Source of the DNA: Mytilus galloprovincialis | Taxonomy: Eukaryota > Mollusca > Bivalvia > Mytilida > Mytilidae | Direction of reading: 5' to 3' | Assembly: GCF_965363235.1 (NCBI RefSeq) | Contig: NC_134845.1 | Location: 8,370,101 to 8,434,100, forward strand | DNA length: 64,000 nucleotides | Shown: positions 1 through 64,000 of the stretch, in pieces | Layout: each line of letters opens with the position of its first letter | Position numbering within the stretch: position 1 is the stretch's first letter | The notes under the pieces: model-generated | What the model saw: the letters and a program-made list of their open reading frames with translations, nothing else | The model's database searches: none | Told to the model about the DNA's origin: nothing | Made by a program: the position numbers and the translations under genes

Positions 1-224
1 GGTATGATACTAAACCTCTAACGGGAGGGATTGTTCTTGAGCGTTTCACATTATGAAGACCTAATCTTTCAATCAGTTTAATTGAGGTCTGGAGACTGGC
101 ATGCCAGTAACTGCTAGTTATCCTTTGGTAATTTTTTATTTTTCGTTTTGCTTAGTTTCTTTTGTTACCTATTCAGACACTTGGACTTCTTTTGAAATGA
201 ATTCTACCAGCTACATATAATACT

Positions 225-475
225 TGTTTTACTGTGCGTTTGTTTTTTCTATACTGACTAGAGGTACAAGGGGAGATCGAGTTGAAATCTCAAAAACATG
301 TTTAACCCCGCAGCATTTTTGCGCCTGTCCCAAGTCAGGAGCCTCTTGCATTCAGTGTTTGATTTTTAATTTTAGTTTCTTGTGTATATTTCGGAGTTTA
401 GTATGACGTCAATTATCACTGACTCGGAACTAGTATACATTTTTGTTTAGGGGCCAAACATTTTAGGGATTTTAC
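225..475 (+). repeat. interspersed mussel repeat, copy 1 (partial)
   Basis: The text from the 'GGGAGATCGAGTTG' segment to 'TTTAGGGGCCA' recurs at 54340-54575, where it runs on through a 'GGACGCCTCCGGGTGCG' segment. A third fragment, covering only the 3' part, lies at 15570-15635. No coding capacity is seen. Recurrence inside the window shows that it is a dispersed repeat. The class (SINE, LTR fragment or other) is not resolved. Confidence 0.6.
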
Positions 476-1614
476 AAAATCACTGAAAATGTACGTGATT
501 TTACAAATCATCACTGTAACATACGGGGCGTATATACATATCACGTACACCATTTATATTCATTTTTCCCAGAACAATTAGGTTGTGGAATTCCTTGTCA
601 TACCAATCAAAGTAGTCTGTAGCCAGACATAGAAGCATTTAAAGTGTGGTGCAAAATCACATCATGTTTTTAAATCAAATCATGTTTTTATCTGCATACA
701 CAAAAAAAAAATGCAAAAAAAGTTTTTAATTCAAAATATTTATAATTCAAATATCAAATGCACATTTAAACAAAGTTTTTTTAAGCGGATGTCGATGAGA
801 AAGGACATGAAATTTTTGCAGAGAGAATCCATCAATATCATCCAAATTAGTTTTCTAAATTTTTTTCTTGGATGCATTTTATCATCCATAGATGTAGTTT
901 ATATACTTTTATTTTCGATCATTATTTTTTTGTTGAGAAAAACCTCTGCAGATATTTCCAGGTTTGTTTGAGACATGTGCTCCCGCTGTTCCCCTAACAT
1001 GCCTAATAGATTGATAGTTTCTTTCCGAGATCCTTTTCAGTAGGATTTTCGACTTGCCTCTTTCATTGGTACAGCAGGGCATTTGGCAGTGTCGGTTTTG
1101 ATATGCATTTTGTCCTAACCGATTCCTCGTTTTTACCTTAGCGTATTTTGCCAAGGCATTTGTGGGGCATCCGTGGTGACCTATTAAGGTTATTCTATTT
1201 TATGCAATAACTATATTGCTTTATGGACGTCAAGTTGGCCGCCAAGTTACTTATTCCTTATTCCTTATTCGTTACATATTCCTTATTCCTTATTCCTTAT
1301 TCGTTACATATTCCTTATTCATTATTCGTTACCTATTCGTTACTTATTCCTTATTCGTTACTTATTTTTTTTAGTTTTTTTATCTGTGTTCTTAATGCTT
1401 GAATTACTTTTAGTGCTTTATAATTGCTATTGCATGAATGTTAGTTTATCTGCATTTTATGTTTGCTTATATGCTTTAATTGTGCTAATTAATTGTTGTG
1501 CTTGATAACATTATTTATTTTGCATGTTTTATGTGTTTTATGTATTGTGCTTGTCTTATATGTATGTCGGATAAAAGCTCTTCAAAGCTAATGATGTATT
1601 GTTATATGTATAAC
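476..1614. other. AT-rich spacer with a heptamer-type simple repeat
   Basis: No supported gene. About 1248-1366 is an imprecise array of 'CTTATTC' and 'GTTACATATTC' words, a decayed simple repeat. The remainder is AT-rich intergenic or intronic sequence with homopolymer runs. Confidence 0.5.
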
Positions 1615-2862
1615 CAGGGGCGGATCCAGGAATTTATTAGGGGGTGGTCACCTTTTAAAATCTTAAATTAAAATTAAATTAAAATTCAATTTTTTTATGG
1701 CCCCTTATAGGAAGATTCTGTTTGCCACAAAGCAAAACACACTTGCATATAGATTTCAAAACAGTTCTGTTTGCTTTTATACGTTCATTCATTGCTTTAT
1801 CAATAAATGTTTGAATATCAGTAGTCCTTTGCTCAGTGTTGTCAAGAAAAAGTTGAGCTTTTGCTCTAGCTTCAGTATGACTTTTTTTACATGATTTCTC
1901 ATCACGGCCGAAATGATCTTTAAGCATGTGCCATATCTGTTAGTGGTTTGCATGATAATGTTCCCAAACTATCAACCCCAAACAGAGCACAGTATATGCA
2001 ATTTGCTCCTTCTTGTGAAGGTGAGTTCACTAGCCCATCATAGCGATTTAGCCAATTCAGCTGAAACAGTCTGTTCTTTCCTGCATATTTTTTTATAGGA
2101 AAGTTATAGTTTATTCCAGGTTGGAAATGATTTCTTATCAAATTAAATTTCTCTTCGTTTGTTAATTTACGTGTTGATTGTTTTACAAAACCAATGTAGT
2201 TTGTTCTTATATGTAAGTCGGGGGTTGTTTCTTTAATCTGATCACTTTTATTCGTATCAATGCTAGGTCCATTACAAGTCGTTGGTTTTTCAGAGGGGGC
2301 TGATTTGTGGCGTTTCCTGAAGGAAAGAGGGTATAAGTTACTAAAAAATTGGAATGAACGAAACTTTTAGACAAACAGATGATGGAACGGGGGTATTCAT
2401 TCAATATAGAATATTTATGTGACTTTAAAACTTTAAAATTATTTTTGAATTTTGGCATCACAGTAAAAAAAATGTTATTGGTCTAGAAAGGTTATTATAC
2501 AAACTTTAAAAATTTAGATAAACGTATTGTAAAAAAGTATAAATTATCTGCTAAAAACATCTAAGATTGAGGACTGTCTCTTCATTTTTACACCTTAACA
2601 TTAAAGAAATCGACCAAGTAATTAGAGATTGTTGATTACATGTTCATTGTATAAACATACCTGTCAAGGTACATGTATTTAGCCTTAAGGTAAGTAATGA
2701 CAACTTTATGACTGTTGATTACGATAGACAAATTGATTTGATCGACGAATTTATTTTTCAAAATGTTCAAGGTGCACCATTTTTTGGTACATGGTGCACC
2801 ATTTTTGCAAACCCAGGGGGTGGTCACCGGCACCGGATGACCACCCCCTGGATCCGCCTCTG
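1615..2862 (-). mobile_element. non-autonomous hAT transposon with ZMYM1-like transposase remnant
   Basis: The ends are near-perfect inverted repeats: CAGGGGCGGATCCAGG at the left and the complement of CAGAGGCGGATCCAGG at the right. A direct repeat ATAAC flanks both sides (1610-1614 and 2863-2867), which fits a short hAT-type target duplication. On the minus strand, 2141-1679 codes two pieces in different frames. The first has a TTF-type zinc-finger-like stretch (FQPG, then KNRLFQLNW, then NCIYC). The second carries a 'GKQNLPIRGH' motif typical of ZMYM1/hAT-family transposases. The coding part stops almost at the element end, so the catalytic C-terminal part is absent and the copy is internally deleted. 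Confidence 0.75.
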
Positions 2863-3408
2863 ATAACCGACTTTAAATAAATCTTTTATGCTTTATGCTA
2901 TGCTTATTCTAGGTGAGTGTCACGGTGGGTTTAGTATGTTTTTATTATTTTATTGCATTGTATTATGTTTAGGGAAGGTTAACTTTCTGGTAATAAGACC
3001 CGTCAAGGCCTGGCTTGGGGAATTGGGTAGGCAAATGCTCACATTATAAATCTGTACCGATACAGTCTCCAAGTGTCATGCCTACTTTATACGCCATAAC
3101 TCATCACGGGTGGTGCTCCTAATTAAGGGGGGCTCATACGGAGTCAAGTCAAAGGTAAAAAAAAATGTTTTTGAAATTATTGTAAATATGTTTAAATTTT
3201 TAAAATGTTCCCCTAGTGTGTGCCTTATTTAAAAATGTCAACATATTGAAGTTAAGAAGATCTAAGCTGTAGATGTAGAATTATACGTATTTTTCGCGTT
3301 TCCGCCGGCATTGTGTTAATTTAAGTGTGACTGGTTTCTGGTTTTTAATATATTACCGAGGCTTAAGAAGTATAACTACAGAACCAGTCGATACAATTGA
3401 AGAAAGAA
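2863..3408. other. spacer, nothing recognised
   Basis: AT-rich, unannotated sequence. I see no repeat family or exon here. Confidence 0.4.
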
Positions 3409-3732
3409 ATGGATCCCTTTGAAGTAATTTTAAGTTCTTTCCAGAAACTGATGCATGTCTTATGTCCTCTTAAAGATTGGTTGTTTAACCACAATTCAAG
3501 ACATACATATAAATGTCTTTCGAAAAATATATCACACTCTTCCATTATAGACTATTTACCAACAACGTCAACAACAACAATACACTATTTTAAGGATTAT
3601 GTACACAGGCAACAAGTACCTGTGATTATGTACCCTTGTGTTGATTCAACCGAGGATTCAACATATGGAAATTTTATAGAAAATCCACAGCTTTTATCCT
3701 TGTACTCTCATATTTGGCAATTTGGTGACTGA
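3409..3732 (+). CDS. hypothetical short ORF
   Basis: An uninterrupted reading frame of 107 codons starts at an ATG in good context (GAAATGG) and begins MDPFEVILSS. It is long for this AT-rich stretch and has a mixed composition with two cysteines in the first half. I do not recognise a family. No signal peptide, membrane segment or zinc motif is apparent, and no splice partner was found. It could be a chance ORF or an exon of an unknown gene. Confidence 0.2.
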   Translation: MDPFEVILSSFQKLMHVLCPLKDWLFNHNSRHTYKCLSKNISHSSIIDYLPTTSTTTIHYFKDYVHRQQVPVIMYPCVDSTEDSTYGNFIENPQLLSLYSHIWQFGD

Positions 3733-5063
3733 TAGATATAGGATTATTGCATGCAGTGCTAGCATTGATTTCCTTAAAACAAGTTTATTAACCATGTTAA
3801 CAATGATTTAATGTAGTTATTGGTTAAAACAAATATAAGTATGGACCAAATTAAGTACACCTTTAGGGTGCGCTCGACTTTAGTGACTCAGCACTAGCTG
3901 TGTTTTGGAATTTATAGGTTGCTTAGAACTTTTTGTAAACAATGAACACCAGCACATCATAGAAAAGCAAGTAAGTAATCTATGTTTCAAATTTTATAAC
4001 AGAAATATCTGTATTTAAGGCTGTGGATTTTCTATAAAAATCTTGGTTTATTTGCCACAAAGACCTCTATTTCTATTAAATGCAATGAAACAGTCAATAA
4101 TAATGCTTTGCATTAAGTTTCTTGGTATATAGGTACAAAATGGCCTATCTCTATTATTCATTATATATGTAGTTATCATACAATTGAAGTTTGAAAAATT
4201 CGTACATGTACAACAATGGCTACAGAAAGGGTCATAAACCATAAGAGGGTTACACTAGTTATAGCTATATAATCTTCCCTGAGGCCCTCATCATGAAAAT
4301 AAAAAAAAATGCAAACATATACATTGCATACATCAGTATAAAAAGTCAAGTATGATAATACAATGTAATAACATTCAATACAACTTGATAAAATGTTATG
4401 AAAAAATAAACATGATGATCAGTTTTCAATATTATTTATACAGTAATCATGGTAATAGGTTGATTTCAATAAATGATCTGTTATTTTGTATTTGAAAGAA
4501 TTAACATTTGTAATATATCTTATCATATACTTGTATAAAATATTACTTAAATTTTACAGTTCAATAACATTTGAAAATATCATAAGGCTATGAAAGGATT
4601 ACTAGGTTTATTGACCAGATTCCTTGGAATTTCAATAGCGGGCTGATAAAGGTGCCTTTATTGACTGCTTCCGGTATGTTATCACATGCCTTTCCGTTAA
4701 TTTCCGTGACGTTTATCACATGCAACTTCGTGCATTTCCGGAAATTTGTATGAAAACGACAACAGAACGAGGAAAACGGCAAGTGATAAGACTTTTCCAA
4801 AAGTGGTTGAGGAGCAAAAATGAATTAAGTTAAACTTGTTTTGAAAGACATAAATGAGTTGACAATATTATTGAAGAACACAATAATTATTGCGAAAAGA
4901 TCAATGAATGCTTGTAATAGTATGCAATAAAAACAATTAAAGTTATTAATAAGATTTTTTTTTGGTTGTCTGTAAATATTATCTGAAAATGCAAAGATAA
5001 ACAAAATTAAATTTTAATAGTTCTTGTCTGTATTTCTTCTGCTGAAGTATATGATAAAAAGAT
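3733..5063. other. AT-rich spacer
   Basis: No gene supported. Short ORFs on either strand have no recognisable domain. Confidence 0.4.
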
Positions 5064-5199
5064 AATTACATGTCATTTTTCATATCAGACCCTTTATCGG
5101 CCCTCGTTCATGATATTAGCCCTCGAGCCTGCGGCTCTTGGGCTAATATCATAACCTTGGGCCGAGAAAGGGTCTGATATGAAAAATGCCATGTAATAA
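5064..5199. repeat. palindromic foldback MITE-like hairpin
   Basis: About 60-bp arms, nearly perfect inverted copies, meet in a GC-rich centre. The left arm includes 'TTTTTCATATCAGACCC' and the right arm 'GGGTCTGATATGAAAAA'. The flanks ATTACATG and CATGTAAT also pair. The whole unit could fold into one hairpin. No coding potential. Confidence 0.7.
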
Positions 5200-6233
5200 T
5201 CTATACTTAACAGTATTGGCAAATTATTCTACAAGAATGGTCATGATGGTCCAGAATACTTAAAAGATTTTTTGAACAATTCTGTTTTTGGTTTAGGGAG
5301 TATGAGGGTTCCTTGATTGAACAGCATTTCTCAAGGGGTATGGATTTTTGTCTATAACATAATGAAACTTGTTACATATAGTAAGATATGATGGGGCATC
5401 GTTTTGGGGGAAGACGGCTTCAAGCCGTCAATCCCCAATGGGGTTGACCAGAGTGACATTCCCTCACATCATTCATTTTGTTTTTATAGTGTGGAAAACC
5501 CCCCCAACAAATCTTACTGAGATTGATGAGAAGGGGAGACACAAATGAATATATATAGATTGACTGTAAACACTTTTTTTACACATTTCCCTTCTGTTTC
5601 TCTTGAAATTATCGTATATTGAGCTCTCCTTTACACTATTTACGTTTCTTTTACAATCCGGAAAAATCAGTATGACGAGATATTCTAAATATATCCAACC
5701 TACATTATATTTTATAGTGACGTCATTGTTGGAATGCCACACTACGTTGAAGCAGGGATATCCTTCACTGGTTATTTAAATCATTGAATGATTACATGTG
5801 ATTCTTCCGGCGGGAGTCAACATCTCCCGCTTTTAAGACCCTCTTCCGTCCCTCCCGTTAAAATTTGAAATCTTCCGCTTTTTGAGAATGTCAACCTCGA
5901 AAAATCTTCAATAGAAATTTTTGTTTACAAAATTGATACTGACAGGGAAAAAGTCCGAGAAACTCAAAATTCATATCGGAAAAGTCCGAGAAAAACGGAA
6001 GTTTCCTTTAACTGTTTTGATGTATAAACAGCAATAAAAGAGTATTGGCAAAATACCTGGTGATCAACTAGCAAGTTTAGGACACATGTCTGGATGATTA
6101 AAAGTGAAATACTGACAATGGATTAATTAAAGTTGTATAAACAACGACTTTTTTGTGTACTGTTAAAAACATTGAACAGTTATATTTCTTAACCTCAAGA
6201 CAAATGTCTTAATGATCTCAAATATGATATGTA
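5200..6233. other. spacer, nothing recognised
   Basis: AT-rich sequence without a supported gene. A small GC-richer stretch at 5400-5440 contains the dyad GACGGCTTCAAGCCGTC. Confidence 0.4.
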
Positions 6234-6241
6234 TGCCTACT

Positions 6242-7189
6242 CAAGGTTGGCAAAAAAGTGGTCAATACTAGTATTGACCATGCCAGTGGTAAATACCGGT
6301 ATTTACCGGGAAATACTGGCAAATACTGGGAAATACCGGCAAATACTGGTCGATTGAAATTTTGAGTGGTCATTACTATAAAAACCACTATCTACTTGGT
6401 CAACTATAATTACAATTAATAATTAATTTATATATAGAAAGTGTTCAAATCATTTTTAATGCTTTCATTTCTAATTCTATTGTAAATTCAAACATGGATC
6501 TACATTGATTAATGTGTACATAATATTATAGTAAAAGATAAAAACTTTTTGTCAAATTTCCATTTCCAGCATGAAGAAGGTTTTTATCTCACAGTTAAAT
6601 AGCTATAGACAGGAAATAATTTATTGTTTAAGGGAGTCTTCATATATCAATTTTATTACTTTCAACCCATGTACTGTCAACTTTTATTGGAGGCTGTTGT
6701 TTTAGTAATTAAATTTTCACACCTATCAATGCCAGGTGATACATGTAGGTTAAAAGCCCCATGTAACTTCATTTACCTGTAGTTTTATTTACTTTTAATT
6801 TTAATTACCTGTAAAATCATACATTTTGAATAAATATATATTGATTTAAACATGTTGAAATAAAATATAAATTTGTATATATATATCTTAAGTACAATGA
6901 AGTATGCAATATCATAATTCATAAAAACCAAATTTTTAAATCAGTAAGAATAAGTGTTATAAATGAATAAAACATATCAAATTCATTAATTTTATAAGCT
7001 GACACATTATACATGTTATATTTGACTTTTTATCAAGATTTTACTTCAATTAATATTAGAAACAACCATGAAAATTTCAATTGACCAGTATTTGCCAGTA
7101 TTGACCACTTTGGGAGTATTGTCCGGGGCGGTAAATACCGGTAAATACCACTGGTAAATACCGGGGGTGGTATTTACCGCCCAACCTTG
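6242..7189. mobile_element. hAT-like MITE with 8-bp target duplication
   Basis: The ends are CAAGGTTGG and CCAACCTTG, flanked by an exact 8-bp direct repeat TGCCTACT (6234-6241 and 7190-7197). Both subterminal zones carry clustered 'GGTAAATACC' and 'AAATACTGG' words in inverted arrangement; these are likely transposase-binding repeats. The interior is AT-rich and non-coding. An 8-bp duplication fits hAT, but P or MULE cannot be excluded. Confidence 0.85.
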
Positions 7190-7197
7190 TGCCTACT

Positions 7198-7970
7198 ACA
7201 CTTGTTGCAAAGCTGACTATGGTGACCCTAATGAATTGACCAAACATATGGATACAGCAAACCCACCAGAACATGCAGAAAGCTCACAACTCTATCAAGT
7301 CAACACCACTGTTCAGTTAGTGGTACCAAAATTGACAATGTAGCTTAAGCAGAGATACTTTTTACCAACTATATATGATGGCTAATCACTCTATCTTGAA
7401 CTTTATATATAATAAATAAATATTTAAAAAACCCTTATCTTCTTTTTCTATCAAGTAAAAATTGCTATGGAGTTATAGAATCATTACAAAAAAGGAAAAA
7501 ATGCAGTTTAAACACCAAAAAAAAACATTGCGTAAGTCGATAAAAATGTTGATAAAAAATCTCCAGTTATGAGGCACAAACTTCATCTGAAAATTTCTAA
7601 ATCTCCAGTTGAGTTGTGACTTGACAACTCTTTCACATGTCTCAGACATGACAGACATTCTCAAAGATTGTGCACTAATTAAAAAATCGTATTTGTTTAA
7701 TTTAAACATAATTATGTTTGCTGTAGATAATTCAAACATCAATATGCAATACTTTAATTTGTAGGTCATCAACTTTCAAAGTAAACAAAGTCCGAGGACT
7801 ACATGAGATTGGGGAGAGAAACAATTTTTTTCATTTTTTTCTGCAAAACTTTGTTTTGAGAATCTTCCTCCAAATCAGGTGCACCTCAATTTATGAGTAA
7901 TTATCCACTAAAATAAACACTTAAAATGTAACATTTGGTATATGATAAGTAGATATATATATAGTCTTCC
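7198..7970. other. spacer
   Basis: AT-rich and non-coding as far as can be seen. A 99-codon minus-strand frame at 7473-7772 has no recognisable motif. Confidence 0.4.
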
Positions 7971-8140
7971 ATTACAGCTTTTACATTAATGCTAGCAAGA
8001 CAAATCTTTGTTTGGCTTGCTTGCTTTGTGTGTATCAATGTTTGCTCAAGCATGGCAATTAAGATAGGCGGGGCTTCAGCTTGTATACATCATACTTAAA
8101 TTTTATTGGACGTTACGTTTGAGGTTTAGGACACTTAATT

Positions 8141-9256
8141 AACCGGATTTTTGTGACAAAAATGTCGGTTATTGATTTGGGGATGTACGGCGGTCGGGCG
8201 GGCGGTCGGTCGGTCGGGCGGGCGGTCGGTCGGGCGGGCGGGAATCAAATGTTGTCCGTGCATTAACTCATGAACCGTTCAACCAAAGCTTTTAAAATTT
8301 TAATATGTTGTTACTGACAACTAAATGAAGGTCAAGTTCAATAATGGCGATTTTGACTTTTACCGTTCAGGAGTTATGGTTCTTGAAAGATTGAAAAATG
8401 GAGTTTCCAGTCGTGTCCCTGCATTTACGCATGAACTGTTCTTCCTAAGCTTTCCAAATTTTAATATGTTGTTACTGATGACAAAATGGAGATCAAGTCC
8501 AATAATGGCGATTTTGACTTTTACCGTTCAGGAGTTATGGTTCTTGAAAGATTGAAAAATGGAGTTTCCAGTCGTGTCCGTGCATTTACGCATGAACTGT
8601 TCTACCTAAGCTTCCCAAATTTTAATATGTTGTTACTGATGACAAAATGGAGGACAAGTTAAATAATGACGATTTTGACTTTTACCGTTCAGGAGTTATG
8701 GTTCTTGAAAGATTGAAAAATGGTGTTTCCAGTCGTGTTCGTGCATTTACGCATGAACTGTTTTACCAAAGCTTCCCAAATTTTAATATGTTGTTACTGA
8801 TGACAAAATAGAGGTCAAGTTCAATAATGACGATTTTGACTTTTACCGTTCAGGAGTTATGGTTCTTGAAAGATTGAAAAATGGTGTTTCCAGTCGTGTC
8901 CGTGCATTTTCTCATGAACCATTCAACCAAAGCTTTTGAAATTTTTATATGTTGTTACTGATGGCAAATTAGAGGTCAAGTTCAATAATGACGATTTTGA
9001 CTTTTACCGTTCAGGAGTTATGGTTCTTGAAAGATTGTGAAATGGCGTTTCCATTCACGTTGTTGCATTTACTCATGAACCATTCAATCTAAGCTTTTCA
9101 AATTTTAAGATGTTGATACTGATGACAAAATGGAGGTCAAATTTGATATTGACGATTTTCACTTTCACCATTCATCAGTATTGGTTCTTGTGATATTGCC
9201 AGGACACAAATAAATATTAATAAATCCGGTTTGCTGTCGTTGTGACAGCCTCTTGT
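8141..9256 (+). mobile_element. Helentron/pearl-like element A
   Basis: It opens with AACCGGATTT, then a CGGTCGGGCGGG microsatellite at about 8190-8240. About six tandem core units of roughly 161 bp follow, each with 'ATATGTTGTTACTGA' and 'CGTTCAGGAGTTATGG'. It closes with a 3' hairpin (GCTGTC-GTTGT-GACAGC, 9233-9249) followed by CTCTTG. An inverted echo of the start, AAATCCGG, lies just before the hairpin. No Rep/helicase coding. The family label follows the known bivalve pearl and Helentron-associated layout. Confidence 0.65.
8301..9200 (+). repeat. tandem core repeats of element A, ~161-bp unit
   Basis: The landmark ATGTTGTTACTGA recurs near 8303, 8465, 8627, 8788 and 8949, and as a variant near 9110. 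The middle units are most alike and the outer ones are more diverged. Confidence 0.8.
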
Positions 9257-9526
9257 TTTAAAACATCACATGACAAATATTCTTACATGATTCCTCACCT
9301 GTAAAAATACAATAATTGGTCAATGAAAGAAAAATATAAACTTAATATTGGTTTTTTTTTTTATAACATATCAATCTATTAGTTCAGTTGTTTCCGTGTC
9401 TGCCCTTTCATTTATGTAACTCAAGAAAAAATTCCAATAAATTGTATCGAAAAGAGAAAATCGAGTACACCTTTTTTTATGTTAGGGTGTGTTTGAGATG
9501 AATATTTTGTCTTGAAAAGGTACAAA

Positions 9527-10184
9527 CAGTCAGAGCTCAGACATAAACAAGTCTATTTCTGTTTTTGACTTAAAGAAGTCAAAACATGTATTCTTTATAA
9601 AAATGGGTTTTCAATTTTAGACTTATCTAAGTCACAAAATGACAGACTTGTTTAGGTCTATTTATGTTGATGAAAAAACTTAACTTGACTTGGTGGCCAA
9701 ACTACACCACCTTTGACAGTAAAAACCTGTCTGAGAGTTCACAAGGACTTGATCTATCTATATTTAATTATCTAATTGAACATCCTTGCTAAACACAGAT
9801 GTTTTACCTCATTAAGTGTGGATCCAGGTGGTTGCATTGTAAGGTTAATTAACATGATCCCCGATTTTTCAGACTCTCATTCATATTTTTCTTTAGAAGA
9901 CAAGGCATTGGCTTTCAATGTTGTCATTATTTGATTTAGATGCATGACCTTTTTATAAGTATGCGTGGGTCTTGAAGTTGACCAATTTTGGTAACTTATC
10001 GACTTGTAGGAGTTGATATTTGCAACTTTTTGATTCTGGTCAATCATTTCTTGCTAAACAATATTTGACTTATTTAAGTCGTATTTTGTCTTGCATTAAA
10101 GGGAGACAAATCCTAAAACTTACAAATTTAGACATCTATAAGTCAAAAGCAGATTCAGACTTATTTATGTCTGAGCTCTGACTG
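9527..10184. mobile_element. MITE with TIR CAGTCAGAGCTCAGACATAA
   Basis: Inverted ends of about 28 bp begin CAGTCAGAGCTCAGACATAA and end with the complement. A direct repeat TACAAA lies at 9521-9526 and 10185-10190. The word 'GACTTATNTAAGTC' and relatives recur inside as subterminal repeats. Non-coding, nested within the 7971-10730 foldback element. Confidence 0.75.
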
Positions 10185-10730
10185 TACAAAGGAAGAGTAT
10201 TTGATACATCATCTCGCTTCAGATTCTATCATTTTTATATAGCAAAGCGACAGGTTGACTTTATAACATAAAAAAATCACAATACCAAAAGATGAAATGT
10301 AGGGGTCAAGTGAAATACCTATCCAATGAATCACAAAATCAGAGTAGGTGTTTTCGAATAGCTATTTTACTAAAAGTATTTGACGACAATCTTTAAGTTG
10401 GATGCTGAACATGCTGAAAATGCATATCTTCGAAAAAATTTTGGTTTCCATTTCTACGATTGTGAAAATGAACTGCCGTAATGGGGAGATAATTTTGACA
10501 AAGTAGAATCCTGACTGTAATGTATATTTACAGGTAAGGAAACATGTGAGAATATTTGTCATGTGATGTTTTAAAATTTAGTGTCCTTAACCTCAAACAT
10601 AACGTCCAATAAAATTTAAGTATGATGTATACAAGCTGAAAATTGCCATGCTTGAGCAAACATTGATACAAACAAAGCAAGCAAGCCAAACAAAGATTTG
10701 TCTTGCTAGCATTAATGTAAAAGCTGTAAT

Positions 10731-12069
10731 GATTAAAACTTAATTATGTGTACCAACATAATCATTGCAATGGTAACAAGAAGAAAATTCCAAATGTTGC
10801 ATTTTGTTGTTTAAACCTATTTATTCATGAAATTTTACAAATATTTTAAAATGTAGTATTTGGAAACAAGCTTCACACAGTTTACATTAATCATATTGTT
10901 TTTTTATTAGTACCTGTACCTGTGTGATGAGAGTTTTAACTGGGAACTTTATCACTGGAAATTTAAAACAATAGATTTTTCAGTCCTAACTTTCTTAAGA
11001 AAAAAAATTAAAATCTTAAGAGTACTGTCACAAAAAATGGAAAATGGCCCTAGCCTGCAGTTCAGTCGTACACTATTAAGATTTCAAAAAATATTGTAGT
11101 TGTTGTTAAATGACCAAATTCAACTAGTTGAATTTTAGATAATTAACTATCAACTTTAATTGAATGTTTAGATTTAGAAGATGCAGATCTCTTCCATTGG
11201 TCTAAATTGAATCCTAAACTAAAGAAACGAAATTACATTAAACAACAATTGATTTCAATATTGTCAACCTTTCTACATGTTTCTAGCTGTTCTTTTTTCT
11301 TTTTTTCATTCTTTATATGAAAACTATCAAACGATACCAAACCCCCCCCCCCCCTCTCCAAAAAAAATGAAATAGAAACAAGGGCCGTCTTTCCCCTCAG
11401 AGCTATTCAGCTCTTTGATTAATGCATTTAAATGTCATCACAAACTTGTGATATTTTATTCTCTGATCAACTGTCATCCAGTTTAAGTGTTTGAATAAGG
11501 GCTCGTAAGGAGGGAAAGGTTCTGTTTCTAGTCAACTGAGAAAAAATTCACCAGACACTAACTATATAAATATTTATAAAACTTGTAGTATCCAGTCATA
11601 TGTCATGTATGTGAAATGGTGGATAATACCTGAATCGAAGTTTAATCCACCATTTATTAGTTATTCCTGACCTGTGTGTACGTAACCAACACATGTCAAT
11701 TTTGCTTAGTTCTTGTCCCAGTTGGCCAGTATGTCCATTTTAACCAAAACTGTCAGACGACACCTTCTACAAATAATTGCCCTTAAGTGGTAATTTAGGT
11801 AATTTTAATTACAGTGGTCCCTGGAGTGAGCATGGCATTACTAGGGAACAGATCATGCATTGCTAGAGTCATGACAGTGTTTGAAAATTAGCATGGGCCC
11901 ACTCGCCAATGGCCCCTAAAATTTTGTGTGGGCTCCCAAAGTTTTTGCCTTTCTTGTATAGAACTATATATACTTGTATTGGCTACATAATTTAAGCTGT
12001 GGGCTTCCATTGTCAAAATCTTAACTTCAATCCCTGCATGAGAGTTGTTGAATGAAGGCTGCTATTTAG
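10731..12069. other. spacer with a poly-C tract
   Basis: No gene supported. A C-rich homopolymer lies at about 11343-11356. The sequence may belong to the 5' flank or first intron of the sarcoglycan gene. Confidence 0.4.
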
Positions 12070-12569
12070 CAGGTTGGGAACAAACCCCCTACTTGGTGTT
12101 TATACCTGTAAAGAGGTATAATCCTTCTATAGATGGATGAAATTATCTCTCTATAGAGGGTATTTGTTTTAAGACTGGATTTAAACCAAAACAGGGCAGT
12201 ATGGCATTTTCTACAGCCCTCTACTGTATTTCAAGCGCCTTGTAGATTTAAGCTTGATCTTATCAGCACTTTATTGCAGCAGGCAATTGTAGGTCATTTG
12301 TAAGCATTGACTGAAAATGGCACAGATCCATCTATTTTCATATTTTGCTCTCAGTCACAACTTTGACTATTATGTGCCGTTATAAAGAAACCCATTAGCA
12401 TTTGTAGATTGTGTTCAATGAAAAACATGGTTGAGCCTAGTACTCCATTTCGTCAGTAAACAGATGAAACAAGGTAGGCAACAATTGTTCTCATAGTCTA
12501 CGATATACATGACATAAATTCACTAAAATACCGGCTACAATTTCGCAAACGATTTCATATGTTCACTTG

Positions 12570-14190
12570 AGGCCAACCTTAAAAATATGTTTGTTTGCAG
12601 TTTTCCGACTGTACCTTCAGACTGAAGGGTCGGTAGGTAGGAAAAATATCTTATTTTATCAGCCAAAATACAGTTTAAACAAGCAGTTACACAAAACCAA
12701 GTTTCTTGTAAAGAAAAAAAAAAACATTTTAAAACAACAAACACTGGACATGCTGAAAACCAACATCAAATGAACAGGCATTTTCAGATAAAAAACTTTT
12801 TAACCAAAACTTAAACTTTAACATAGTGTCATTATCCAATTTATGACATAAAATATGGTATAATTATTAAATACTGGAACACTTATAAACAAGGAATGTC
12901 ATTATGACTAGAACTGTTTTAAAGAAATATATTCAGACATATGCTTCTTGACTAGAATGTTTTCATGAGTAGAGTATTTTCATCAGAAAAATGTAGATAT
13001 TAAAGATTTATAAGACAATGTATTTAAGAGTGTATTTTTAATAATAAAAAAATAACCATTGAATCTTCCTCAATTGAAAAAAAGGCAACTTGAAAAAAAA
13101 GTATTAAGACATTCGACTGTTTTCATATTTCTAACAATATTTAATTATATGTGATAAGGTTATATTTTTGCCAGGCTTTAATGAAAACCAAAGAAATCTA
13201 AAGTTTGGGGTGAAATCCATAGCACCCTATTAAAAGTAAATGGTCTGTACTGAAATGTTTTTAATGCATAAAAAAAATTGGCAGAATAGCTCCTAAGGAC
13301 ATGTTTTAATTGAATTCACACAGTTTGGGTATATTTAATATTATAAGAAAGAGAATAATTGCAATGAGTGGGGCAGCCCCCCCCCCCTTTATCCTAAAGG
13401 AGCATACTCATTGCAATCGAAGATAGATTTAATATAGAGAGAGTATATTTATTTTTCAAGCTAACCATTCATTTTCTCTACATCTTTGTGTAGTTAGGGT
13501 TGCTTCTTATTGATTTGGCATGATCTATATCCATTAACATTTCAAACGAGCCCTTCCTCCGTACAGGCGTGTTTACAGATATCCATGAAGATTTAAGTCA
13601 CGGAGGAGTGGTTTCATCTTTGTCGTCTTCACAACGATTTGTAGAAAATATGCCATACTACAAGCTGCTGTCGAATTATTTAACCACTGAAATTGGTTCC
13701 ATAAAGTCAGGCTCCACATATTCTGTACCCGATTTGTTTGAGACAGAATGGTTATCGTGTCAGTTATGAATATCCGCTGCATCATCGTCAATGATATCAT
13801 CACACATCATTACATGTGCCTGAATCTGTATAAACAGTTTACTAATAAACTTTTTTGTTTGTTATTTGTCTTAAAATTGACGCGAGACGACAGCGTAAAG
13901 TACTCCTCCGTGACTTCATGGATACCTGTAAACAATTTCAATGTGCTTTATCATTAAATAGTCACATGAACGCTTGACGGGAAGCTAAGAAAAACCGAAC
14001 TTGAAATGCGTAATTGACCCTGACTTTAAATCATTTCCGGAAAGGACCCAAAGTTCCAGATCGCGTCAATAGAAGTATTAAAAAAAATTTCTTCAAATTT
14101 AAAGCAATAAAATTTTCACAGTCGGGAGGATTTTCAAGGGTCGGTCGGTAAACTGCAAACAAACAATATTTTAATTTAAGCCTGACCTAT
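12570..14190. mobile_element. TIR element with GTTTGTTTGCAG ends
   Basis: The left subterminal 'ATATGTTTGTTTGCAGTTTT' matches the inverted right 'AAACTGCAAACAAACAATAT'. The CGACCGACCC-type word continues inward on both sides. A second inverted pair (about 13565-13612 and 13893-13930, with CTCCTCCGTGACTT) lies inside and may mark another small foldback. The exact ends and target duplication are not resolved. Confidence 0.5.
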
Positions 14191-14389
14191 GAGGCAATCA
14201 CCATTACTTCTGCAAAAGTCTGATGAGATTTAATTTGACTGGCCTTCGGACTACAGCTGAACGTCACAGATTGTTATATAAAACATAAAATTGAATAAAT
14301 CATGTGGTTATTTTACAGTTGATTTATACAAACTATTTTCTACACTCGACAATATAAAAACTCAGAACAAAAAATTTAATTAGCAAGTG

Positions 14390-14990
14390 CATACATGTCA
14401 AGTGACATGATATTCGCGTGTAATACACGCTTTTTCAACGGTTTACACACGAGGATTTTGTCACATGGCGTGTACACGCTTTTCACCACTTTACCCAGTT
14501 TTAACCAGGCAATAGCAATGGGAGCAATGGCAGAAATAATAGATGACATTTTACATTGCTAAAAAAAAACATGACATTCTTTCAAATCTTGATGAAGCTA
14601 ATTCAGTCAAATATCAATTCCTACTGTGGGAGAGCCTTTTCAATTATAAAGAAATTGACACTGAATTCGGATGAGAACTTGACTATGTTACATTTGTATT
14701 GTGTGCTGTTATCAAATAAATGTAACTAAACTTGAAACTGCCAGTTGTTTTGAATATGTGCCTAGTGGTGGTGCTTTAAAAGCAACATTACAGACCACTG
14801 TTTAATAAAATAAAAGTTCACAGTAGAATATATATATTGTTTTTTTATATTCACAACTTTGTATGAAATTATGAACATTACCACATTCATATTAACAAGT
14901 CCGCATCTACGTCACGCGTTTTCACACGCTTTTTGACATATCATGTCATGTCATGACATGATTTCCCATTGTAAGAGGTTGACATGTATG
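14390..14990. mobile_element. hAT-like MITE with 8-bp target duplication AGCAAGTG
   Basis: Ends CATACATGTCAA and TTGACATGTATG. Exact 8-bp direct repeats AGCAAGTG lie at 14382-14389 and 14991-14998. Inside both ends are 'ATCATGTCATG' and 'CACGCTTTTT' words in opposite orientation. Non-coding. Confidence 0.85.
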
Positions 14991-15569
14991 AGCAAGTGTT
15001 GTTCAGCTAGAAGAAAATGTAGGCGACCTGGAATTATTTCCTGGCCACTGAAATTTTAAGTGTGCCACTAAATCTTCATGTCTGGTGACCAGTTGTCCAC
15101 TTCATTTTTATTAGCTACTTTGAGGTCTGATCTACTTATTATGGCAGTAACATGCAACATTTGATGCACCAATTGATGTACTTAATTTGATATGCACATG
15201 CCCAATGTACTGCTAAACTGACTTAATATACAATCTATTGTTCACCATAATTGAAAGCTGTGATGATAACGGAAATTAATTTTCCACTCAGTAATGCCTT
15301 ACTGAACAGAATTTCTACTGTTAGATTTAACATGAAATTTAAAGGTCAACTGCCCCTTTTGTTGTTGATCAGGTGTTCAGATACATAAACAATAGATTGC
15401 AAGTTCTGTCACTTTAGCAGAAAACTGGGCATCCAAATTTTTAGTAAAAGTGCAATAATTGATACATCATGTGCATATAATGCTATAGATTATAGCCAAT
15501 ATAACTAGAAATACCAATCTGCCCTGGTTTGCTTAAAATCCATTCTAAACAAAAATACCTTCTGTTTTT

Positions 15570-15635
15570 GTCTGTTCTGTGGTCGGGTTGTCTCTTTGAC
15601 ACATTCCCCATTTCCATTCTCAATTTCACTCTCTA
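15570..15635 (+). repeat. interspersed mussel repeat, 3' fragment
   Basis: It matches the 3' part of the 54340-54575 copy ('GTCTCTTTGACACATTCCCC', then CATTTC, then CTCAATTT). Confidence 0.55.
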
Positions 15636-15959
15636 TAGAGGGATAATTTATAAGTTTAAACACCATATAGAGGGTTTGTTCTCAACCTGTTTAGATTCAA
15701 TATTATTATTATTTTTTTTTTATTTAAAATTAATTGACAACACTGTAAGGCAATACTTTGTTTTTCTGAGGACAAATATGAAAATATACAAGGACTAGTA
15801 CTTTTAGTACTTTTGAAATCTTATGAATTAGACACAGAAATCTGCTTTAAAAAACTTGCTTTTCAGAGCTCGAGAGATACCAAAGTGTAAATGAGACAAA
15901 AGTGTGTTCTAAATATAGTGATACATACTGTACATGTAATATTGTTTTTTGTATTCCAG

Positions 15960-16163
15960 AGGGATACCACTGCTAACTTGTCTATGAGACAGAAGTCTGC
16001 CTTGAAGAGGAGGATAACACGTGAACATAACAGTAACTTTAGAGCAGGTTATATCAACATTAATGAACAGTATTTACACAAGACAGGAATAAGAGGACGC
16101 AAGAGATATTTCCTTTACTGTTTAGTTGCCTTACTATTTATTGTAGCTATAGTAAATGCATTG
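15960..16163 (+). CDS. SGCB: SGCB exon: cytoplasmic tail and membrane anchor
   Basis: Acceptor TTCCAG before 15960 and donor GTAAGA after 16163. 68 codons, starting RDTTANLSMRQKS and ending inside the membrane segment (VNAL). Phase 0 at both ends. Confidence 0.92.
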
Positions 16164-19100
16164 GTAAGACTTGTTATTGCTTACAATACTTAGAATGACA
16201 TTAATTTGCATGTAATACAGATCTAGAACAACTGTGGTAATTGAGACAGGAACCCAGAAACAAAATTATATGATAAATAGACGTCTATGAATCATCACCA
16301 AGTTGTCCAAGATAAACAAACATACACATTTTATTTCAAGCACTAAATTGCTCTTTAGTCTATAGACAACAACAAATTTATAGAAAAACTAAATATATCA
16401 AGCATCAACACAGAATTTTCAAATGAACAAAAATAAAGAACATTAGGATGACCACTGATAAGGTGTCATGCATACATGTATACAGGTTCAGGTACATGTA
16501 TCAAGGCAGTGATGCATGCAATTTTATAAGATGCATACTTTTATTTGTACATATTGATAAAAGGTTGAATTTAATTTTTTAGTTGACCACAGCTGTTATT
16601 TATTATATGAGGATTTCACCACAACATGGAATAGATGCAATGGAACACATCCCAGATTATGATCTTTTAAGATTTATTGGAAAGTCTGTGTTTGATAACG
16701 TTCAGATATTCAATGGAAGAATAGGAAGTAGAGCTAACAAAAATTTATACATAGAAGGAAACAACAGCTCTGTAAGTCATTAACATATTATATTATTTAT
16801 GCAAATTATGTGTAAAGGTTTTGGTGTGTTTTTTTAGAGATTAGTTGAAAGTTAAAGTCATATATGAAACCAGAGACATAAAAAAAAATTGATGATTATA
16901 CGATATGTTTGCTTAAGAAATGATAAAATTGTGCAGAGAAAACTAGGTTTATGATATATATGTTAGCGGCAATAAGTGAAATTAGGCATTAAGCTTAAAA
17001 TCCTAGGCAATAAGCTAACGCCTAGGCATTAAGTCTAATGCCTAAATGATGTTAGGCATTAGTCTTAAATCCTAGGATTTAAGCTTAAATCCTGAAAAAT
17101 GTGTCCAGGCATTAAGCTTAATGCCTAAAGTATAAATGCGAGTAAATAAAAGACATTTATTCAATTAATTTGTTACATAATAAAATTACGAGAACTGAAG
17201 TTTAAAATGTCATCTACTGGAAATAAAATCACAGATAAAATATGTTTTTATATTAAAACTCATCAAATATTACTTATAAAACATGAAAACTTGATACAAA
17301 TGTGTGTTAAAATCATTTGTTATCACAAGTTGTTGAACTGTGGCACCGACTATTGCACTTTCTCCCGTTTTTCTTGCATTTGCAGCGGTTACTTAAACAT
17401 ATAGTTTTACAAGAACATTTGAAAAATTCTTGACCTCCGGATAATGACTGATGGGTTGCTGCCTCACGTACACTTAAAGTTGTTTTACAATTAATTTCCT
17501 CTTCCAGAATTAAATTTTGTTTACATATTCCCATCTCAATTGTTCCAAATGTTCCTAGAAGTTGTCCAAATCTTGTAGCCACAACAGCATTGCCCTTATC
17601 ATTGACCTGAAAAAATAAACAGATAAAATTCTTTTGCAGGCAGTTTGATTATTTTCATTAAAATATCGATAAAGAATTATATCTGAGAGTAGAATTAATT
17701 AGGTATTTGCATTTTGCGAATTATGAAATGAATTCGTGTTGCATATGGTGATTTTCAACTGTCTTTGTGGCATTAATCCGCATCTGATTTTCGTCAGGTG
17801 CAGATTCTGGATTTTTCATAAAGTGGGGGAGGGGCCTGGTCTTATAACCCCCTTCCTACATTAATATAAACATATTTACTTTTACTGGTTTTCTTTCTGT
17901 TTAGTATTTAATAAACATGACATATTAAATGATGCAGTCAAACTTTTGATTAAATATCTTACCTCAATGACTCGGCCGAGTAAATTTCTACTGTCACCCT
18001 TCCCTCTATCAAACATAGGTATTGGTACGGCAACAGTTTGCCCAACTTCTGCCGTCCCTAGTTCCTTTTTGCTCCTGGCTATCATAGTGTTTGCCTGCTT
18101 CAGTTGACTGTCCATGGCTTCAGAACGATGTCGAACTCTGTTGGTATCAATTTTACAATTTGGACATACCACCTTTGAACTGTATCCTTCTTCACTTACA
18201 GTAGTACCACATATAACATGAATGTGTTTGTCACATTTAATACACATATGAGCTCCAGATGTATCCTTTTCACATACATAGCACTGTAAGACATTCTGAA
18301 AAATAGTTTCCATAAATAATAAGGTAAAAAAAATCATTTGGTGTGGTCATACATCAGTTTTTAAAATTTAATTACAGTTTTGTGGTAATAAAGTGTTTTT
18401 GTTCAAAATGATCAAACACTCAATTTAAAAATACGAAGATGTGGTATGCTTGTCAATAGGACAACTGTCCGCCAGAGACAGAATAGTATATAAGATAAGA
18501 CCTATAGGTAACCATACGGCCTTCAACAAAAACTCATAGTAAGCAGACTCTTTTTTTCTTAAGCTCCGAATATCTTTCCTGTGGTTTATCTGTTATATAT
18601 TACATGGAAGTACTTTAGTTCAAGCTCCCGCCAGGATTAAAGAGTCGTTTTTTTTTTAAATATTTCTGAGACTATTTTCAACTTACCTTTTGCGTTTCAT
18701 CAGTGATTGGAGTAGAAGGTTCTACATTTGGTTCTGCAATAGATTCTGGTATATCAGAGGCATCGACAATGTTTTCTGTTTTATTTTCAGTTACAGGTTG
18801 ATCATTTACAGACTCTGTCTGGAGCTTAAGTAAGTCCTCTTCCTTTTCTAAGGTCATCAATATTTCTTTCGGAATTTTGGTTTCTGATGTTAATCCAATT
18901 GTTGCACATTTACCAAATAAATCACGTGAAACGTTAGCATATCCATTATTTAGTTGTTTTATCATGCGATCTCTGCCGCCATGACCTGTTTCTTTATGTG
19001 CCTTTTCCATAATACCATAGAGTTCCTCTAGGAAGACATAAATTTTGAAATTTCCCTCGTCATTCTCGCTGACTTTAGTTATCAACCTCTCAAAACCACC

Positions 19101-22100
19101 AATGTTAAAAATGTCATACCTTCTTAAATTGTAGTAATCTTTTGTCAATTTCTTTTCTGATGAGTCCAAAAGTTTAATCTTTGCCAAAAGATCACGGTAC
19201 TTTACTCTAGGGTATATGCTCCTTGTTTTCCCCGATTCGAATTTAGACCTCAAAGATTCAAGGAATTTTTCCTCAATACACATGGTGTCACTTAATGTGA
19301 ATAATCCAGATAAAGAAGTGAAAAAGACAAGATGGCCTGAGGGCATTTAAGAAATATTTTAACAAAGAAAATTTACTTATCCAATAAAATGGTATGAGCA
19401 AAAAATCATATCTTAATTTTGTCTACTTTTGACCAGTTCAAACCAGCTTGACCAGTGAAGTGTAAACATTTTCAAATAATTATTATAAGGATTATATAGA
19501 ATCTCCCCTTTTTTATGGGATACAATCACTTTTTTAAATCTTTTTTATTTTTTATACTTCCACAAAAAAGTATGAGTTAATTCTGTTTTAAATAAGAAAA
19601 GTACTAAAATTTAAAGATTTTTCAGATAAACGTATATTAATATTAGGAATATAATTAAGAAAATACTTTATTTCAAGAAAAATCACTAAACATGCTAAAA
19701 ACACCTAAATTCTAAAATTTCACTTATTGCCTAAAATCATGTTCGGCAATAGGATGAATAATCATCACCAAATTTCAGGTAATAAGCTTAATGCCTGGAA
19801 ATTTCAGGCAATAACTTAATGCCTAGGCGTTAGCTTATTGCCTAGGATTTAAGCTTAATGCCTAATTTCACTTATTGCCGCTAACATATACATGATATAT
19901 AGGCTTTGGTTAAAGAATTGAACAAACATTATTTTTCACCAGTCACTAACAAATATTGTTTACATTGACTTTTTTGTTTGATGTAACCATGGTACAATGT
20001 TACATTTCTATCAATAAAATGAAATGTTCTTGTTATAAGATTTCATGACTTTAACCTGCAGATAAAATAATATTGTTTTATTTTCATTTTTGTAAGCCTT
20101 TTAAACTATCATTAAATGTGGTTACAATAAGGGGACAGTTTATTATGTATTTATAGTCAGTGAAGTATAATGCATGATATGTATCACAGGTATGTTAAGG
20201 CTAGCATACCAATAAAACTTATGGGGAGTTCAAAAAAGGTTTTTGCCTTAAAGTTGTACACTTTGACATTACAAACCTACCTATAAAATTGCTTATTTAG
20301 AGGTAAAGATTTGGTATTACATGTATTACAGGGTTACCCTTTACATTAGCAAAAATAGTTACTGATATAATAATAATTTGTAGACTTATATATATATATA
20401 GAATGATTTTAAACCCATTTCCGAGAAGGGAACATCATGAACATTAAGAATAAGTTTAAATATATTTCAGACAGGAGTCATATGCTTGCATCTTACAATG
20501 GATAATTGAAAAAGCATTGTTTTTATTTTCAGGTTATTATAACAGACAAAGGATCTGGGTTGCGGCATCCAAAATGTAAGCCTGACTATGTTTTGTCGAA
20601 TAATTATTGTACTCTTGCAAACTAACATAAGTACCCTGTCTCTACATGTATTTCTCAACGTCTCTTCAAGTATTTCTCAATGTCTGTACATGTATTTCTC
20701 AACGTCTGTACATGTATTTCTCAACGTCTGTACATGTATTTCTCAACGTCTGTACATGTATTTCTCAACGTCTGTACATGTATTTCTCAACGTCTCTACA
20801 AGTATTTCTCAACGTCTCTACATGTATTTCTCAACGTCTCTACATGTATTTCTCAACGTCTGTACATGTATTTCTCAACGTCTGTACATGTATTTCTCAA
20901 CGTCTCTACAAGTATTTCTCAATGTCTCTACATGTATTTCTCAACGTCTCTACATGTATTTCTCAATGTCTCTACATGTATTTCTCAACGTCTCTACAAG
21001 TATTTCTCAATGTCTCTACATGTATTTCTCAATGTCTCTACATGTATTTCTCAACGTCTGTACATGTATTTCTCAATGTCTCTACATGTATTTCTCAATG
21101 TCTTAACTAACTGTATTTTATTCAAACTTAGTTGAAAAGCAGATCACGGTAATGTTGTTTTAACATCATCATATAGCTTTTTTCGGGCATCAGTTTATTC
21201 AAAATTATGTGCCTCCACATAAACCTTTCTCATATTCCTGAAATAAACATTTTTAAAGCACTTTGCTTAGGCATGCAAATTATTTTTACTAGTATTATTT
21301 TTTAAAAACCTGCATCCCGACAAGATTTATTTCAAAGTGCATATTTTACTGCTATTTCCATTAGATTTTTATCAAAAAATGAATTTTAGAAAGAGCTGAG
21401 CAGGTAACTACATAAAGTAGACCATATAAATTTATTACATCATGTGTGTTAATTTTTACCAAATTAATGTAATTAATGTTGTAATGTGATTGTATTTTAA
21501 ATTTCAGTAACTGTTAGTCCAAAGACCACATCTATTGAGAATGTGGAAGCCATGTCCATTATTGATTCTGTGACGGGGAAAGAGATGTTTACCACCAAAG
21601 ACAGTTCAAATCTCCTATTAGATGGTGAAATTAAAAATCTAATTTCTCCAGAAATTTATCCTAACAATGTAAGGTTAATTGGTTGCCATTACAAATATTA
21701 AATCAACAAACTAGTATAAACATTGGCAGTGAAAGTAGAAAACTTATACAACAAAATGAAACCAATTTAAACCTTTAATTTCTGTCTTTTTGCAAACACA
21801 CAGATAATTGTAATTGCATTTAGCATAGAGTGGTTTAAAATAAACTGGTTAAGAGGAAATGTTTGGTACATACCAATGAGACTACAGACTATTGAAAGAA
21901 ATCAGCTGGTCATCATTAGGTTAGACACACTTCTTTATCAGGTATCAGATACCACTGTTTAAATTGATACCAGTGAAGAAAAGAACATACACAAAAGAAC
22001 ATACAATGAAAGTCAGTACAGGAAAAATATTTAATTCTTTACTGTGTAATAGATGATAAAAAAATACACAAAGTACAGAGAGAGAAAAACTCGATTCTGT

Positions 22101-24147
22101 TTCATTAACTGAAAGCAAGCTCACATTCCTTTTTGTCGAGCCTTCGACTTTAGTCGAAAAAGCGAGACATAGCGATCCTACATTCCGTCGGCGTTGTCGT
22201 CGTCGGCGGTGGCGGCGTCCACAAATGTTCACTCTGTGGTTAAAGTTTTTGAAATTTTAATAACTTTCTTGAACTATACTGGATTTCTACCAAACTTGGA
22301 CAGAAGCTTGTTTATGTTCATAAGATAGTATCCAGAAGTAAATTTTGTAAAAATAAAATTCCATTTTTTCCGTATTTTACTTATAAATGGACGTAGTTTT
22401 TTCTGCCAGGAAACATTACATTCACTCTGTGGTTTAAGTTTTTAAAATTTTAATAACTTTCTTAAACTATCCTGGAATTGTACCAAACTTGGACAGAAGC
22501 TTGTTTATGATCATGAGATAGTATCCAGACATAAATTTTGTAAAAATGAAATTCCAATTTTTCTGTATTTTACTTATAAATGGACTTAGTTTTTCTTCCA
22601 GTTAACATTACATACAGTCTGCAGTTAAAGTGTTTTTAAAACATTTTAAAGATTCTTAAACTATCCTGGATTTTTACCAAACTTGGACAGAAGCTTCTGA
22701 CAATCATAAGACAATATCGAGAGGAATATTTTTTTCATCATTTTTGTTGAGTGTGTGATAAACAGCAAAAGTAGGCGAGACACTGGGTTCCGCGGAACCC
22801 TTACAAATTTTTTCAATATTGTTGTATTAAATTGGTTTCCTGTTATACAAACATTATTTCATATAAAAGCTAATATGCATTTTTTTTTATATACATTGTA
22901 ATTATATAAATCTTATTTCGAAGAATATTCAACAGTTTCTTATATAAAATTACAGTTCTTTAATGAAGAAATTTGTTGTTTGTTGATAAAAAAAAAAGAT
23001 TTTTTCATTGTCTTTTCACAATCAGTCAATTCTTATTTAAAATGTTAGATTAACTTGCTGATTGCAATTCTGTATCTAAAACACAAGATGAACTTCTGTA
23101 TTTTAGGGATAAGCTCCTAAGTTTCAACTGTATCTTGACAACATATTTTGCAGATAACCAGTTTGAATGGTTTTCCTGACCTGATACTTGAATCCATTGG
23201 TAGTCATCTGAACTTAACAGGATGGGAGGGTGTTGAAATGTCATCTACAAATAAGAATATCACATTTTTTACAGATAGTTATGACATCTCCATGTACTCT
23301 ACAGTAAGTGTCAGTCTTTATGATAGATTCCACAATAATCATTACACCTCTATGGTTTAACTTCATCATTGCTAACTGGCTTCTATCAAATGAAGTGACA
23401 GAATGGTACAGAGCTTGATGAAATATCATTGATATTTTCATTGACAAATTATGAATGGCTAAGTTCTAGGGTAGAACAATGGACTTGGACTTGGAATCAC
23501 AATAGTTTCAAGATTCTAACCAAAAAAAAAAAAAACCCACCTATACTCATCGTATTAACTTAAAGAATCAAACAAATTTATTATATGAATATGAAAAATA
23601 TTTTTTTCTCATTAGCTAACAACATAGGGAATCTTTTTTGATAAAGCATTATATTCTCCATGGGAAAAATCATGACAGGTTGGAAGAGCTAATATTTGCC
23701 TCTAAATAGTTGTTTACTGTACATTGTCAAAAACTTATGCTTAGTACGCCATTAACATTCTCATTATCTTCTTCTTTTTTCAATGCTATTTTCTTAAATC
23801 ATTGTATCAACCTCATTTCAAAATGTCAATAATTGTATAATAGATTTTATGACCTTATCAGAGAATCTTTTTTCAGTAATAAATTGTAACAGTGTATATT
23901 TTTCTGTTTTATTTTTGCATTGTAAATTTTTCTGTTTTGATAGCATGGTAGTCTAACACTGGATGCTGCAAACGGTATAAGACTTGATGTGGAACATATT
24001 CCAAAACCAACTGTGTCTAACACACCAGGACCTAGAACTTACAAATTATGTGTATGCATACCACAGGGCCGTTTGTTTGCCGTACCAGTCACAGGGCCAG
24101 GTATTGGTTGTCAGAATGCTGACCCAAATGATGATCCCTGTAAATAG
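15960..24147 (+). CDS. SGCB: beta-sarcoglycan, six coding exons, 5' exon not identified
   Basis: Codes a subunit of the sarcoglycan complex, which sits in the plasma membrane with dystrophin and links cytoskeleton to matrix in muscle. The exons 15960-16163, 16583-16771, 20533-20575, 21508-21668, 23154-23303 and 23944-24147 have GT-AG borders and consistent phases. They sum to 951 nt, 316 residues plus stop; human SGCB is 318 residues. The N-terminal cytoplasmic stretch (EHNSNFRAGY, then LHKTGIRGRK) is nearly the vertebrate sequence. One membrane anchor (YFLYCLVALLFIVAIVNAL) follows, then an extracellular part with several N-glycosylation sequons and the C-terminal cysteine cluster (YKLCVC, then GIGCQN, then DPCK). 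The topology is type II. The first visible exon opens after an acceptor, so a short upstream exon with the start is missing; the ATG at 15984 is an alternative start. The introns carry a Ginger transposon, a minisatellite and a Helentron-like element. Confidence 0.93.
16583..16771 (+). CDS. SGCB: SGCB exon: end of anchor and start of ectodomain
   Basis: 63 codons between TTTTTTAG and GTAAGT. Includes LLRF, RIGSRANKNLYIEGNN and the sequon NNSS. Aligns by eye with the human stretch around GGRRNENLVITGNN. Confidence 0.92.
16961..19886 (-). mobile_element. Ginger-type DNA transposon in SGCB intron 2
   Basis: Long inverted repeats of about 130 bp. Both ends read TGTTAGCGGCAATAAGTGAA inward, matching the 5'-TGTNR terminus known for Ginger elements. 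A 4-bp direct repeat TATA flanks it (16957-16960 and 19887-19890), the duplication size expected for Ginger, though the flank is low complexity. The TIRs are full of GGCATTAAGC/CCTAGG dyads. It lies antisense to the sarcoglycan gene and carries one three-exon gene (17313-19346). Confidence 0.8.
17313..19346 (-). CDS. KRBA2/Ginger-like transposase-derived gene without visible integrase core, three exons
   Basis: Exon 1 is 19346-18687, exon 2 is 18295-17963 and exon 3 is 17606-17313, all with GT-AG borders and phase 0 junctions, giving 428 codons without interruption. Exon 1 carries an N-terminal region plus a zinc-binding integrase H2C2-like segment (KAHKETGHGGRDRMIKQL), as in KRBA2-like proteins. 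Exon 2 begins with a cysteine/histidine-rich PHD-like motif (CYVCE, then CIKCDKHIHVICG, then CPNCK). Exon 3 ends in a cysteine-rich tail (CSCKTICLSNRCKCKKNGRKC). Relatives have an integrase catalytic core between the first two regions; none is present. The start could be the first ATG or the in-frame ATG 21 codons on (19283). Confidence 0.7.
20533..20575 (+). CDS. SGCB: SGCB micro-exon
   Basis: 43 nt (VIITDKGSGLRHPK plus one base) between TTTTCAG and GTAAGC. Its leftover base joins the next exon to give HPK-LTVSP in the expected frame, which supports the assignment despite the small size. Confidence 0.8.
20643..21104 (+). repeat. 22-bp minisatellite in SGCB intron
   Basis: About 21 head-to-tail copies of a 22-bp unit (TACATGTATTTCTCAACGTC plus 2 bases), with variants ACATG/ACAAG, AACGTC/AATGTC and TGT/TCT. 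It starts 67 bp after the micro-exon donor. As 22 is not a multiple of three, all three forward frames read through it; I do not regard these as proteins. Confidence 0.95.
21508..21668 (+). CDS. SGCB: SGCB exon: ectodomain middle
   Basis: 161 nt, completing the split codon and coding TVSPKTTSIENVEAM, then TGKEMFTTKD. Ends in phase 0 at the donor GTAAGG. Equivalent to the human region around QFFDPRTQNILFSTD. Confidence 0.88.
22132..22806 (+). mobile_element. Helentron/pearl-like element B in SGCB intron 4
   Basis: Begins TTTTTGTCGAGCC with a small dyad (CGACTTTAGTCG). A GTCGTCGTCGGCGG microsatellite follows (22187-22215), then about three tandem units of roughly 175 bp ('ACCAAACTTGGACAGAAGCT' in each). 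It ends with the perfect 16-bp hairpin GGGTTCCGCGGAACCC (22785-22800). No coding capacity. Confidence 0.65.
23154..23303 (+). CDS. SGCB: SGCB exon: ectodomain distal
   Basis: 50 codons between TTTTGCAG and GTAAGT, with the sequons NLTG and NITF. Its reading frame joins its neighbours in phase 0. Confidence 0.88.
23944..24147 (+). CDS. SGCB: SGCB last coding exon with cysteine cluster
   Basis: 67 codons and TAG. Contains TYKLCVCIPQGRLF, GIGCQNAD and the terminal DPCK, matching the vertebrate YKLCMCADGTLF and NMGCQISDNPC pattern. A 110-bp copy of the exon's end follows directly in the 3' UTR. Confidence 0.92.
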   Translation, partial: HGSLTLDAANGIRLDVEHIPKPTVSNTPGPRTYKLCVCIPQGRLFAVPVTGPGIGCQNADPNDDPCK

Positions 24148-24265
24148 GATATTTATTATGTGTATGCATACTACAGGGCCGGTTGTTTGCTGTACCAGTC
24201 ACAGGGCCAGGTATTGGTTGTCAGAATGCTGACCCCAATGATGATCCTTGTAAATAGGATATAAC
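24046..24265 (+). repeat. 110-bp tandem duplication of the SGCB exon end
   Basis: Unit 1 (24046-24155) holds the last 34 codons, the stop and a few bases. Unit 2 (24156-24265) repeats it with about five or six substitutions. Period 110 is out of frame with respect to 3, but unit 2 lies after the genuine stop and so is untranslated. Confidence 0.9.
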
Positions 24266-26257
24266 ATAAATTTTATTTCTTACCATTTCTCCGTCCAGAT
24301 TAGATTTTGTGTTTTATTTTTTTTTATTTTTAAGTGTATTTACTAATTAATGGCATTATTTATACTGTTGTGAGTTTTAATAGGACATTTATTTTTTATA
24401 GAAAGTTTTAATCTTTTCATAGAGTTATCATGGTTACAGACAGCAATATTATTTCTGAGTGTTAAAAATTTTTATTTTAGCATTTATATTTCCTAAAAGA
24501 ATATCAGGATTTTATCATATTAACTTAAAACTTTGATTAGACATTGATCACTTTTTGTTGTGAGTGTGATAATGCTTATAAGCTGAGAAAAATATACCTC
24601 TAAAACCTGTCAACATTAGAAAAAAAATTGTTTCATTCACTATACTTGAACATCTTGAATATAAAAATGAATGGTTTATACACAGATGTTATTATTTTGA
24701 ATGTAATTACAGGACAATTAGTTTTATTTATACAATAACAGCTTTTCTGTTTAACAATAAGAAAAAAAACCATATTTATGTTTTTGAAATATGAACAGAT
24801 TGTACCTACATCTGGGCATTTTGCAATATTTTTTTATGTCATTGATTTGATATGTAGATAAATGTGTAGATATATGTTGTTTTGATACATTGATATTGAT
24901 ATACAAATTTGGTGCTAAATCAATATGTCATACCTCATTTTTAAGTTGTATGTTAAAGGTTGAAAAAGGATGCTCTGTAATTTCAGAAATTAAAATTATT
25001 GATGTAGTAATTTGAAAAATGTTATTGCATTCAGATCATATGATTTGTAACTTGCATTTTTGTGTTGATGTGGTTATAAATATTTCAGTAAGAGATTACT
25101 GTTAAGTCCCTATGTATTTTAGTAAACATTTTAGTAGATATTACTAAATAAGGATGGTGCTAATAATTTGTCCTGATGGTATTGTCAACAGATCCTTGTT
25201 GTTGACAGATAATGAATAGTCTTTTTTAGTAAAGAACTGAACCAAACATTTGTTTTGAATATTTCTTAGATCAGTTATAATTACCAATTATTTCATACAA
25301 CTATTTTGATTATAGTAAATTTATGTCTACTAGTTGCAAACTGGGAAAGGTTCTGATATTTTACACACTATAACAAGCATGAATTATGGTCCTTGAACTT
25401 AACTAATATGATAAAAGTCACATATACTTATATTTTACATATATATTTACAATTAATATAGAAGTTTAAGGATTTTACTATTCAACTGATCACTTAATAA
25501 AAATGGCATTTTTATGGCTATCATTTGTGGATTAAGATAGTTTTTGTTATATATGCACAATCATAGACTAGTTGATAGAAATTTGTCTCAATTTAAACAC
25601 TCAAATATTTATGACAGCAGGAAATTTATTATACCTTTTAAAAAGATGAGCCAAATTTAAAGGCCAGTCTGGAATGAGATTATTTTTTTACTGTATTTGT
25701 TAGTAATGCAACTAATTTTAAAGATAGAACTTAAAAATCCAAACCACACAGATATTTATATATTAATATAGTCACATAATCTTTATAGTGCAATTAAAAA
25801 CCAACCATGTCCTCATTTAGCTATAAAGTCAAATTTAGTTTTACTTATTGATTTGTTTTTAAAACCTCATTTATTTGTAAAGCATGTTTTTGACCTTTAA
25901 AATCATAGATGTTTAGTTATTTTGATATATTTTTATGCATTAACCAAAATAAATCTAAGAAACTTCATTTTATCTTTTTCTATGAATAATTTCAATAAGC
26001 AGTAGCCGTTTTTGATTCACTATTATATTTGGGAAAATCCTTGGAAATTATTTTGTCATAGTTAAATATTTTAGGTTAATACTGATTTGGCTTTAAAATC
26101 CATTATTATATAAATCAGTTTCTTTTCTGACGGTTAAAAATATGTTTGGTATTTTTTTTCTGACCTCTCCAAGGTCATATACATTAAAAATGAGTAACAG
26201 TGAGAAAGACATGAAAAACATTTATAGAGGTTTTATTCTATATAATAGTTATACATT
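24266..26257 (+). other. SGCB 3' UTR and AT-rich downstream sequence
   Basis: Very AT-rich, with no exon-like sequence. It probably starts with the SGCB 3' untranslated region. I cannot place the poly(A) site from sequence alone. Confidence 0.4.
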
Positions 26258-26317
26258 TTTATACGACCGCAAAATTTGAAAAATTTTTCGTCGTATATTG
26301 CTATCACGTTGGCGTCG

Positions 26318-26352
<35 letters not shown>

Positions 26353-28262
26353 CTGCGTCCGAATACTTTTAGTTTTCGTACTCTAACTTTAGTAAAAGTG
26401 AATGGAAATCTATGAAATTTTAACACAAGGTTTATGACCACAAAAGGAAGGTTGGTATTGATTTTGGGAGTTTTGGTACCAACATTTTAGGAATTAGGGG
26501 CCAAAAAGGGCCCAAATAAGCATTTTCTTGGTTTTCGCACTATAACTTTAGTTTAAGTTAATAGAAATCTATGAAATTTTGACACAAGGTTTATGACCAC
26601 AAAAGAACGGTTGGGATCGATTTTGGGAGTTTTGGTTTTAACAGTTTAGGAATTAGGGGCCAAAAAAGGGCCCAAATAAGCATTATTCTTGGTTTTCGCA
26701 CAATAACTTTAGTTTAAGTAAATAGAAATCAATGAAATTTAAACACATTGTTAATGACTACAAAAGGAAGGTTGGTATTGATTTTGGGAGTTTAGGTCCC
26801 AACAGTTTAGGAATTAGGGGCCAAAAAGGGACCCAAATAAGCATTTTTCTTGGTTTTCGCTCCATAACGTTAGTATAAGTAAATAGAAATCTATGAAATT
26901 TAAACACAAGGTTTATGACCATAAAAGGAAGGTTGGTATTGATTTTGGGAGTTTTGGTCCCAACAGAATAAGGGGCCCAAAGGGTCCAAAATTAAACTTT
27001 GTTGGATTTCATCAAAATTGAATAATTGGGGTTCTTTGATATGCCGAATCTAACTGTCATGACTGTGTATGTAGATTCTTAACCTTTGGTCCCGTTTTCA
27101 AATTAGTCTACATTAAGGTCCAAAGGGTCCAAAATTAAACTTACTTTGATTTTGACAAAAAAATGAATCAGTTAGGTTCTTTGATATGCTGAATCTAAAA
27201 ATGTACTTAGATTCTTGATTATTGGCCCAGTTTTCAAGTTGGTCCAAATCGGGGTCCAAAATTAAACTTTGTTTGATTTCATCAAAAATTGAATAAATGG
27301 GGTTCTTTGATATACCAAATCTAACTGTGTATGTAGATTCTTCATTTTTGGTCCTGTTTTCAAATTGGTCTACACTAAAGTCCAAAGGGTCCAAAATTAA
27401 ACTTAGTCTGATTTTAACAAAAATTGAAATCTTGGGGTTCTTTGATATGCTGAATCCAAAAATGTACTTAGATTTTTTATTATGGGCCCAGTTTTCAAGT
27501 TGGTCCAAATCAGGATCCAAAATTATTATATTAAGTATTGTGCAATAGCAAGTCTTTTCAATTGCACAGTATTGCGCAATGGCAAGAAATATCTAATTGC
27601 ACAATATTGTGAAATAGCAAATTTTTTTTTAATTAGAGTTATCTTTCTTTGTCCAGAATAGTAAGCAAGAAATATCTAATTGCAAAATATTGTGCAATAG
27701 CAAGATTTTTTTTAATTGGAGTTATCTTTCTTTGTCCAGAATCAACTTAAATCTTTGTTATATACAATATACAATGTATATTCACTTTTTACTACCAACT
27801 GATAAATTAAAATAATCTTTACCATTCAGTGATAACAAGCAGTTTTTTTTACATCTTAATATTTTATGATGTATTTAAATGAGTAGTTATTGTTGCAAAC
27901 TCCATTAGAAATTTTAATTGAGATTAGTTTTGGAATAAGGGAAAGGGGAATGTGATTAAAAAAATTGGGTTCAATTTTTCTCATTTGAAATTTCATAAAA
28001 TAAAAAAGAAAATTTCTTCAAACATTTTTTTGAGAGGATTAATATTCAACAGCATAGTGAATTGCTCTAAGAGAAAACAAAAATTTTAAGTTCATTAGAA
28101 CACATTCATTCTGTGTCAGAAACCTATGCTGTGTCAACTATTTAATCACAATCCAAATTTAGAGCTGAATCCAGCTTGAATGTTGTGTCCATACTTGCCC
28201 CAACTGTTCAGGGTTCAACCTCTGCGGTCGTATAAAGCTACGCCCTGCGGAGCATCTGGTTA
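26258..28262 (+). mobile_element. Helentron/pearl-like element C, 2 kb
   Basis: Opens TATACGACCGCAAAATTTG, then a long GTC microsatellite (26310-26352). About four core units of roughly 170-185 bp follow (26360-26990, 'GGAATTAGGGGCCAAAAAGG'), then units of roughly 130 bp around 'GGTTCTTTGATATGC' (27020-27520) and short 'AATTGCACAATATTG' repeats. It closes with TGCGGTCGTATA, inverted to the start, and the hairpin GCTACGC-CCT-GCGGAGC (28238-28254), followed by ATCTGGTT. Confidence 0.65.
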
Positions 28263-28423
28263 TTATTATTTTATATTTATACATATATTAAAAAAAAATG
28301 ACAAAAGTATACATTGTTTATTGAGTAAATTAAACTGAAATTTGTTTTAATCATTAAAATCTTAAAAAAGGAGTATTGAGAACATAAAAGCTGGTTTTTA
28401 TATAGATTGCTTATATTGGAACT

Positions 28424-28505
28424 AGCGTCACTGATGAGTCTTGTGTAGACGAAACGAGCGTCTGTCATACTAAATTATAATCCTGGTACCTTTGATAACT
28501 ATTTA
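28424..28505 (+). ncRNA. hammerhead-ribozyme-like relic
   Basis: Contains the conserved core words CTGATGA and GAAA around a 4-bp stem II (GTCT/AGAC), then a very short stem III and a GTC cleavage triplet. Stem I (GCGTCA with TGTCAT) has mismatches, so activity is doubtful. The same text continues as in the copies at 41631 and 46664. Confidence 0.6.
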
Positions 28506-28849
28506 CACATTCAATATGTTAGCATTATGTATAATGGGTGTACATTTTATTGTTATTCAAGATGTTTTATGCTGAAATTTTATGCATGAATAAAAAACTA
28601 TTTAAGCTGAAATTATATCATTTTGTTAAAAAAAAGTCTTATTAGTTGGTGTTATCCAAAACTTTCACTTGGCATTGTCCTTGTCTTTAAAGTTTAAAAA
28701 GATTTCTTATCTGACATCAATTCATCAATTTTACCCAACTTGGTTGTCCCCAGAATGATCATTTTGACATTTCTATTAAATGGATTGAGCCATTTACCAA
28801 TTGCCAACCATTCTTAGGGATAATACTGATGAAGAAAATATATTGTTGT

Positions 28850-29842
28850 TTTTATACGACTGCAAAATTTTTGCGGTCGTGTATTGGTATCACATCGTCG
28901 TTGTCAGCATCGTCCGAAGACATATGGTTTCCGGTTAATAACTTTTAGTATAAATAAATAAAAATCTATAAAATTTTAACACAATGATTATATCCACAAA
29001 AGGAAGGTTGGGATTGATTTTGGGGGTTAAGGGCCCATCCGTTTAGGAATTAGGGGCCCAAAACATACATTTATCTAGTTCCAGAACAGTAAGTTGTGTA
29101 TAAGTATTTCAATTACTCTGAAATTTTACCACAATGTTCATACTATTAAGTAGAAGATTGGGATTTATTTTAAGGGTTATGGGGCAAACAGTTTAGGAAT
29201 TAAGGGCCAAAAAGGGACCAAAAACAAGCATTTTTGAAGTTTCTGGACAATAACTTATGTTTAACTGTATGGATCTCTCTGACATTGTACCACAAGATTC
29301 CATATAATGAAGGGAAGGATTGATGTCAGTTTTGGGTTAATATCCCTGAACATTTAGGAATAAGGGGCCAAAAAAGGGCAAAAAAAGAATTTTTCTAGTT
29401 TACAGACAATAACTTGTGTTTAAGTGCATGGATCTCTATGAAATTATATTACAAGGTTTCTTACTACAAAGGAAAGGCTTGAATTGAGTTTTAGGGTTCT
29501 TGCTCCATGGGGGTTTCAATCAGTGAGGGGCGGGGTGAGGTATAAAATTTTTCTCGTTTCAGATTTCAGAAATTATAAAGATTTTTCCTTCAAATATTTT
29601 TTTTGGAGGGGATTTATATTCAACAGCATAGTATAAGGCTCAAAAGCAAAAAAAAATTGTTTTAAGTTCATTAGAACACATTCATTCTGTGTCAGAAACC
29701 TTTGCTGTGTCAACTATTTAATCGCAATCCAAATTCAGAGCTGTAGCTGTTTCAAGCTTGAATGTTGTGTCCATACTTGCCCCAACTGTTCAGGGTTTAA
29801 CCTCTGAGGTTGTATAAAGCTGCGCCCTGTTGAGCATCTGGT
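28850..29842 (+). mobile_element. Helentron/pearl-like element D
   Basis: A diverged relative of element C. It has the same opening (TATACGACTGCAAAATTT), a short microsatellite-like zone with GTCGTTGTC, about three or four core units with 'GGAATTAGGGGCC', the same 3' block from 'ACACATTCATTCTGTGTCAG', and the ending ATCTGGTT. The 3' hairpin is weaker than in C. Confidence 0.6.
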
Positions 29843-29892
29843 TTCTGTTTAATGTGAACACTGACTTTTAAATTTAAATTGTCTTTAAATAA

Positions 29893-30960
29893 ATAAAGGC
29901 AACAGTATTAAACCGCTGTTTGAAATTCATAAATCAATTGAGAGAAAAAAACAAATCTGGGTTACAAATTAAAACTAAGGGCAACACATCAAATATAAGA
30001 GAAGTACTACAACAACAGAAACACAACATTAAAATGTAACACAAACAGAAACCAACATACAATGGCCTTTTTCCTGACTTGGTTCAGAACATTTAAAAAA
30101 AAATGGTGGGTTGAACCTGGTTTTGCGGCTCGCCAAACCTCGTGCTTTTATGGCAATGTTAACATCAAAATGACAACATTACATAACAGGACTATAGTAC
30201 AAATAAATGCAAGAACATTCAGGACAAATAAATACACAAATAAACATTACAATAGGACATTTCAACATGCTAATAGTTACAATACGTGAATTTCGGCTAC
30301 ATAAGACTCACCATTGACGTTAGATAACAAAAGTAAAGAAAGCAAAACAGGTACAAAGTTGAAGATCATTGGTGACTCAAAATTCTAAAAAATGATTCCA
30401 AATACGGCTAAGGTTATCTATGCAAGGGATAAGAAAATCTTTAGTAAATTTATAAAAACAATGACCATATAATTAATGTCCATGTCAACATCGAAGTGGT
30501 GACTTACCACAAAATAAAAACAAACACGTAAAACAAAAAACGAAAGCACATAAATCGGTACAAAATAACCATTGCCACCTACAGAATAACGCTATGCTAC
30601 AAAATGACGTCACAGGTAAAAGTGACGTCACGATAATTTTGACAATTTTGATATAGTTCTAAATCAGGTTTGTAATTATGGCATTTAATGTATAATACAA
30701 CAATTACAATTTAATTAATCTAGAATTGTGTTAGAACCAGATAATTTATTGTATTATCTAGCTATCTAGGTATTAATTTTTATAAATAAAACTATAAAAC
30801 AAATAAATCGTATACGTTAAGTTGCCCCAAACTAAATTCTTATAAATGAACTGGGTGATTAATTATCTTTACTTTTACATACGAATAGAATATAAAAGTA
30901 ACCCCTTCCCTTCAGTAAATATCGTCAATGTCAATTGGATTTTTATTTGGATTGATCTAT
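29893..30960 (-). repeat. 1-kb mussel interspersed repeat, copy 1
   Basis: Starts 'AAGGCAACAGTATTAAACCG' and includes the complement of 'AACCAGGTTCAACCC', a tRNA B-box-like word. A related copy is at 41980-43075 and a shorter one, opposite strand, at 59576-59995. The copies share the TGACGTCAC stretch and the 'GAACTGGGTGATTA'-type stretch further on. Class unresolved. Confidence 0.55.
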
Positions 30961-31476
30961 AAAAACCACAATTCTAAACCAGTTAAATAGGGAAATCATT
31001 TAGGCCATTGTCAGCTGTTTAAGTTAACTTTCTGGTCATAAAAACCTTCTTCCTCCGCCAAAAAACTGGCGCTAGCTTAATTTTTTGCAAAACCAAAATT
31101 CAGTGTGTAAAATACCCTAGTCATAAAGTGATTACCTAACACATTTTAAAATCTGGGGTTTTACCTCTGTTTGATAGAAAGTTAGGACTTCAGATACACT
31201 TGGATGATTTCAAAATATCAAAACTTAATTTTTTTTACCTCTATAAGTTGGAACTTACAGATGGCACAACTGTAAATATTGGTGAAATAAAATTTCTGTT
31301 CTAGTATACTAAGTAGTACACACCATAATAATCAGGGGAAGCAATCACACCTGTCACTTCAGGGTGTTTAAAGTCATAATCAACAAGTGACCGGTGAAAA
31401 ATAATGTTATTCCAATTCTTGAACCAATGCATACAAACATCATAAACTTAGTCTTCTGTGCACGATTTTATCATTT

Positions 31477-31797
31477 TTTATGCCCCACCTACGATAGTAG
31501 AGGGGCATTATGTTTTCTGGTCTGTGCGTCCGTTCGTTCGTCCGTCTGTTCGTCCGTCCGTCCGTCTGTCTGTCTGTTCGTCCGTCTGTCCCGCTTCAGG
31601 TTAAAGTTTTTGGTCAAGGTAGTTTTTGATGAAGTTGAAGTCCAATTGACTTCAAACTTGGTACACATGTTCCCTATGATATGATCTTTTTAATTTTAAT
31701 GCCAAATTAGAGATTTTACCCGAATTTCACGGTCCACTGAACATAGAAAATGATAGTGCGAGTGGGGCATTCGTGTACTGAGGACACATTCTTGTTT
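31477..31797 (+). mobile_element. Helentron/pearl-like element E (short)
   Basis: Opens TATGCCCCACC, followed by a GTCCGTTCGTTCGTCC microsatellite (31526-31590). One core unit follows ('ACACATGTTCCCTATGATAT'), then GTGGGGCA inverted to the opening, and a small hairpin (GTGT...ACAC, 31773-31787) followed by ATTCTTG. Confidence 0.6.
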
Positions 31798-32310
31798 CGC
31801 ATAGATTTCGTATAATCGTCAATTTTTTTTCTCAATCAGTCAGTGTTGTGAAAATATGGCAGGTAATTAAAGTTCGTGTTTTGAAGACGAAGTTTAATGA
31901 TTGTCACCTGGTTGTCAACAAACAACAAAAAACATGGATATCGAGCACGTGTTTAACATGTACAATCAGATGATAGTTTATTTTAAGGACATCCATGCGT
32001 ATTGCGATCACCGGATTTTTACGAGATGGGTCACACTGAGGTCACTTTGCATACGGAAAATATGTCGGGGAATTGCTTCCTTTTAGGAAGCAGTTAACAT
32101 AAAGTAAACTTCTTCTAAATATGAACAAATTAAAGAATTTTCTCCACAAAAAAGTATATGTACATAAGTTTATGAAAACTATCCATTAAGTTATAAAAAA
32201 ACATATGCATTTTTTTTTTAATTTGAGATTTCTTATGACTTTAAAGATAATATCATTATACATGTTATATTTGAGTTGTTACTCATAAATATAGTACAAA
32301 CCATTGCCTC
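31798..32310. other. spacer between two related elements
   Basis: AT-rich. A 61-codon frame at 31901-32086 has no recognised motif. Confidence 0.35.
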
Positions 32311-32578
32311 CCATTGTATGCTATTATGTTTTTCACTCTGTGCGTTCGTTCATCCGTCCGTTCGTCCGCCCGTCTGTCCCGATTCCGGTTAAAGTGTTTG
32401 CTTAAGCTGAAGTCCAATCAACTTGAAACTTGAACACATGTTCCCTATAATATGATCTTTCTTATTTTAATAAAAAAAATAGAGTTTTGACCCGATTTCA
32501 CAGTTCACAGTACTGAACATAGAAAATGATAGTGCGAGTGGGGCATCGGTGTACTAAGGACACAGTCTTGGTTTTTGT
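32311..32578 (+). mobile_element. Helentron/pearl-like element F (5'-truncated relative of E)
   Basis: Shares with E the CGTTCGTTCATCCGTCC microsatellite, the 'ACACATGTTCCCTATAATAT' core and the 'GATAGTGCGAGTGGGGCAT' end. The opening is degraded. Confidence 0.6.
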
Positions 32579-33105
32579 ATTCTTTTGTTGTATTATTATC
32601 AGACTGTCGGTTATTATTTACTCTTTGTTATTGACAGATATTGATAATATATTAAAAAAGTTTCTTAAAAATCCAACTGGTTTTGTGTTATCAATATTTC
32701 TGCTCCAATATTGAGTGAGGTTTGGACGCAAAGATACTTTTTAAATGGGTGAGATAAGTATAAAAATTGTTATGTATTTATAAATATAAACATAAAGGCA
32801 GCAACATTTTTAGGTAATTTTGCACAATATATTACATAAAGGTAGGTACAATTTATAGTTAGTTTTTATCGATATTCACATTAAGCTGATATTCTCTAGT
32901 GTATTCGAGAATTTTAATTGTTTTTGGTAAAATCCTATTTCTGTAAAGAGTCTACAGTTTGGATTACAGGAATTACACGCACTTCCCAAGGAGTTGTTTT
33001 TAGATACATTGTATGTATAACAATTTATAAGAACATTTGCGCGTTTTGCTAGCGTTTCAACGGCTCTATTTGAAACGTGATTTTATTTTTGAAACACTGC
33101 TTCTT
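32579..33105. other. spacer downstream of the TRIM-like gene
   Basis: AT-rich, no gene seen. Contains the presumed 3' untranslated region of the minus-strand gene that ends at 33106. Confidence 0.35.
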
Positions 33106-34797
33106 TCATTCCTTAAATTCTAGTACGTGTAAATTGTTTCCAGTGTGTCCACATCCAATAAGTATTTTATCATCCGTTGATATAGTCATTGCATACGGAT
33201 TAGTTACATTAAAGTCTAGCAATCTCCATGTATTTAGAAAAGCGCCTTTAGAATCAAGAGCCTGCAAGACACTCTGGCATGGATCCAATAAAACGACATT
33301 GTACAAAGGCGTGGAAACCATATCTGCAATAATTACGGAATTTGTCTCATTATCTCCGTATGTCCATTTAACCTTTCCTTTATTGTCCAGCATTACTAGT
33401 CTTCCAGAATAATCGGAAATGGAATCTGCAATACATATATCCGTACCGATCGACGTTATTTTATTTGGAAAACAGAACAAATCTTTATCGAAAATAAAAC
33501 GCGAAATAACTTCTCGTTCTGCTGTTATAACTATAATTTCTACTTTGCACGGTTCGTCCATTGGAAGCCAGTCTCTTCCGGTTTCAACTGTACTTATTAT
33601 AACATTGTTTTCACGAGTAGTATGTAGTGCTGTCGGTATCTGTGGGGCTGTATCAAAGAACACCTCTGTACAATCACTTATGATAGTACTAGTCAGATGT
33701 TGTTTTTTCGTCAAAAGTCTCAAATCTGTTTTATCAACTAGAATGACTATTATCTCGCCAGTTTGTAAAGCGGTTATGTCTTTCACATCGATATTCCACT
33801 TGTGTATTTCAATGATTTGATCATGGACAATTTTCAATAAACAAAGATTCTTCAACTCCAAATTTCTTACCAGTAATTCTTCATGTTTATACGATGCCAT
33901 TTTATCTATACACGACAGTCTGGTATCAAATGACTGAGTACATTGTAATTCAAACACAGGTTTTAATGTCAAGTCACCGAGTTTAAGAATTTTTAATTCT
34001 CTTTGAGAAAATTCGAAATAATTTGTGCGTTCTTTCTTCTTCTGTGCATATACTTTTTTAAGCAACAACTCTATGCTGCTTTCAAGATTAATCATTTGCG
34101 AAAGATCATGAGAATTGATTGCACGTTCAATTTCAGATCGTATTTTATTGATATTTCTTTTCATATCATCTAGTTCTGAACGTTCAGGTAGAATGTTTTG
34201 CTTTATTTCGTCCATATTTTTGTCTATTTGTTCATAGAATAACTCGGCTTGTTGATCCAGTAATTTTGTAACAGCATTTATTAAGTAGGTCTTCCAATCA
34301 TGAATTCCTGTCTTAGCTATGTCGGTCCTCTTTGTATGAAATTCCATCAAGTCATCGCATCTAGCATAGTTTCTAGAAATATTTGGAAGAATTGTTGTGT
34401 CAATTATTCCCTGATACTGTTTTAGTTTCGATACTTTAGTAGAAATAATTATTTTCATATCTCCCATTTCGTGCTTTTGATGCATTGTTAAAATGCAAGT
34501 AGCACAAACAAGTTGCTGACATTCTTGGCAACACATAATGTAATTTTCGTCCTCATGGAATTCACAACGAACTTGATGAATACGAATTGATTTGGAATCT
34601 TTTGATATTGCCCTCTTGTCTCTCAGATCAATAATTTGATGGACATACTTTGTTCTGACCTTTTCGTGCAGTTTCCGACACCTCGAACACAGAAGGAATG
34701 CACAATCTAAACATTTGAACTTAATATCCGTATTTTCCTCACACATATGGCATAATTGTGGCATTTGTGCTTCCGCATTTGAAATGTTGTCGGCCAT
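33106..34797 (-). CDS. TRIM-like B-box protein, intronless
   Basis: 563 residues in one exon, from an ATG at 34797. Residues about 15-56 form a first B-box-type zinc site (CHMC, then CLDC, then CSRC, then a histidine). Residues about 76-114 form a B-box2 (CEFH, then CCQEC, then CATC, then HQKH). About 118-265 is helical and charged, a likely coiled coil. About 285-563 resembles an NHL/WD-type propeller, with repeated beta-rich units (for example KITSIGTDICIADS and KILIGCGHTGN). No RING finger precedes the B-boxes, so a ubiquitin-ligase role is not shown; the family acts as scaffolds or E3 ligases in innate immunity and RNA control. RING-less TRIM-like genes are expanded in bivalves. No operon-like neighbour. 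Confidence 0.85.
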   Translation of the reverse strand: MADNISNAEAQMPQLCHMCEENTDIKFKCLDCAFLLCSRCRKLHEKVRTKYVHQIIDLRDKRAISKDSKSIRIHQVRCEFHEDENYIMCCQECQQLVCATCILTMHQKHEMGDMKIIISTKVSKLKQYQGIIDTTILPNISRNYARCDDLMEFHTKRTDIAKTGIHDWKTYLINAVTKLLDQQAELFYEQIDKNMDEIKQNILPERSELDDMKRNINKIRSEIERAINSHDLSQMINLESSIELLLKKVYAQKKKERTNYFEFSQRELKILKLGDLTLKPVFELQCTQSFDTRLSCIDKMASYKHEELLVRNLELKNLCLLKIVHDQIIEIHKWNIDVKDITALQTGEIIVILVDKTDLRLLTKKQHLTSTIISDCTEVFFDTAPQIPTALHTTRENNVIISTVETGRDWLPMDEPCKVEIIVITAEREVISRFIFDKDLFCFPNKITSIGTDICIADSISDYSGRLVMLDNKGKVKWTYGDNETNSVIIADMVSTPLYNVVLLDPCQSVLQALDSKGAFLNTWRLLDFNVTNPYAMTISTDDKILIGCGHTGNNLHVLEFKE

Positions 34798-34959
34798 ATT
34801 TATACATGTATATAATCGTAAAAATGACGTACCAAAGTATATCTTAAGTTATTTAAACATTTTATTGTTTACTTAAACCCAATATTTTACCTTTGAATTT
34901 TTTGAGGATATGAGATTATTTTATAGTGCATTAACTTTATGAGTCCAAATTATAACAAT

Positions 34960-35291
34960 ACAGAATGAACTTAAAAATGCATTGACTGTTTCCTTGTCAG
35001 AATGAACTAAAAAATGCATTGACTGTAGGCTTGCCAGATTGAACTAAAAAATGCATTGACTGTAGGCTTGTCAGAATGAACTAAAAATGCATTGACTGTT
35101 GCCTTGTCAGAATAAATTAAAAAATGTATTGACTGTAGGCTTGTCAGATTGAATTAAAAAATGCATTGACTGTTGGCTCGTCAGATTGAATTGAAAAATG
35201 CATTGACTGTAGGCTCGTCAGATTGAATTAAAAAATGCATTGACTGTTGGCTAGTCCGATTGAACTGAAAAATGCATTGACTGTAGGCTTG
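34960..35291 (+). repeat. 37-bp minisatellite upstream of the TRIM-like gene
   Basis: About nine copies of a 37-bp unit containing AAAAATGCATTGACTGT, with alternating AGGCTTGTCAG and TTGCCTTGTCAG parts. It begins about 160 bp upstream of the TRIM-like start codon and ends at the TTAA border of the next element. Confidence 0.9.
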
Positions 35292-36094
35292 TTAAACACA
35301 TATTTATTATCAACAGCAAGCTCAAGGTTAAGTGCCGCAACCTTTCAGCATTTTAAAATTTAGTTTGTAATATTATCATGTGAAAAAAGTATGATATTTT
35401 TAGATATTTTATTTCTTGCATTTCATCACCAACATGATTTAAAGATTGACAATTAATACATGTATTAAATATCACAATGCTCAAGTTAAAAATAATACCT
35501 TTATATGCTTTCAAGGTTTACATTCAGTTACTACATGTTGATTTAAATCAGAAAAATAAATAATAATTAAATGTTGAGTATTTAAAAAATATTATTGTAC
35601 TATTGATGATGTGCAATTTTTTCTTGTTTAAAGATTTTGCAGTTTAATAGACTGAATTTTACTTGGCCAGATTTTAGAAAGTAAACAGGGAAAAACCTTG
35701 AGATTTGTACAGCAGATTTGAATTATAGATCATTTATATCATTTTGAACTAATAGAACATCTAGATTTGTTAACCAACAACATGTTTGAAATATCTTGGT
35801 ACTAAGTTCTGGAATATGGAAGTTTTTATCACGTTCAATACTTCTTTCAACATGAATGCGAAGTTGTGCAATTTCCTGTGTCTGGAATACTTCCGCTGTT
35901 GAAAATTTGTCCTTTATACCTCTGAATGATGGAATATTCAAAGCTCACTGACGTTTTGCTACTAAATCACTGATGGTAAATCCTTTGTCAGCCATAACAC
36001 TATCGCCAAGCTCTAGTAGATCAAGAATATCACATTCACTTGTTGATTCACGGTCTGATACTCTACCATCCCAACCTTCTGATACAAATGAAAT

Positions 36095-36262
36095 TGTTGG
36101 AAATCACGCACAGAAGAGAACGTTAACGTAACGCGGCATTATTGTATATCCAACGTTGTGTACTTATGACGTTATCTTGTACTTCAGTCATCAATACAAA
36201 TTCATACAGTTTAGACGTCTTTGTTATATTACATGCAGTTTTAGTAAAACCACTTTACGATA
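36095..36262 (+). repeat. 5' LTR of the BEL/Pao element
   Basis: Starts TGTTGGAAATC and ends TTTACGATA, with a primer-binding-like TTGGTACCGTGACC directly after it. Identical by eye to 38664-38831. Confidence 0.9.
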
Positions 36263-38663
36263 TTGGTACCGTGACCAGAAGAAGATGATTTCAAAGCTGA
36301 AATCCATACGAGCGGGACATAGAAGCGCAGTTTCTAGGATTTTAAGAAGATTTGAGGAGAGAAGTGAAACAGAAGAAAAACCGGAAGAGGACGAGTTGGA
36401 AACAATTTTGGATACATTAAAGGAAAAGCAAGATATTCTGAAGGATTTGGATAAGAACATTTTAGATAGTGTACAAGAGGAGGATATAGAGCAAGAGATA
36501 CTTGACACAGATGAGTATAAATTTAATTTAGAGACGAAAATACGCAAAATTCGTAAATTTATTCAAGCTCAAACATCAAATTTAAATGCAGCCGCTAGAA
36601 GTTTTTCGCCGCATAATGAGACACTGCAGCCCATTCAAAATGTTGGCCCCGTATATAACATAAGAGATGACTCACAAAATACTGGCCTCAATTTCACGTC
36701 TTTACGTTCAAATTCAAGCGTCAATAGCAGCAACTTTCATAAACTACCGAAACTGAATTTACCTACATTTGATGGAAACATACTTGAATGGCAATCCTTT
36801 TGGGATTCTTTTGATTCCGCAATTCACAACAACAACACACTAACCGAAGTTCAAAAGTTCAACTACCTCAAATCTTTACTAGAAGGAGAAGCGTCATATA
36901 TACCATTGCCGGATTTGCTCTTACGCACACAAACTACAACAAAGCTATTGAACTCATACATGAAAGATTCGGACAAAAACATAAGATCATTCAATCGTAC
37001 ATGCAAGCACTACTAGACATACCCGCACCAAAGAATACGCTTACGCACCTTAGAAGCTACTACGACAGGACAGAAACATACATACGTGGCCTTGAATCTC
37101 TCGGACAAGTTCAAGACTCATACGGCTCGTTATTAGTACCAGTCATACTCAACAAAATGCCCAGTGAAATACGCAAAAACTTAACACGTGAGCACGGTTC
37201 AACAGATTGGTATCTTGGTGATCTTAGGAGATCTGTTTTTAAGGAACTGGCAATTTTAGAGTCTGGTAACAGTACAGAATCATTTGAAAGTCCGAGCGCT
37301 ACAGCTACCTTCTACACAAACACAAAATCTCAAGAAAACTGGCCAAAGACTAATTCACCACAGAAATCTTATCAAGTCAGCTGCGCATACTGCAAGGAAT
37401 CACACTTTTCGTCTGAATGTACCAAATTTACAGACCACAACGACCGCATGAAAATTGTAAAAGAAGATAGATTGTGCTATAATTGCTTAGGGCGACACCG
37501 CGTAGTAGATTGCAAATCTAAATCAAACTGCAAGAAATGTGATAGACGTCACCACACAAGCCTATGCAACAACGATCATGATAAAGAAACTACAAGTACA
37601 AGTAGTACAAGTACAGTACAAAAACACAACGCGGAGGAATCTGAGACTTCTGTTTTATATTCATCTTTAAATTGTGCTCGCCCAAATGTTTTATTAAAGA
37701 CCGCAATAGCACCACTAAGCTACAAAGACCAAACGATTGATGCAAAGATCCTTTTTGACGAAGGCGCCTCAAGGTCATTTATTACAAGACATTTAGCAGA
37801 GAAAATGGAGTTAAAAACCACAGGAAGAGAAGCAATTACCCTATCTAGATTTGGAGACGATAATGAGAACTCTATTGAACAGCTAAACACAGCAACAGTG
37901 AAGATAAAAACTATATATGGCCAAGAAATACCAGTCGATGTTTTGATTGTACCTAAAATCGCCGCACCATTTAAGACAAACATTGAAACTGCAAAACAGT
38001 TGCCGTATTTGCAAAACGTAAGATTAGCACACGCCGTAACTGAGGATACATCATTTGAAATTGGACTGCTTGTTGGAGCTGACCAATACTGGGATATTGT
38101 CGAGGATTATATCATTAGGGGCGAGGGACCAACAGCAGTAAAGTCCAAACTAGGATACCTACTCTCAGGACCACTAAAAAGAACCAATTCAATCAACGAA
38201 ACACACTTTCGTACTACAAATTTAGGAGAAACAGAGGAAACGCACACTACCGATGATGAAACAGAGAGGAATACTATTAACATTGAACATATTTCTACAA
38301 TTGTGGACACTTCAAGGACAAAACAAAAAACCACTGGTCCGTTGAAAGTAAATGAAACAGACAAATCAGCTTTAATGTGGACAAGAGACAGTAACAAAAA
38401 CAAACGCTTTTACGAGGATTTACAAGGAATGGGAAAATCAAAATCTCAGTTCAAACAGCTCAACTTATATCAGGAATTGGATTACAGGGAGAAACTTACA
38501 AGAAAAAAGAACGTGAGATAAATGTGACACCGTACTATAACAAACTGTGGTAAAAGTTTTAATTTTAATGATGGACTTTAAAGTTAATTTCATTTATTAT
38601 TTTAACAAAGAGACTTTAATTATTTTACAAGTTTTATATTTTCACCTTTCGTGGGCCGGAGAA
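36263..38663 (+). pseudogene. gag and protease region of the BEL/Pao fossil
   Basis: Related to the DUF1759/DUF1758 pair known from BEL/Pao gag-pro, with cysteine-rich knuckles between. Broken copy; family assignment only. Confidence 0.8.
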
Positions 38664-38831
38664 TGTTGGAAATCACGCACAGAAGAGAACGTTAACGTAA
38701 CGCGGCATTATTGTATATCCAACGTTGTGTACTTATGACGTTATCTTGTACTTCAGTCATCAATACAAATTCATACAGTTTAGACGTCTTTGTTATATTA
38801 CATGCAGTTTTAGTAAAACCACTTTACGATA
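38664..38831 (+). repeat. 3' LTR of the BEL/Pao element
   Basis: Same 168 bp as the 5' LTR. Followed by GAAAT, the target duplication. Confidence 0.9.
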
Positions 38832-39349
38832 GAAATAACGCCTGATGAGGTGATGACAACTAGACATTTTACAGCATTATGGTGTTTGTAGCTTGAATAT
38901 GTTAAACTCTGGTTTAAAATACTTAAACCTTTCCCAATTAAAAAATCATTAAGATCTATGAAGAATCTGGTAGACGGGTTTCGATCTCTTAAAAAAATTG
39001 GCATTGTTCTGGTAATGCTATCTCTAGGTGAAAAAACATTTATAACTTCGAATTCAGCATGAATAAGGTTGAGCCAGGTTGTAAAATAACTAGCATAAGA
39101 AGAAACAGAAATGGAAAATCTATCAGCTACATCCCTTATATACAATCCAAGACGAAGTCTCATCGTCACAGCTAAAAGTGATCAATGGGCTAAAGTCTGG
39201 AAGTCAACATCATAACTCTATTTTTACTGGATGTATTTTCGTCTCCCTTCCAGTACTGCATTTTAGAACTCTTTGTACATAGGTAACTGAAACAGAATCA
39301 AATAATTTCGAATGTCTTATGCAAATTAAAATAATAAGAATAAGATAAG

Positions 39350-40800
39350 ATAAAAAAAATCCTTAGTTTTTCGAAAAATTTTAAGTTTTGTAAACAGAAA
39401 ATTTATAAAAATGAACACACAATTGATATTCATGTCAACACCAAAGTGCTGACTACTGGGCTGGTGATACCCTCGGAGATGAAACATCCACCAGCAGTGG
39501 CATCGACCCAGTCGTGTTAAAAGTTATCAACGGTACCAGATAAGTGATAAGGATTATTGTTCAGCTGATTTATTATTTTAAGCTGATATCGTATATTCAA
39601 CAGATTACATAGGGATTTGAATTGAGACTTTGTGTTGTGATTTGTTTTCTTTGTGTCATTTGAACATGGATTTTATGTAATTTACACTACCTCAATATAA
39701 CACATCGACAAACATGAATCCATAAAAAAAAAACCCGGCAACGCCACAAATGGTGGCAGCGGTCAGATAGCCATACACAAAGTTTTATATATTCGTAATG
39801 AGGATAATTATTGGAATATCAGTGAGATTTAAACTGTTTAGATACATGTTAGAATTTACAGTACAAGTTTTGTTTTAGAAATTTTGGACTTTCCTTTGAG
39901 TTCAGTATTTTTGTGATTTTACTTTTTATTATTAATGGAGATGGACAGAAATAGAACTGACTGTAATATTTATCCAATGGATTTTACGAATGTTGGAGAA
40001 GAGACTATTTCAGGAGAACAAAACTTGAGAAAGCCCGTATTCACCAGGATCATTTACACCATCTCAAGATTTCCAAGGGGTACCTGATTCAATTTTAAGG
40101 ACAATATGAGATACCAGAACTGAACACCGAAAGGTCCCTAGGACCCCATTGCCGACGGTGCCGACAACAAACCATTAGATGGTTTCGACGGTAGCAGTAA
40201 TTGAAAGGATGAATCTTTTATTTCGAGCACACTGTCAGATATAAACCAGAGACAACAAAATGCTATTCAGCCAGAACTGATCATAAATGGGAGAAATTCG
40301 TTCTTAGATGGATTTGGTTTATCTTAAGTGTGATACTTGTGATCAGATGGTTTTCTCAAAATGAGGAAAAACGTATTTTTTTAAAGGTAGAATTAGCCGA
40401 TAAAAGTTTAGATGCTGTTAATATTAGCAATATTTACCATCAGAAATCTGTACAAAAAAACATACCTGATTACTTCAAAAATAAAGCTACACCTGTTATT
40501 TCTTATACTTACACGAAGTCTATTGCATCCAAGATTTTCAACCACAAGAGGGTTTGAGAGGCCTTAACCTAAAAGATGTGAAATCCAAGCCTCCGGATTG
40601 TTCATGTGCATCGTCACAATACATGTATAGTCCAGCTGGTAGTGTTATTACTAGTGACCTTGGCATCGTTAACAATAAACAACTAAGATAGTTAGCCAAG
40701 GGACCAAAATATAGATTTCCCTGGAAAAAGAACTTCAAATTACTGATGGATGCAGTTGAGGACTATGCAAGAAAATGGATAAAACGCGAACCAGACACAC
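39350..40800 (+). mobile_element. Penelope-like retroelement, left fragment
   Basis: Begins inside a terminal repeat (39360-39545) that is inverted relative to the copies at 41425 and 46370. It continues into the N-terminal part of a reverse transcriptase protein: VITSDLGIVNN and the motif KNFKLLMDAVEDYARKWIKRE near 40735-40795. The same text occurs inverted at 45540-45080. Truncated before the catalytic domain; several breaks. The class is judged from wording common to Penelope-like proteins of aquatic invertebrates. Confidence 0.6.
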
Positions 40801-41039
40801 CTGGATTTGTTTTTTTCTATCGATTTATGAATTTTGAACAGCGGTATACTACTGTTGTCTTTATTTCTGTGACATTTCCTTTTCATGACATTGTTTGTTG
40901 GCTGAAGCAAAATGTTATACTTTCTGTGGTAACTCTACTGATAACATTTCTAGTTTTGGTAATTGTGAAGTTATTTATAGAGGAAACCTCGAGACGTTTG
41001 AAACACTTTGACAACCAGAATGAAGGCAGAGGAAGGCCA

Positions 41040-41410
41040 ACCTATACCGTACGTAAGAAATTGACTTTCGACCAGAACATTCCACATATTACATGTATTA
41101 GGGACAATGCAAGGACTCTACCGATAAACTTATCATCACCTTTGCAAGTTAAAAGATCCGTAGTTCAGGTAAAGAGGACATTAAGAGGTAGTAACAATGA
41201 TGTGCTAGCAGACTTTCTACGTTACTTTGAAATCATTGCGAAACTTAATGCGTGGAATGAAGAGATAAAAAGGTTAGTGTTCTTTACTACTTTGTGAGGA
41301 TACCAAGAAACATTTGTGCACGGATTGTCTACAGATATCCAAATCCGATGGCAGATTTTAATAGATAAGATGGAGTTATGTTTGGACATTCAAACATGAA
41401 AGAAAGCTAC
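41040..41410 (+). pseudogene. gag remnant of an LTR retroelement (fossil)
   Basis: A short stretch resembles the gag region of Ty3/Gypsy-like elements. Broken fragment with no flanking LTRs seen. Old by context. Confidence 0.4.
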
Positions 41411-41424
41411 CTTTCGTCCCCGAG

Positions 41425-41735
41425 GGTATCACCAGCCCAGTAGTCAACACTTCGGTGTTGACATGAAAATCAATAATGTGGTCATTTTCATAAATTTCTT
41501 GTTTACAAAACTAAGGATTTATTATCCCAGGCATAGATTACCCTAACCGTATTTGGCACAACTCTGGAAATTTGGATCCTAAATGCTCTTCAACTTTGTT
41601 CTTGTTTGGCTTTATAAATATTTTGATATAAACGTCACTGATCAGTCTTATGTAGACGAAACGCGCGTCTGGCGTACTAAACAGTCACATTCGAGAATAA
41701 GTAAAGTTCGGTAAAAAAAAAGACCAGACGACGCA
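41425..41735 (+). repeat. Penelope-like terminal repeat with hammerhead core
   Basis: Shares 'GAGGGTATCACCAGCCCAGT' through 'CTCTTCAACTTTGT' and the hammerhead block with the 46370-46740 copy. Ends in the AACAGTCACATTCGAG segment that also occurs at 43083-43138. Confidence 0.65.
41631..41677 (+). ncRNA. hammerhead ribozyme motif (core base changed)
   Basis: Stem I ACGTCA/TGGCGT pairs fully (one G-U). Stem II GTCT/AGAC has a 5-nt loop. Box GAAA is intact, with a minimal CGCGCG stem III and the cleavage triplet GTC. The first box reads CTGATCA instead of CTGATGA, which should disable it. Confidence 0.75.
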
Positions 41736-41979
41736 ATGGTCGTCCCTAATACATGTAATATGTGGAATGTTCTGGTCGAAAGTCAATTTCTTACGTACGG
41801 TATAGGTTGGCCTTCCTCTGCCTTCATTCTGGTTGTCAAAGTGTTTCAAACGTCTCGAGGTTTCCTCTATAAATAACTTCACAATTACCGAAACTAGAAA
41901 TGTTATCAGTAGAGTTATCATAGATACTATAACGTTTTGCTACAGACAACAAACAATGTCATGAAAAGGAAATGTCACA

Positions 41980-43075
41980 GAAATAAAGGCAACAGTAGTA
42001 TACCGCTGTTCAAAATTCATAAATCGATAGACAAAACAAATCCGGGTTACAAACTAAAACTGAGGGAAACGTATCAAATATAAGAAAACTACGACACAAC
42101 AGAGACACAACACCGAAATGTAACACACACAGATAAGATCTATTATGTAACAATGGCCATTTTCCTGACTTGGTACAGGTCATTCTATGAAAAAATGGTA
42201 GGTTGAACCTGGTTTTGTGGCATGCCAAACCTCCATCTTTAATGGCAGTGTTAATTATAACATTAAAATGACAACATTTCACGACAGGGTTACAATAAAT
42301 AAACAGATAAATGGGACAAAAAATAGGACAGAGAAACAAACGAATAATAGCCATCAAAATATACAAAAGGTAACAGATTAAGAAAAATTTGATACGCCAG
42401 ACGCGCGCTACGTCCACACAAAACTTTGCTCAGATGTAAAAAGTTTGAAAGCCATAACAACTACAAAGTTGAAGATCGTCTAGGACCAAAAGTTCCAAAA
42501 AGTTTGTTTTTTTATAAAATGACTATTTAATAGATATACATGATTAAACTGAAATGGTGACTAGCTATAGAATAAAAACGAATACATTACAAAATCACAG
42601 CCCTGTTAGTCATAGTCAATGCAACACCCAAAGTGACGTCACATTTAAATTTCTATAACGTTTTCCAAAAATAAAGAAAGAATTTTGATGAAATTCAAGA
42701 TAAGATTTGTATGACTTATCTAACTTAAATTAATAACAGTGAAAATTATAATACTAATTAATATTTAATTGAAGTAAAAATTAGATAATTAATTGTAGTA
42801 TCTAGATTTGTGGATGTTTCTTCTGATCAAAACTGCAAACCAAATATATAGTGTAAATTTCGTTGATCAAAATTAAATTTACCAACTAAACTGGGTGAGT
42901 AGTTATCCACAACACAACACACGAATACAACATAAAAAAATACATTTTACATCTACAAACGTTAAGACATTTGACAAAATCTGATGGCAACAACGAACAC
43001 AACATCAAAACCCAAACAAATTAATTTGGGATGGAAAGGTACAGTGCTAGTCTTAAAGCAATACGAATTCACACT
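41980..43075 (-). repeat. 1-kb mussel interspersed repeat, copy 2
   Basis: Same order of segments as 29893-30960, ending with the extra block AACACAACATCAAAACCC that is also near 59790 in complement. Confidence 0.55.
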
Positions 43076-43086
43076 CAGCAAAACAG

Positions 43087-45540
43087 TCACATTCGAGAAT
43101 AAGTAAAGTTCGGTAAAAAAAAGACCAGACGACGCAATGACAAACCACAATCTAACACGTGGTAAAAATGTCCATAGTTAGTTTGGACAAAGATATATCG
43201 TATACATTGATCAACCAGTTCGTGATGGTAACCGTAAAAGGACAAGGTACGATAAGGCTCGTTTTTGGCCCCCATATTTTCTCATTTTTCAAATTCGGTT
43301 TTGTAATGCTACTTATCGCGTTAAAATATTCCCTTAGGTTTGAAATTTGTTTGGCTGAACTTCAATACCATTAATTTCAGAAAATGGCTGATAAAGGGGC
43401 AGCAAAAACGCCAAAAGAAGGATAATTGACGATTTTTGGTCATTGGTTCTAAAAATTCAATAGGGTGCGCCTACGTGACCCAGGGAAAATTACGTCGATT
43501 TAGACAGCAAAAAAAGTACTTATGACATTGGAATAAAAAAATCTCTCGGTCACGTTGGCGCAGGCACTTAAAAACTTGGACAAAACACCTGAAAAGTGAA
43601 TAATAAACACAGTATTTGAATAATTAAAGAAAGTTTACCCCCTCATCCCACCCAGTTGCTAAAATAGGTGTTTTTGAAGTTCATCTTACCAAACTTCAAG
43701 CATTAGGGAATATGTTAACATAAAAATTAGCTTACAAAAACAGAATTTTGAAAAATAAGAAAATAGGGTGGCCAACAACAAGCCTTATCGTACCTTGTTC
43801 TTTACGGAGAATCATTTTTTTTTATCCGTCCTCCATATAACTTTGTAGGAGCAGTTTCTGCGTTAGGAGTACACTCCTGTATATGAAGTCCGTATAGTGT
43901 GAACATGCACGAGAATAACGTATTATTTGAAATGTAAAAACCACACGAAGGGGCAGACGGTATGTTACTGCTGAGAAATGGGAAATTGATAATTGGGAAG
44001 TTGCAATCGTCCCGTTTATCATAGATTTTCATGTGAAGTCTCCCATCTGTGTCAATATTAAGGAAAAGATCAAGTTATGAAACAGTTCTTATATCTTTAA
44101 TTTCAAGTTCACTGAGATATATGAAATGCAAGTATTGGCTGAAATATGGGTTATTCAGCGATAGGACATCATCAATATATCGGAAAGTGAAATTAAAGAA
44201 TTTCGCAAGATGCTTTTTCTGTTTGTCTTATAGAAGGGTTTGACTAAATTCTGCTACATACGAGTACAAAAACAAATCGGCTAGTAAGGGTGCACAATTT
44301 TCTGGTAAATTCGGTGTGGTTCTTCACAAAATATGAATTATTGTAACCCAAAACAAGAAATGTGTATCTACAGTTTCCATGTTATAGAAATAGCTCTGTT
44401 TAATGAGATGGTGGAGTCGAACTTTCAACTGAGTATGGGGAATAGTAGTGTAAAGGGTAAAAAAATCGAAAGACTTTATGTTGCTGCAAAATTGCAAAGA
44501 TTGTGATCGAAGATTAAGCAGTAGATCTTTAGAATTTTTACGAGTCAACATCTGGTTAACACCATTGGTAGACTGTATCTCATCACAAATTTTTTTGAAG
44601 CCCATCTTTAACTGTAGAAGAATAGTAGTCAGTATTTTAGAAAGATGTTTAGTCGAACATTTTGACGATCCATCTATGTATAGTCTTTATATGGAGTTTT
44701 GTGTAGTTTTTGTATCCAGTATAATGATGGTAAATTTTCTTTGATGTTGGTACCAAAAGAAAGAAGGACAGATTTGTGATTTTGTAAAATCTCGTCCTTG
44801 GTAAATAATGTTAAGGAATATGTAGTATTACCAGTTGTTCTATTCATTTCAAGCTCTGTTGTGAGACATTACAAATAATAGTTTTTACACATGAAGACAA
44901 CATAATTAGAGGCTTTATCTGCTGGAACAACGACATATTTGTCATGCAAAGAAGATAAAGCCACCACAAAATCCGGATTCTTGAAAGGGTTTGTAACTTT
45001 TGTGCTCATAGAACATCTTAACTTTTGAATGCGCTTCTGAATGCATGATCGAATAGCTTTGATCCATTCAGACAAAGTGTCTAGTTCTGGTTCGTCTGGT
45101 TGGTGCTTCATCCATTTTCTTCCTCAACTGCATCCATCAGTAACTTGAAGTTCTTTTTGCAGTTGATGGGCTGGGGAATTTTATATTTTGGTCCCTTGGC
45201 TAACATTGTCTTAGTTGTTTATTGTTAACGATGCCAAGGTCACCAGTAATAACATGATCAGCTGGACTATAGTTGTATTGTAACGATGCAAATGAGCAAT
45301 CCGGACGCTTGGGTTTCATATCTTTGAGGTTAAGGTCTCTCAAATCCTCTTGTGGTTGAAAATCTTGGATGCAATAGACTTGGTGTAAGTATACGAAATA
45401 ACAGGTGTAGCTTTATTTTTGAAGTAATCAGGTATGGTTTTTTTGTACAGATTTCTGATGGTAAATATTGCTAATATTTACAGCATTTAAACCTTTATTG
45501 GCAAATTCTACCTAAAAAAATACGTTTTTCCTCATTTTTA
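43087..45540 (-). mobile_element. Penelope-like reverse transcriptase element, right copy
   Basis: The minus strand codes fragments of a reverse transcriptase: DKYVVVPADKASN near 44930, a KSFDFFTLYTTIPHTQLK motif near 44460 (the 'DFSTLYTTIPH' landmark of this family), C-terminal pieces near 43830-44030 and FYGYHHELVDQ near 43215. A MITE splits the last part. Several breaks; inactive. No GIY-YIG domain was recognised, so Penelope-like is the best but not certain class. Confidence 0.65.
43242..43798. mobile_element. MITE inserted in the reverse transcriptase
   Basis: Inverted ends ACAAGGTACGATAAGGCT and AGCCTTATCGTACCTTGT. The reverse transcriptase reading resumes across it (LRK on one side, FYGYHHEL on the other). 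Non-coding, 557 bp. The target duplication is not clear because the flanks themselves are inverted-looking (CGTAAA/TTTACG). Confidence 0.75.
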
Positions 45541-46369
45541 GAAAACCATCCGATCACAAGTATCAAACTTAAGATAAACCAAATCTATTCTATCTAAGAA
45601 CGAATTTGTCCCATTTATAATCAGTTCTGGCTGAATAGCATTTTGTTGTTTCTGGTTTATATCTGACGGTGTGCTCGAAATAAAAGATTCATCCTTTCAA
45701 TTACTGCTACCGTCGAAACCACCCCAAATGTTTGTCGTCGGCACCGTCGGCAATGGGGTCCTAGGGACCGTCCGTTGTTCGGTTCTGGTATATCATGGTG
45801 TCCTTGGAATGGAATCAGGTACCCCTTGGAAATCTTGAGATGGTGAAAATGATCCTGGTGAATACAAGCTTCCTCAAGTTTTGTTCTCCCGAAACAGTCT
45901 CTTCTCCAACGTTCGTAAAATCCATTGGATAAATATTACAGTCAGTTCTATTTCTATCAATCTCCATTAATAATAAAAAGTAGAATCACAAAAATACTGA
46001 AATCAGAGGAAAATCCAACATTTTTAAAATACAACTTGTAACGTAAATTCTAACATGTATCTAAACAGTTTAAATCTCACTGATATTCCAACAATTATCC
46101 TCATTACAAATATATAAAACTTTGTGTATGGCTATCTGGTCGCTCCCCATTTGTAGCGTTGCCGGTTTTTTTTTATGGATTCTTGTTTGTCGATGTGTTA
46201 TATTGAGGTAGCGTCAATTACATAAAATCCATGTTCAAATGACACAAAGAAACAAATCACAACACAAAGTCTCAATTCAAATCACTATGTAATCTGTTAA
46301 ATATACGATATCAGTTTAACATAATAAATCAGCTGAACAATAATCCTTATCATTTATCTAGTACCGTTG

Positions 46370-46740
46370 ATAACTTTTAACACCACTGGGTCGATGCCAC
46401 TGCTAGTGGATGTTTTGTCTACGAGGGTATCACCAGCCCAGTAGTCAGCACTTTGGTGTTGACATAAATATCAAATGCATGGTCATTTTTATAAATTTTC
46501 TGTTAACAAAACTTTGAATTTTTCGAAAAACTAAGGATTTTCTTATCCAAGGAATAGATATGTATAGATAACCTTAGCCGTATTTGGCACAATTTTTAGG
46601 AATTTTGGATCCTCAATGCTCTTCAACTTTGTACTTGTTTTGCTTTATAACTATTTTGTTATGAGCGTTACTGGTGAGTCTTATGTAGATAACACGCGCG
46701 TCTGGTGTACTAAATTATAATTCTGATACCTTTGATAACT
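46370..46740 (+). repeat. Penelope-like terminal repeat, right copy
   Basis: A longer version of the 41425 repeat, running from CACCACTGGGTCGATGCCAC to CTTTGATAACT. It lies upstream of, and on the opposite strand to, the reverse transcriptase of 43087-45540. Confidence 0.65.
46664..46710 (+). ncRNA. hammerhead ribozyme motif (decayed)
   Basis: Same frame of stems as at 41631. The first box reads CTGGTGA and the second box is altered (GATAACAC). A relic. Confidence 0.6.
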
Positions 46741-46827
46741 CTCTTCAAGAACACAGTATCATCTAAACAGGTCTAACTAACAATCTCCACACTCTGATCT
46801 CTCTCGCATCCCCTTATATAGATAATT

Positions 46828-46997
46828 ACAGGCGGTTCCTCGACGGTTCAAAAGATGGGGTACCAGGCGGTTCTAAAGATACCGGGTAGTACCCTGACGG
46901 TTCTAAAGATGGGCTACCGGGCGGTACCCTGACAGTTTCAAAGATCGGGTACCGGACGGTACCCCGACGGTTACAAAGATGGGGCACCGGGCGGGGA
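46828..46997 (+). repeat. ~40-bp GC-rich minisatellite
   Basis: About four diverged copies of a unit around 'TACCCTGACGGTTCTAAAGA' and GGGCTACCGGGCGG, much richer in GC than its surroundings. Confidence 0.75.
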
Positions 46998-47140
46998 ATT
47001 TCAATAATATAGATACCGTTCAAATAGATAAAAAGACCGGGCGAAACCCTATAGAAATGTAATTCAACCTGAATGTATTATTAAAAAAATATGTTACATA
47101 ATAATAAACTATACTATGAACCTAAAACCGCTACAGTTAA

Positions 47141-48438
47141 ACACATGAAAAGGCCAGAATTTTTCATTAAACATTTGCATAAGACATTCAAAATTATTTG
47201 ATTCTGTTTCAGTTACCTATGTTCAAAGAGTTCTAGAATGCAGTACTGGAAGGGAGACGGAAATAAATCCAGTAAAGATAGAGTGAGGAAGTCGATTTCC
47301 AGACTTTAGCCCATTGAACAGTTTTTAGCTGTGATGAGTAGACTTCGTCTTGGATTGTATATAAGGGATGTAGCTGATAGATTTTCCATTTCTGTTTCTT
47401 CTTATTTCAGTTATTTTACAACCTGGCTTTACCTTATTCATGCTGAACTCGAAGTTTTAAATGTTTTTCCTCCTAGAGATATCATTACTAGAACAATGCC
47501 ATATTCTTTAAGAGATCGAAACCCGTCTACCAGAGTCTTCATAGATTGTACTGAAATTTTTATTCAGAAAGTTTCAAGTCTTTTAAACCAGAGTTTAACA
47601 CATTCAAGCTACAAATACCATAATGCTGTATATTTCTAGTTGACATCACCCCATCTGTGGTATTCTTGATCTACTAGAGCTTGGTGATAGTGTTATGGCT
47701 GATAAAGGATTTACCATCAGTGCTTTTGTAGCAAAACGTCAGTGCGCTTTTAATAATATTCCACCATTCAGAGGTATAAAGAACCAATTTTCAACAGCGG
47801 AAGTATTTCAGACATAGGAAATAGCACAACTTTGCTTTCATGCTGAAAGAAGTATTGAACGTGTTAAAAACTTCCATATTGTAGAGGGAGTCCTACCATT
47901 GTCAATTGCACCACTTAGTACCAAGACATGTTGGTGGTTGACAAATCTAGATGTTCTATTAGTTCAAGATAATATAGATGATCTTTCATTCAAATCTGCT
48001 GTACAAATCGCAAGGTTTTTCCCCTGTTTACCTTCTAAAATCTTGCCAGGTAAAATTCAGTCTATTATACTGCAAAATCTTTAAAACAAGAAAAAATTGT
48101 CATCAATAGCACAATAATACTTTTTAAATAATTAACATTAAATTATTATTTATTTTTCTGATTTAAATCAACATGTATTAAACTGAATGTGAACTTTGAA
48201 AGCATAAATAGGTATTATTTTTAACCTGAGCATTGTGATGTTTAATATATGTATTAATTGTAAATCTTTAAATCTTTAAATCATGTTTGTGATGAAAATA
48301 TTTAAAAATATCATACTTAAATTTTGACATGATAATATTACAAACTAAATTTTGAAATGCTGAAAGGTTAGAAGTGAATAATTTTGAGTGGCCTTGTGAC
48401 ACTTAACCTTGAGCTTGCTGTTGATAATAAATATGTGT
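47141..48438 (+). mobile_element. DDE-type DNA transposon, right copy, TTAA-flanked
   Basis: 1298 bp between direct TTAA repeats (47137-47140 and 48439-48442), with terminal ACACAT/ATGTGT. The plus strand codes a DDE_Tnp_4-like transposase: LGLYIRDVADRFSIS and PSTRVFIDCTEIFIQK in the 47331-47639 frame, then DSVMADKGFTIS, and NLDVLLVQDNIDD near 47960. Stops and frame changes divide it into about four pieces, so it is dead. TTAA duplication is typical of Kolobok and piggyBac; PIF/Harbinger transposases look similar but usually duplicate TWA. Confidence 0.8.
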
Positions 48439-48489
48439 TTAACTGTTGAGAAAAAGTATTTAATCAGAGTTTGAACATTACATTTCATC

Positions 48490-51400
48490 TCATTCACAAA
48501 TTTTTGAATAAATACATTGCATATAAAAATCAAGCAGTTTTGGCAACATATCATTATGATCATTACAAAAAGCTTTATCAAAACAGGTTCCCTCAATAAA
48601 AATGTTATTTTTGATACCATACAACAAAATCACACCATGGTAGACCCATTACTACTATCTCTCCTAGCACTTTGGCATGACACTTCTGATTTCTCTTCAA
48701 TTGTGGTCCTGTTGGTCCCCATTCTAAATAAAAATCAGCAGCATTCAGGTTTAAAATGTAAAACATGAAAAGGGACATTTAATCTCTAGTAACCCAGTTT
48801 CTGTACCGTCTAAAACCTTCCTATCAGTAATTTCACATATGTAGGTAAGGGTGAGCCCAGTGGGTAACACTGTAAATCTCCCTTTAATGCTTTCTGGAAA
48901 GTTATATATTACTGTCTTGCCCGGTCCTCCATATCATCACCCCAAAGCTTGACCTTTAGTAATTGATGATACCTGTAGGAATAAGATACGAATAAGGAAA
49001 AGTAAATTGTGGCTATATTTAATGTTACCTATCAGTAGCATCATACTATGGTAATGAAAGGATTTATTTATAGAATTTATCAGTGTTACAAACATTTCAT
49101 TAGCTTAAGGTTGCAGTCTTGTAATAGACTGCTCCATAGGCTTACATGCAAAACAGCTGATCTTTTAAAATAATAAAAAAAAAAATGCTACATAGAAAAA
49201 AAAATTCATGTTCATTTCATATACATGTATGTACTAATGTGAAATTGTGATTTAATCGAAAAAAAGGGGGTCATGCCACAAAGAATAAAACGTGACGTAA
49301 CCCTGAAGTCAAAACATTTTTTTTCTACTTTCTGTTTGCTGTTTTTAATAGGTCGCGCCACTTCCAGTAAACATGATATCCTTCCACTTTCCTTGGATTG
49401 ATATCCCAAAAAAACTTGCAAGATTTGTTTGGAATCTATATATATGTTTCAAGTCAGCATAAACCTATAATCGAACAGAAAAAAATTGAGTCCAGAAAAA
49501 ATTCAGAACAAATGGACTATTTTATATCCTTCCATGTTTTGACATGCACCAGAAACTGGAGTTGTAATACAAGATTGGTACCTTAAGGTATGTATTAAGC
49601 CCGAAATGACATACTTATGTGGTGTTTGCCAACTCCTTTTGAGTGTAAATACATGCAGTTAACTATAAATTACAGTAAATTATCTATTTCATTGATTCAA
49701 CTACAAAATATAGTGCATGAATGTTTAACTTGAAGGCTCATTAAAACCAAAACTATAAAACAATGCTAAATAAGAGAATGATAAAGCATAAACATAGTTC
49801 ATGCATCAGTGACTTTCTGTGTTTACATAAAAGCATTAACCTCACTTTCATTGTTAGAAAATGCAGCATCAAACAGTATATTTTATTTTCTCGGTTTTTT
49901 TTTTAAATTTAAGTTTTGTCTTATATGAAGTACAGATAAGCATTTTATTTCCATTATTTAATATGAATAAAATGAAAGTAGAAGTGTACCTATCCAAGCT
50001 ACCTCTATCTAAAATCTGTTTCACCAGATACTCTTGTGAGGAATTCCATCTTAGAACATCACCAAACATACTGCTTGTGTTACGTCCTATGTGAAGGTCT
50101 TTCCACATTTGGTTTTGTTTGTGGTCAGAAGTTTCCTTTTCCATAAATGTTACTAATTCCATGCTTATCTCAATTGGTGGAACTGAAAATAAAAATTTGA
50201 AATAAAGTAACAGAATTATGATTGTGTAAAAAAACTTTATACGCTGGAAATTTATAAATGGTGCTTATCACGATCAAAGAGGGATAATCCATAGATAAAA
50301 ATAATACCTTAAGAATATTTTTTTTTCAATGCTAAAAATTAGACTTATTTATAACTTGATTTTGTTGTTATTTAAAACGCTTACTATTGTCTGAAGTAAA
50401 CACCATTTTTTTTCATAGCGAGCAGAAGTGGAGACTCTGTTGTAGCGACCTCCTCAACAACCATTGCTTCTATGACCATATCCGGGATGTTCCAAAGGCT
50501 ACACAGACATTTAAAATAAATTGGTAGATTATCTTCTTTTGTCATAGTTAAAAGTGCAATATTTTCATCTATTTAGATATAGGAAGATGTGGTGTAGGTG
50601 CCAATGAGACAACTCTCCATATTGCTTGTTTTATTCCAATAGTGTTTCTCTGCATGTTGTTATGACATTGTAGGTACATAACATGTGAAGGCCACAGCAA
50701 ATGGGTTATTTTTTCTGTTTAAATAAGAAATTGTGTTATCATAATTATACATGTAGACAAAATTATTACGGCTCTATAAGATTGTTACATTTTGGAGTGA
50801 AAATTACAAATCTATTGATGAGAAAAAGTACAAAATGAAAATTAACAATTAACAATAATTATGAATAGATACAATAAAGTTAAAAAGTTTGAAACTAGTA
50901 TGTACATGTTGTGTGTCAAAAATTCTAATTTATTATGATTATTGAATGAGTATCTTTTATGATCTAGTCATTTACACTTTGTTATTAATATATACATCTA
51001 TTTATGTTTAAAACAGTTTTAAAACCTCATTCATACTGTGTTTCTTGCTTTATTAAAGAAAAAGAGTCCCATAGTGTGTACATATAAATGTAATAAGTTG
51101 TCTGTATTTAATTTGTTAAAAACGAAAATTGAGTGGTTTAATTGATAGTCTGCAAAATTAAGTAAACAGCTTCTTTTCAAAATTTTATAACAAAGTCTTA
51201 TTGCCTCATCCTTACCACTGTTGGGAAATACTGATTTAAGCTCTGTCAGATAATCTAGTGCTCTATTGATATCAGGAGTTCTGTGGGTCAAAAGTTGCTA
51301 TACTGGTGGTGATCTTTTCCGGTTTATAGTTCTTTATCTTTGGTCTTGATAAATCAAGACAATTAAGTGGTTGAGCCTTCTGGTTGACTGTTCTAGGGAC

Positions 51401-53099
51401 CTTCCACCGGCACGGCAATGATGAGCAGCTCTTATCCTCCTGTTGCTGCTTACTAGAGGGGCTGTTTGAGAATGCAATCAGTAATCCACCAATATGACTG
51501 CATGACTGGGCTAAGCTTAAAAAAGTGTTTATTGGTTAATTTGAATTAATCTTAATATTGGTATATTCATATAATTTATTATAAAGACAGGCTTAGCAGT
51601 CTCAATGATTCAAGGAGTCAATTATAAATTAAAGTCCATTTCTGGAGGAAAACAGGTAGGATAATACGGTGCACATTTTCCAGGTGCAACTAGATTTCAA
51701 TGCCTAACTGCATGTATATTTTTTTATTGCATCCCATCTACTGTTAGTAGGTCTTTTAACCTATTATAGAATTAAGAAGTATGACACATTACGACAAGGA
51801 AAAATGATAACATAAATTTCACATACTCAATAGGACACTGACAATAGGCAAAATCAATTGTTATAGTTTTCTGGTCAGGTGAAACAGTAACACACACATT
51901 AACTTGATAGCGCTGCTTCTTCATAGATGCCAGGCAGAAACATTTAAATTAGATTAATATGTAAATGTTACTTCATCAATCTGTAAGAAAAGTAAGAAAT
52001 ATAATTGAAGTATTTGTTTTTCTTAGTAGCAACAGTATTATAAGATTACAGATCATATCATGACATATCTAATATTGTGTTGTTTTTAAATTATTATTCA
52101 AAGTTCTTTGATTGGATATATGTACATTTATATCAATTTGAGACAAGATTGCTATATTTAAAAAATTGCATGGATCTATTCACAACAGAAACAAAACTCA
52201 TTTATCTGTTATATTTTAAACTAAATTTTCATTCATATAACATTGGTTAAAATCCACCATATGTTGATTTAATAACTTATAGATGTGTCAGATCTGCTTT
52301 ATGCAAGGCAGCAATGTCCTGGGTAAGGGGGTGACTAAATCCTACCACATATTTTAATGTACCTGTTCAAAGTCGGGAGTATGTATTTCAGTGGTCGATG
52401 TTAGTTCATGTCGCTCATAATTTTTTTTAGTTTTCTCATGTTTTTTTTATCTTTTCATGTCGGGGCCTTTTATAGCTGACTGAACGGTATGAGTTTTCCC
52501 AAATTTGAAAAATTATAGTTGTCAATATATTTCTAATTAATTTCACTTCATTTGATCTTAATTGGATAGTCTCATACATATGCAATGACACAACATCTCT
52601 TTGTTTTTATTAGATGCACATACGCTTATGATGGAAGGAGAAAGGTACTTCATTTTTCCACAGATCAAATATTCAATTCTTTTTTTTTTAATCTTATCCT
52701 TGGAAAACAAATGTTCATGGTTATCCCATGCATCAAAATGCACAGATCTGTGAAGTCCTTTGAATTTATTGACACTACCACCATTATCTCTTGGTCTCAG
52801 GATCATAAAACTTTATATTGTGGCAAAGGATGGCTTTGGGGTACTCTAAAAAAAAGTAGGTAGCAGAGGCGAAAAGTGTACTGACAGAAACAGGGATAGA
52901 TTCCCGCTAGCTCCTGGACCTATGTTTGTAGCTTCAGAGACGGTTATAAGAGGAGTTAAACCAGTTTCAGCGACATTGTGGACCAATAATGTGCCTACGA
53001 GATCATCTTTTTTTCTAAAGTGGTGTTTATATTCAGATATGTAGCTAGTTTGCGGAGATTGTCGATAGATAGCTTCTTCAAATTTTCCCGGGTCGCCAT
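48490..53099 (-). pseudogene. YqaJ-type exonuclease gene, multi-exon, decayed
   Basis: Exon-like blocks on the minus strand, in order. 53099-52870: MATRE start with a SAP-like stretch, NLRKLATYLNINTTLEKK. About 51512-51220: a SWIM-type zinc-site-like CSHIGGLLIAF, then SSLPCRWKVPR, then NRALDYLTELKSVFP, ending at a GTAAGG donor. About 50478-50390: IPDMVIEAMVVEE. 50183-49989: YqaJ start, WKDLHIGRNTSSMFGDVLRW, between TTTTCAG and GTACAC. About 48972-48490: WGDDMEDRARQ, the catalytic-type motif GLLEIKCPF and LPWCDFVVWYQK. The domain belongs to the lambda-exonuclease/YqaJ nuclease fold, common in bivalve gene families. At least four reading-frame breaks suggest a pseudogene. Its 3' end lies about 50 bp from the TTAA transposon border. 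Confidence 0.55.
52380..52500 (-). repeat. fragment of the common 'TATAAAAGGCCCCGAC' mussel repeat
   Basis: The complement of 'GGCCCCGACATGAAAAG' with neighbouring words matches the repeat at 58550-58880 read on the other strand. Confidence 0.5.
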
Positions 53100-54339
53100 A
53101 CTTGTTTACTGTAAACAGTTGATATTGTTATGGTATCATTGATGTATTCTCGTGTTTTATATTTTATTGTTAAAATGCATTGGAAATAACATTTCTAATT
53201 TTATAATAATGAAATGAAATGTTTTGTAACTACAACATTGTGGGTGGTACCGACATTTTCACATCCACCCAGAGCCGTTGATGCGCATGTATGCATATCA
53301 AATTAGTAAACAAGACTATAGGCATTTTCTTAAGACAGACATTTTGTAAATTTTAATCAAATTTTAAAAGGCCTGTAAGATTAGGCTTTTTAAGAAACGC
53401 TTGAAATAATGACATACCTAAAATGTGCAAAAATATTGAGTCAAAGATTGTCTTGAACAATAAAGTAGTAATTCTATGATAATAATTCAATTCAAAAACA
53501 TATCAGGCAGGATATTGTATTTGTTCCTAACGTCGTAGCTACAGTCCCCTTCCCTTTCATTAATGTGACGTACCGAATAAGACTATTTACCGGATTTGTT
53601 ATTACATAAGCAAAACGACGGGTGTCACATGTGGAGCAACAGAGATGACCCATAGCTTTTAGTGGGATTCGTGTTGCTTATTCTATTGTTTTCTATTTTG
53701 TGTCATGTGTACTATTGTTTGTCAGTTTGTCTTTTTCATTTTTAACCATGGCATTGTCAGTTCATTTTCGATTTATGAGTTTGATGTCCCTCTGGTATAT
53801 TTCGTCCCTCTTTATCACATAAGTCTGGATTTTGTTTGGTAAGACCATGTTTTGGTTAGATCTGGTCTTTTCATATTTACTTCTATAGAAAAGGAAAGAT
53901 ATGGGGTATCCATGTATGAAAGAAATTTATTTCATGCAAAAAAGAAAACAAACAAAACACCTATAACAAATTATCAATTTGTCAAACTAATGATATGATT
54001 AAGTTTATTACCATAAGAATGTTTGCTAATGTTAAAATCTATAACATTTGTATTTCATTATCTATTATGGTAATGATGGTAAGGATAACGACATTATCAC
54101 AGTAAGATATACACAGTACACGTGAGTGTACACACGTAACAGCTTTACTGTAACATCTGTTGACTAGGGAATGAAGAGGTGTTATTCATAATTAATAAAT
54201 TTGCAGCGTATGTAATAATTTTTAATGTCACATCTTGGCCAATTTTACATCTTCACAAACATCAACTGATGTCTAAGACACTGGAATGAAGAAAGGAATA
54301 ACGAAATTTGGTATTCCACGAATAATAATGTATCCATAT
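53100..54339. other. intergenic, repeat-bearing
   Basis: No exon seen. About 53690-53820 holds another dispersed-looking stretch ('TTCATTTTCGATTTATGAGT'). Confidence 0.35.
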
Positions 54340-54575
54340 TTATCATTTTAATTTTTAGTTTCTTGTGTACAATTTGGAGTTTAGTATGGTGTTCTTTATC
54401 ACTGAACCAGTTTATATTTGTTTAGGGGCCAGCTAAAGGACGCCTCCGGGTGCGAGAATTTCTCGTTGAATTGAAGACCTGTTGGTGACCTTCTGCTGTT
54501 GTCTCTTCTATGGTCGGTTTGTTGTCTGTTTGGCACATTCCCCATTTCTTTTCTCAATTTTATTATGCATTATTA
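54340..54575 (+). repeat. interspersed mussel repeat, best copy
   Basis: Most complete of three copies (others at 225-475 and 15570-15635). Carries GGACGCCTCCGGGTGCG and 'GGCACATTCCCCATTTC'. Confidence 0.65.
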
Positions 54576-55177
54576 ATGATCGTGCATCGTTAACATTAAC
54601 TTATAAATGTTCTTCTTGGTAAATCTTCACACCTACACAAATAACAAACAATAAACATAATTTAATATTTGAAATATGTTGATTTGATGAAAACCTATCG
54701 TTTAGGGCTGACAACACTTTAATTATTATAGGAAAATCATGATTGAGATGTTAGTTATACCTTTGATTCTTTTTGTTTTGACTCTGTACTTATGTATCAC
54801 GTCATACTTTGAACCACACTATTATTTTATTTATTATTATTACTTTAACTGCTAAGTCAGTGTTTGTTATATCTATTTTGCGTGACTGTATTTATGCATC
54901 CCGTCATACTTTGAACGACAAAATTATTTCATGTCTACCTGTGCGAATTTCAAACGCGCAATTTTACACCAGTACCCATACCCTCCTTCCTTGATGGGTG
55001 CATTTTACATAGACAAATATAATCGTATAATATAATCAAAATGAGGATGTTAATTTGATGTATGCCTTTTTGTGCTTCTTCGTTACATTTGTTGTTTTTA
55101 TAGTGATTAAGATGATAACACAATGTTGACTGCTGTACCCCTATTTTTGACATTTTTACCTATTATGTCTGTTTGTT

Positions 55178-55434
55178 TTGTTCACGCATCGGTGACTATA
55201 TAATGGAATTTGATGCGACTGTCATACAAGTGAGAGGTTTAGCTAGCTATAAAACCAGGTTCAATCCACCATTTTCTACATTTGAAAATGCCTGTACCAA
55301 GTCAGGAATATGACAGTTCTTGTCCATTTGTTTTTGATGCGTTTTGTTATTTGATTTTGCCATGTGATTATGGACTTTCCGAATTGATTTTCCTCTGAGT
55401 TCAGTATTTTTGTGATTTTACTTTTTGATCAGCT
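55178..55434 (+). repeat. SINE-like repeat, copy 1
   Basis: A block of about 255 bp matching 61777-62027. Contains AGGTTCAATCC, close to a tRNA-type B-box (GGTTCRANYCC), about 80 bp from the start, and ends 'TATTTTTGTGATTTTACTTT'. A fragment lies inverted at 58075-58185. Confidence 0.6.
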
Positions 55435-57541
55435 CTTCTATAGTTTTATTAGATTGGGGATTTTTTACATTTTTGCCACATGAATCACTGAAAAGACGTC
55501 AATTGTCCCAATGCCCACTTGGCGCATACTAATTGGTACCGTTAATGTTATTCTTTGAAAAAAAGATTTTTTGTATCTCTCCTTCATGAGATTATAAGTG
55601 ATGTAATTACTATAAAATCAGATTCAATCCAAAATTCTCTACATTAAAAATATGCCTGTATTAAGTTGGTATCCGTTCATTCGATGCGTTTGAGATTTTG
55701 ATTTTATCATTTTCTCTGGGACTTTCTGTAAAGAATATTCCTAGGAGATCGGTTTTTATGTTACTTTACGTTTAATGATATGAATCTCAAAATCGTTTTT
55801 AAACATTGCGGCTGCATTGGAGTATACACAGTATTACAATCATCGAAAAGAACAAATTGACGATGCTGAACCACTGTAATAGTTTTGCAAAATCCCTTCG
55901 CCAATTGCAGCTCGCGTTCCTATCAAACAGAACTACACCTCACATTAAAATACGACTGTACATTCATGTTTATCGGACATAAACTTTCCTGAATGTGAAA
56001 TTGTTTAAACAAAATCAATGATCAATTCAAATCAATCGAAGATAACAAGGAACATTGAGGAATGCCCAAAAGCATACTTGACTGATTTTTCTTATATTTA
56101 TGAACTTTGTTTTTATTTGTCGTTCTCAAAATTAAATACACGCGAATTCATCGACAATCTCGATGTAGCAACAAACAAAAGAACATATATGCAGTAGCTA
56201 CTATTTGTTATGTTGATAACAAAAATTGATATTGTTTCAGTACATTAAATATTAAACCAGATAAAAGTAGAAGACTGACTATAACATATGCTGTCTAAGA
56301 TGTAGCATATGGATTGGGGAGGAGCAACTCATAATCAATGAAATAGTATCGTTTTTCCTGATTTTATTTCTGTCAGTCACTTCTTGTCACGTAGTCGTAA
56401 AAATTATAATTCACAATTTATAGATACAAATAATGATTATCTTAGTATAATTTCTTTCATTCAATGGGTTAAAATAATTTGAAAGGTACTAACTTACCTG
56501 AATATTTAATTTCGTTGATTTAGCAGAGTCTGTGTATAGACCTGTATAAAATGCCTCCTTCGTAAAAAAATCAATTCGTGGATGATCTTTCACAACGAAA
56601 TTTCCCAAAATTGTTAACGCATGAATACATGTGAACCAACAGAAGTATGATGTATGAAAATACATTAGATCTTAAGGAGTATTATCTTAATGTGTTAATT
56701 GTTCATTATACTGCTAATCTTTTGGTAGTGTTGAGTATTGTATCACTTGTACTTCTTGTATATAACAACTGCAATGTATTTACATGATACTAAATTCAAC
56801 GACTATAAATTGATCTTATAAACTACTCCTTCAATATCTTATGATATAGTTTGCTATATACATGTTTGTAAACTATATTGTGTTATTGTTTGTATAAATC
56901 ATAATCAAAACGTCAAAAAACCATCAAGGGACAATTTCAACTGCGCAAGTTAAGATTTTTGACAAAATTATCTCTCATGAATGTCCCTGGTCAAAGTATT
57001 TTAAAATGAACAATCCTAATACACACTACACTTGAAAGAGCTGATACGTTTTACTTTTGATACAAATCATATTCAACAACTTTCTACCACTGATGTCTCT
57101 GAAAACACAAACTGGTTTAATTTTAAACTTACGGTATCCTTCATTGAAATGTTTATCTATTGTTTAACTCAAATGTTTCGGGTATTTGTGGATTTATCTA
57201 ATTTTTTTTTAAAGATGTGAATTTTACATCTCGCGTTTCTTCTTTCCACAAAGTGAATAATTACAATTGTGATTGACAACCAAATCTTAGACAACAAATA
57301 CTGTATTCAGTTTCAGAAGTTGATTATAGGTTTTTGACACATACATTAAATTAAAAAAAAACTCCCAAAAGTACTTTTACGCATCATTTATACTTTATTG
57401 CGTAGGAAGTCGTAAACGACTTGGTATATCGTCACATCTGCACAATATGATTACTACATAAAACAAGTAGAAATCGTATCTTTAATTGAGAGATTTGAGA
57501 GACACATGTCGTATAGAACAGATTATAATTACAGTCAAAGT
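55435..57541. other. intergenic, nothing recognised
   Basis: AT-rich. No exon or repeat with a clear second copy apart from a weak SINE-like stretch around 55590-55700 ('AATCAGATTCAATCC'). Includes the presumed promoter of the gene starting at 57542. Confidence 0.35.
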
Positions 57542-60500
57542 ATGATTTATTTTTCGTTCTTCTTTTTTGCTGTTTCTGCAGGTAAGATTTTTCTATCTGG
57601 TAATGATAAAACTATGAGCTTGACTATGGCAAGCCATTCTCGTCAAAACTATGTTTAAACCATTTTTCGAACAATTTACACACTGAGAATTACAATTACA
57701 CACTGAGAATCAAAAAATACACACTGAGAATTAAAAAAACACACTGAGATTTCATAAAGACGCACTGAGATTACAAAAATGAAAAACACACACTGAGAAT
57801 TGAAAATTACATTGAGAATTGAAAATTACACACTGAGAATTGAAAATTACACACTGAGATTTCAAAAAGACACACTGAGAATAAATAAACTGAAAACACA
57901 CACTGAGAATTTGAAATTGCACACTGAGAATTTAAAATTACACACTGAGATTTGTGCACACTTTGTTTGCGCACATATCTAATTAGCATATTTAATCTGA
58001 ATCTATTACAAGCTTAAAACAACTAGGGGACAGAACTCGTTAGTCCTTCGATTTGATTCCAAAAAATAGTAACATCACAAAAATACTGAACTCAGAGGAA
58101 AATCAATTCGGAAAGTCCATAATCACATGGAAAAATCAAATAACAAAACGCATCAGAAACGAATGTCATATTCCTGACTTGGAATAATTATAAAATTATT
58201 TATAAAAAAAACCTTTAGAAATACAAGAACAAGAAAAACACCTCTTACTCTTATTACAAAATATATCAAATGGTGAAAAACTTTATTAAAATTATAAGAA
58301 AACATTGGAACAATCTGCAAAAAAAACCAAAGAATGCAGTGAAATGTTTACTCAAGTGTTTATTATAGCATATAAACGTACCAAAAATATAAAAGATTAC
58401 CTTGCAAAATCAGGGTAACAGTTGGAAGACTTTTGAAAAGGGACCCATGCTTAAACGGTTTTAAGTAAAAAAAAATCCCGATATACTGGTAGTAATGATC
58501 TGAAATATAGGCAACAAACTTATGAATATGAGAGATGTTAATATAAAAAAGAAGATGTGGTATGATTGCCAATGAGACAACTATCCACAAAAGACCAAAA
58601 TGACACAGACATTAACAACTATAGGTCACCGTACGGCCTTCAACAATGAGCAAAGCCCATGCCGAATAGTCAGCTATAAAAGGCCCCGATAAGACAATGT
58701 AAAACAATTCAAACGAGAAAACTAACGGCCTTATTTATGTAAAAAAAATTAACGAAAAACAAATATGTAACACATAAAAAAACGACAACCACTGAATTAC
58801 AGGCTCCAGATTTGGGACAGGCACATACATAAATAATGTGGCTGGGTTAAACATGTTAGCGGGATTAAGTCTTGAAATTTATTACGAATGTTGGTTGAAG
58901 GAATCGCATTTCATTATGACAAGAGTTCTTGAGATCAAGATTTTAATCTGTTGAATTATTCATCTCATAAATATTCATTAGTAATTTGCATATTAATCTC
59001 AGTGTGTAATTAACAATTCTCAGTGTGTGTTTTTCAATTTATTTCATCTCAGTGTGTCTTTTTAAATTCTCAGTGTGTAATTTTGAATTCTCAGTGTATT
59101 TTTTTTAAATCTCAGTGTGTAAATTTGAATTCTCACTGTATTTTTTTTAATCTCAGTGTGTTATTTTAGGTTTTTAAACTCAGTGTGTATTTTTTTCGAA
59201 AAAAAGGTTTAAACATAGTTTTGACGAGAACGGCTTGCCATACTTGACTTTTATCTAAGCTGTATTTGACAAAACTTTTAGAAAGTTTGTTAAAATCTTA
59301 AGGCTGATCTACCTGAGGAATATATCACCTGACCTGTCTTTGACAAAGCTTTTAGGAATTATTGGTCCTTAATTGTGTTCAACTTCGTACCTTATTTTGC
59401 CTTGTTTTTGCAAATTCAAAATTTAATCCTGCAATATATGTTGAGTTTGATTGTATGTAGCATATAAATGCAAATTTTGTTATTGACTACAATTGTGAGA
59501 CATTGAAAAAAGATTGAGTGATATGAATTTTATCATTTCTATGTAATATTTAACATTGCCATTAAAGTGCGAGGTTTGGCATGCCACAAAACCAGGTTCC
59601 ACCCACCATTTTTTCCTTTAAAAATGTCTTGTACCAAGTCAGGAATATGGCCATTGTTATATTATAGTTCGTTTCTGTGTGTGTTACAATTTAACGTTGC
59701 GTCGTTTGTTTTCTCTTATTTTTGAGTGTAAATTGACATTGCGATAAGACGTGTCACGGTACTTGTCTATCCCAAATTCATGTATTTGGTTTTGATGTTA
59801 TATTTGTTATTCTCGTGGGATTTTGTCTGATGCTTGGTCCGTTTCTGTGTGTGTTAGTTACATTGTAGTGTTGTGTCGTTGTTCTCCTCTTATATTTATG
59901 CGTTTCCGTCAGTTTTAGTTTGTTAACCCGATTTTGTTTTTTGTCCATGGATTTATGAGTTTGAACAGCGGTATACTACTGTTGCCTTTATTTATCATCT
60001 ATTTATTAGGAACGGTCTTCTCATGTCTGGGAATATATTTTTAATATGTGTCCTTCGATTGGCTACACCTGTACACCTGTGCGGAATTCACTTTCATCCA
60101 AGTGTTTTCATGTGCGTTTGACTGGAGTGTCAGGTTTTTAATTCCATTTTAGTGTTAGAAGAGGGGCGTAAAGGGGGATATCTGCACGGCAGAACGCGAA
60201 ATAAAATTGCCATTTCACGATGGACGAACAATTAAAAATTTCTTGAACGTTGATCTTTTTCCCGAAACACGGTGAATAACGAACCTTTTTCACGGCTGCA
60301 CGTGATATAAAAATGGAAAAACACGTTGCACGAAAATAACCCTTTTCCACCCTCTTAAAAAGAGATAACAATTTATCGTTCGCAGATACGTTTAGTCATG
60401 AACAGCTGTTTTTGAAGCTTTCTTTGTTATATTTCATTTTGTTTTTATCAGCCAGGAAAAGAAGTATTTTAGATCTAAAATTTATTTTTAAAACAAATGC

Positions 60501-63500
60501 TTTTTGAAGTTCAATTCAGTCCAAGCAATAGCGTTTGATTGATTAATAAGCATTTCATTCAGAATTGTTGTTTTACTAACATATCCTAATTTGTTTTATT
60601 TAAAATTTTATTTCATTGATGATAATTCAAATGAAAAGTATATTATAAGGAATTTCAAGTATCATATAGGCGGTCCTCCTGCGATTGATTACATTATAGA
60701 ATTTCATAAACCTTGCATTTTTCATGAATATTTGTTTTATTTAACTGTTGGAGGTATTTCTAATTAGTTACAGCATGTAACATATTACTTTGATATTCTT
60801 TCTTCCTTTTCTGTAGTTTATAATTAGACGTGTATGTTAAAAAAAGTAATAGAAATACAAAAATTTTATTAGAATTTTGGTACTGAAAGCATTTGTGCCT
60901 TTTAGTTTACTTAAAATAATGTGTTTTACTAAAAACTAATGTTTAACGTTTCGAATTTATTTTCAAACAAAATTAATATAACTATCCTATAGTTTGCAGT
61001 CAGTATAAGTAAAACGTTACTAAGATTTGTCAGGTAAAATAATTGTTTGTTGTTGATTGTTTTGAAACTATTTTGAATGCTTTGATTTTTTTTTTTTTAC
61101 ATCAGAACGGTGAGTAAAGGATGTGACAGAATTATAATAAAGTAAATTACAAAACTACATGGACTTTTCAGAATTGAAGATTGTGTCACTTAATGCTTCG
61201 GGCAACAAGTGGTATTCGACATTGCGGAACAAAAATAAATTGATGGGTGTTTAGAAAATAATATGAGTTGGTTCAGAAGGAAATATAGAGGGTCTGTTTA
61301 AATGTTAACAAAATGCAAATAACTCGATCCGAAGAAACGGGATATTGTAATTGTATTTCGTATTCTAGAAGTCTCCTTTTAAATGTTTTCTCGAAGTTTT
61401 TTGTCTACGGTGTTCTTATGGTTTTCGGGATAGCTGCATATACTGAAATTGAAATTTGACAGATTTGAAAATTTTATACATAGAACACTTAAGTTATCTG
61501 GAGTTGTGGGATTAACACTTTTATTAACTAAATATTATACTATATTGAAAATATTCTGTACAATTAAGGTTAAGAGTAGAATTATTATCTGATCATATTT
61601 GTATGTATACTTTTCTTACCTATTTTGTTAATTTCTCTGACAAACTGCTTTTGGATACAGCTCTGTTGGAGTTGAGATTTTTTTCATCATGTCTATTGCC
61701 GAATACAATATCCTTATGTCCATATTTTTATTACTGTCATGTCTATTGCCGAATACAAAATCATTATGTCCATATTGTATTGTTCACGCATCGTTGACAA
61801 TATAATGGAATTTGATGCGACTGTCATACAAGTGAGAGATTAAGCTAGCTATAAAACCAGGTTCAATCCATCATTTTCTACATAAGAAAATGCCTGTACA
61901 AGTCAGAAATATGACAGTTGTTATCCATTCGTTTGATGTGTTTGAACTTTGATTTTGCCATTTAATTGGGGACTTTCCTTTTTTTGAAATTTCCTCGGAG
62001 TTCAATATTTTTGTGATTTTTCTTTTTTCTTATCATTATCATGTATATTGCCGAATAAAAAATCTTTATATCCATATTCTTACTAACGTCATGTCTATTG
62101 CCGAATACAATATCATTATATCTATATTCTTATTTACATCATGTCTATTGACGAATACAAAATCATTATATCTATATTCTTATTAACATCATGTATATTG
62201 CTGAATACAATTTCATTATATCCATATTCTTTTTATTATCATGTCTGTTGCCGAATACAATATCATTATGTCCATATTCTTATCATTATCAAGTCTATTG
62301 CCGAATACAATATCATTATATCTATATTCTTATCATTATCATGTCTATTGCCGAATACAATATCATTATGTCCATATTCTTATCATTATCAGGTCCGTTA
62401 CCGAATACAATATCATTATATCCATATTCTTATCATTATCATGTCTATTGCCGAATACAATATCATTATTTCCATATTCTTATCATTATCATGTCTATTG
62501 CCGAATACAATATCATTTTATCGGACCACAGAAGAATTATCACGTTGTGATTGGTTAAATGCCGTCACGTGGTGACCCCCTATGAGACCGTATTGGGTTA
62601 GTAAGTTTCATATGGGGTTCATGACGCGTTAATTGCGACGTCATCTATTACCGTTGTTGTGTTTCATTGTTTATTTTTCAACAAAACGCCGCAGAAAAAG
62701 TCCAGCGTCCGATAAATTCGTTATACGGTTAACTACTGACCCCCTACGGATCCATAGAGGGTGAATAAAATTCATAGGGGACTCGGCCTCCGGCCTCACC
62801 CCCTATGGATTTTACTAACCCTCTATGCATCCGTATGGGGTCAGTAGCGAACCATATAACTTATAATATCCATATTCTAATTATTATCATGAGTACGTTC
62901 CTGGTAAAGAACAGTATTAAATACAATGTGTTTAACTGAAAACAAATGTTGAACGTTTTGAATTTATTTTTAAATAAAATTAATATAAATAGACAATATT
63001 TAGCTATTAGTGTAAGTCAAACGTTACTGAGAATTCCGATATTGGTTTCAGAATCTTGTTGATTGTTTTGAATGTTTTGATTTTTTTGACATCAGAACGG
63101 TGTGTAAGGGATATGACAGAATTTTAAAACACGTTTATAATGAAGTAGATAGCAAAACAAAATGTTTTTCGGAATTGAGGGCGAAGACGGGTCAATTATT
63201 GCCAAAAATGTATTGATGTTAGTTTAGAAAAATATGGGTTCAGAAGGAAATATAGAGGGGCTGTTTAAATGTTAATACGATAAAAAAAAACTTGGATCCG
63301 AAGAAACGGGTTTAATCCTCCCACCCCCAAACTCTGCCTTTAACTTCTACGTAGAATTCAATTTTATAGAAAGCTTAGATAAACATCAAAAGTTTTTCTT
63401 CTAGAGTGATCTAAAGATTTTCGTATTAGCTGTTAATACTGAAATCGAAATTTGACAGATTAGACAATTTTATACTTGGATCATATAAGTTATCTGGAGT

Positions 63501-63976
63501 TGTTGGAATAACACTTTTATTAACTTCATATTAAACAAGATCGAAAATATTCTGTAAAATTAAGATTACCTTGTTTGTATATTTTATTTCACCTATTTCT
63601 CTAATAAGCTGCATTTGGATACAGCTATGTTGGAGTTTTCTTGATAATGTCTATTGCCGAATCCAATAATATGATGTCCATATTCTTACTATTAGCATGA
63701 TTATGTTCCTAGTGAAGATAGATAATACACATAATATTTTGTATTCAGATACTTTCTTTACACTCACATTGCGTTTGATAATTCTTTCTTCATTTCAGCT
63801 GTGACGGAATTTCCATGTACCTTTCCAAGTCCATGGTCGAACCAATCATTTTCAATTATTTCGTTTGGTACTCATCTTGATTATTTGCAGTTTAACACTG
63901 ATTGCCAAACATATACAACTAACGTCGGAATGACATGGCTGTGTCATCAAATAACAGAACGCTTCCTTGTTGTCCG
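57542..63976 (+). CDS. secreted or cell-surface protein, first two coding exons (runs off the window)
   Basis: Exon 1 (57542-57581) codes MIYFSFFFFAVSA, a classic signal peptide with an A-x-A cleavage site, and ends with one spare base at GTAAGA. Exon 2 (63799-63976) follows TTTCATTTCAG and starts with two bases that complete the codon, giving AVTEFPCTFPSPWSNQSFS and onward to TERFLVVR, then donor GTATGT. Cysteines are spaced C-x(n)-C-x(n)-C. The 'CTFPSPW' opening reminds me of the CxFP start of DUF704x-type ectodomains, but this is a guess. The 6.2-kb intron is full of repeats. The exon pairing is inferred from phase and orientation only. Confidence 0.55.
58075..58185 (-). repeat. SINE-like repeat fragment
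   Basis: Complement of the 3' half of the 55178-55434 family, nested in the TIR element. Confidence 0.55.
58550..58880 (+). repeat. common mussel repeat 'GAAGATGTGGTATGATTGCC'
   Basis: A long copy nested in the TIR element. Fragments with the same opening lie at 18437-18545 and 50582-50622, and an inverted fragment at 52380-52500. It includes 'TACGGCCTTCAACAATGAGC' and 'TATAAAAGGCCCCGA'. Confidence 0.65.
59576..59995 (+). repeat. mussel interspersed repeat, short version of the 1-kb family
   Basis: Reads GCGAGGTTTGGCATGCCACA to 'CAGCGGTATACTACTGTTGC', the complement of the two ends of the 29893 and 41980 copies with the middle missing. Confidence 0.6.
61777..62027 (+). repeat. SINE-like repeat, copy 2
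   Basis: Matches 55178-55434 almost throughout and has the same B-box-like AGGTTCAATCC. It is inserted within the ATTGCCGAATAC repeat zone. Confidence 0.6.
62034..62520 (+). repeat. 50-bp minisatellite
   Basis: About ten copies of a 50-bp unit with ATTGCCGAATACAATATC and 'CCATATTCTTATCATTATC'. Two outlying copies are at 61685-61770 and one is near 63648. The unit probably arose from the end of the segmental duplication. Confidence 0.9.
62725..62862. repeat. palindromic hairpin
   Basis: Arms of about 60 bp pair around GGCCTCCGGCC. The left arm has CTGACCCCCTACGGATC and the right arm GATGCATCCGTATGGGGTCAG-type text in complement. GC-rich compared with its surroundings. Confidence 0.7.
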
Positions 63977-64000
63977 GTATGTTATTAATTACAGTTCTTT

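Follow-up and report, generated by a model that had tools for sequence, protein, structure and literature searches.

A hammerhead retrozyme of Mytilus galloprovincialis as a probable non-autonomous relative of Penelope-like elements

In the mussel Mytilus galloprovincialis, a retrozyme has been described that carries a type I hammerhead ribozyme (HHR) (Cervera & de la Pena 2020, PMC7229834). In the part of that report available to us, circular RNA and slow self-cleavage were reported for a retrozyme clone, and Penelope-like elements (PLEs) were proposed as the mobilisers because of co-existence, shared HHRs and the tandem habit of both. It was also reported, in the available part of a study of the PLE Poseidon PAc from Anolis carolinensis (PMC11167929), that a stem-loop within the RNA is the site where reverse transcription begins, that genomic insertions end at this site, and that HHR mutants still insert in vitro.

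The locus analyzed here bears on who copies animal retrozymes and on what hammerheads do in PLEs, both of which are open questions in the literature as far as it was available. Both questions become testable with a pair of relatives in one genome that have an insertion end and a covarying hairpin in common. Minimal type I HHRs in PLE repeats were reportedly found by Cervera and de la Pena in 2014 and by Lunse and co-workers in 2017, and PLEs with permuted domains are said to have been described by Craig and co-workers in 2021. In the clade Naiad, the GIY-YIG domain precedes the reverse transcriptase (RT).

Hammerhead relics and repeats in the window

The window, i.e., the whole stretch of 64,000 nucleotides that was analyzed, contains the following features.

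28412-28508, + strand: 5'-truncated retrozyme fragment, unit 337-434 (blastn 90%, E 2e-26), with HHR 28425-28468
30280-30320, - strand: decayed HHR in a PLE-type repeat at 29889-30898 (-) (blastn, alignment)
38870-47630, no strand: imperfect palindrome, left arm 38870-40762 inverted relative to right arm 45121-47630 (inverted repeat pairs I1, I3-I7, I9-I11, I15, I16)
39353-39539, - strand: 5' part of a retrozyme, lacking the HHR and located within the left palindrome arm (blastn 88%, E 2e-54; inverted repeat)
41409-41681, + strand: copy of the retrozyme, incomplete at either end and spanning 105-400 of the doubled 356-base unit (blastn to the L009 unit 84%, E 4e-78), with HHR 41632-41675
42085-43239, - strand: 3' region and pseudo-LTR, in RT sense, of the PLE whose RT lies at 43801-45542 (blastn to 1108-2388 of the PLE copy L069, 63%, E 2e-109)
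42391-42438, - strand: that PLE's own decayed HHR, on the RT strand (the retrozyme unit matches 42504-42357 by blastn, 71%, E 4e-17; alignment)
43801-45542, - strand: decayed Penelope-like RT region (blastn to L069 87-88%; pieces 45542-44535, 44775-44297, 44299-43801)
46358-46747, + strand: near full-length retrozyme monomer, unit 53-433 (blastn 84%, E 8e-108), with HHR 46665-46708 and, at ~46381-46445, a 5'UTR-type hairpin (fold z -2.0)

A preliminary description had placed three HHR blocks at 28424, 41631 and 46664; all are present, on the + strand, each starting one base further right. None of them combines all core bases with complete stems I and II. The copy at 28425 has an intact core and 4/6 paired positions in stem I (hand count), the copy at 41632 has one altered core base (CTGATCA, G8 to C) and 6/6 in stem I, and the copy at 46665 has both boxes altered and 6/6 in stem I. 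The earlier claims of a different defect in each copy, of full stem I pairing in the second, and of a type I fold with a very short stem III are upheld. The two decayed HHRs on the - strand (42438-42391 and 30320-30280) had been overlooked.

A 25-base core pattern with at most three mismatches gave two matches against 0.00 expected (100 shuffles). The Rfam type I model had been suggested as a check. With it, cmscan of the whole window gave no match at gathering; at E <= 10 RF00163 (Hammerhead_1) matched two blocks below the gathering threshold of 34 bits, 41632-41675 with 31.1 bits (E 9.9e-4) and 28425-28468 with 28.8 bits (E 0.0059), and 46665-46708 had no match even at this level. The three blocks are genuine relics of type I hammerheads, and for the window itself the outcome is ordinary: decayed repeats. 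The RT region has at least 150 protein matches in the genome (150 of 10,510 candidates scored), and no Pfam RT or GIY-YIG match was obtained for the seven decayed PLE pieces in the window.

The retrozyme family and its autonomous relatives

The repeat behind the three blocks is a tandem repeat of ~355 bases, with 8,870 exact 32-base cores in the genome and none in the reversed control. Its units of 345-364 bases form head-to-tail arrays within which variants are shared; its GC content is 0.385, and the longest frame has 86 codons (three units). The properties are those of the non-LTR retrozymes of metazoans, namely non-coding, GC-poor units of 150-450 bases in tandem and a type I HHR. The window repeat matches the published mussel retrozyme.

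Better hammerhead copies had been expected elsewhere and do exist. Among 60 retrozyme copies chosen irrespective of how well the HHR is preserved, all ten core bases are intact in 42, so that the family, in distinction to the window copies, conserves the core and stems I and II. Above Rfam gathering were 29/37 genome HHR matches (74 of 224,653 candidates scored); at E <= 10, RF00163 matched 17/20 retrozyme loci, only one of them above gathering. The prediction of stronger conservation in the HHR than elsewhere in the repeat failed within the family, where no clear difference of this kind was seen: HHR and body conservation were 0.941 vs 0.954 in 31/60 copies, and 0.968 vs 0.956 in the 29/60 with a complete HHR. 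With so small an advantage of the HHR over the body, no selection on the ribozyme is visible at the copy level. A seemingly much larger difference (0.98 vs 0.80) proved to be spurious, because unrelated flanking sequence of copies truncated at the 5' end had entered the comparison. Stem I changes among retrozymes are mostly one-sided and gave no useful covariation signal, and single-strand folding of four HHR sequences gave z values of 0.8, 0.2, -2.5 and -0.9 and no consistent signal. Identity is 0.945 within and 0.920 between arrays (17 units), which lends weak support to circular templates.

In the reference PLE copy, L069, a single ORF of 1,005 codons, closed by a stop, encodes both GIY-YIG and RT, as expected of a PLE, and the GIY-YIG domain (PF01541, 23.1 bits; cut-off 22.6) is N-terminal to the RT, which carries a YIDDV motif and scores 19.3 bits with PF00078, under the cut-off of 29.6. 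An AlphaFold2 model of the RT has a mean pLDDT of 30; PDB sequence searches gave no meaningful match, and an NCBIfam search nothing useful. Tandem copies with pseudo-LTRs, another PLE character, are spaced by 4,549 and 4,550 bases in one array (C13) and similarly in others. All ten HHR core bases occur in 0/28 RT-linked PLE copies, and Rfam at E <= 10 gave no HHR match in 20 PLE loci. Stem conservation of PLE HHRs relative to flanks was not significant (p 0.12); in stem II, one G-C to A-T change is common to 3/22 sequences. An intact core with a PLE-type loop was found in eight genome matches, and one of the three examined is a PLE; the dead core in PLEs thus holds for the sampled lineages only.

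The retrozyme unit is collinear with L069, in sense, over 293 bases (E 4e-36), the matching PLE stretches being the pseudo-LTR with its HHR and the 5'UTR ending at the ORF start; in addition to the 293 bases, a 5'UTR block matches over 76 bases (E 1e-8). A second PLE lineage matches at E 1e-38, the best of 200 shuffles at E 0.002. It is this PLE relationship that is new. The full explanation, which we consider probable, is that the retrozyme would be a non-autonomous PLE descendant using the PLE enzyme, derived through loss of the ORF and of parts of the untranslated regions, and that the window blocks would be decayed insertions of it.

Insertion ends, hairpin and alternative readings

In both families, sampled insertions terminate immediately in front of one and the same hairpin in the 5'UTR, mostly so in retrozymes and always in 12 PLE copies. 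These 12 copies all end at L069 2650-2654, with L080 continuing directly into another PLE piece. Of 60 retrozyme ends, 43 lie at a GATAACTATT tail (among them L112, which looks spurious, and L089 and L090, whose identical flanks probably mark one insertion), 12 continue into the next unit, and five lack the tail. Among 40 aligned retrozyme pieces, 27 end at unit 71-78, and starts are spread, with 11 at 298-319. Because the last ~20 bases before the common end point differ between retrozyme and PLE, the identity of the end rests on its position relative to the hairpin.

The hairpin structure was derived from the PLE alone and tested on two PLE and 12 retrozyme rows. Of 20 PLE 5' loci, six were left out of the counts because the hairpin is incomplete, two of these being cut short within it. 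Paired cells amount to 93.5%, compared with 35.7-48.4% in slid controls. Two-sided changes affect seven pairs, compared with 2.6 in shuffles (0/500), which is essentially one PLE-retrozyme comparison, the two PLE rows being nearly identical; the number of further pair types was not above shuffles (88/500). The pairing evidence comes from this hairpin (retrozyme vs PLE) and not from the HHR. The hairpin is a probable start of PLE reverse transcription, and PLEs of the neighbouring type probably still copy the retrozyme.

Retrozymes and PLEs might instead share an ancient pseudo-LTR while retrozymes are now copied by another RT, e.g., that of a LINE. The large divergence between the families (68-73% in blocks) would suit this reading, and HHR cleavage and PLE mobilisation of retrozymes are here inferred. 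We nevertheless regard it as unlikely: both families end at the same point relative to the same hairpin, no poly-A run was seen at the listed retrozyme ends, and the compensatory hairpin changes and common end point suggest one continuing RNA-protein contact.

A reversed direction, in which a PLE lineage captured the retrozyme repeat, is less probable still. It draws on a tree of the shared block that has six retrozymes and midpoint rooting without an outgroup; in that tree, however, the retrozymes form a single branch, sister to the PLE copy L191 (support 0.986), with L161 next (0.981). The L191 block, its two pieces joined end to end across an insertion, is 87% identical to a retrozyme, compared with 72-79% for 18 other PLE copies, and L191, which was found with a targeted pattern, retains the C-terminal part of the RT, the 3' end of the PLE and an HHR whose core is intact (RF00163 33.2 bits, slightly below gathering), all three in sense orientation. 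Furthermore, 15 of 20 RT-downstream stretches have a detectable HHR relic, always in RT sense and with a decayed core; the antisense strand scores at shuffled background, and the five loci without an HHR-like match were left out before counting.

The preliminary description had regarded the ribozyme strand as opposite to the adjacent RT. The RT fragments do lie on the - strand, but this is not PLE design, the PLEs' own HHR being in RT sense wherever detected; likewise, the link to PLEs and retrozymes stands, but the copies at 41632 and 46665 are retrozyme insertions in their own right rather than terminal repeats of that PLE. Among the matches scored, the antisense arrangement is confined to this locus. 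The junction at 41682 is spanned by its own locus only (40 of 1,527 candidates scored), and that at ~46358 was found here and in the inverted local copy only (40 of 2,463 scored); it occurs twice because of the imperfect palindrome. Antisense HHRs as a PLE design were rejected on these unshared junctions and the sense orientation of the PLEs' own HHRs.

A fixed composite, i.e., one PLE with antisense hammerheads in its terminal repeats acting on the opposite transcript, is suggested by a - strand RT between two + strand HHR repeats and by the antisense junction repeated in the left inverted arm, but is highly improbable: neither junction recurs in any scored match elsewhere, 12 other PLE ends and L069 scored on both strands agree with the RT-downstream stretches, all 28 PLE copies with a detected HHR of their own carry it on the RT strand, and retrozyme inserts within 1.5 kb of an RT (3/30 RT loci) are two antisense and one sense. 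Equally improbable is a satellite that spread through unequal exchange or through rolling circles of DNA and in which the hammerhead is a passenger. This would accord with the head-to-tail arrays and the variants shared within them but not with 43/60 copies ending in single flanks and 12/60 continuing into a next unit, nor with independent insertions that have matching fixed 3' ends and varying 5' starts, the signature of target-primed reverse transcription.

Proposed mobilisation and comparison with known systems

If the retrozyme is a PLE descendant as preferred here, the PLE protein would bind the hairpin and start reverse transcription there, and retrozymes would therefore use the PLE enzyme. 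This start would lie ~43 bases downstream of the HHR cut, so that a linear HHR-cut monomer could give only ~43 bases of cDNA, and the template would have to be a ligated circle or an uncut oligomer. Reverse transcription round a circle would yield tandem arrays, and circular RNA has been published for the mussel retrozyme (PMC7229834, available part). The sampled abundant PLE lineages seem to have amplified with a dead HHR core, and HHR cutting would thus be dispensable for them. In the window, three retrozyme inserts have decayed, of which two lie next to PLE remnants, and one antisense junction was doubled when this part of the locus was duplicated in inverted orientation.

The core is intact in most sampled retrozymes and altered in the sampled PLEs, a contrast that suggests a role for the ribozyme in forming circles and not in PLE transposition as such. 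As a tentative generalization, for which the chances seem slightly below even, animal retrozymes of this kind may be PLE parasites reduced to two inherited RNA devices, a start hairpin recruiting the PLE enzyme and a hammerhead making the circular template; the ribozyme would be essential only to the parasite, its core having decayed in abundant autonomous PLEs.

Compared with the hammerheads known from PLEs, those found here are likewise minimal type I HHRs in the PLE repeat, with the core altered in 28/28 sampled copies but kept in L191. The likeness of L069 to the permuted Naiad-type PLEs lies in the order of GIY-YIG before RT. PAc (PMC11167929, available part) is similar in its stem-loop start with insertions ending there, the start being measured in PAc and inferred here; it differs in that its GIY-YIG is C-terminal and its start lies within the ORF, whereas here GIY-YIG is N-terminal and the insertion ends lie immediately upstream of a hairpin in the 5'UTR. 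The published mussel retrozyme, in the available part of PMC7229834, resembles the window family in its type I HHR, repeats of ~350-390 bases, thousands of copies and low GC; the descent from a PLE that is proposed here, the shared insertion end and the shared hairpin are not reported in that part.

Hammerhead blocks and retrozyme copies in the window

The three hammerhead ribozyme (HHR)-like blocks claimed in the preliminary description are present in the window, all on the + strand (28425-28468, 41632-41675, and 46665-46708). Their occurrence by chance is excluded by shuffles and by genome core counts: an exact 32-base HHR core occurs 8,870 times in the genome, against 0 for a reversed control. 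The proposed Rfam type I search (RF00163) matched two of the blocks, 28425 and 41632, but both lie below the gathering threshold, and the third was missed. Of 224,653 genome candidates, 74 were scored and gave 37 matches at E <= 0.001; 29 of these matches exceed gathering (best, 42.4 bits). The 41632 block carries a core change of G8 to C, which is described in PMC11167929 as abolishing cutting by the hammerhead of PAc, the Poseidon Penelope-like element (PLE) of Anolis carolinensis.

Retrozyme copies were placed in the window by blastn with one unit, the 356-base reference L009:

46358-46747, near full-length retrozyme monomer
41409-41681, retrozyme copy truncated at both ends
28412-28508, 5'-truncated retrozyme end
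39353-39539, - strand, retrozyme piece without HHR

Long near-perfect hairpins at 5061-5201, 16975-17099, and 62740-62834 matched microRNA families far below gathering, the first of them on both strands, and are probably miniature inverted-repeat elements.

Orientation of the ribozyme relative to the reverse transcriptase

Of 10,510 genome candidates for the reverse transcriptase (RT) fragment on the - strand of the window, 150 were scored as matches, and several of these show 1,007-residue open frames at a tandem spacing near 4,550. The reference PLE copy, L069, comprises one such period with a single frame of 1,005 codons including the stop, in which a GIY-YIG domain (PF01541, above cut-off) precedes the RT (PF00078, below cut-off). 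Its repeat contains an HHR-like stretch in RT sense with a changed core, and an Rfam search of this repeat at E <= 10 gave no HHR match. Among 20 stretches downstream of RT, 15 contain an HHR-like match, invariably in RT sense (15/15), while the opposite strand scores as shuffled background; scoring of both strands in L069 and 12 separately fetched PLE ends likewise placed the HHR in RT sense. The same applies to the PLE of the window:

42438-42391, - strand, the PLE's own HHR relic, in RT sense

The reported opposition of HHR and adjacent RT holds locally, but the two + strand copies near the RT are separate inserts rather than PLE parts, and their junctions were found whole only locally: 46200-46500 at its locus and in a 94% inverted copy (40 scored of 2,463 candidates), and 41580-41790 at its own locus (40 scored of 1,527 candidates). 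A retrozyme HHR lies within 1.5 kb of the RT at 3 of 30 RT loci (two antisense, one sense), and one antisense junction is doubled by a local palindrome with arms 38870-40762 and 45121-47630.

This palindrome is imperfect and spans ~8.8 kb (38870-47630); complementarity between its arms is mostly 90-97%, and ~600 bases, among them the retrozyme's HHR part, are absent from the left arm. Another inverted pair (40811-41105 with 41742-42036) shows 97% complementarity. In addition, a 42-base direct repeat (41679-41720 and 43081-43122) is 100% identical, whereas other direct repeats here reach 83-87%; since one copy also abuts the truncated retrozyme, a recent local event is suggested. A fifth HHR relic (30320-30280, - strand) lies within a PLE-type repeat fragment (29889-30898, - strand), and further fragments of this type occur at 55223-55312, 59530-59997, and 61825-61924.

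Kinship and ribozyme state of the two families

Two blocks of the retrozyme unit align in sense with L069, unit 137-429 with 1844-2137 (68%, E 4e-36) and unit 70-145 with 2647-2724 (73%, E 1e-8), the second running up to where the ORF starts (2727). Another PLE lineage matched the unit at E 1e-38, and the best E in 200 block shuffles was 0.002. The two blocks are collinear, and the retrozyme thus corresponds to a PLE repeat that lacks its ORF, ~510 bases ahead of the end, and a portion of the 3'UTR. In a midpoint-rooted tree of the shared block, the six retrozymes used are sister to PLE copy L191 (0.986) and then to L161 (0.981). L191, taken from a pattern with 8 genome matches (three were read, one PLE and two retrozyme-like), contains an RT C-terminus, a retrozyme-like repeat, and a PLE 3' end in sense. 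The core of its HHR is intact (RF00163, 33.2 bits). Copies of its tail type number 308 when up to 3 mismatches are allowed, and a ~450-base insertion interrupts its repeat. This insertion (about 1043-1490) lies inside the pseudo-LTR and has an internal near-duplicate; a PLE lineage (L073-L078 and L081) shows a tandem duplication of the pseudo-LTR part upstream of the HHR (L069 1819-2060).

Copies with an intact core, expected elsewhere in the genome, do exist: all 10 core bases scored (position 7 excluded) are kept in 42/60 retrozymes versus 0/28 RT-linked PLE copies, which retain 4 to 8. At E <= 10, Rfam detected an HHR in 17/20 retrozyme loci (one above gathering) and in 0/20 PLE loci. Among 20 distinct PLE sequences, the core is more variable than the stems (p 5e-4) and the flanks (p 0.006), and stems and flanks do not differ significantly (p 0.12). 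Judging from their copy numbers, the altered cores resemble founder states: one form has 304 copies by a pattern that excludes the intact core, and another pattern has 670 copies, with one intact CTGATGA among 100 matches listed. Presumably, these cores have lost cutting, as predicted from hammerhead knowledge and the failed model match. The anticipated stronger conservation of the HHR over the rest of the repeat is barely seen in retrozymes (0.968 vs 0.956, 29/60 copies), as expected if copies decay after insertion.

Shared insertion end and copying

The end point falls at L069 2650-2654 in each of the 12 PLE copies studied, and in L080 this end is directly joined to another PLE piece. Sixty retrozyme copies were chosen by means of a 24-base anchor that lies upstream of the HHR, among its first 100 listed positions and skipping array neighbours; 43 terminate at the GATAACTATT tail (among them L112 is doubtful, and L089 and L090 have a common flank), 12 run on into the next unit, and five lack the tail. 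Retrozyme pieces end at unit 71-78 in 27/40 cases, and their starts are scattered, with 11/40 at unit 298-319.

In arrays of both families, (T)CACCAC follows the end point; it forms the foot of a hairpin in the 5'UTR, with a fold z of -3.1 in the retrozyme, -2.6 in the PLE, and -2.0 in the window copy. The hairpin is complete at 14/20 PLE 5' loci, and 13 of the 14, across two lineages, have identical letters. When a structure derived only from the PLE was tested on 14 rows (2 PLE and 12 retrozyme, two of these from the window), 93.5% of cells are paired, against 35.7-48.4% in slid versions. Two-sided pair changes number 7 versus 2.6 in shuffles (0/500), and the count of further pair types is not above shuffles (88/500). 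Two PLE copies, L177 and L188, are cut off inside the hairpin and joined to other sequence, which might fit an RT stopping there.

It was reported for PAc (PMC11167929) that reverse transcription starts internally in a stem-loop, that insertions end at this start, and that HHR mutants still insert. By analogy with this internal start where insertions end, the 5'UTR hairpin is suggested to be the PLE start signal. The HHR cut would then lie ~43 bases upstream of the start, so that a cut linear monomer could not template copies spanning the cut; all 60 sampled retrozymes begin upstream of the cut, a consequence of the anchor choice. A circle or an uncut oligomer would remain as template. Some of 100 listed core copies form head-to-tail arrays at ~355-base spacing, and unit identity is slightly higher within arrays (0.945, 12 pairs) than between them (0.920, 124 pairs), which is weakly compatible with circular templates.

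Published work already covers mussel retrozymes as well as the HHRs of PLEs. Among the papers listed from an open-licence library, judged by title and opening of abstract, none deals with retrozyme descent from a PLE or with a hairpin and end common to both, and priority is not established. The family represented in the window agrees with the mussel retrozyme in HHR type, in copy number, and in the length of its unit, which makes a Mytilus-type mussel the probable host; the mussel retrozyme, as described in PMC7229834, comprises ~350-390-base repeats with ~5000 type I HHR copies and circular RNA.
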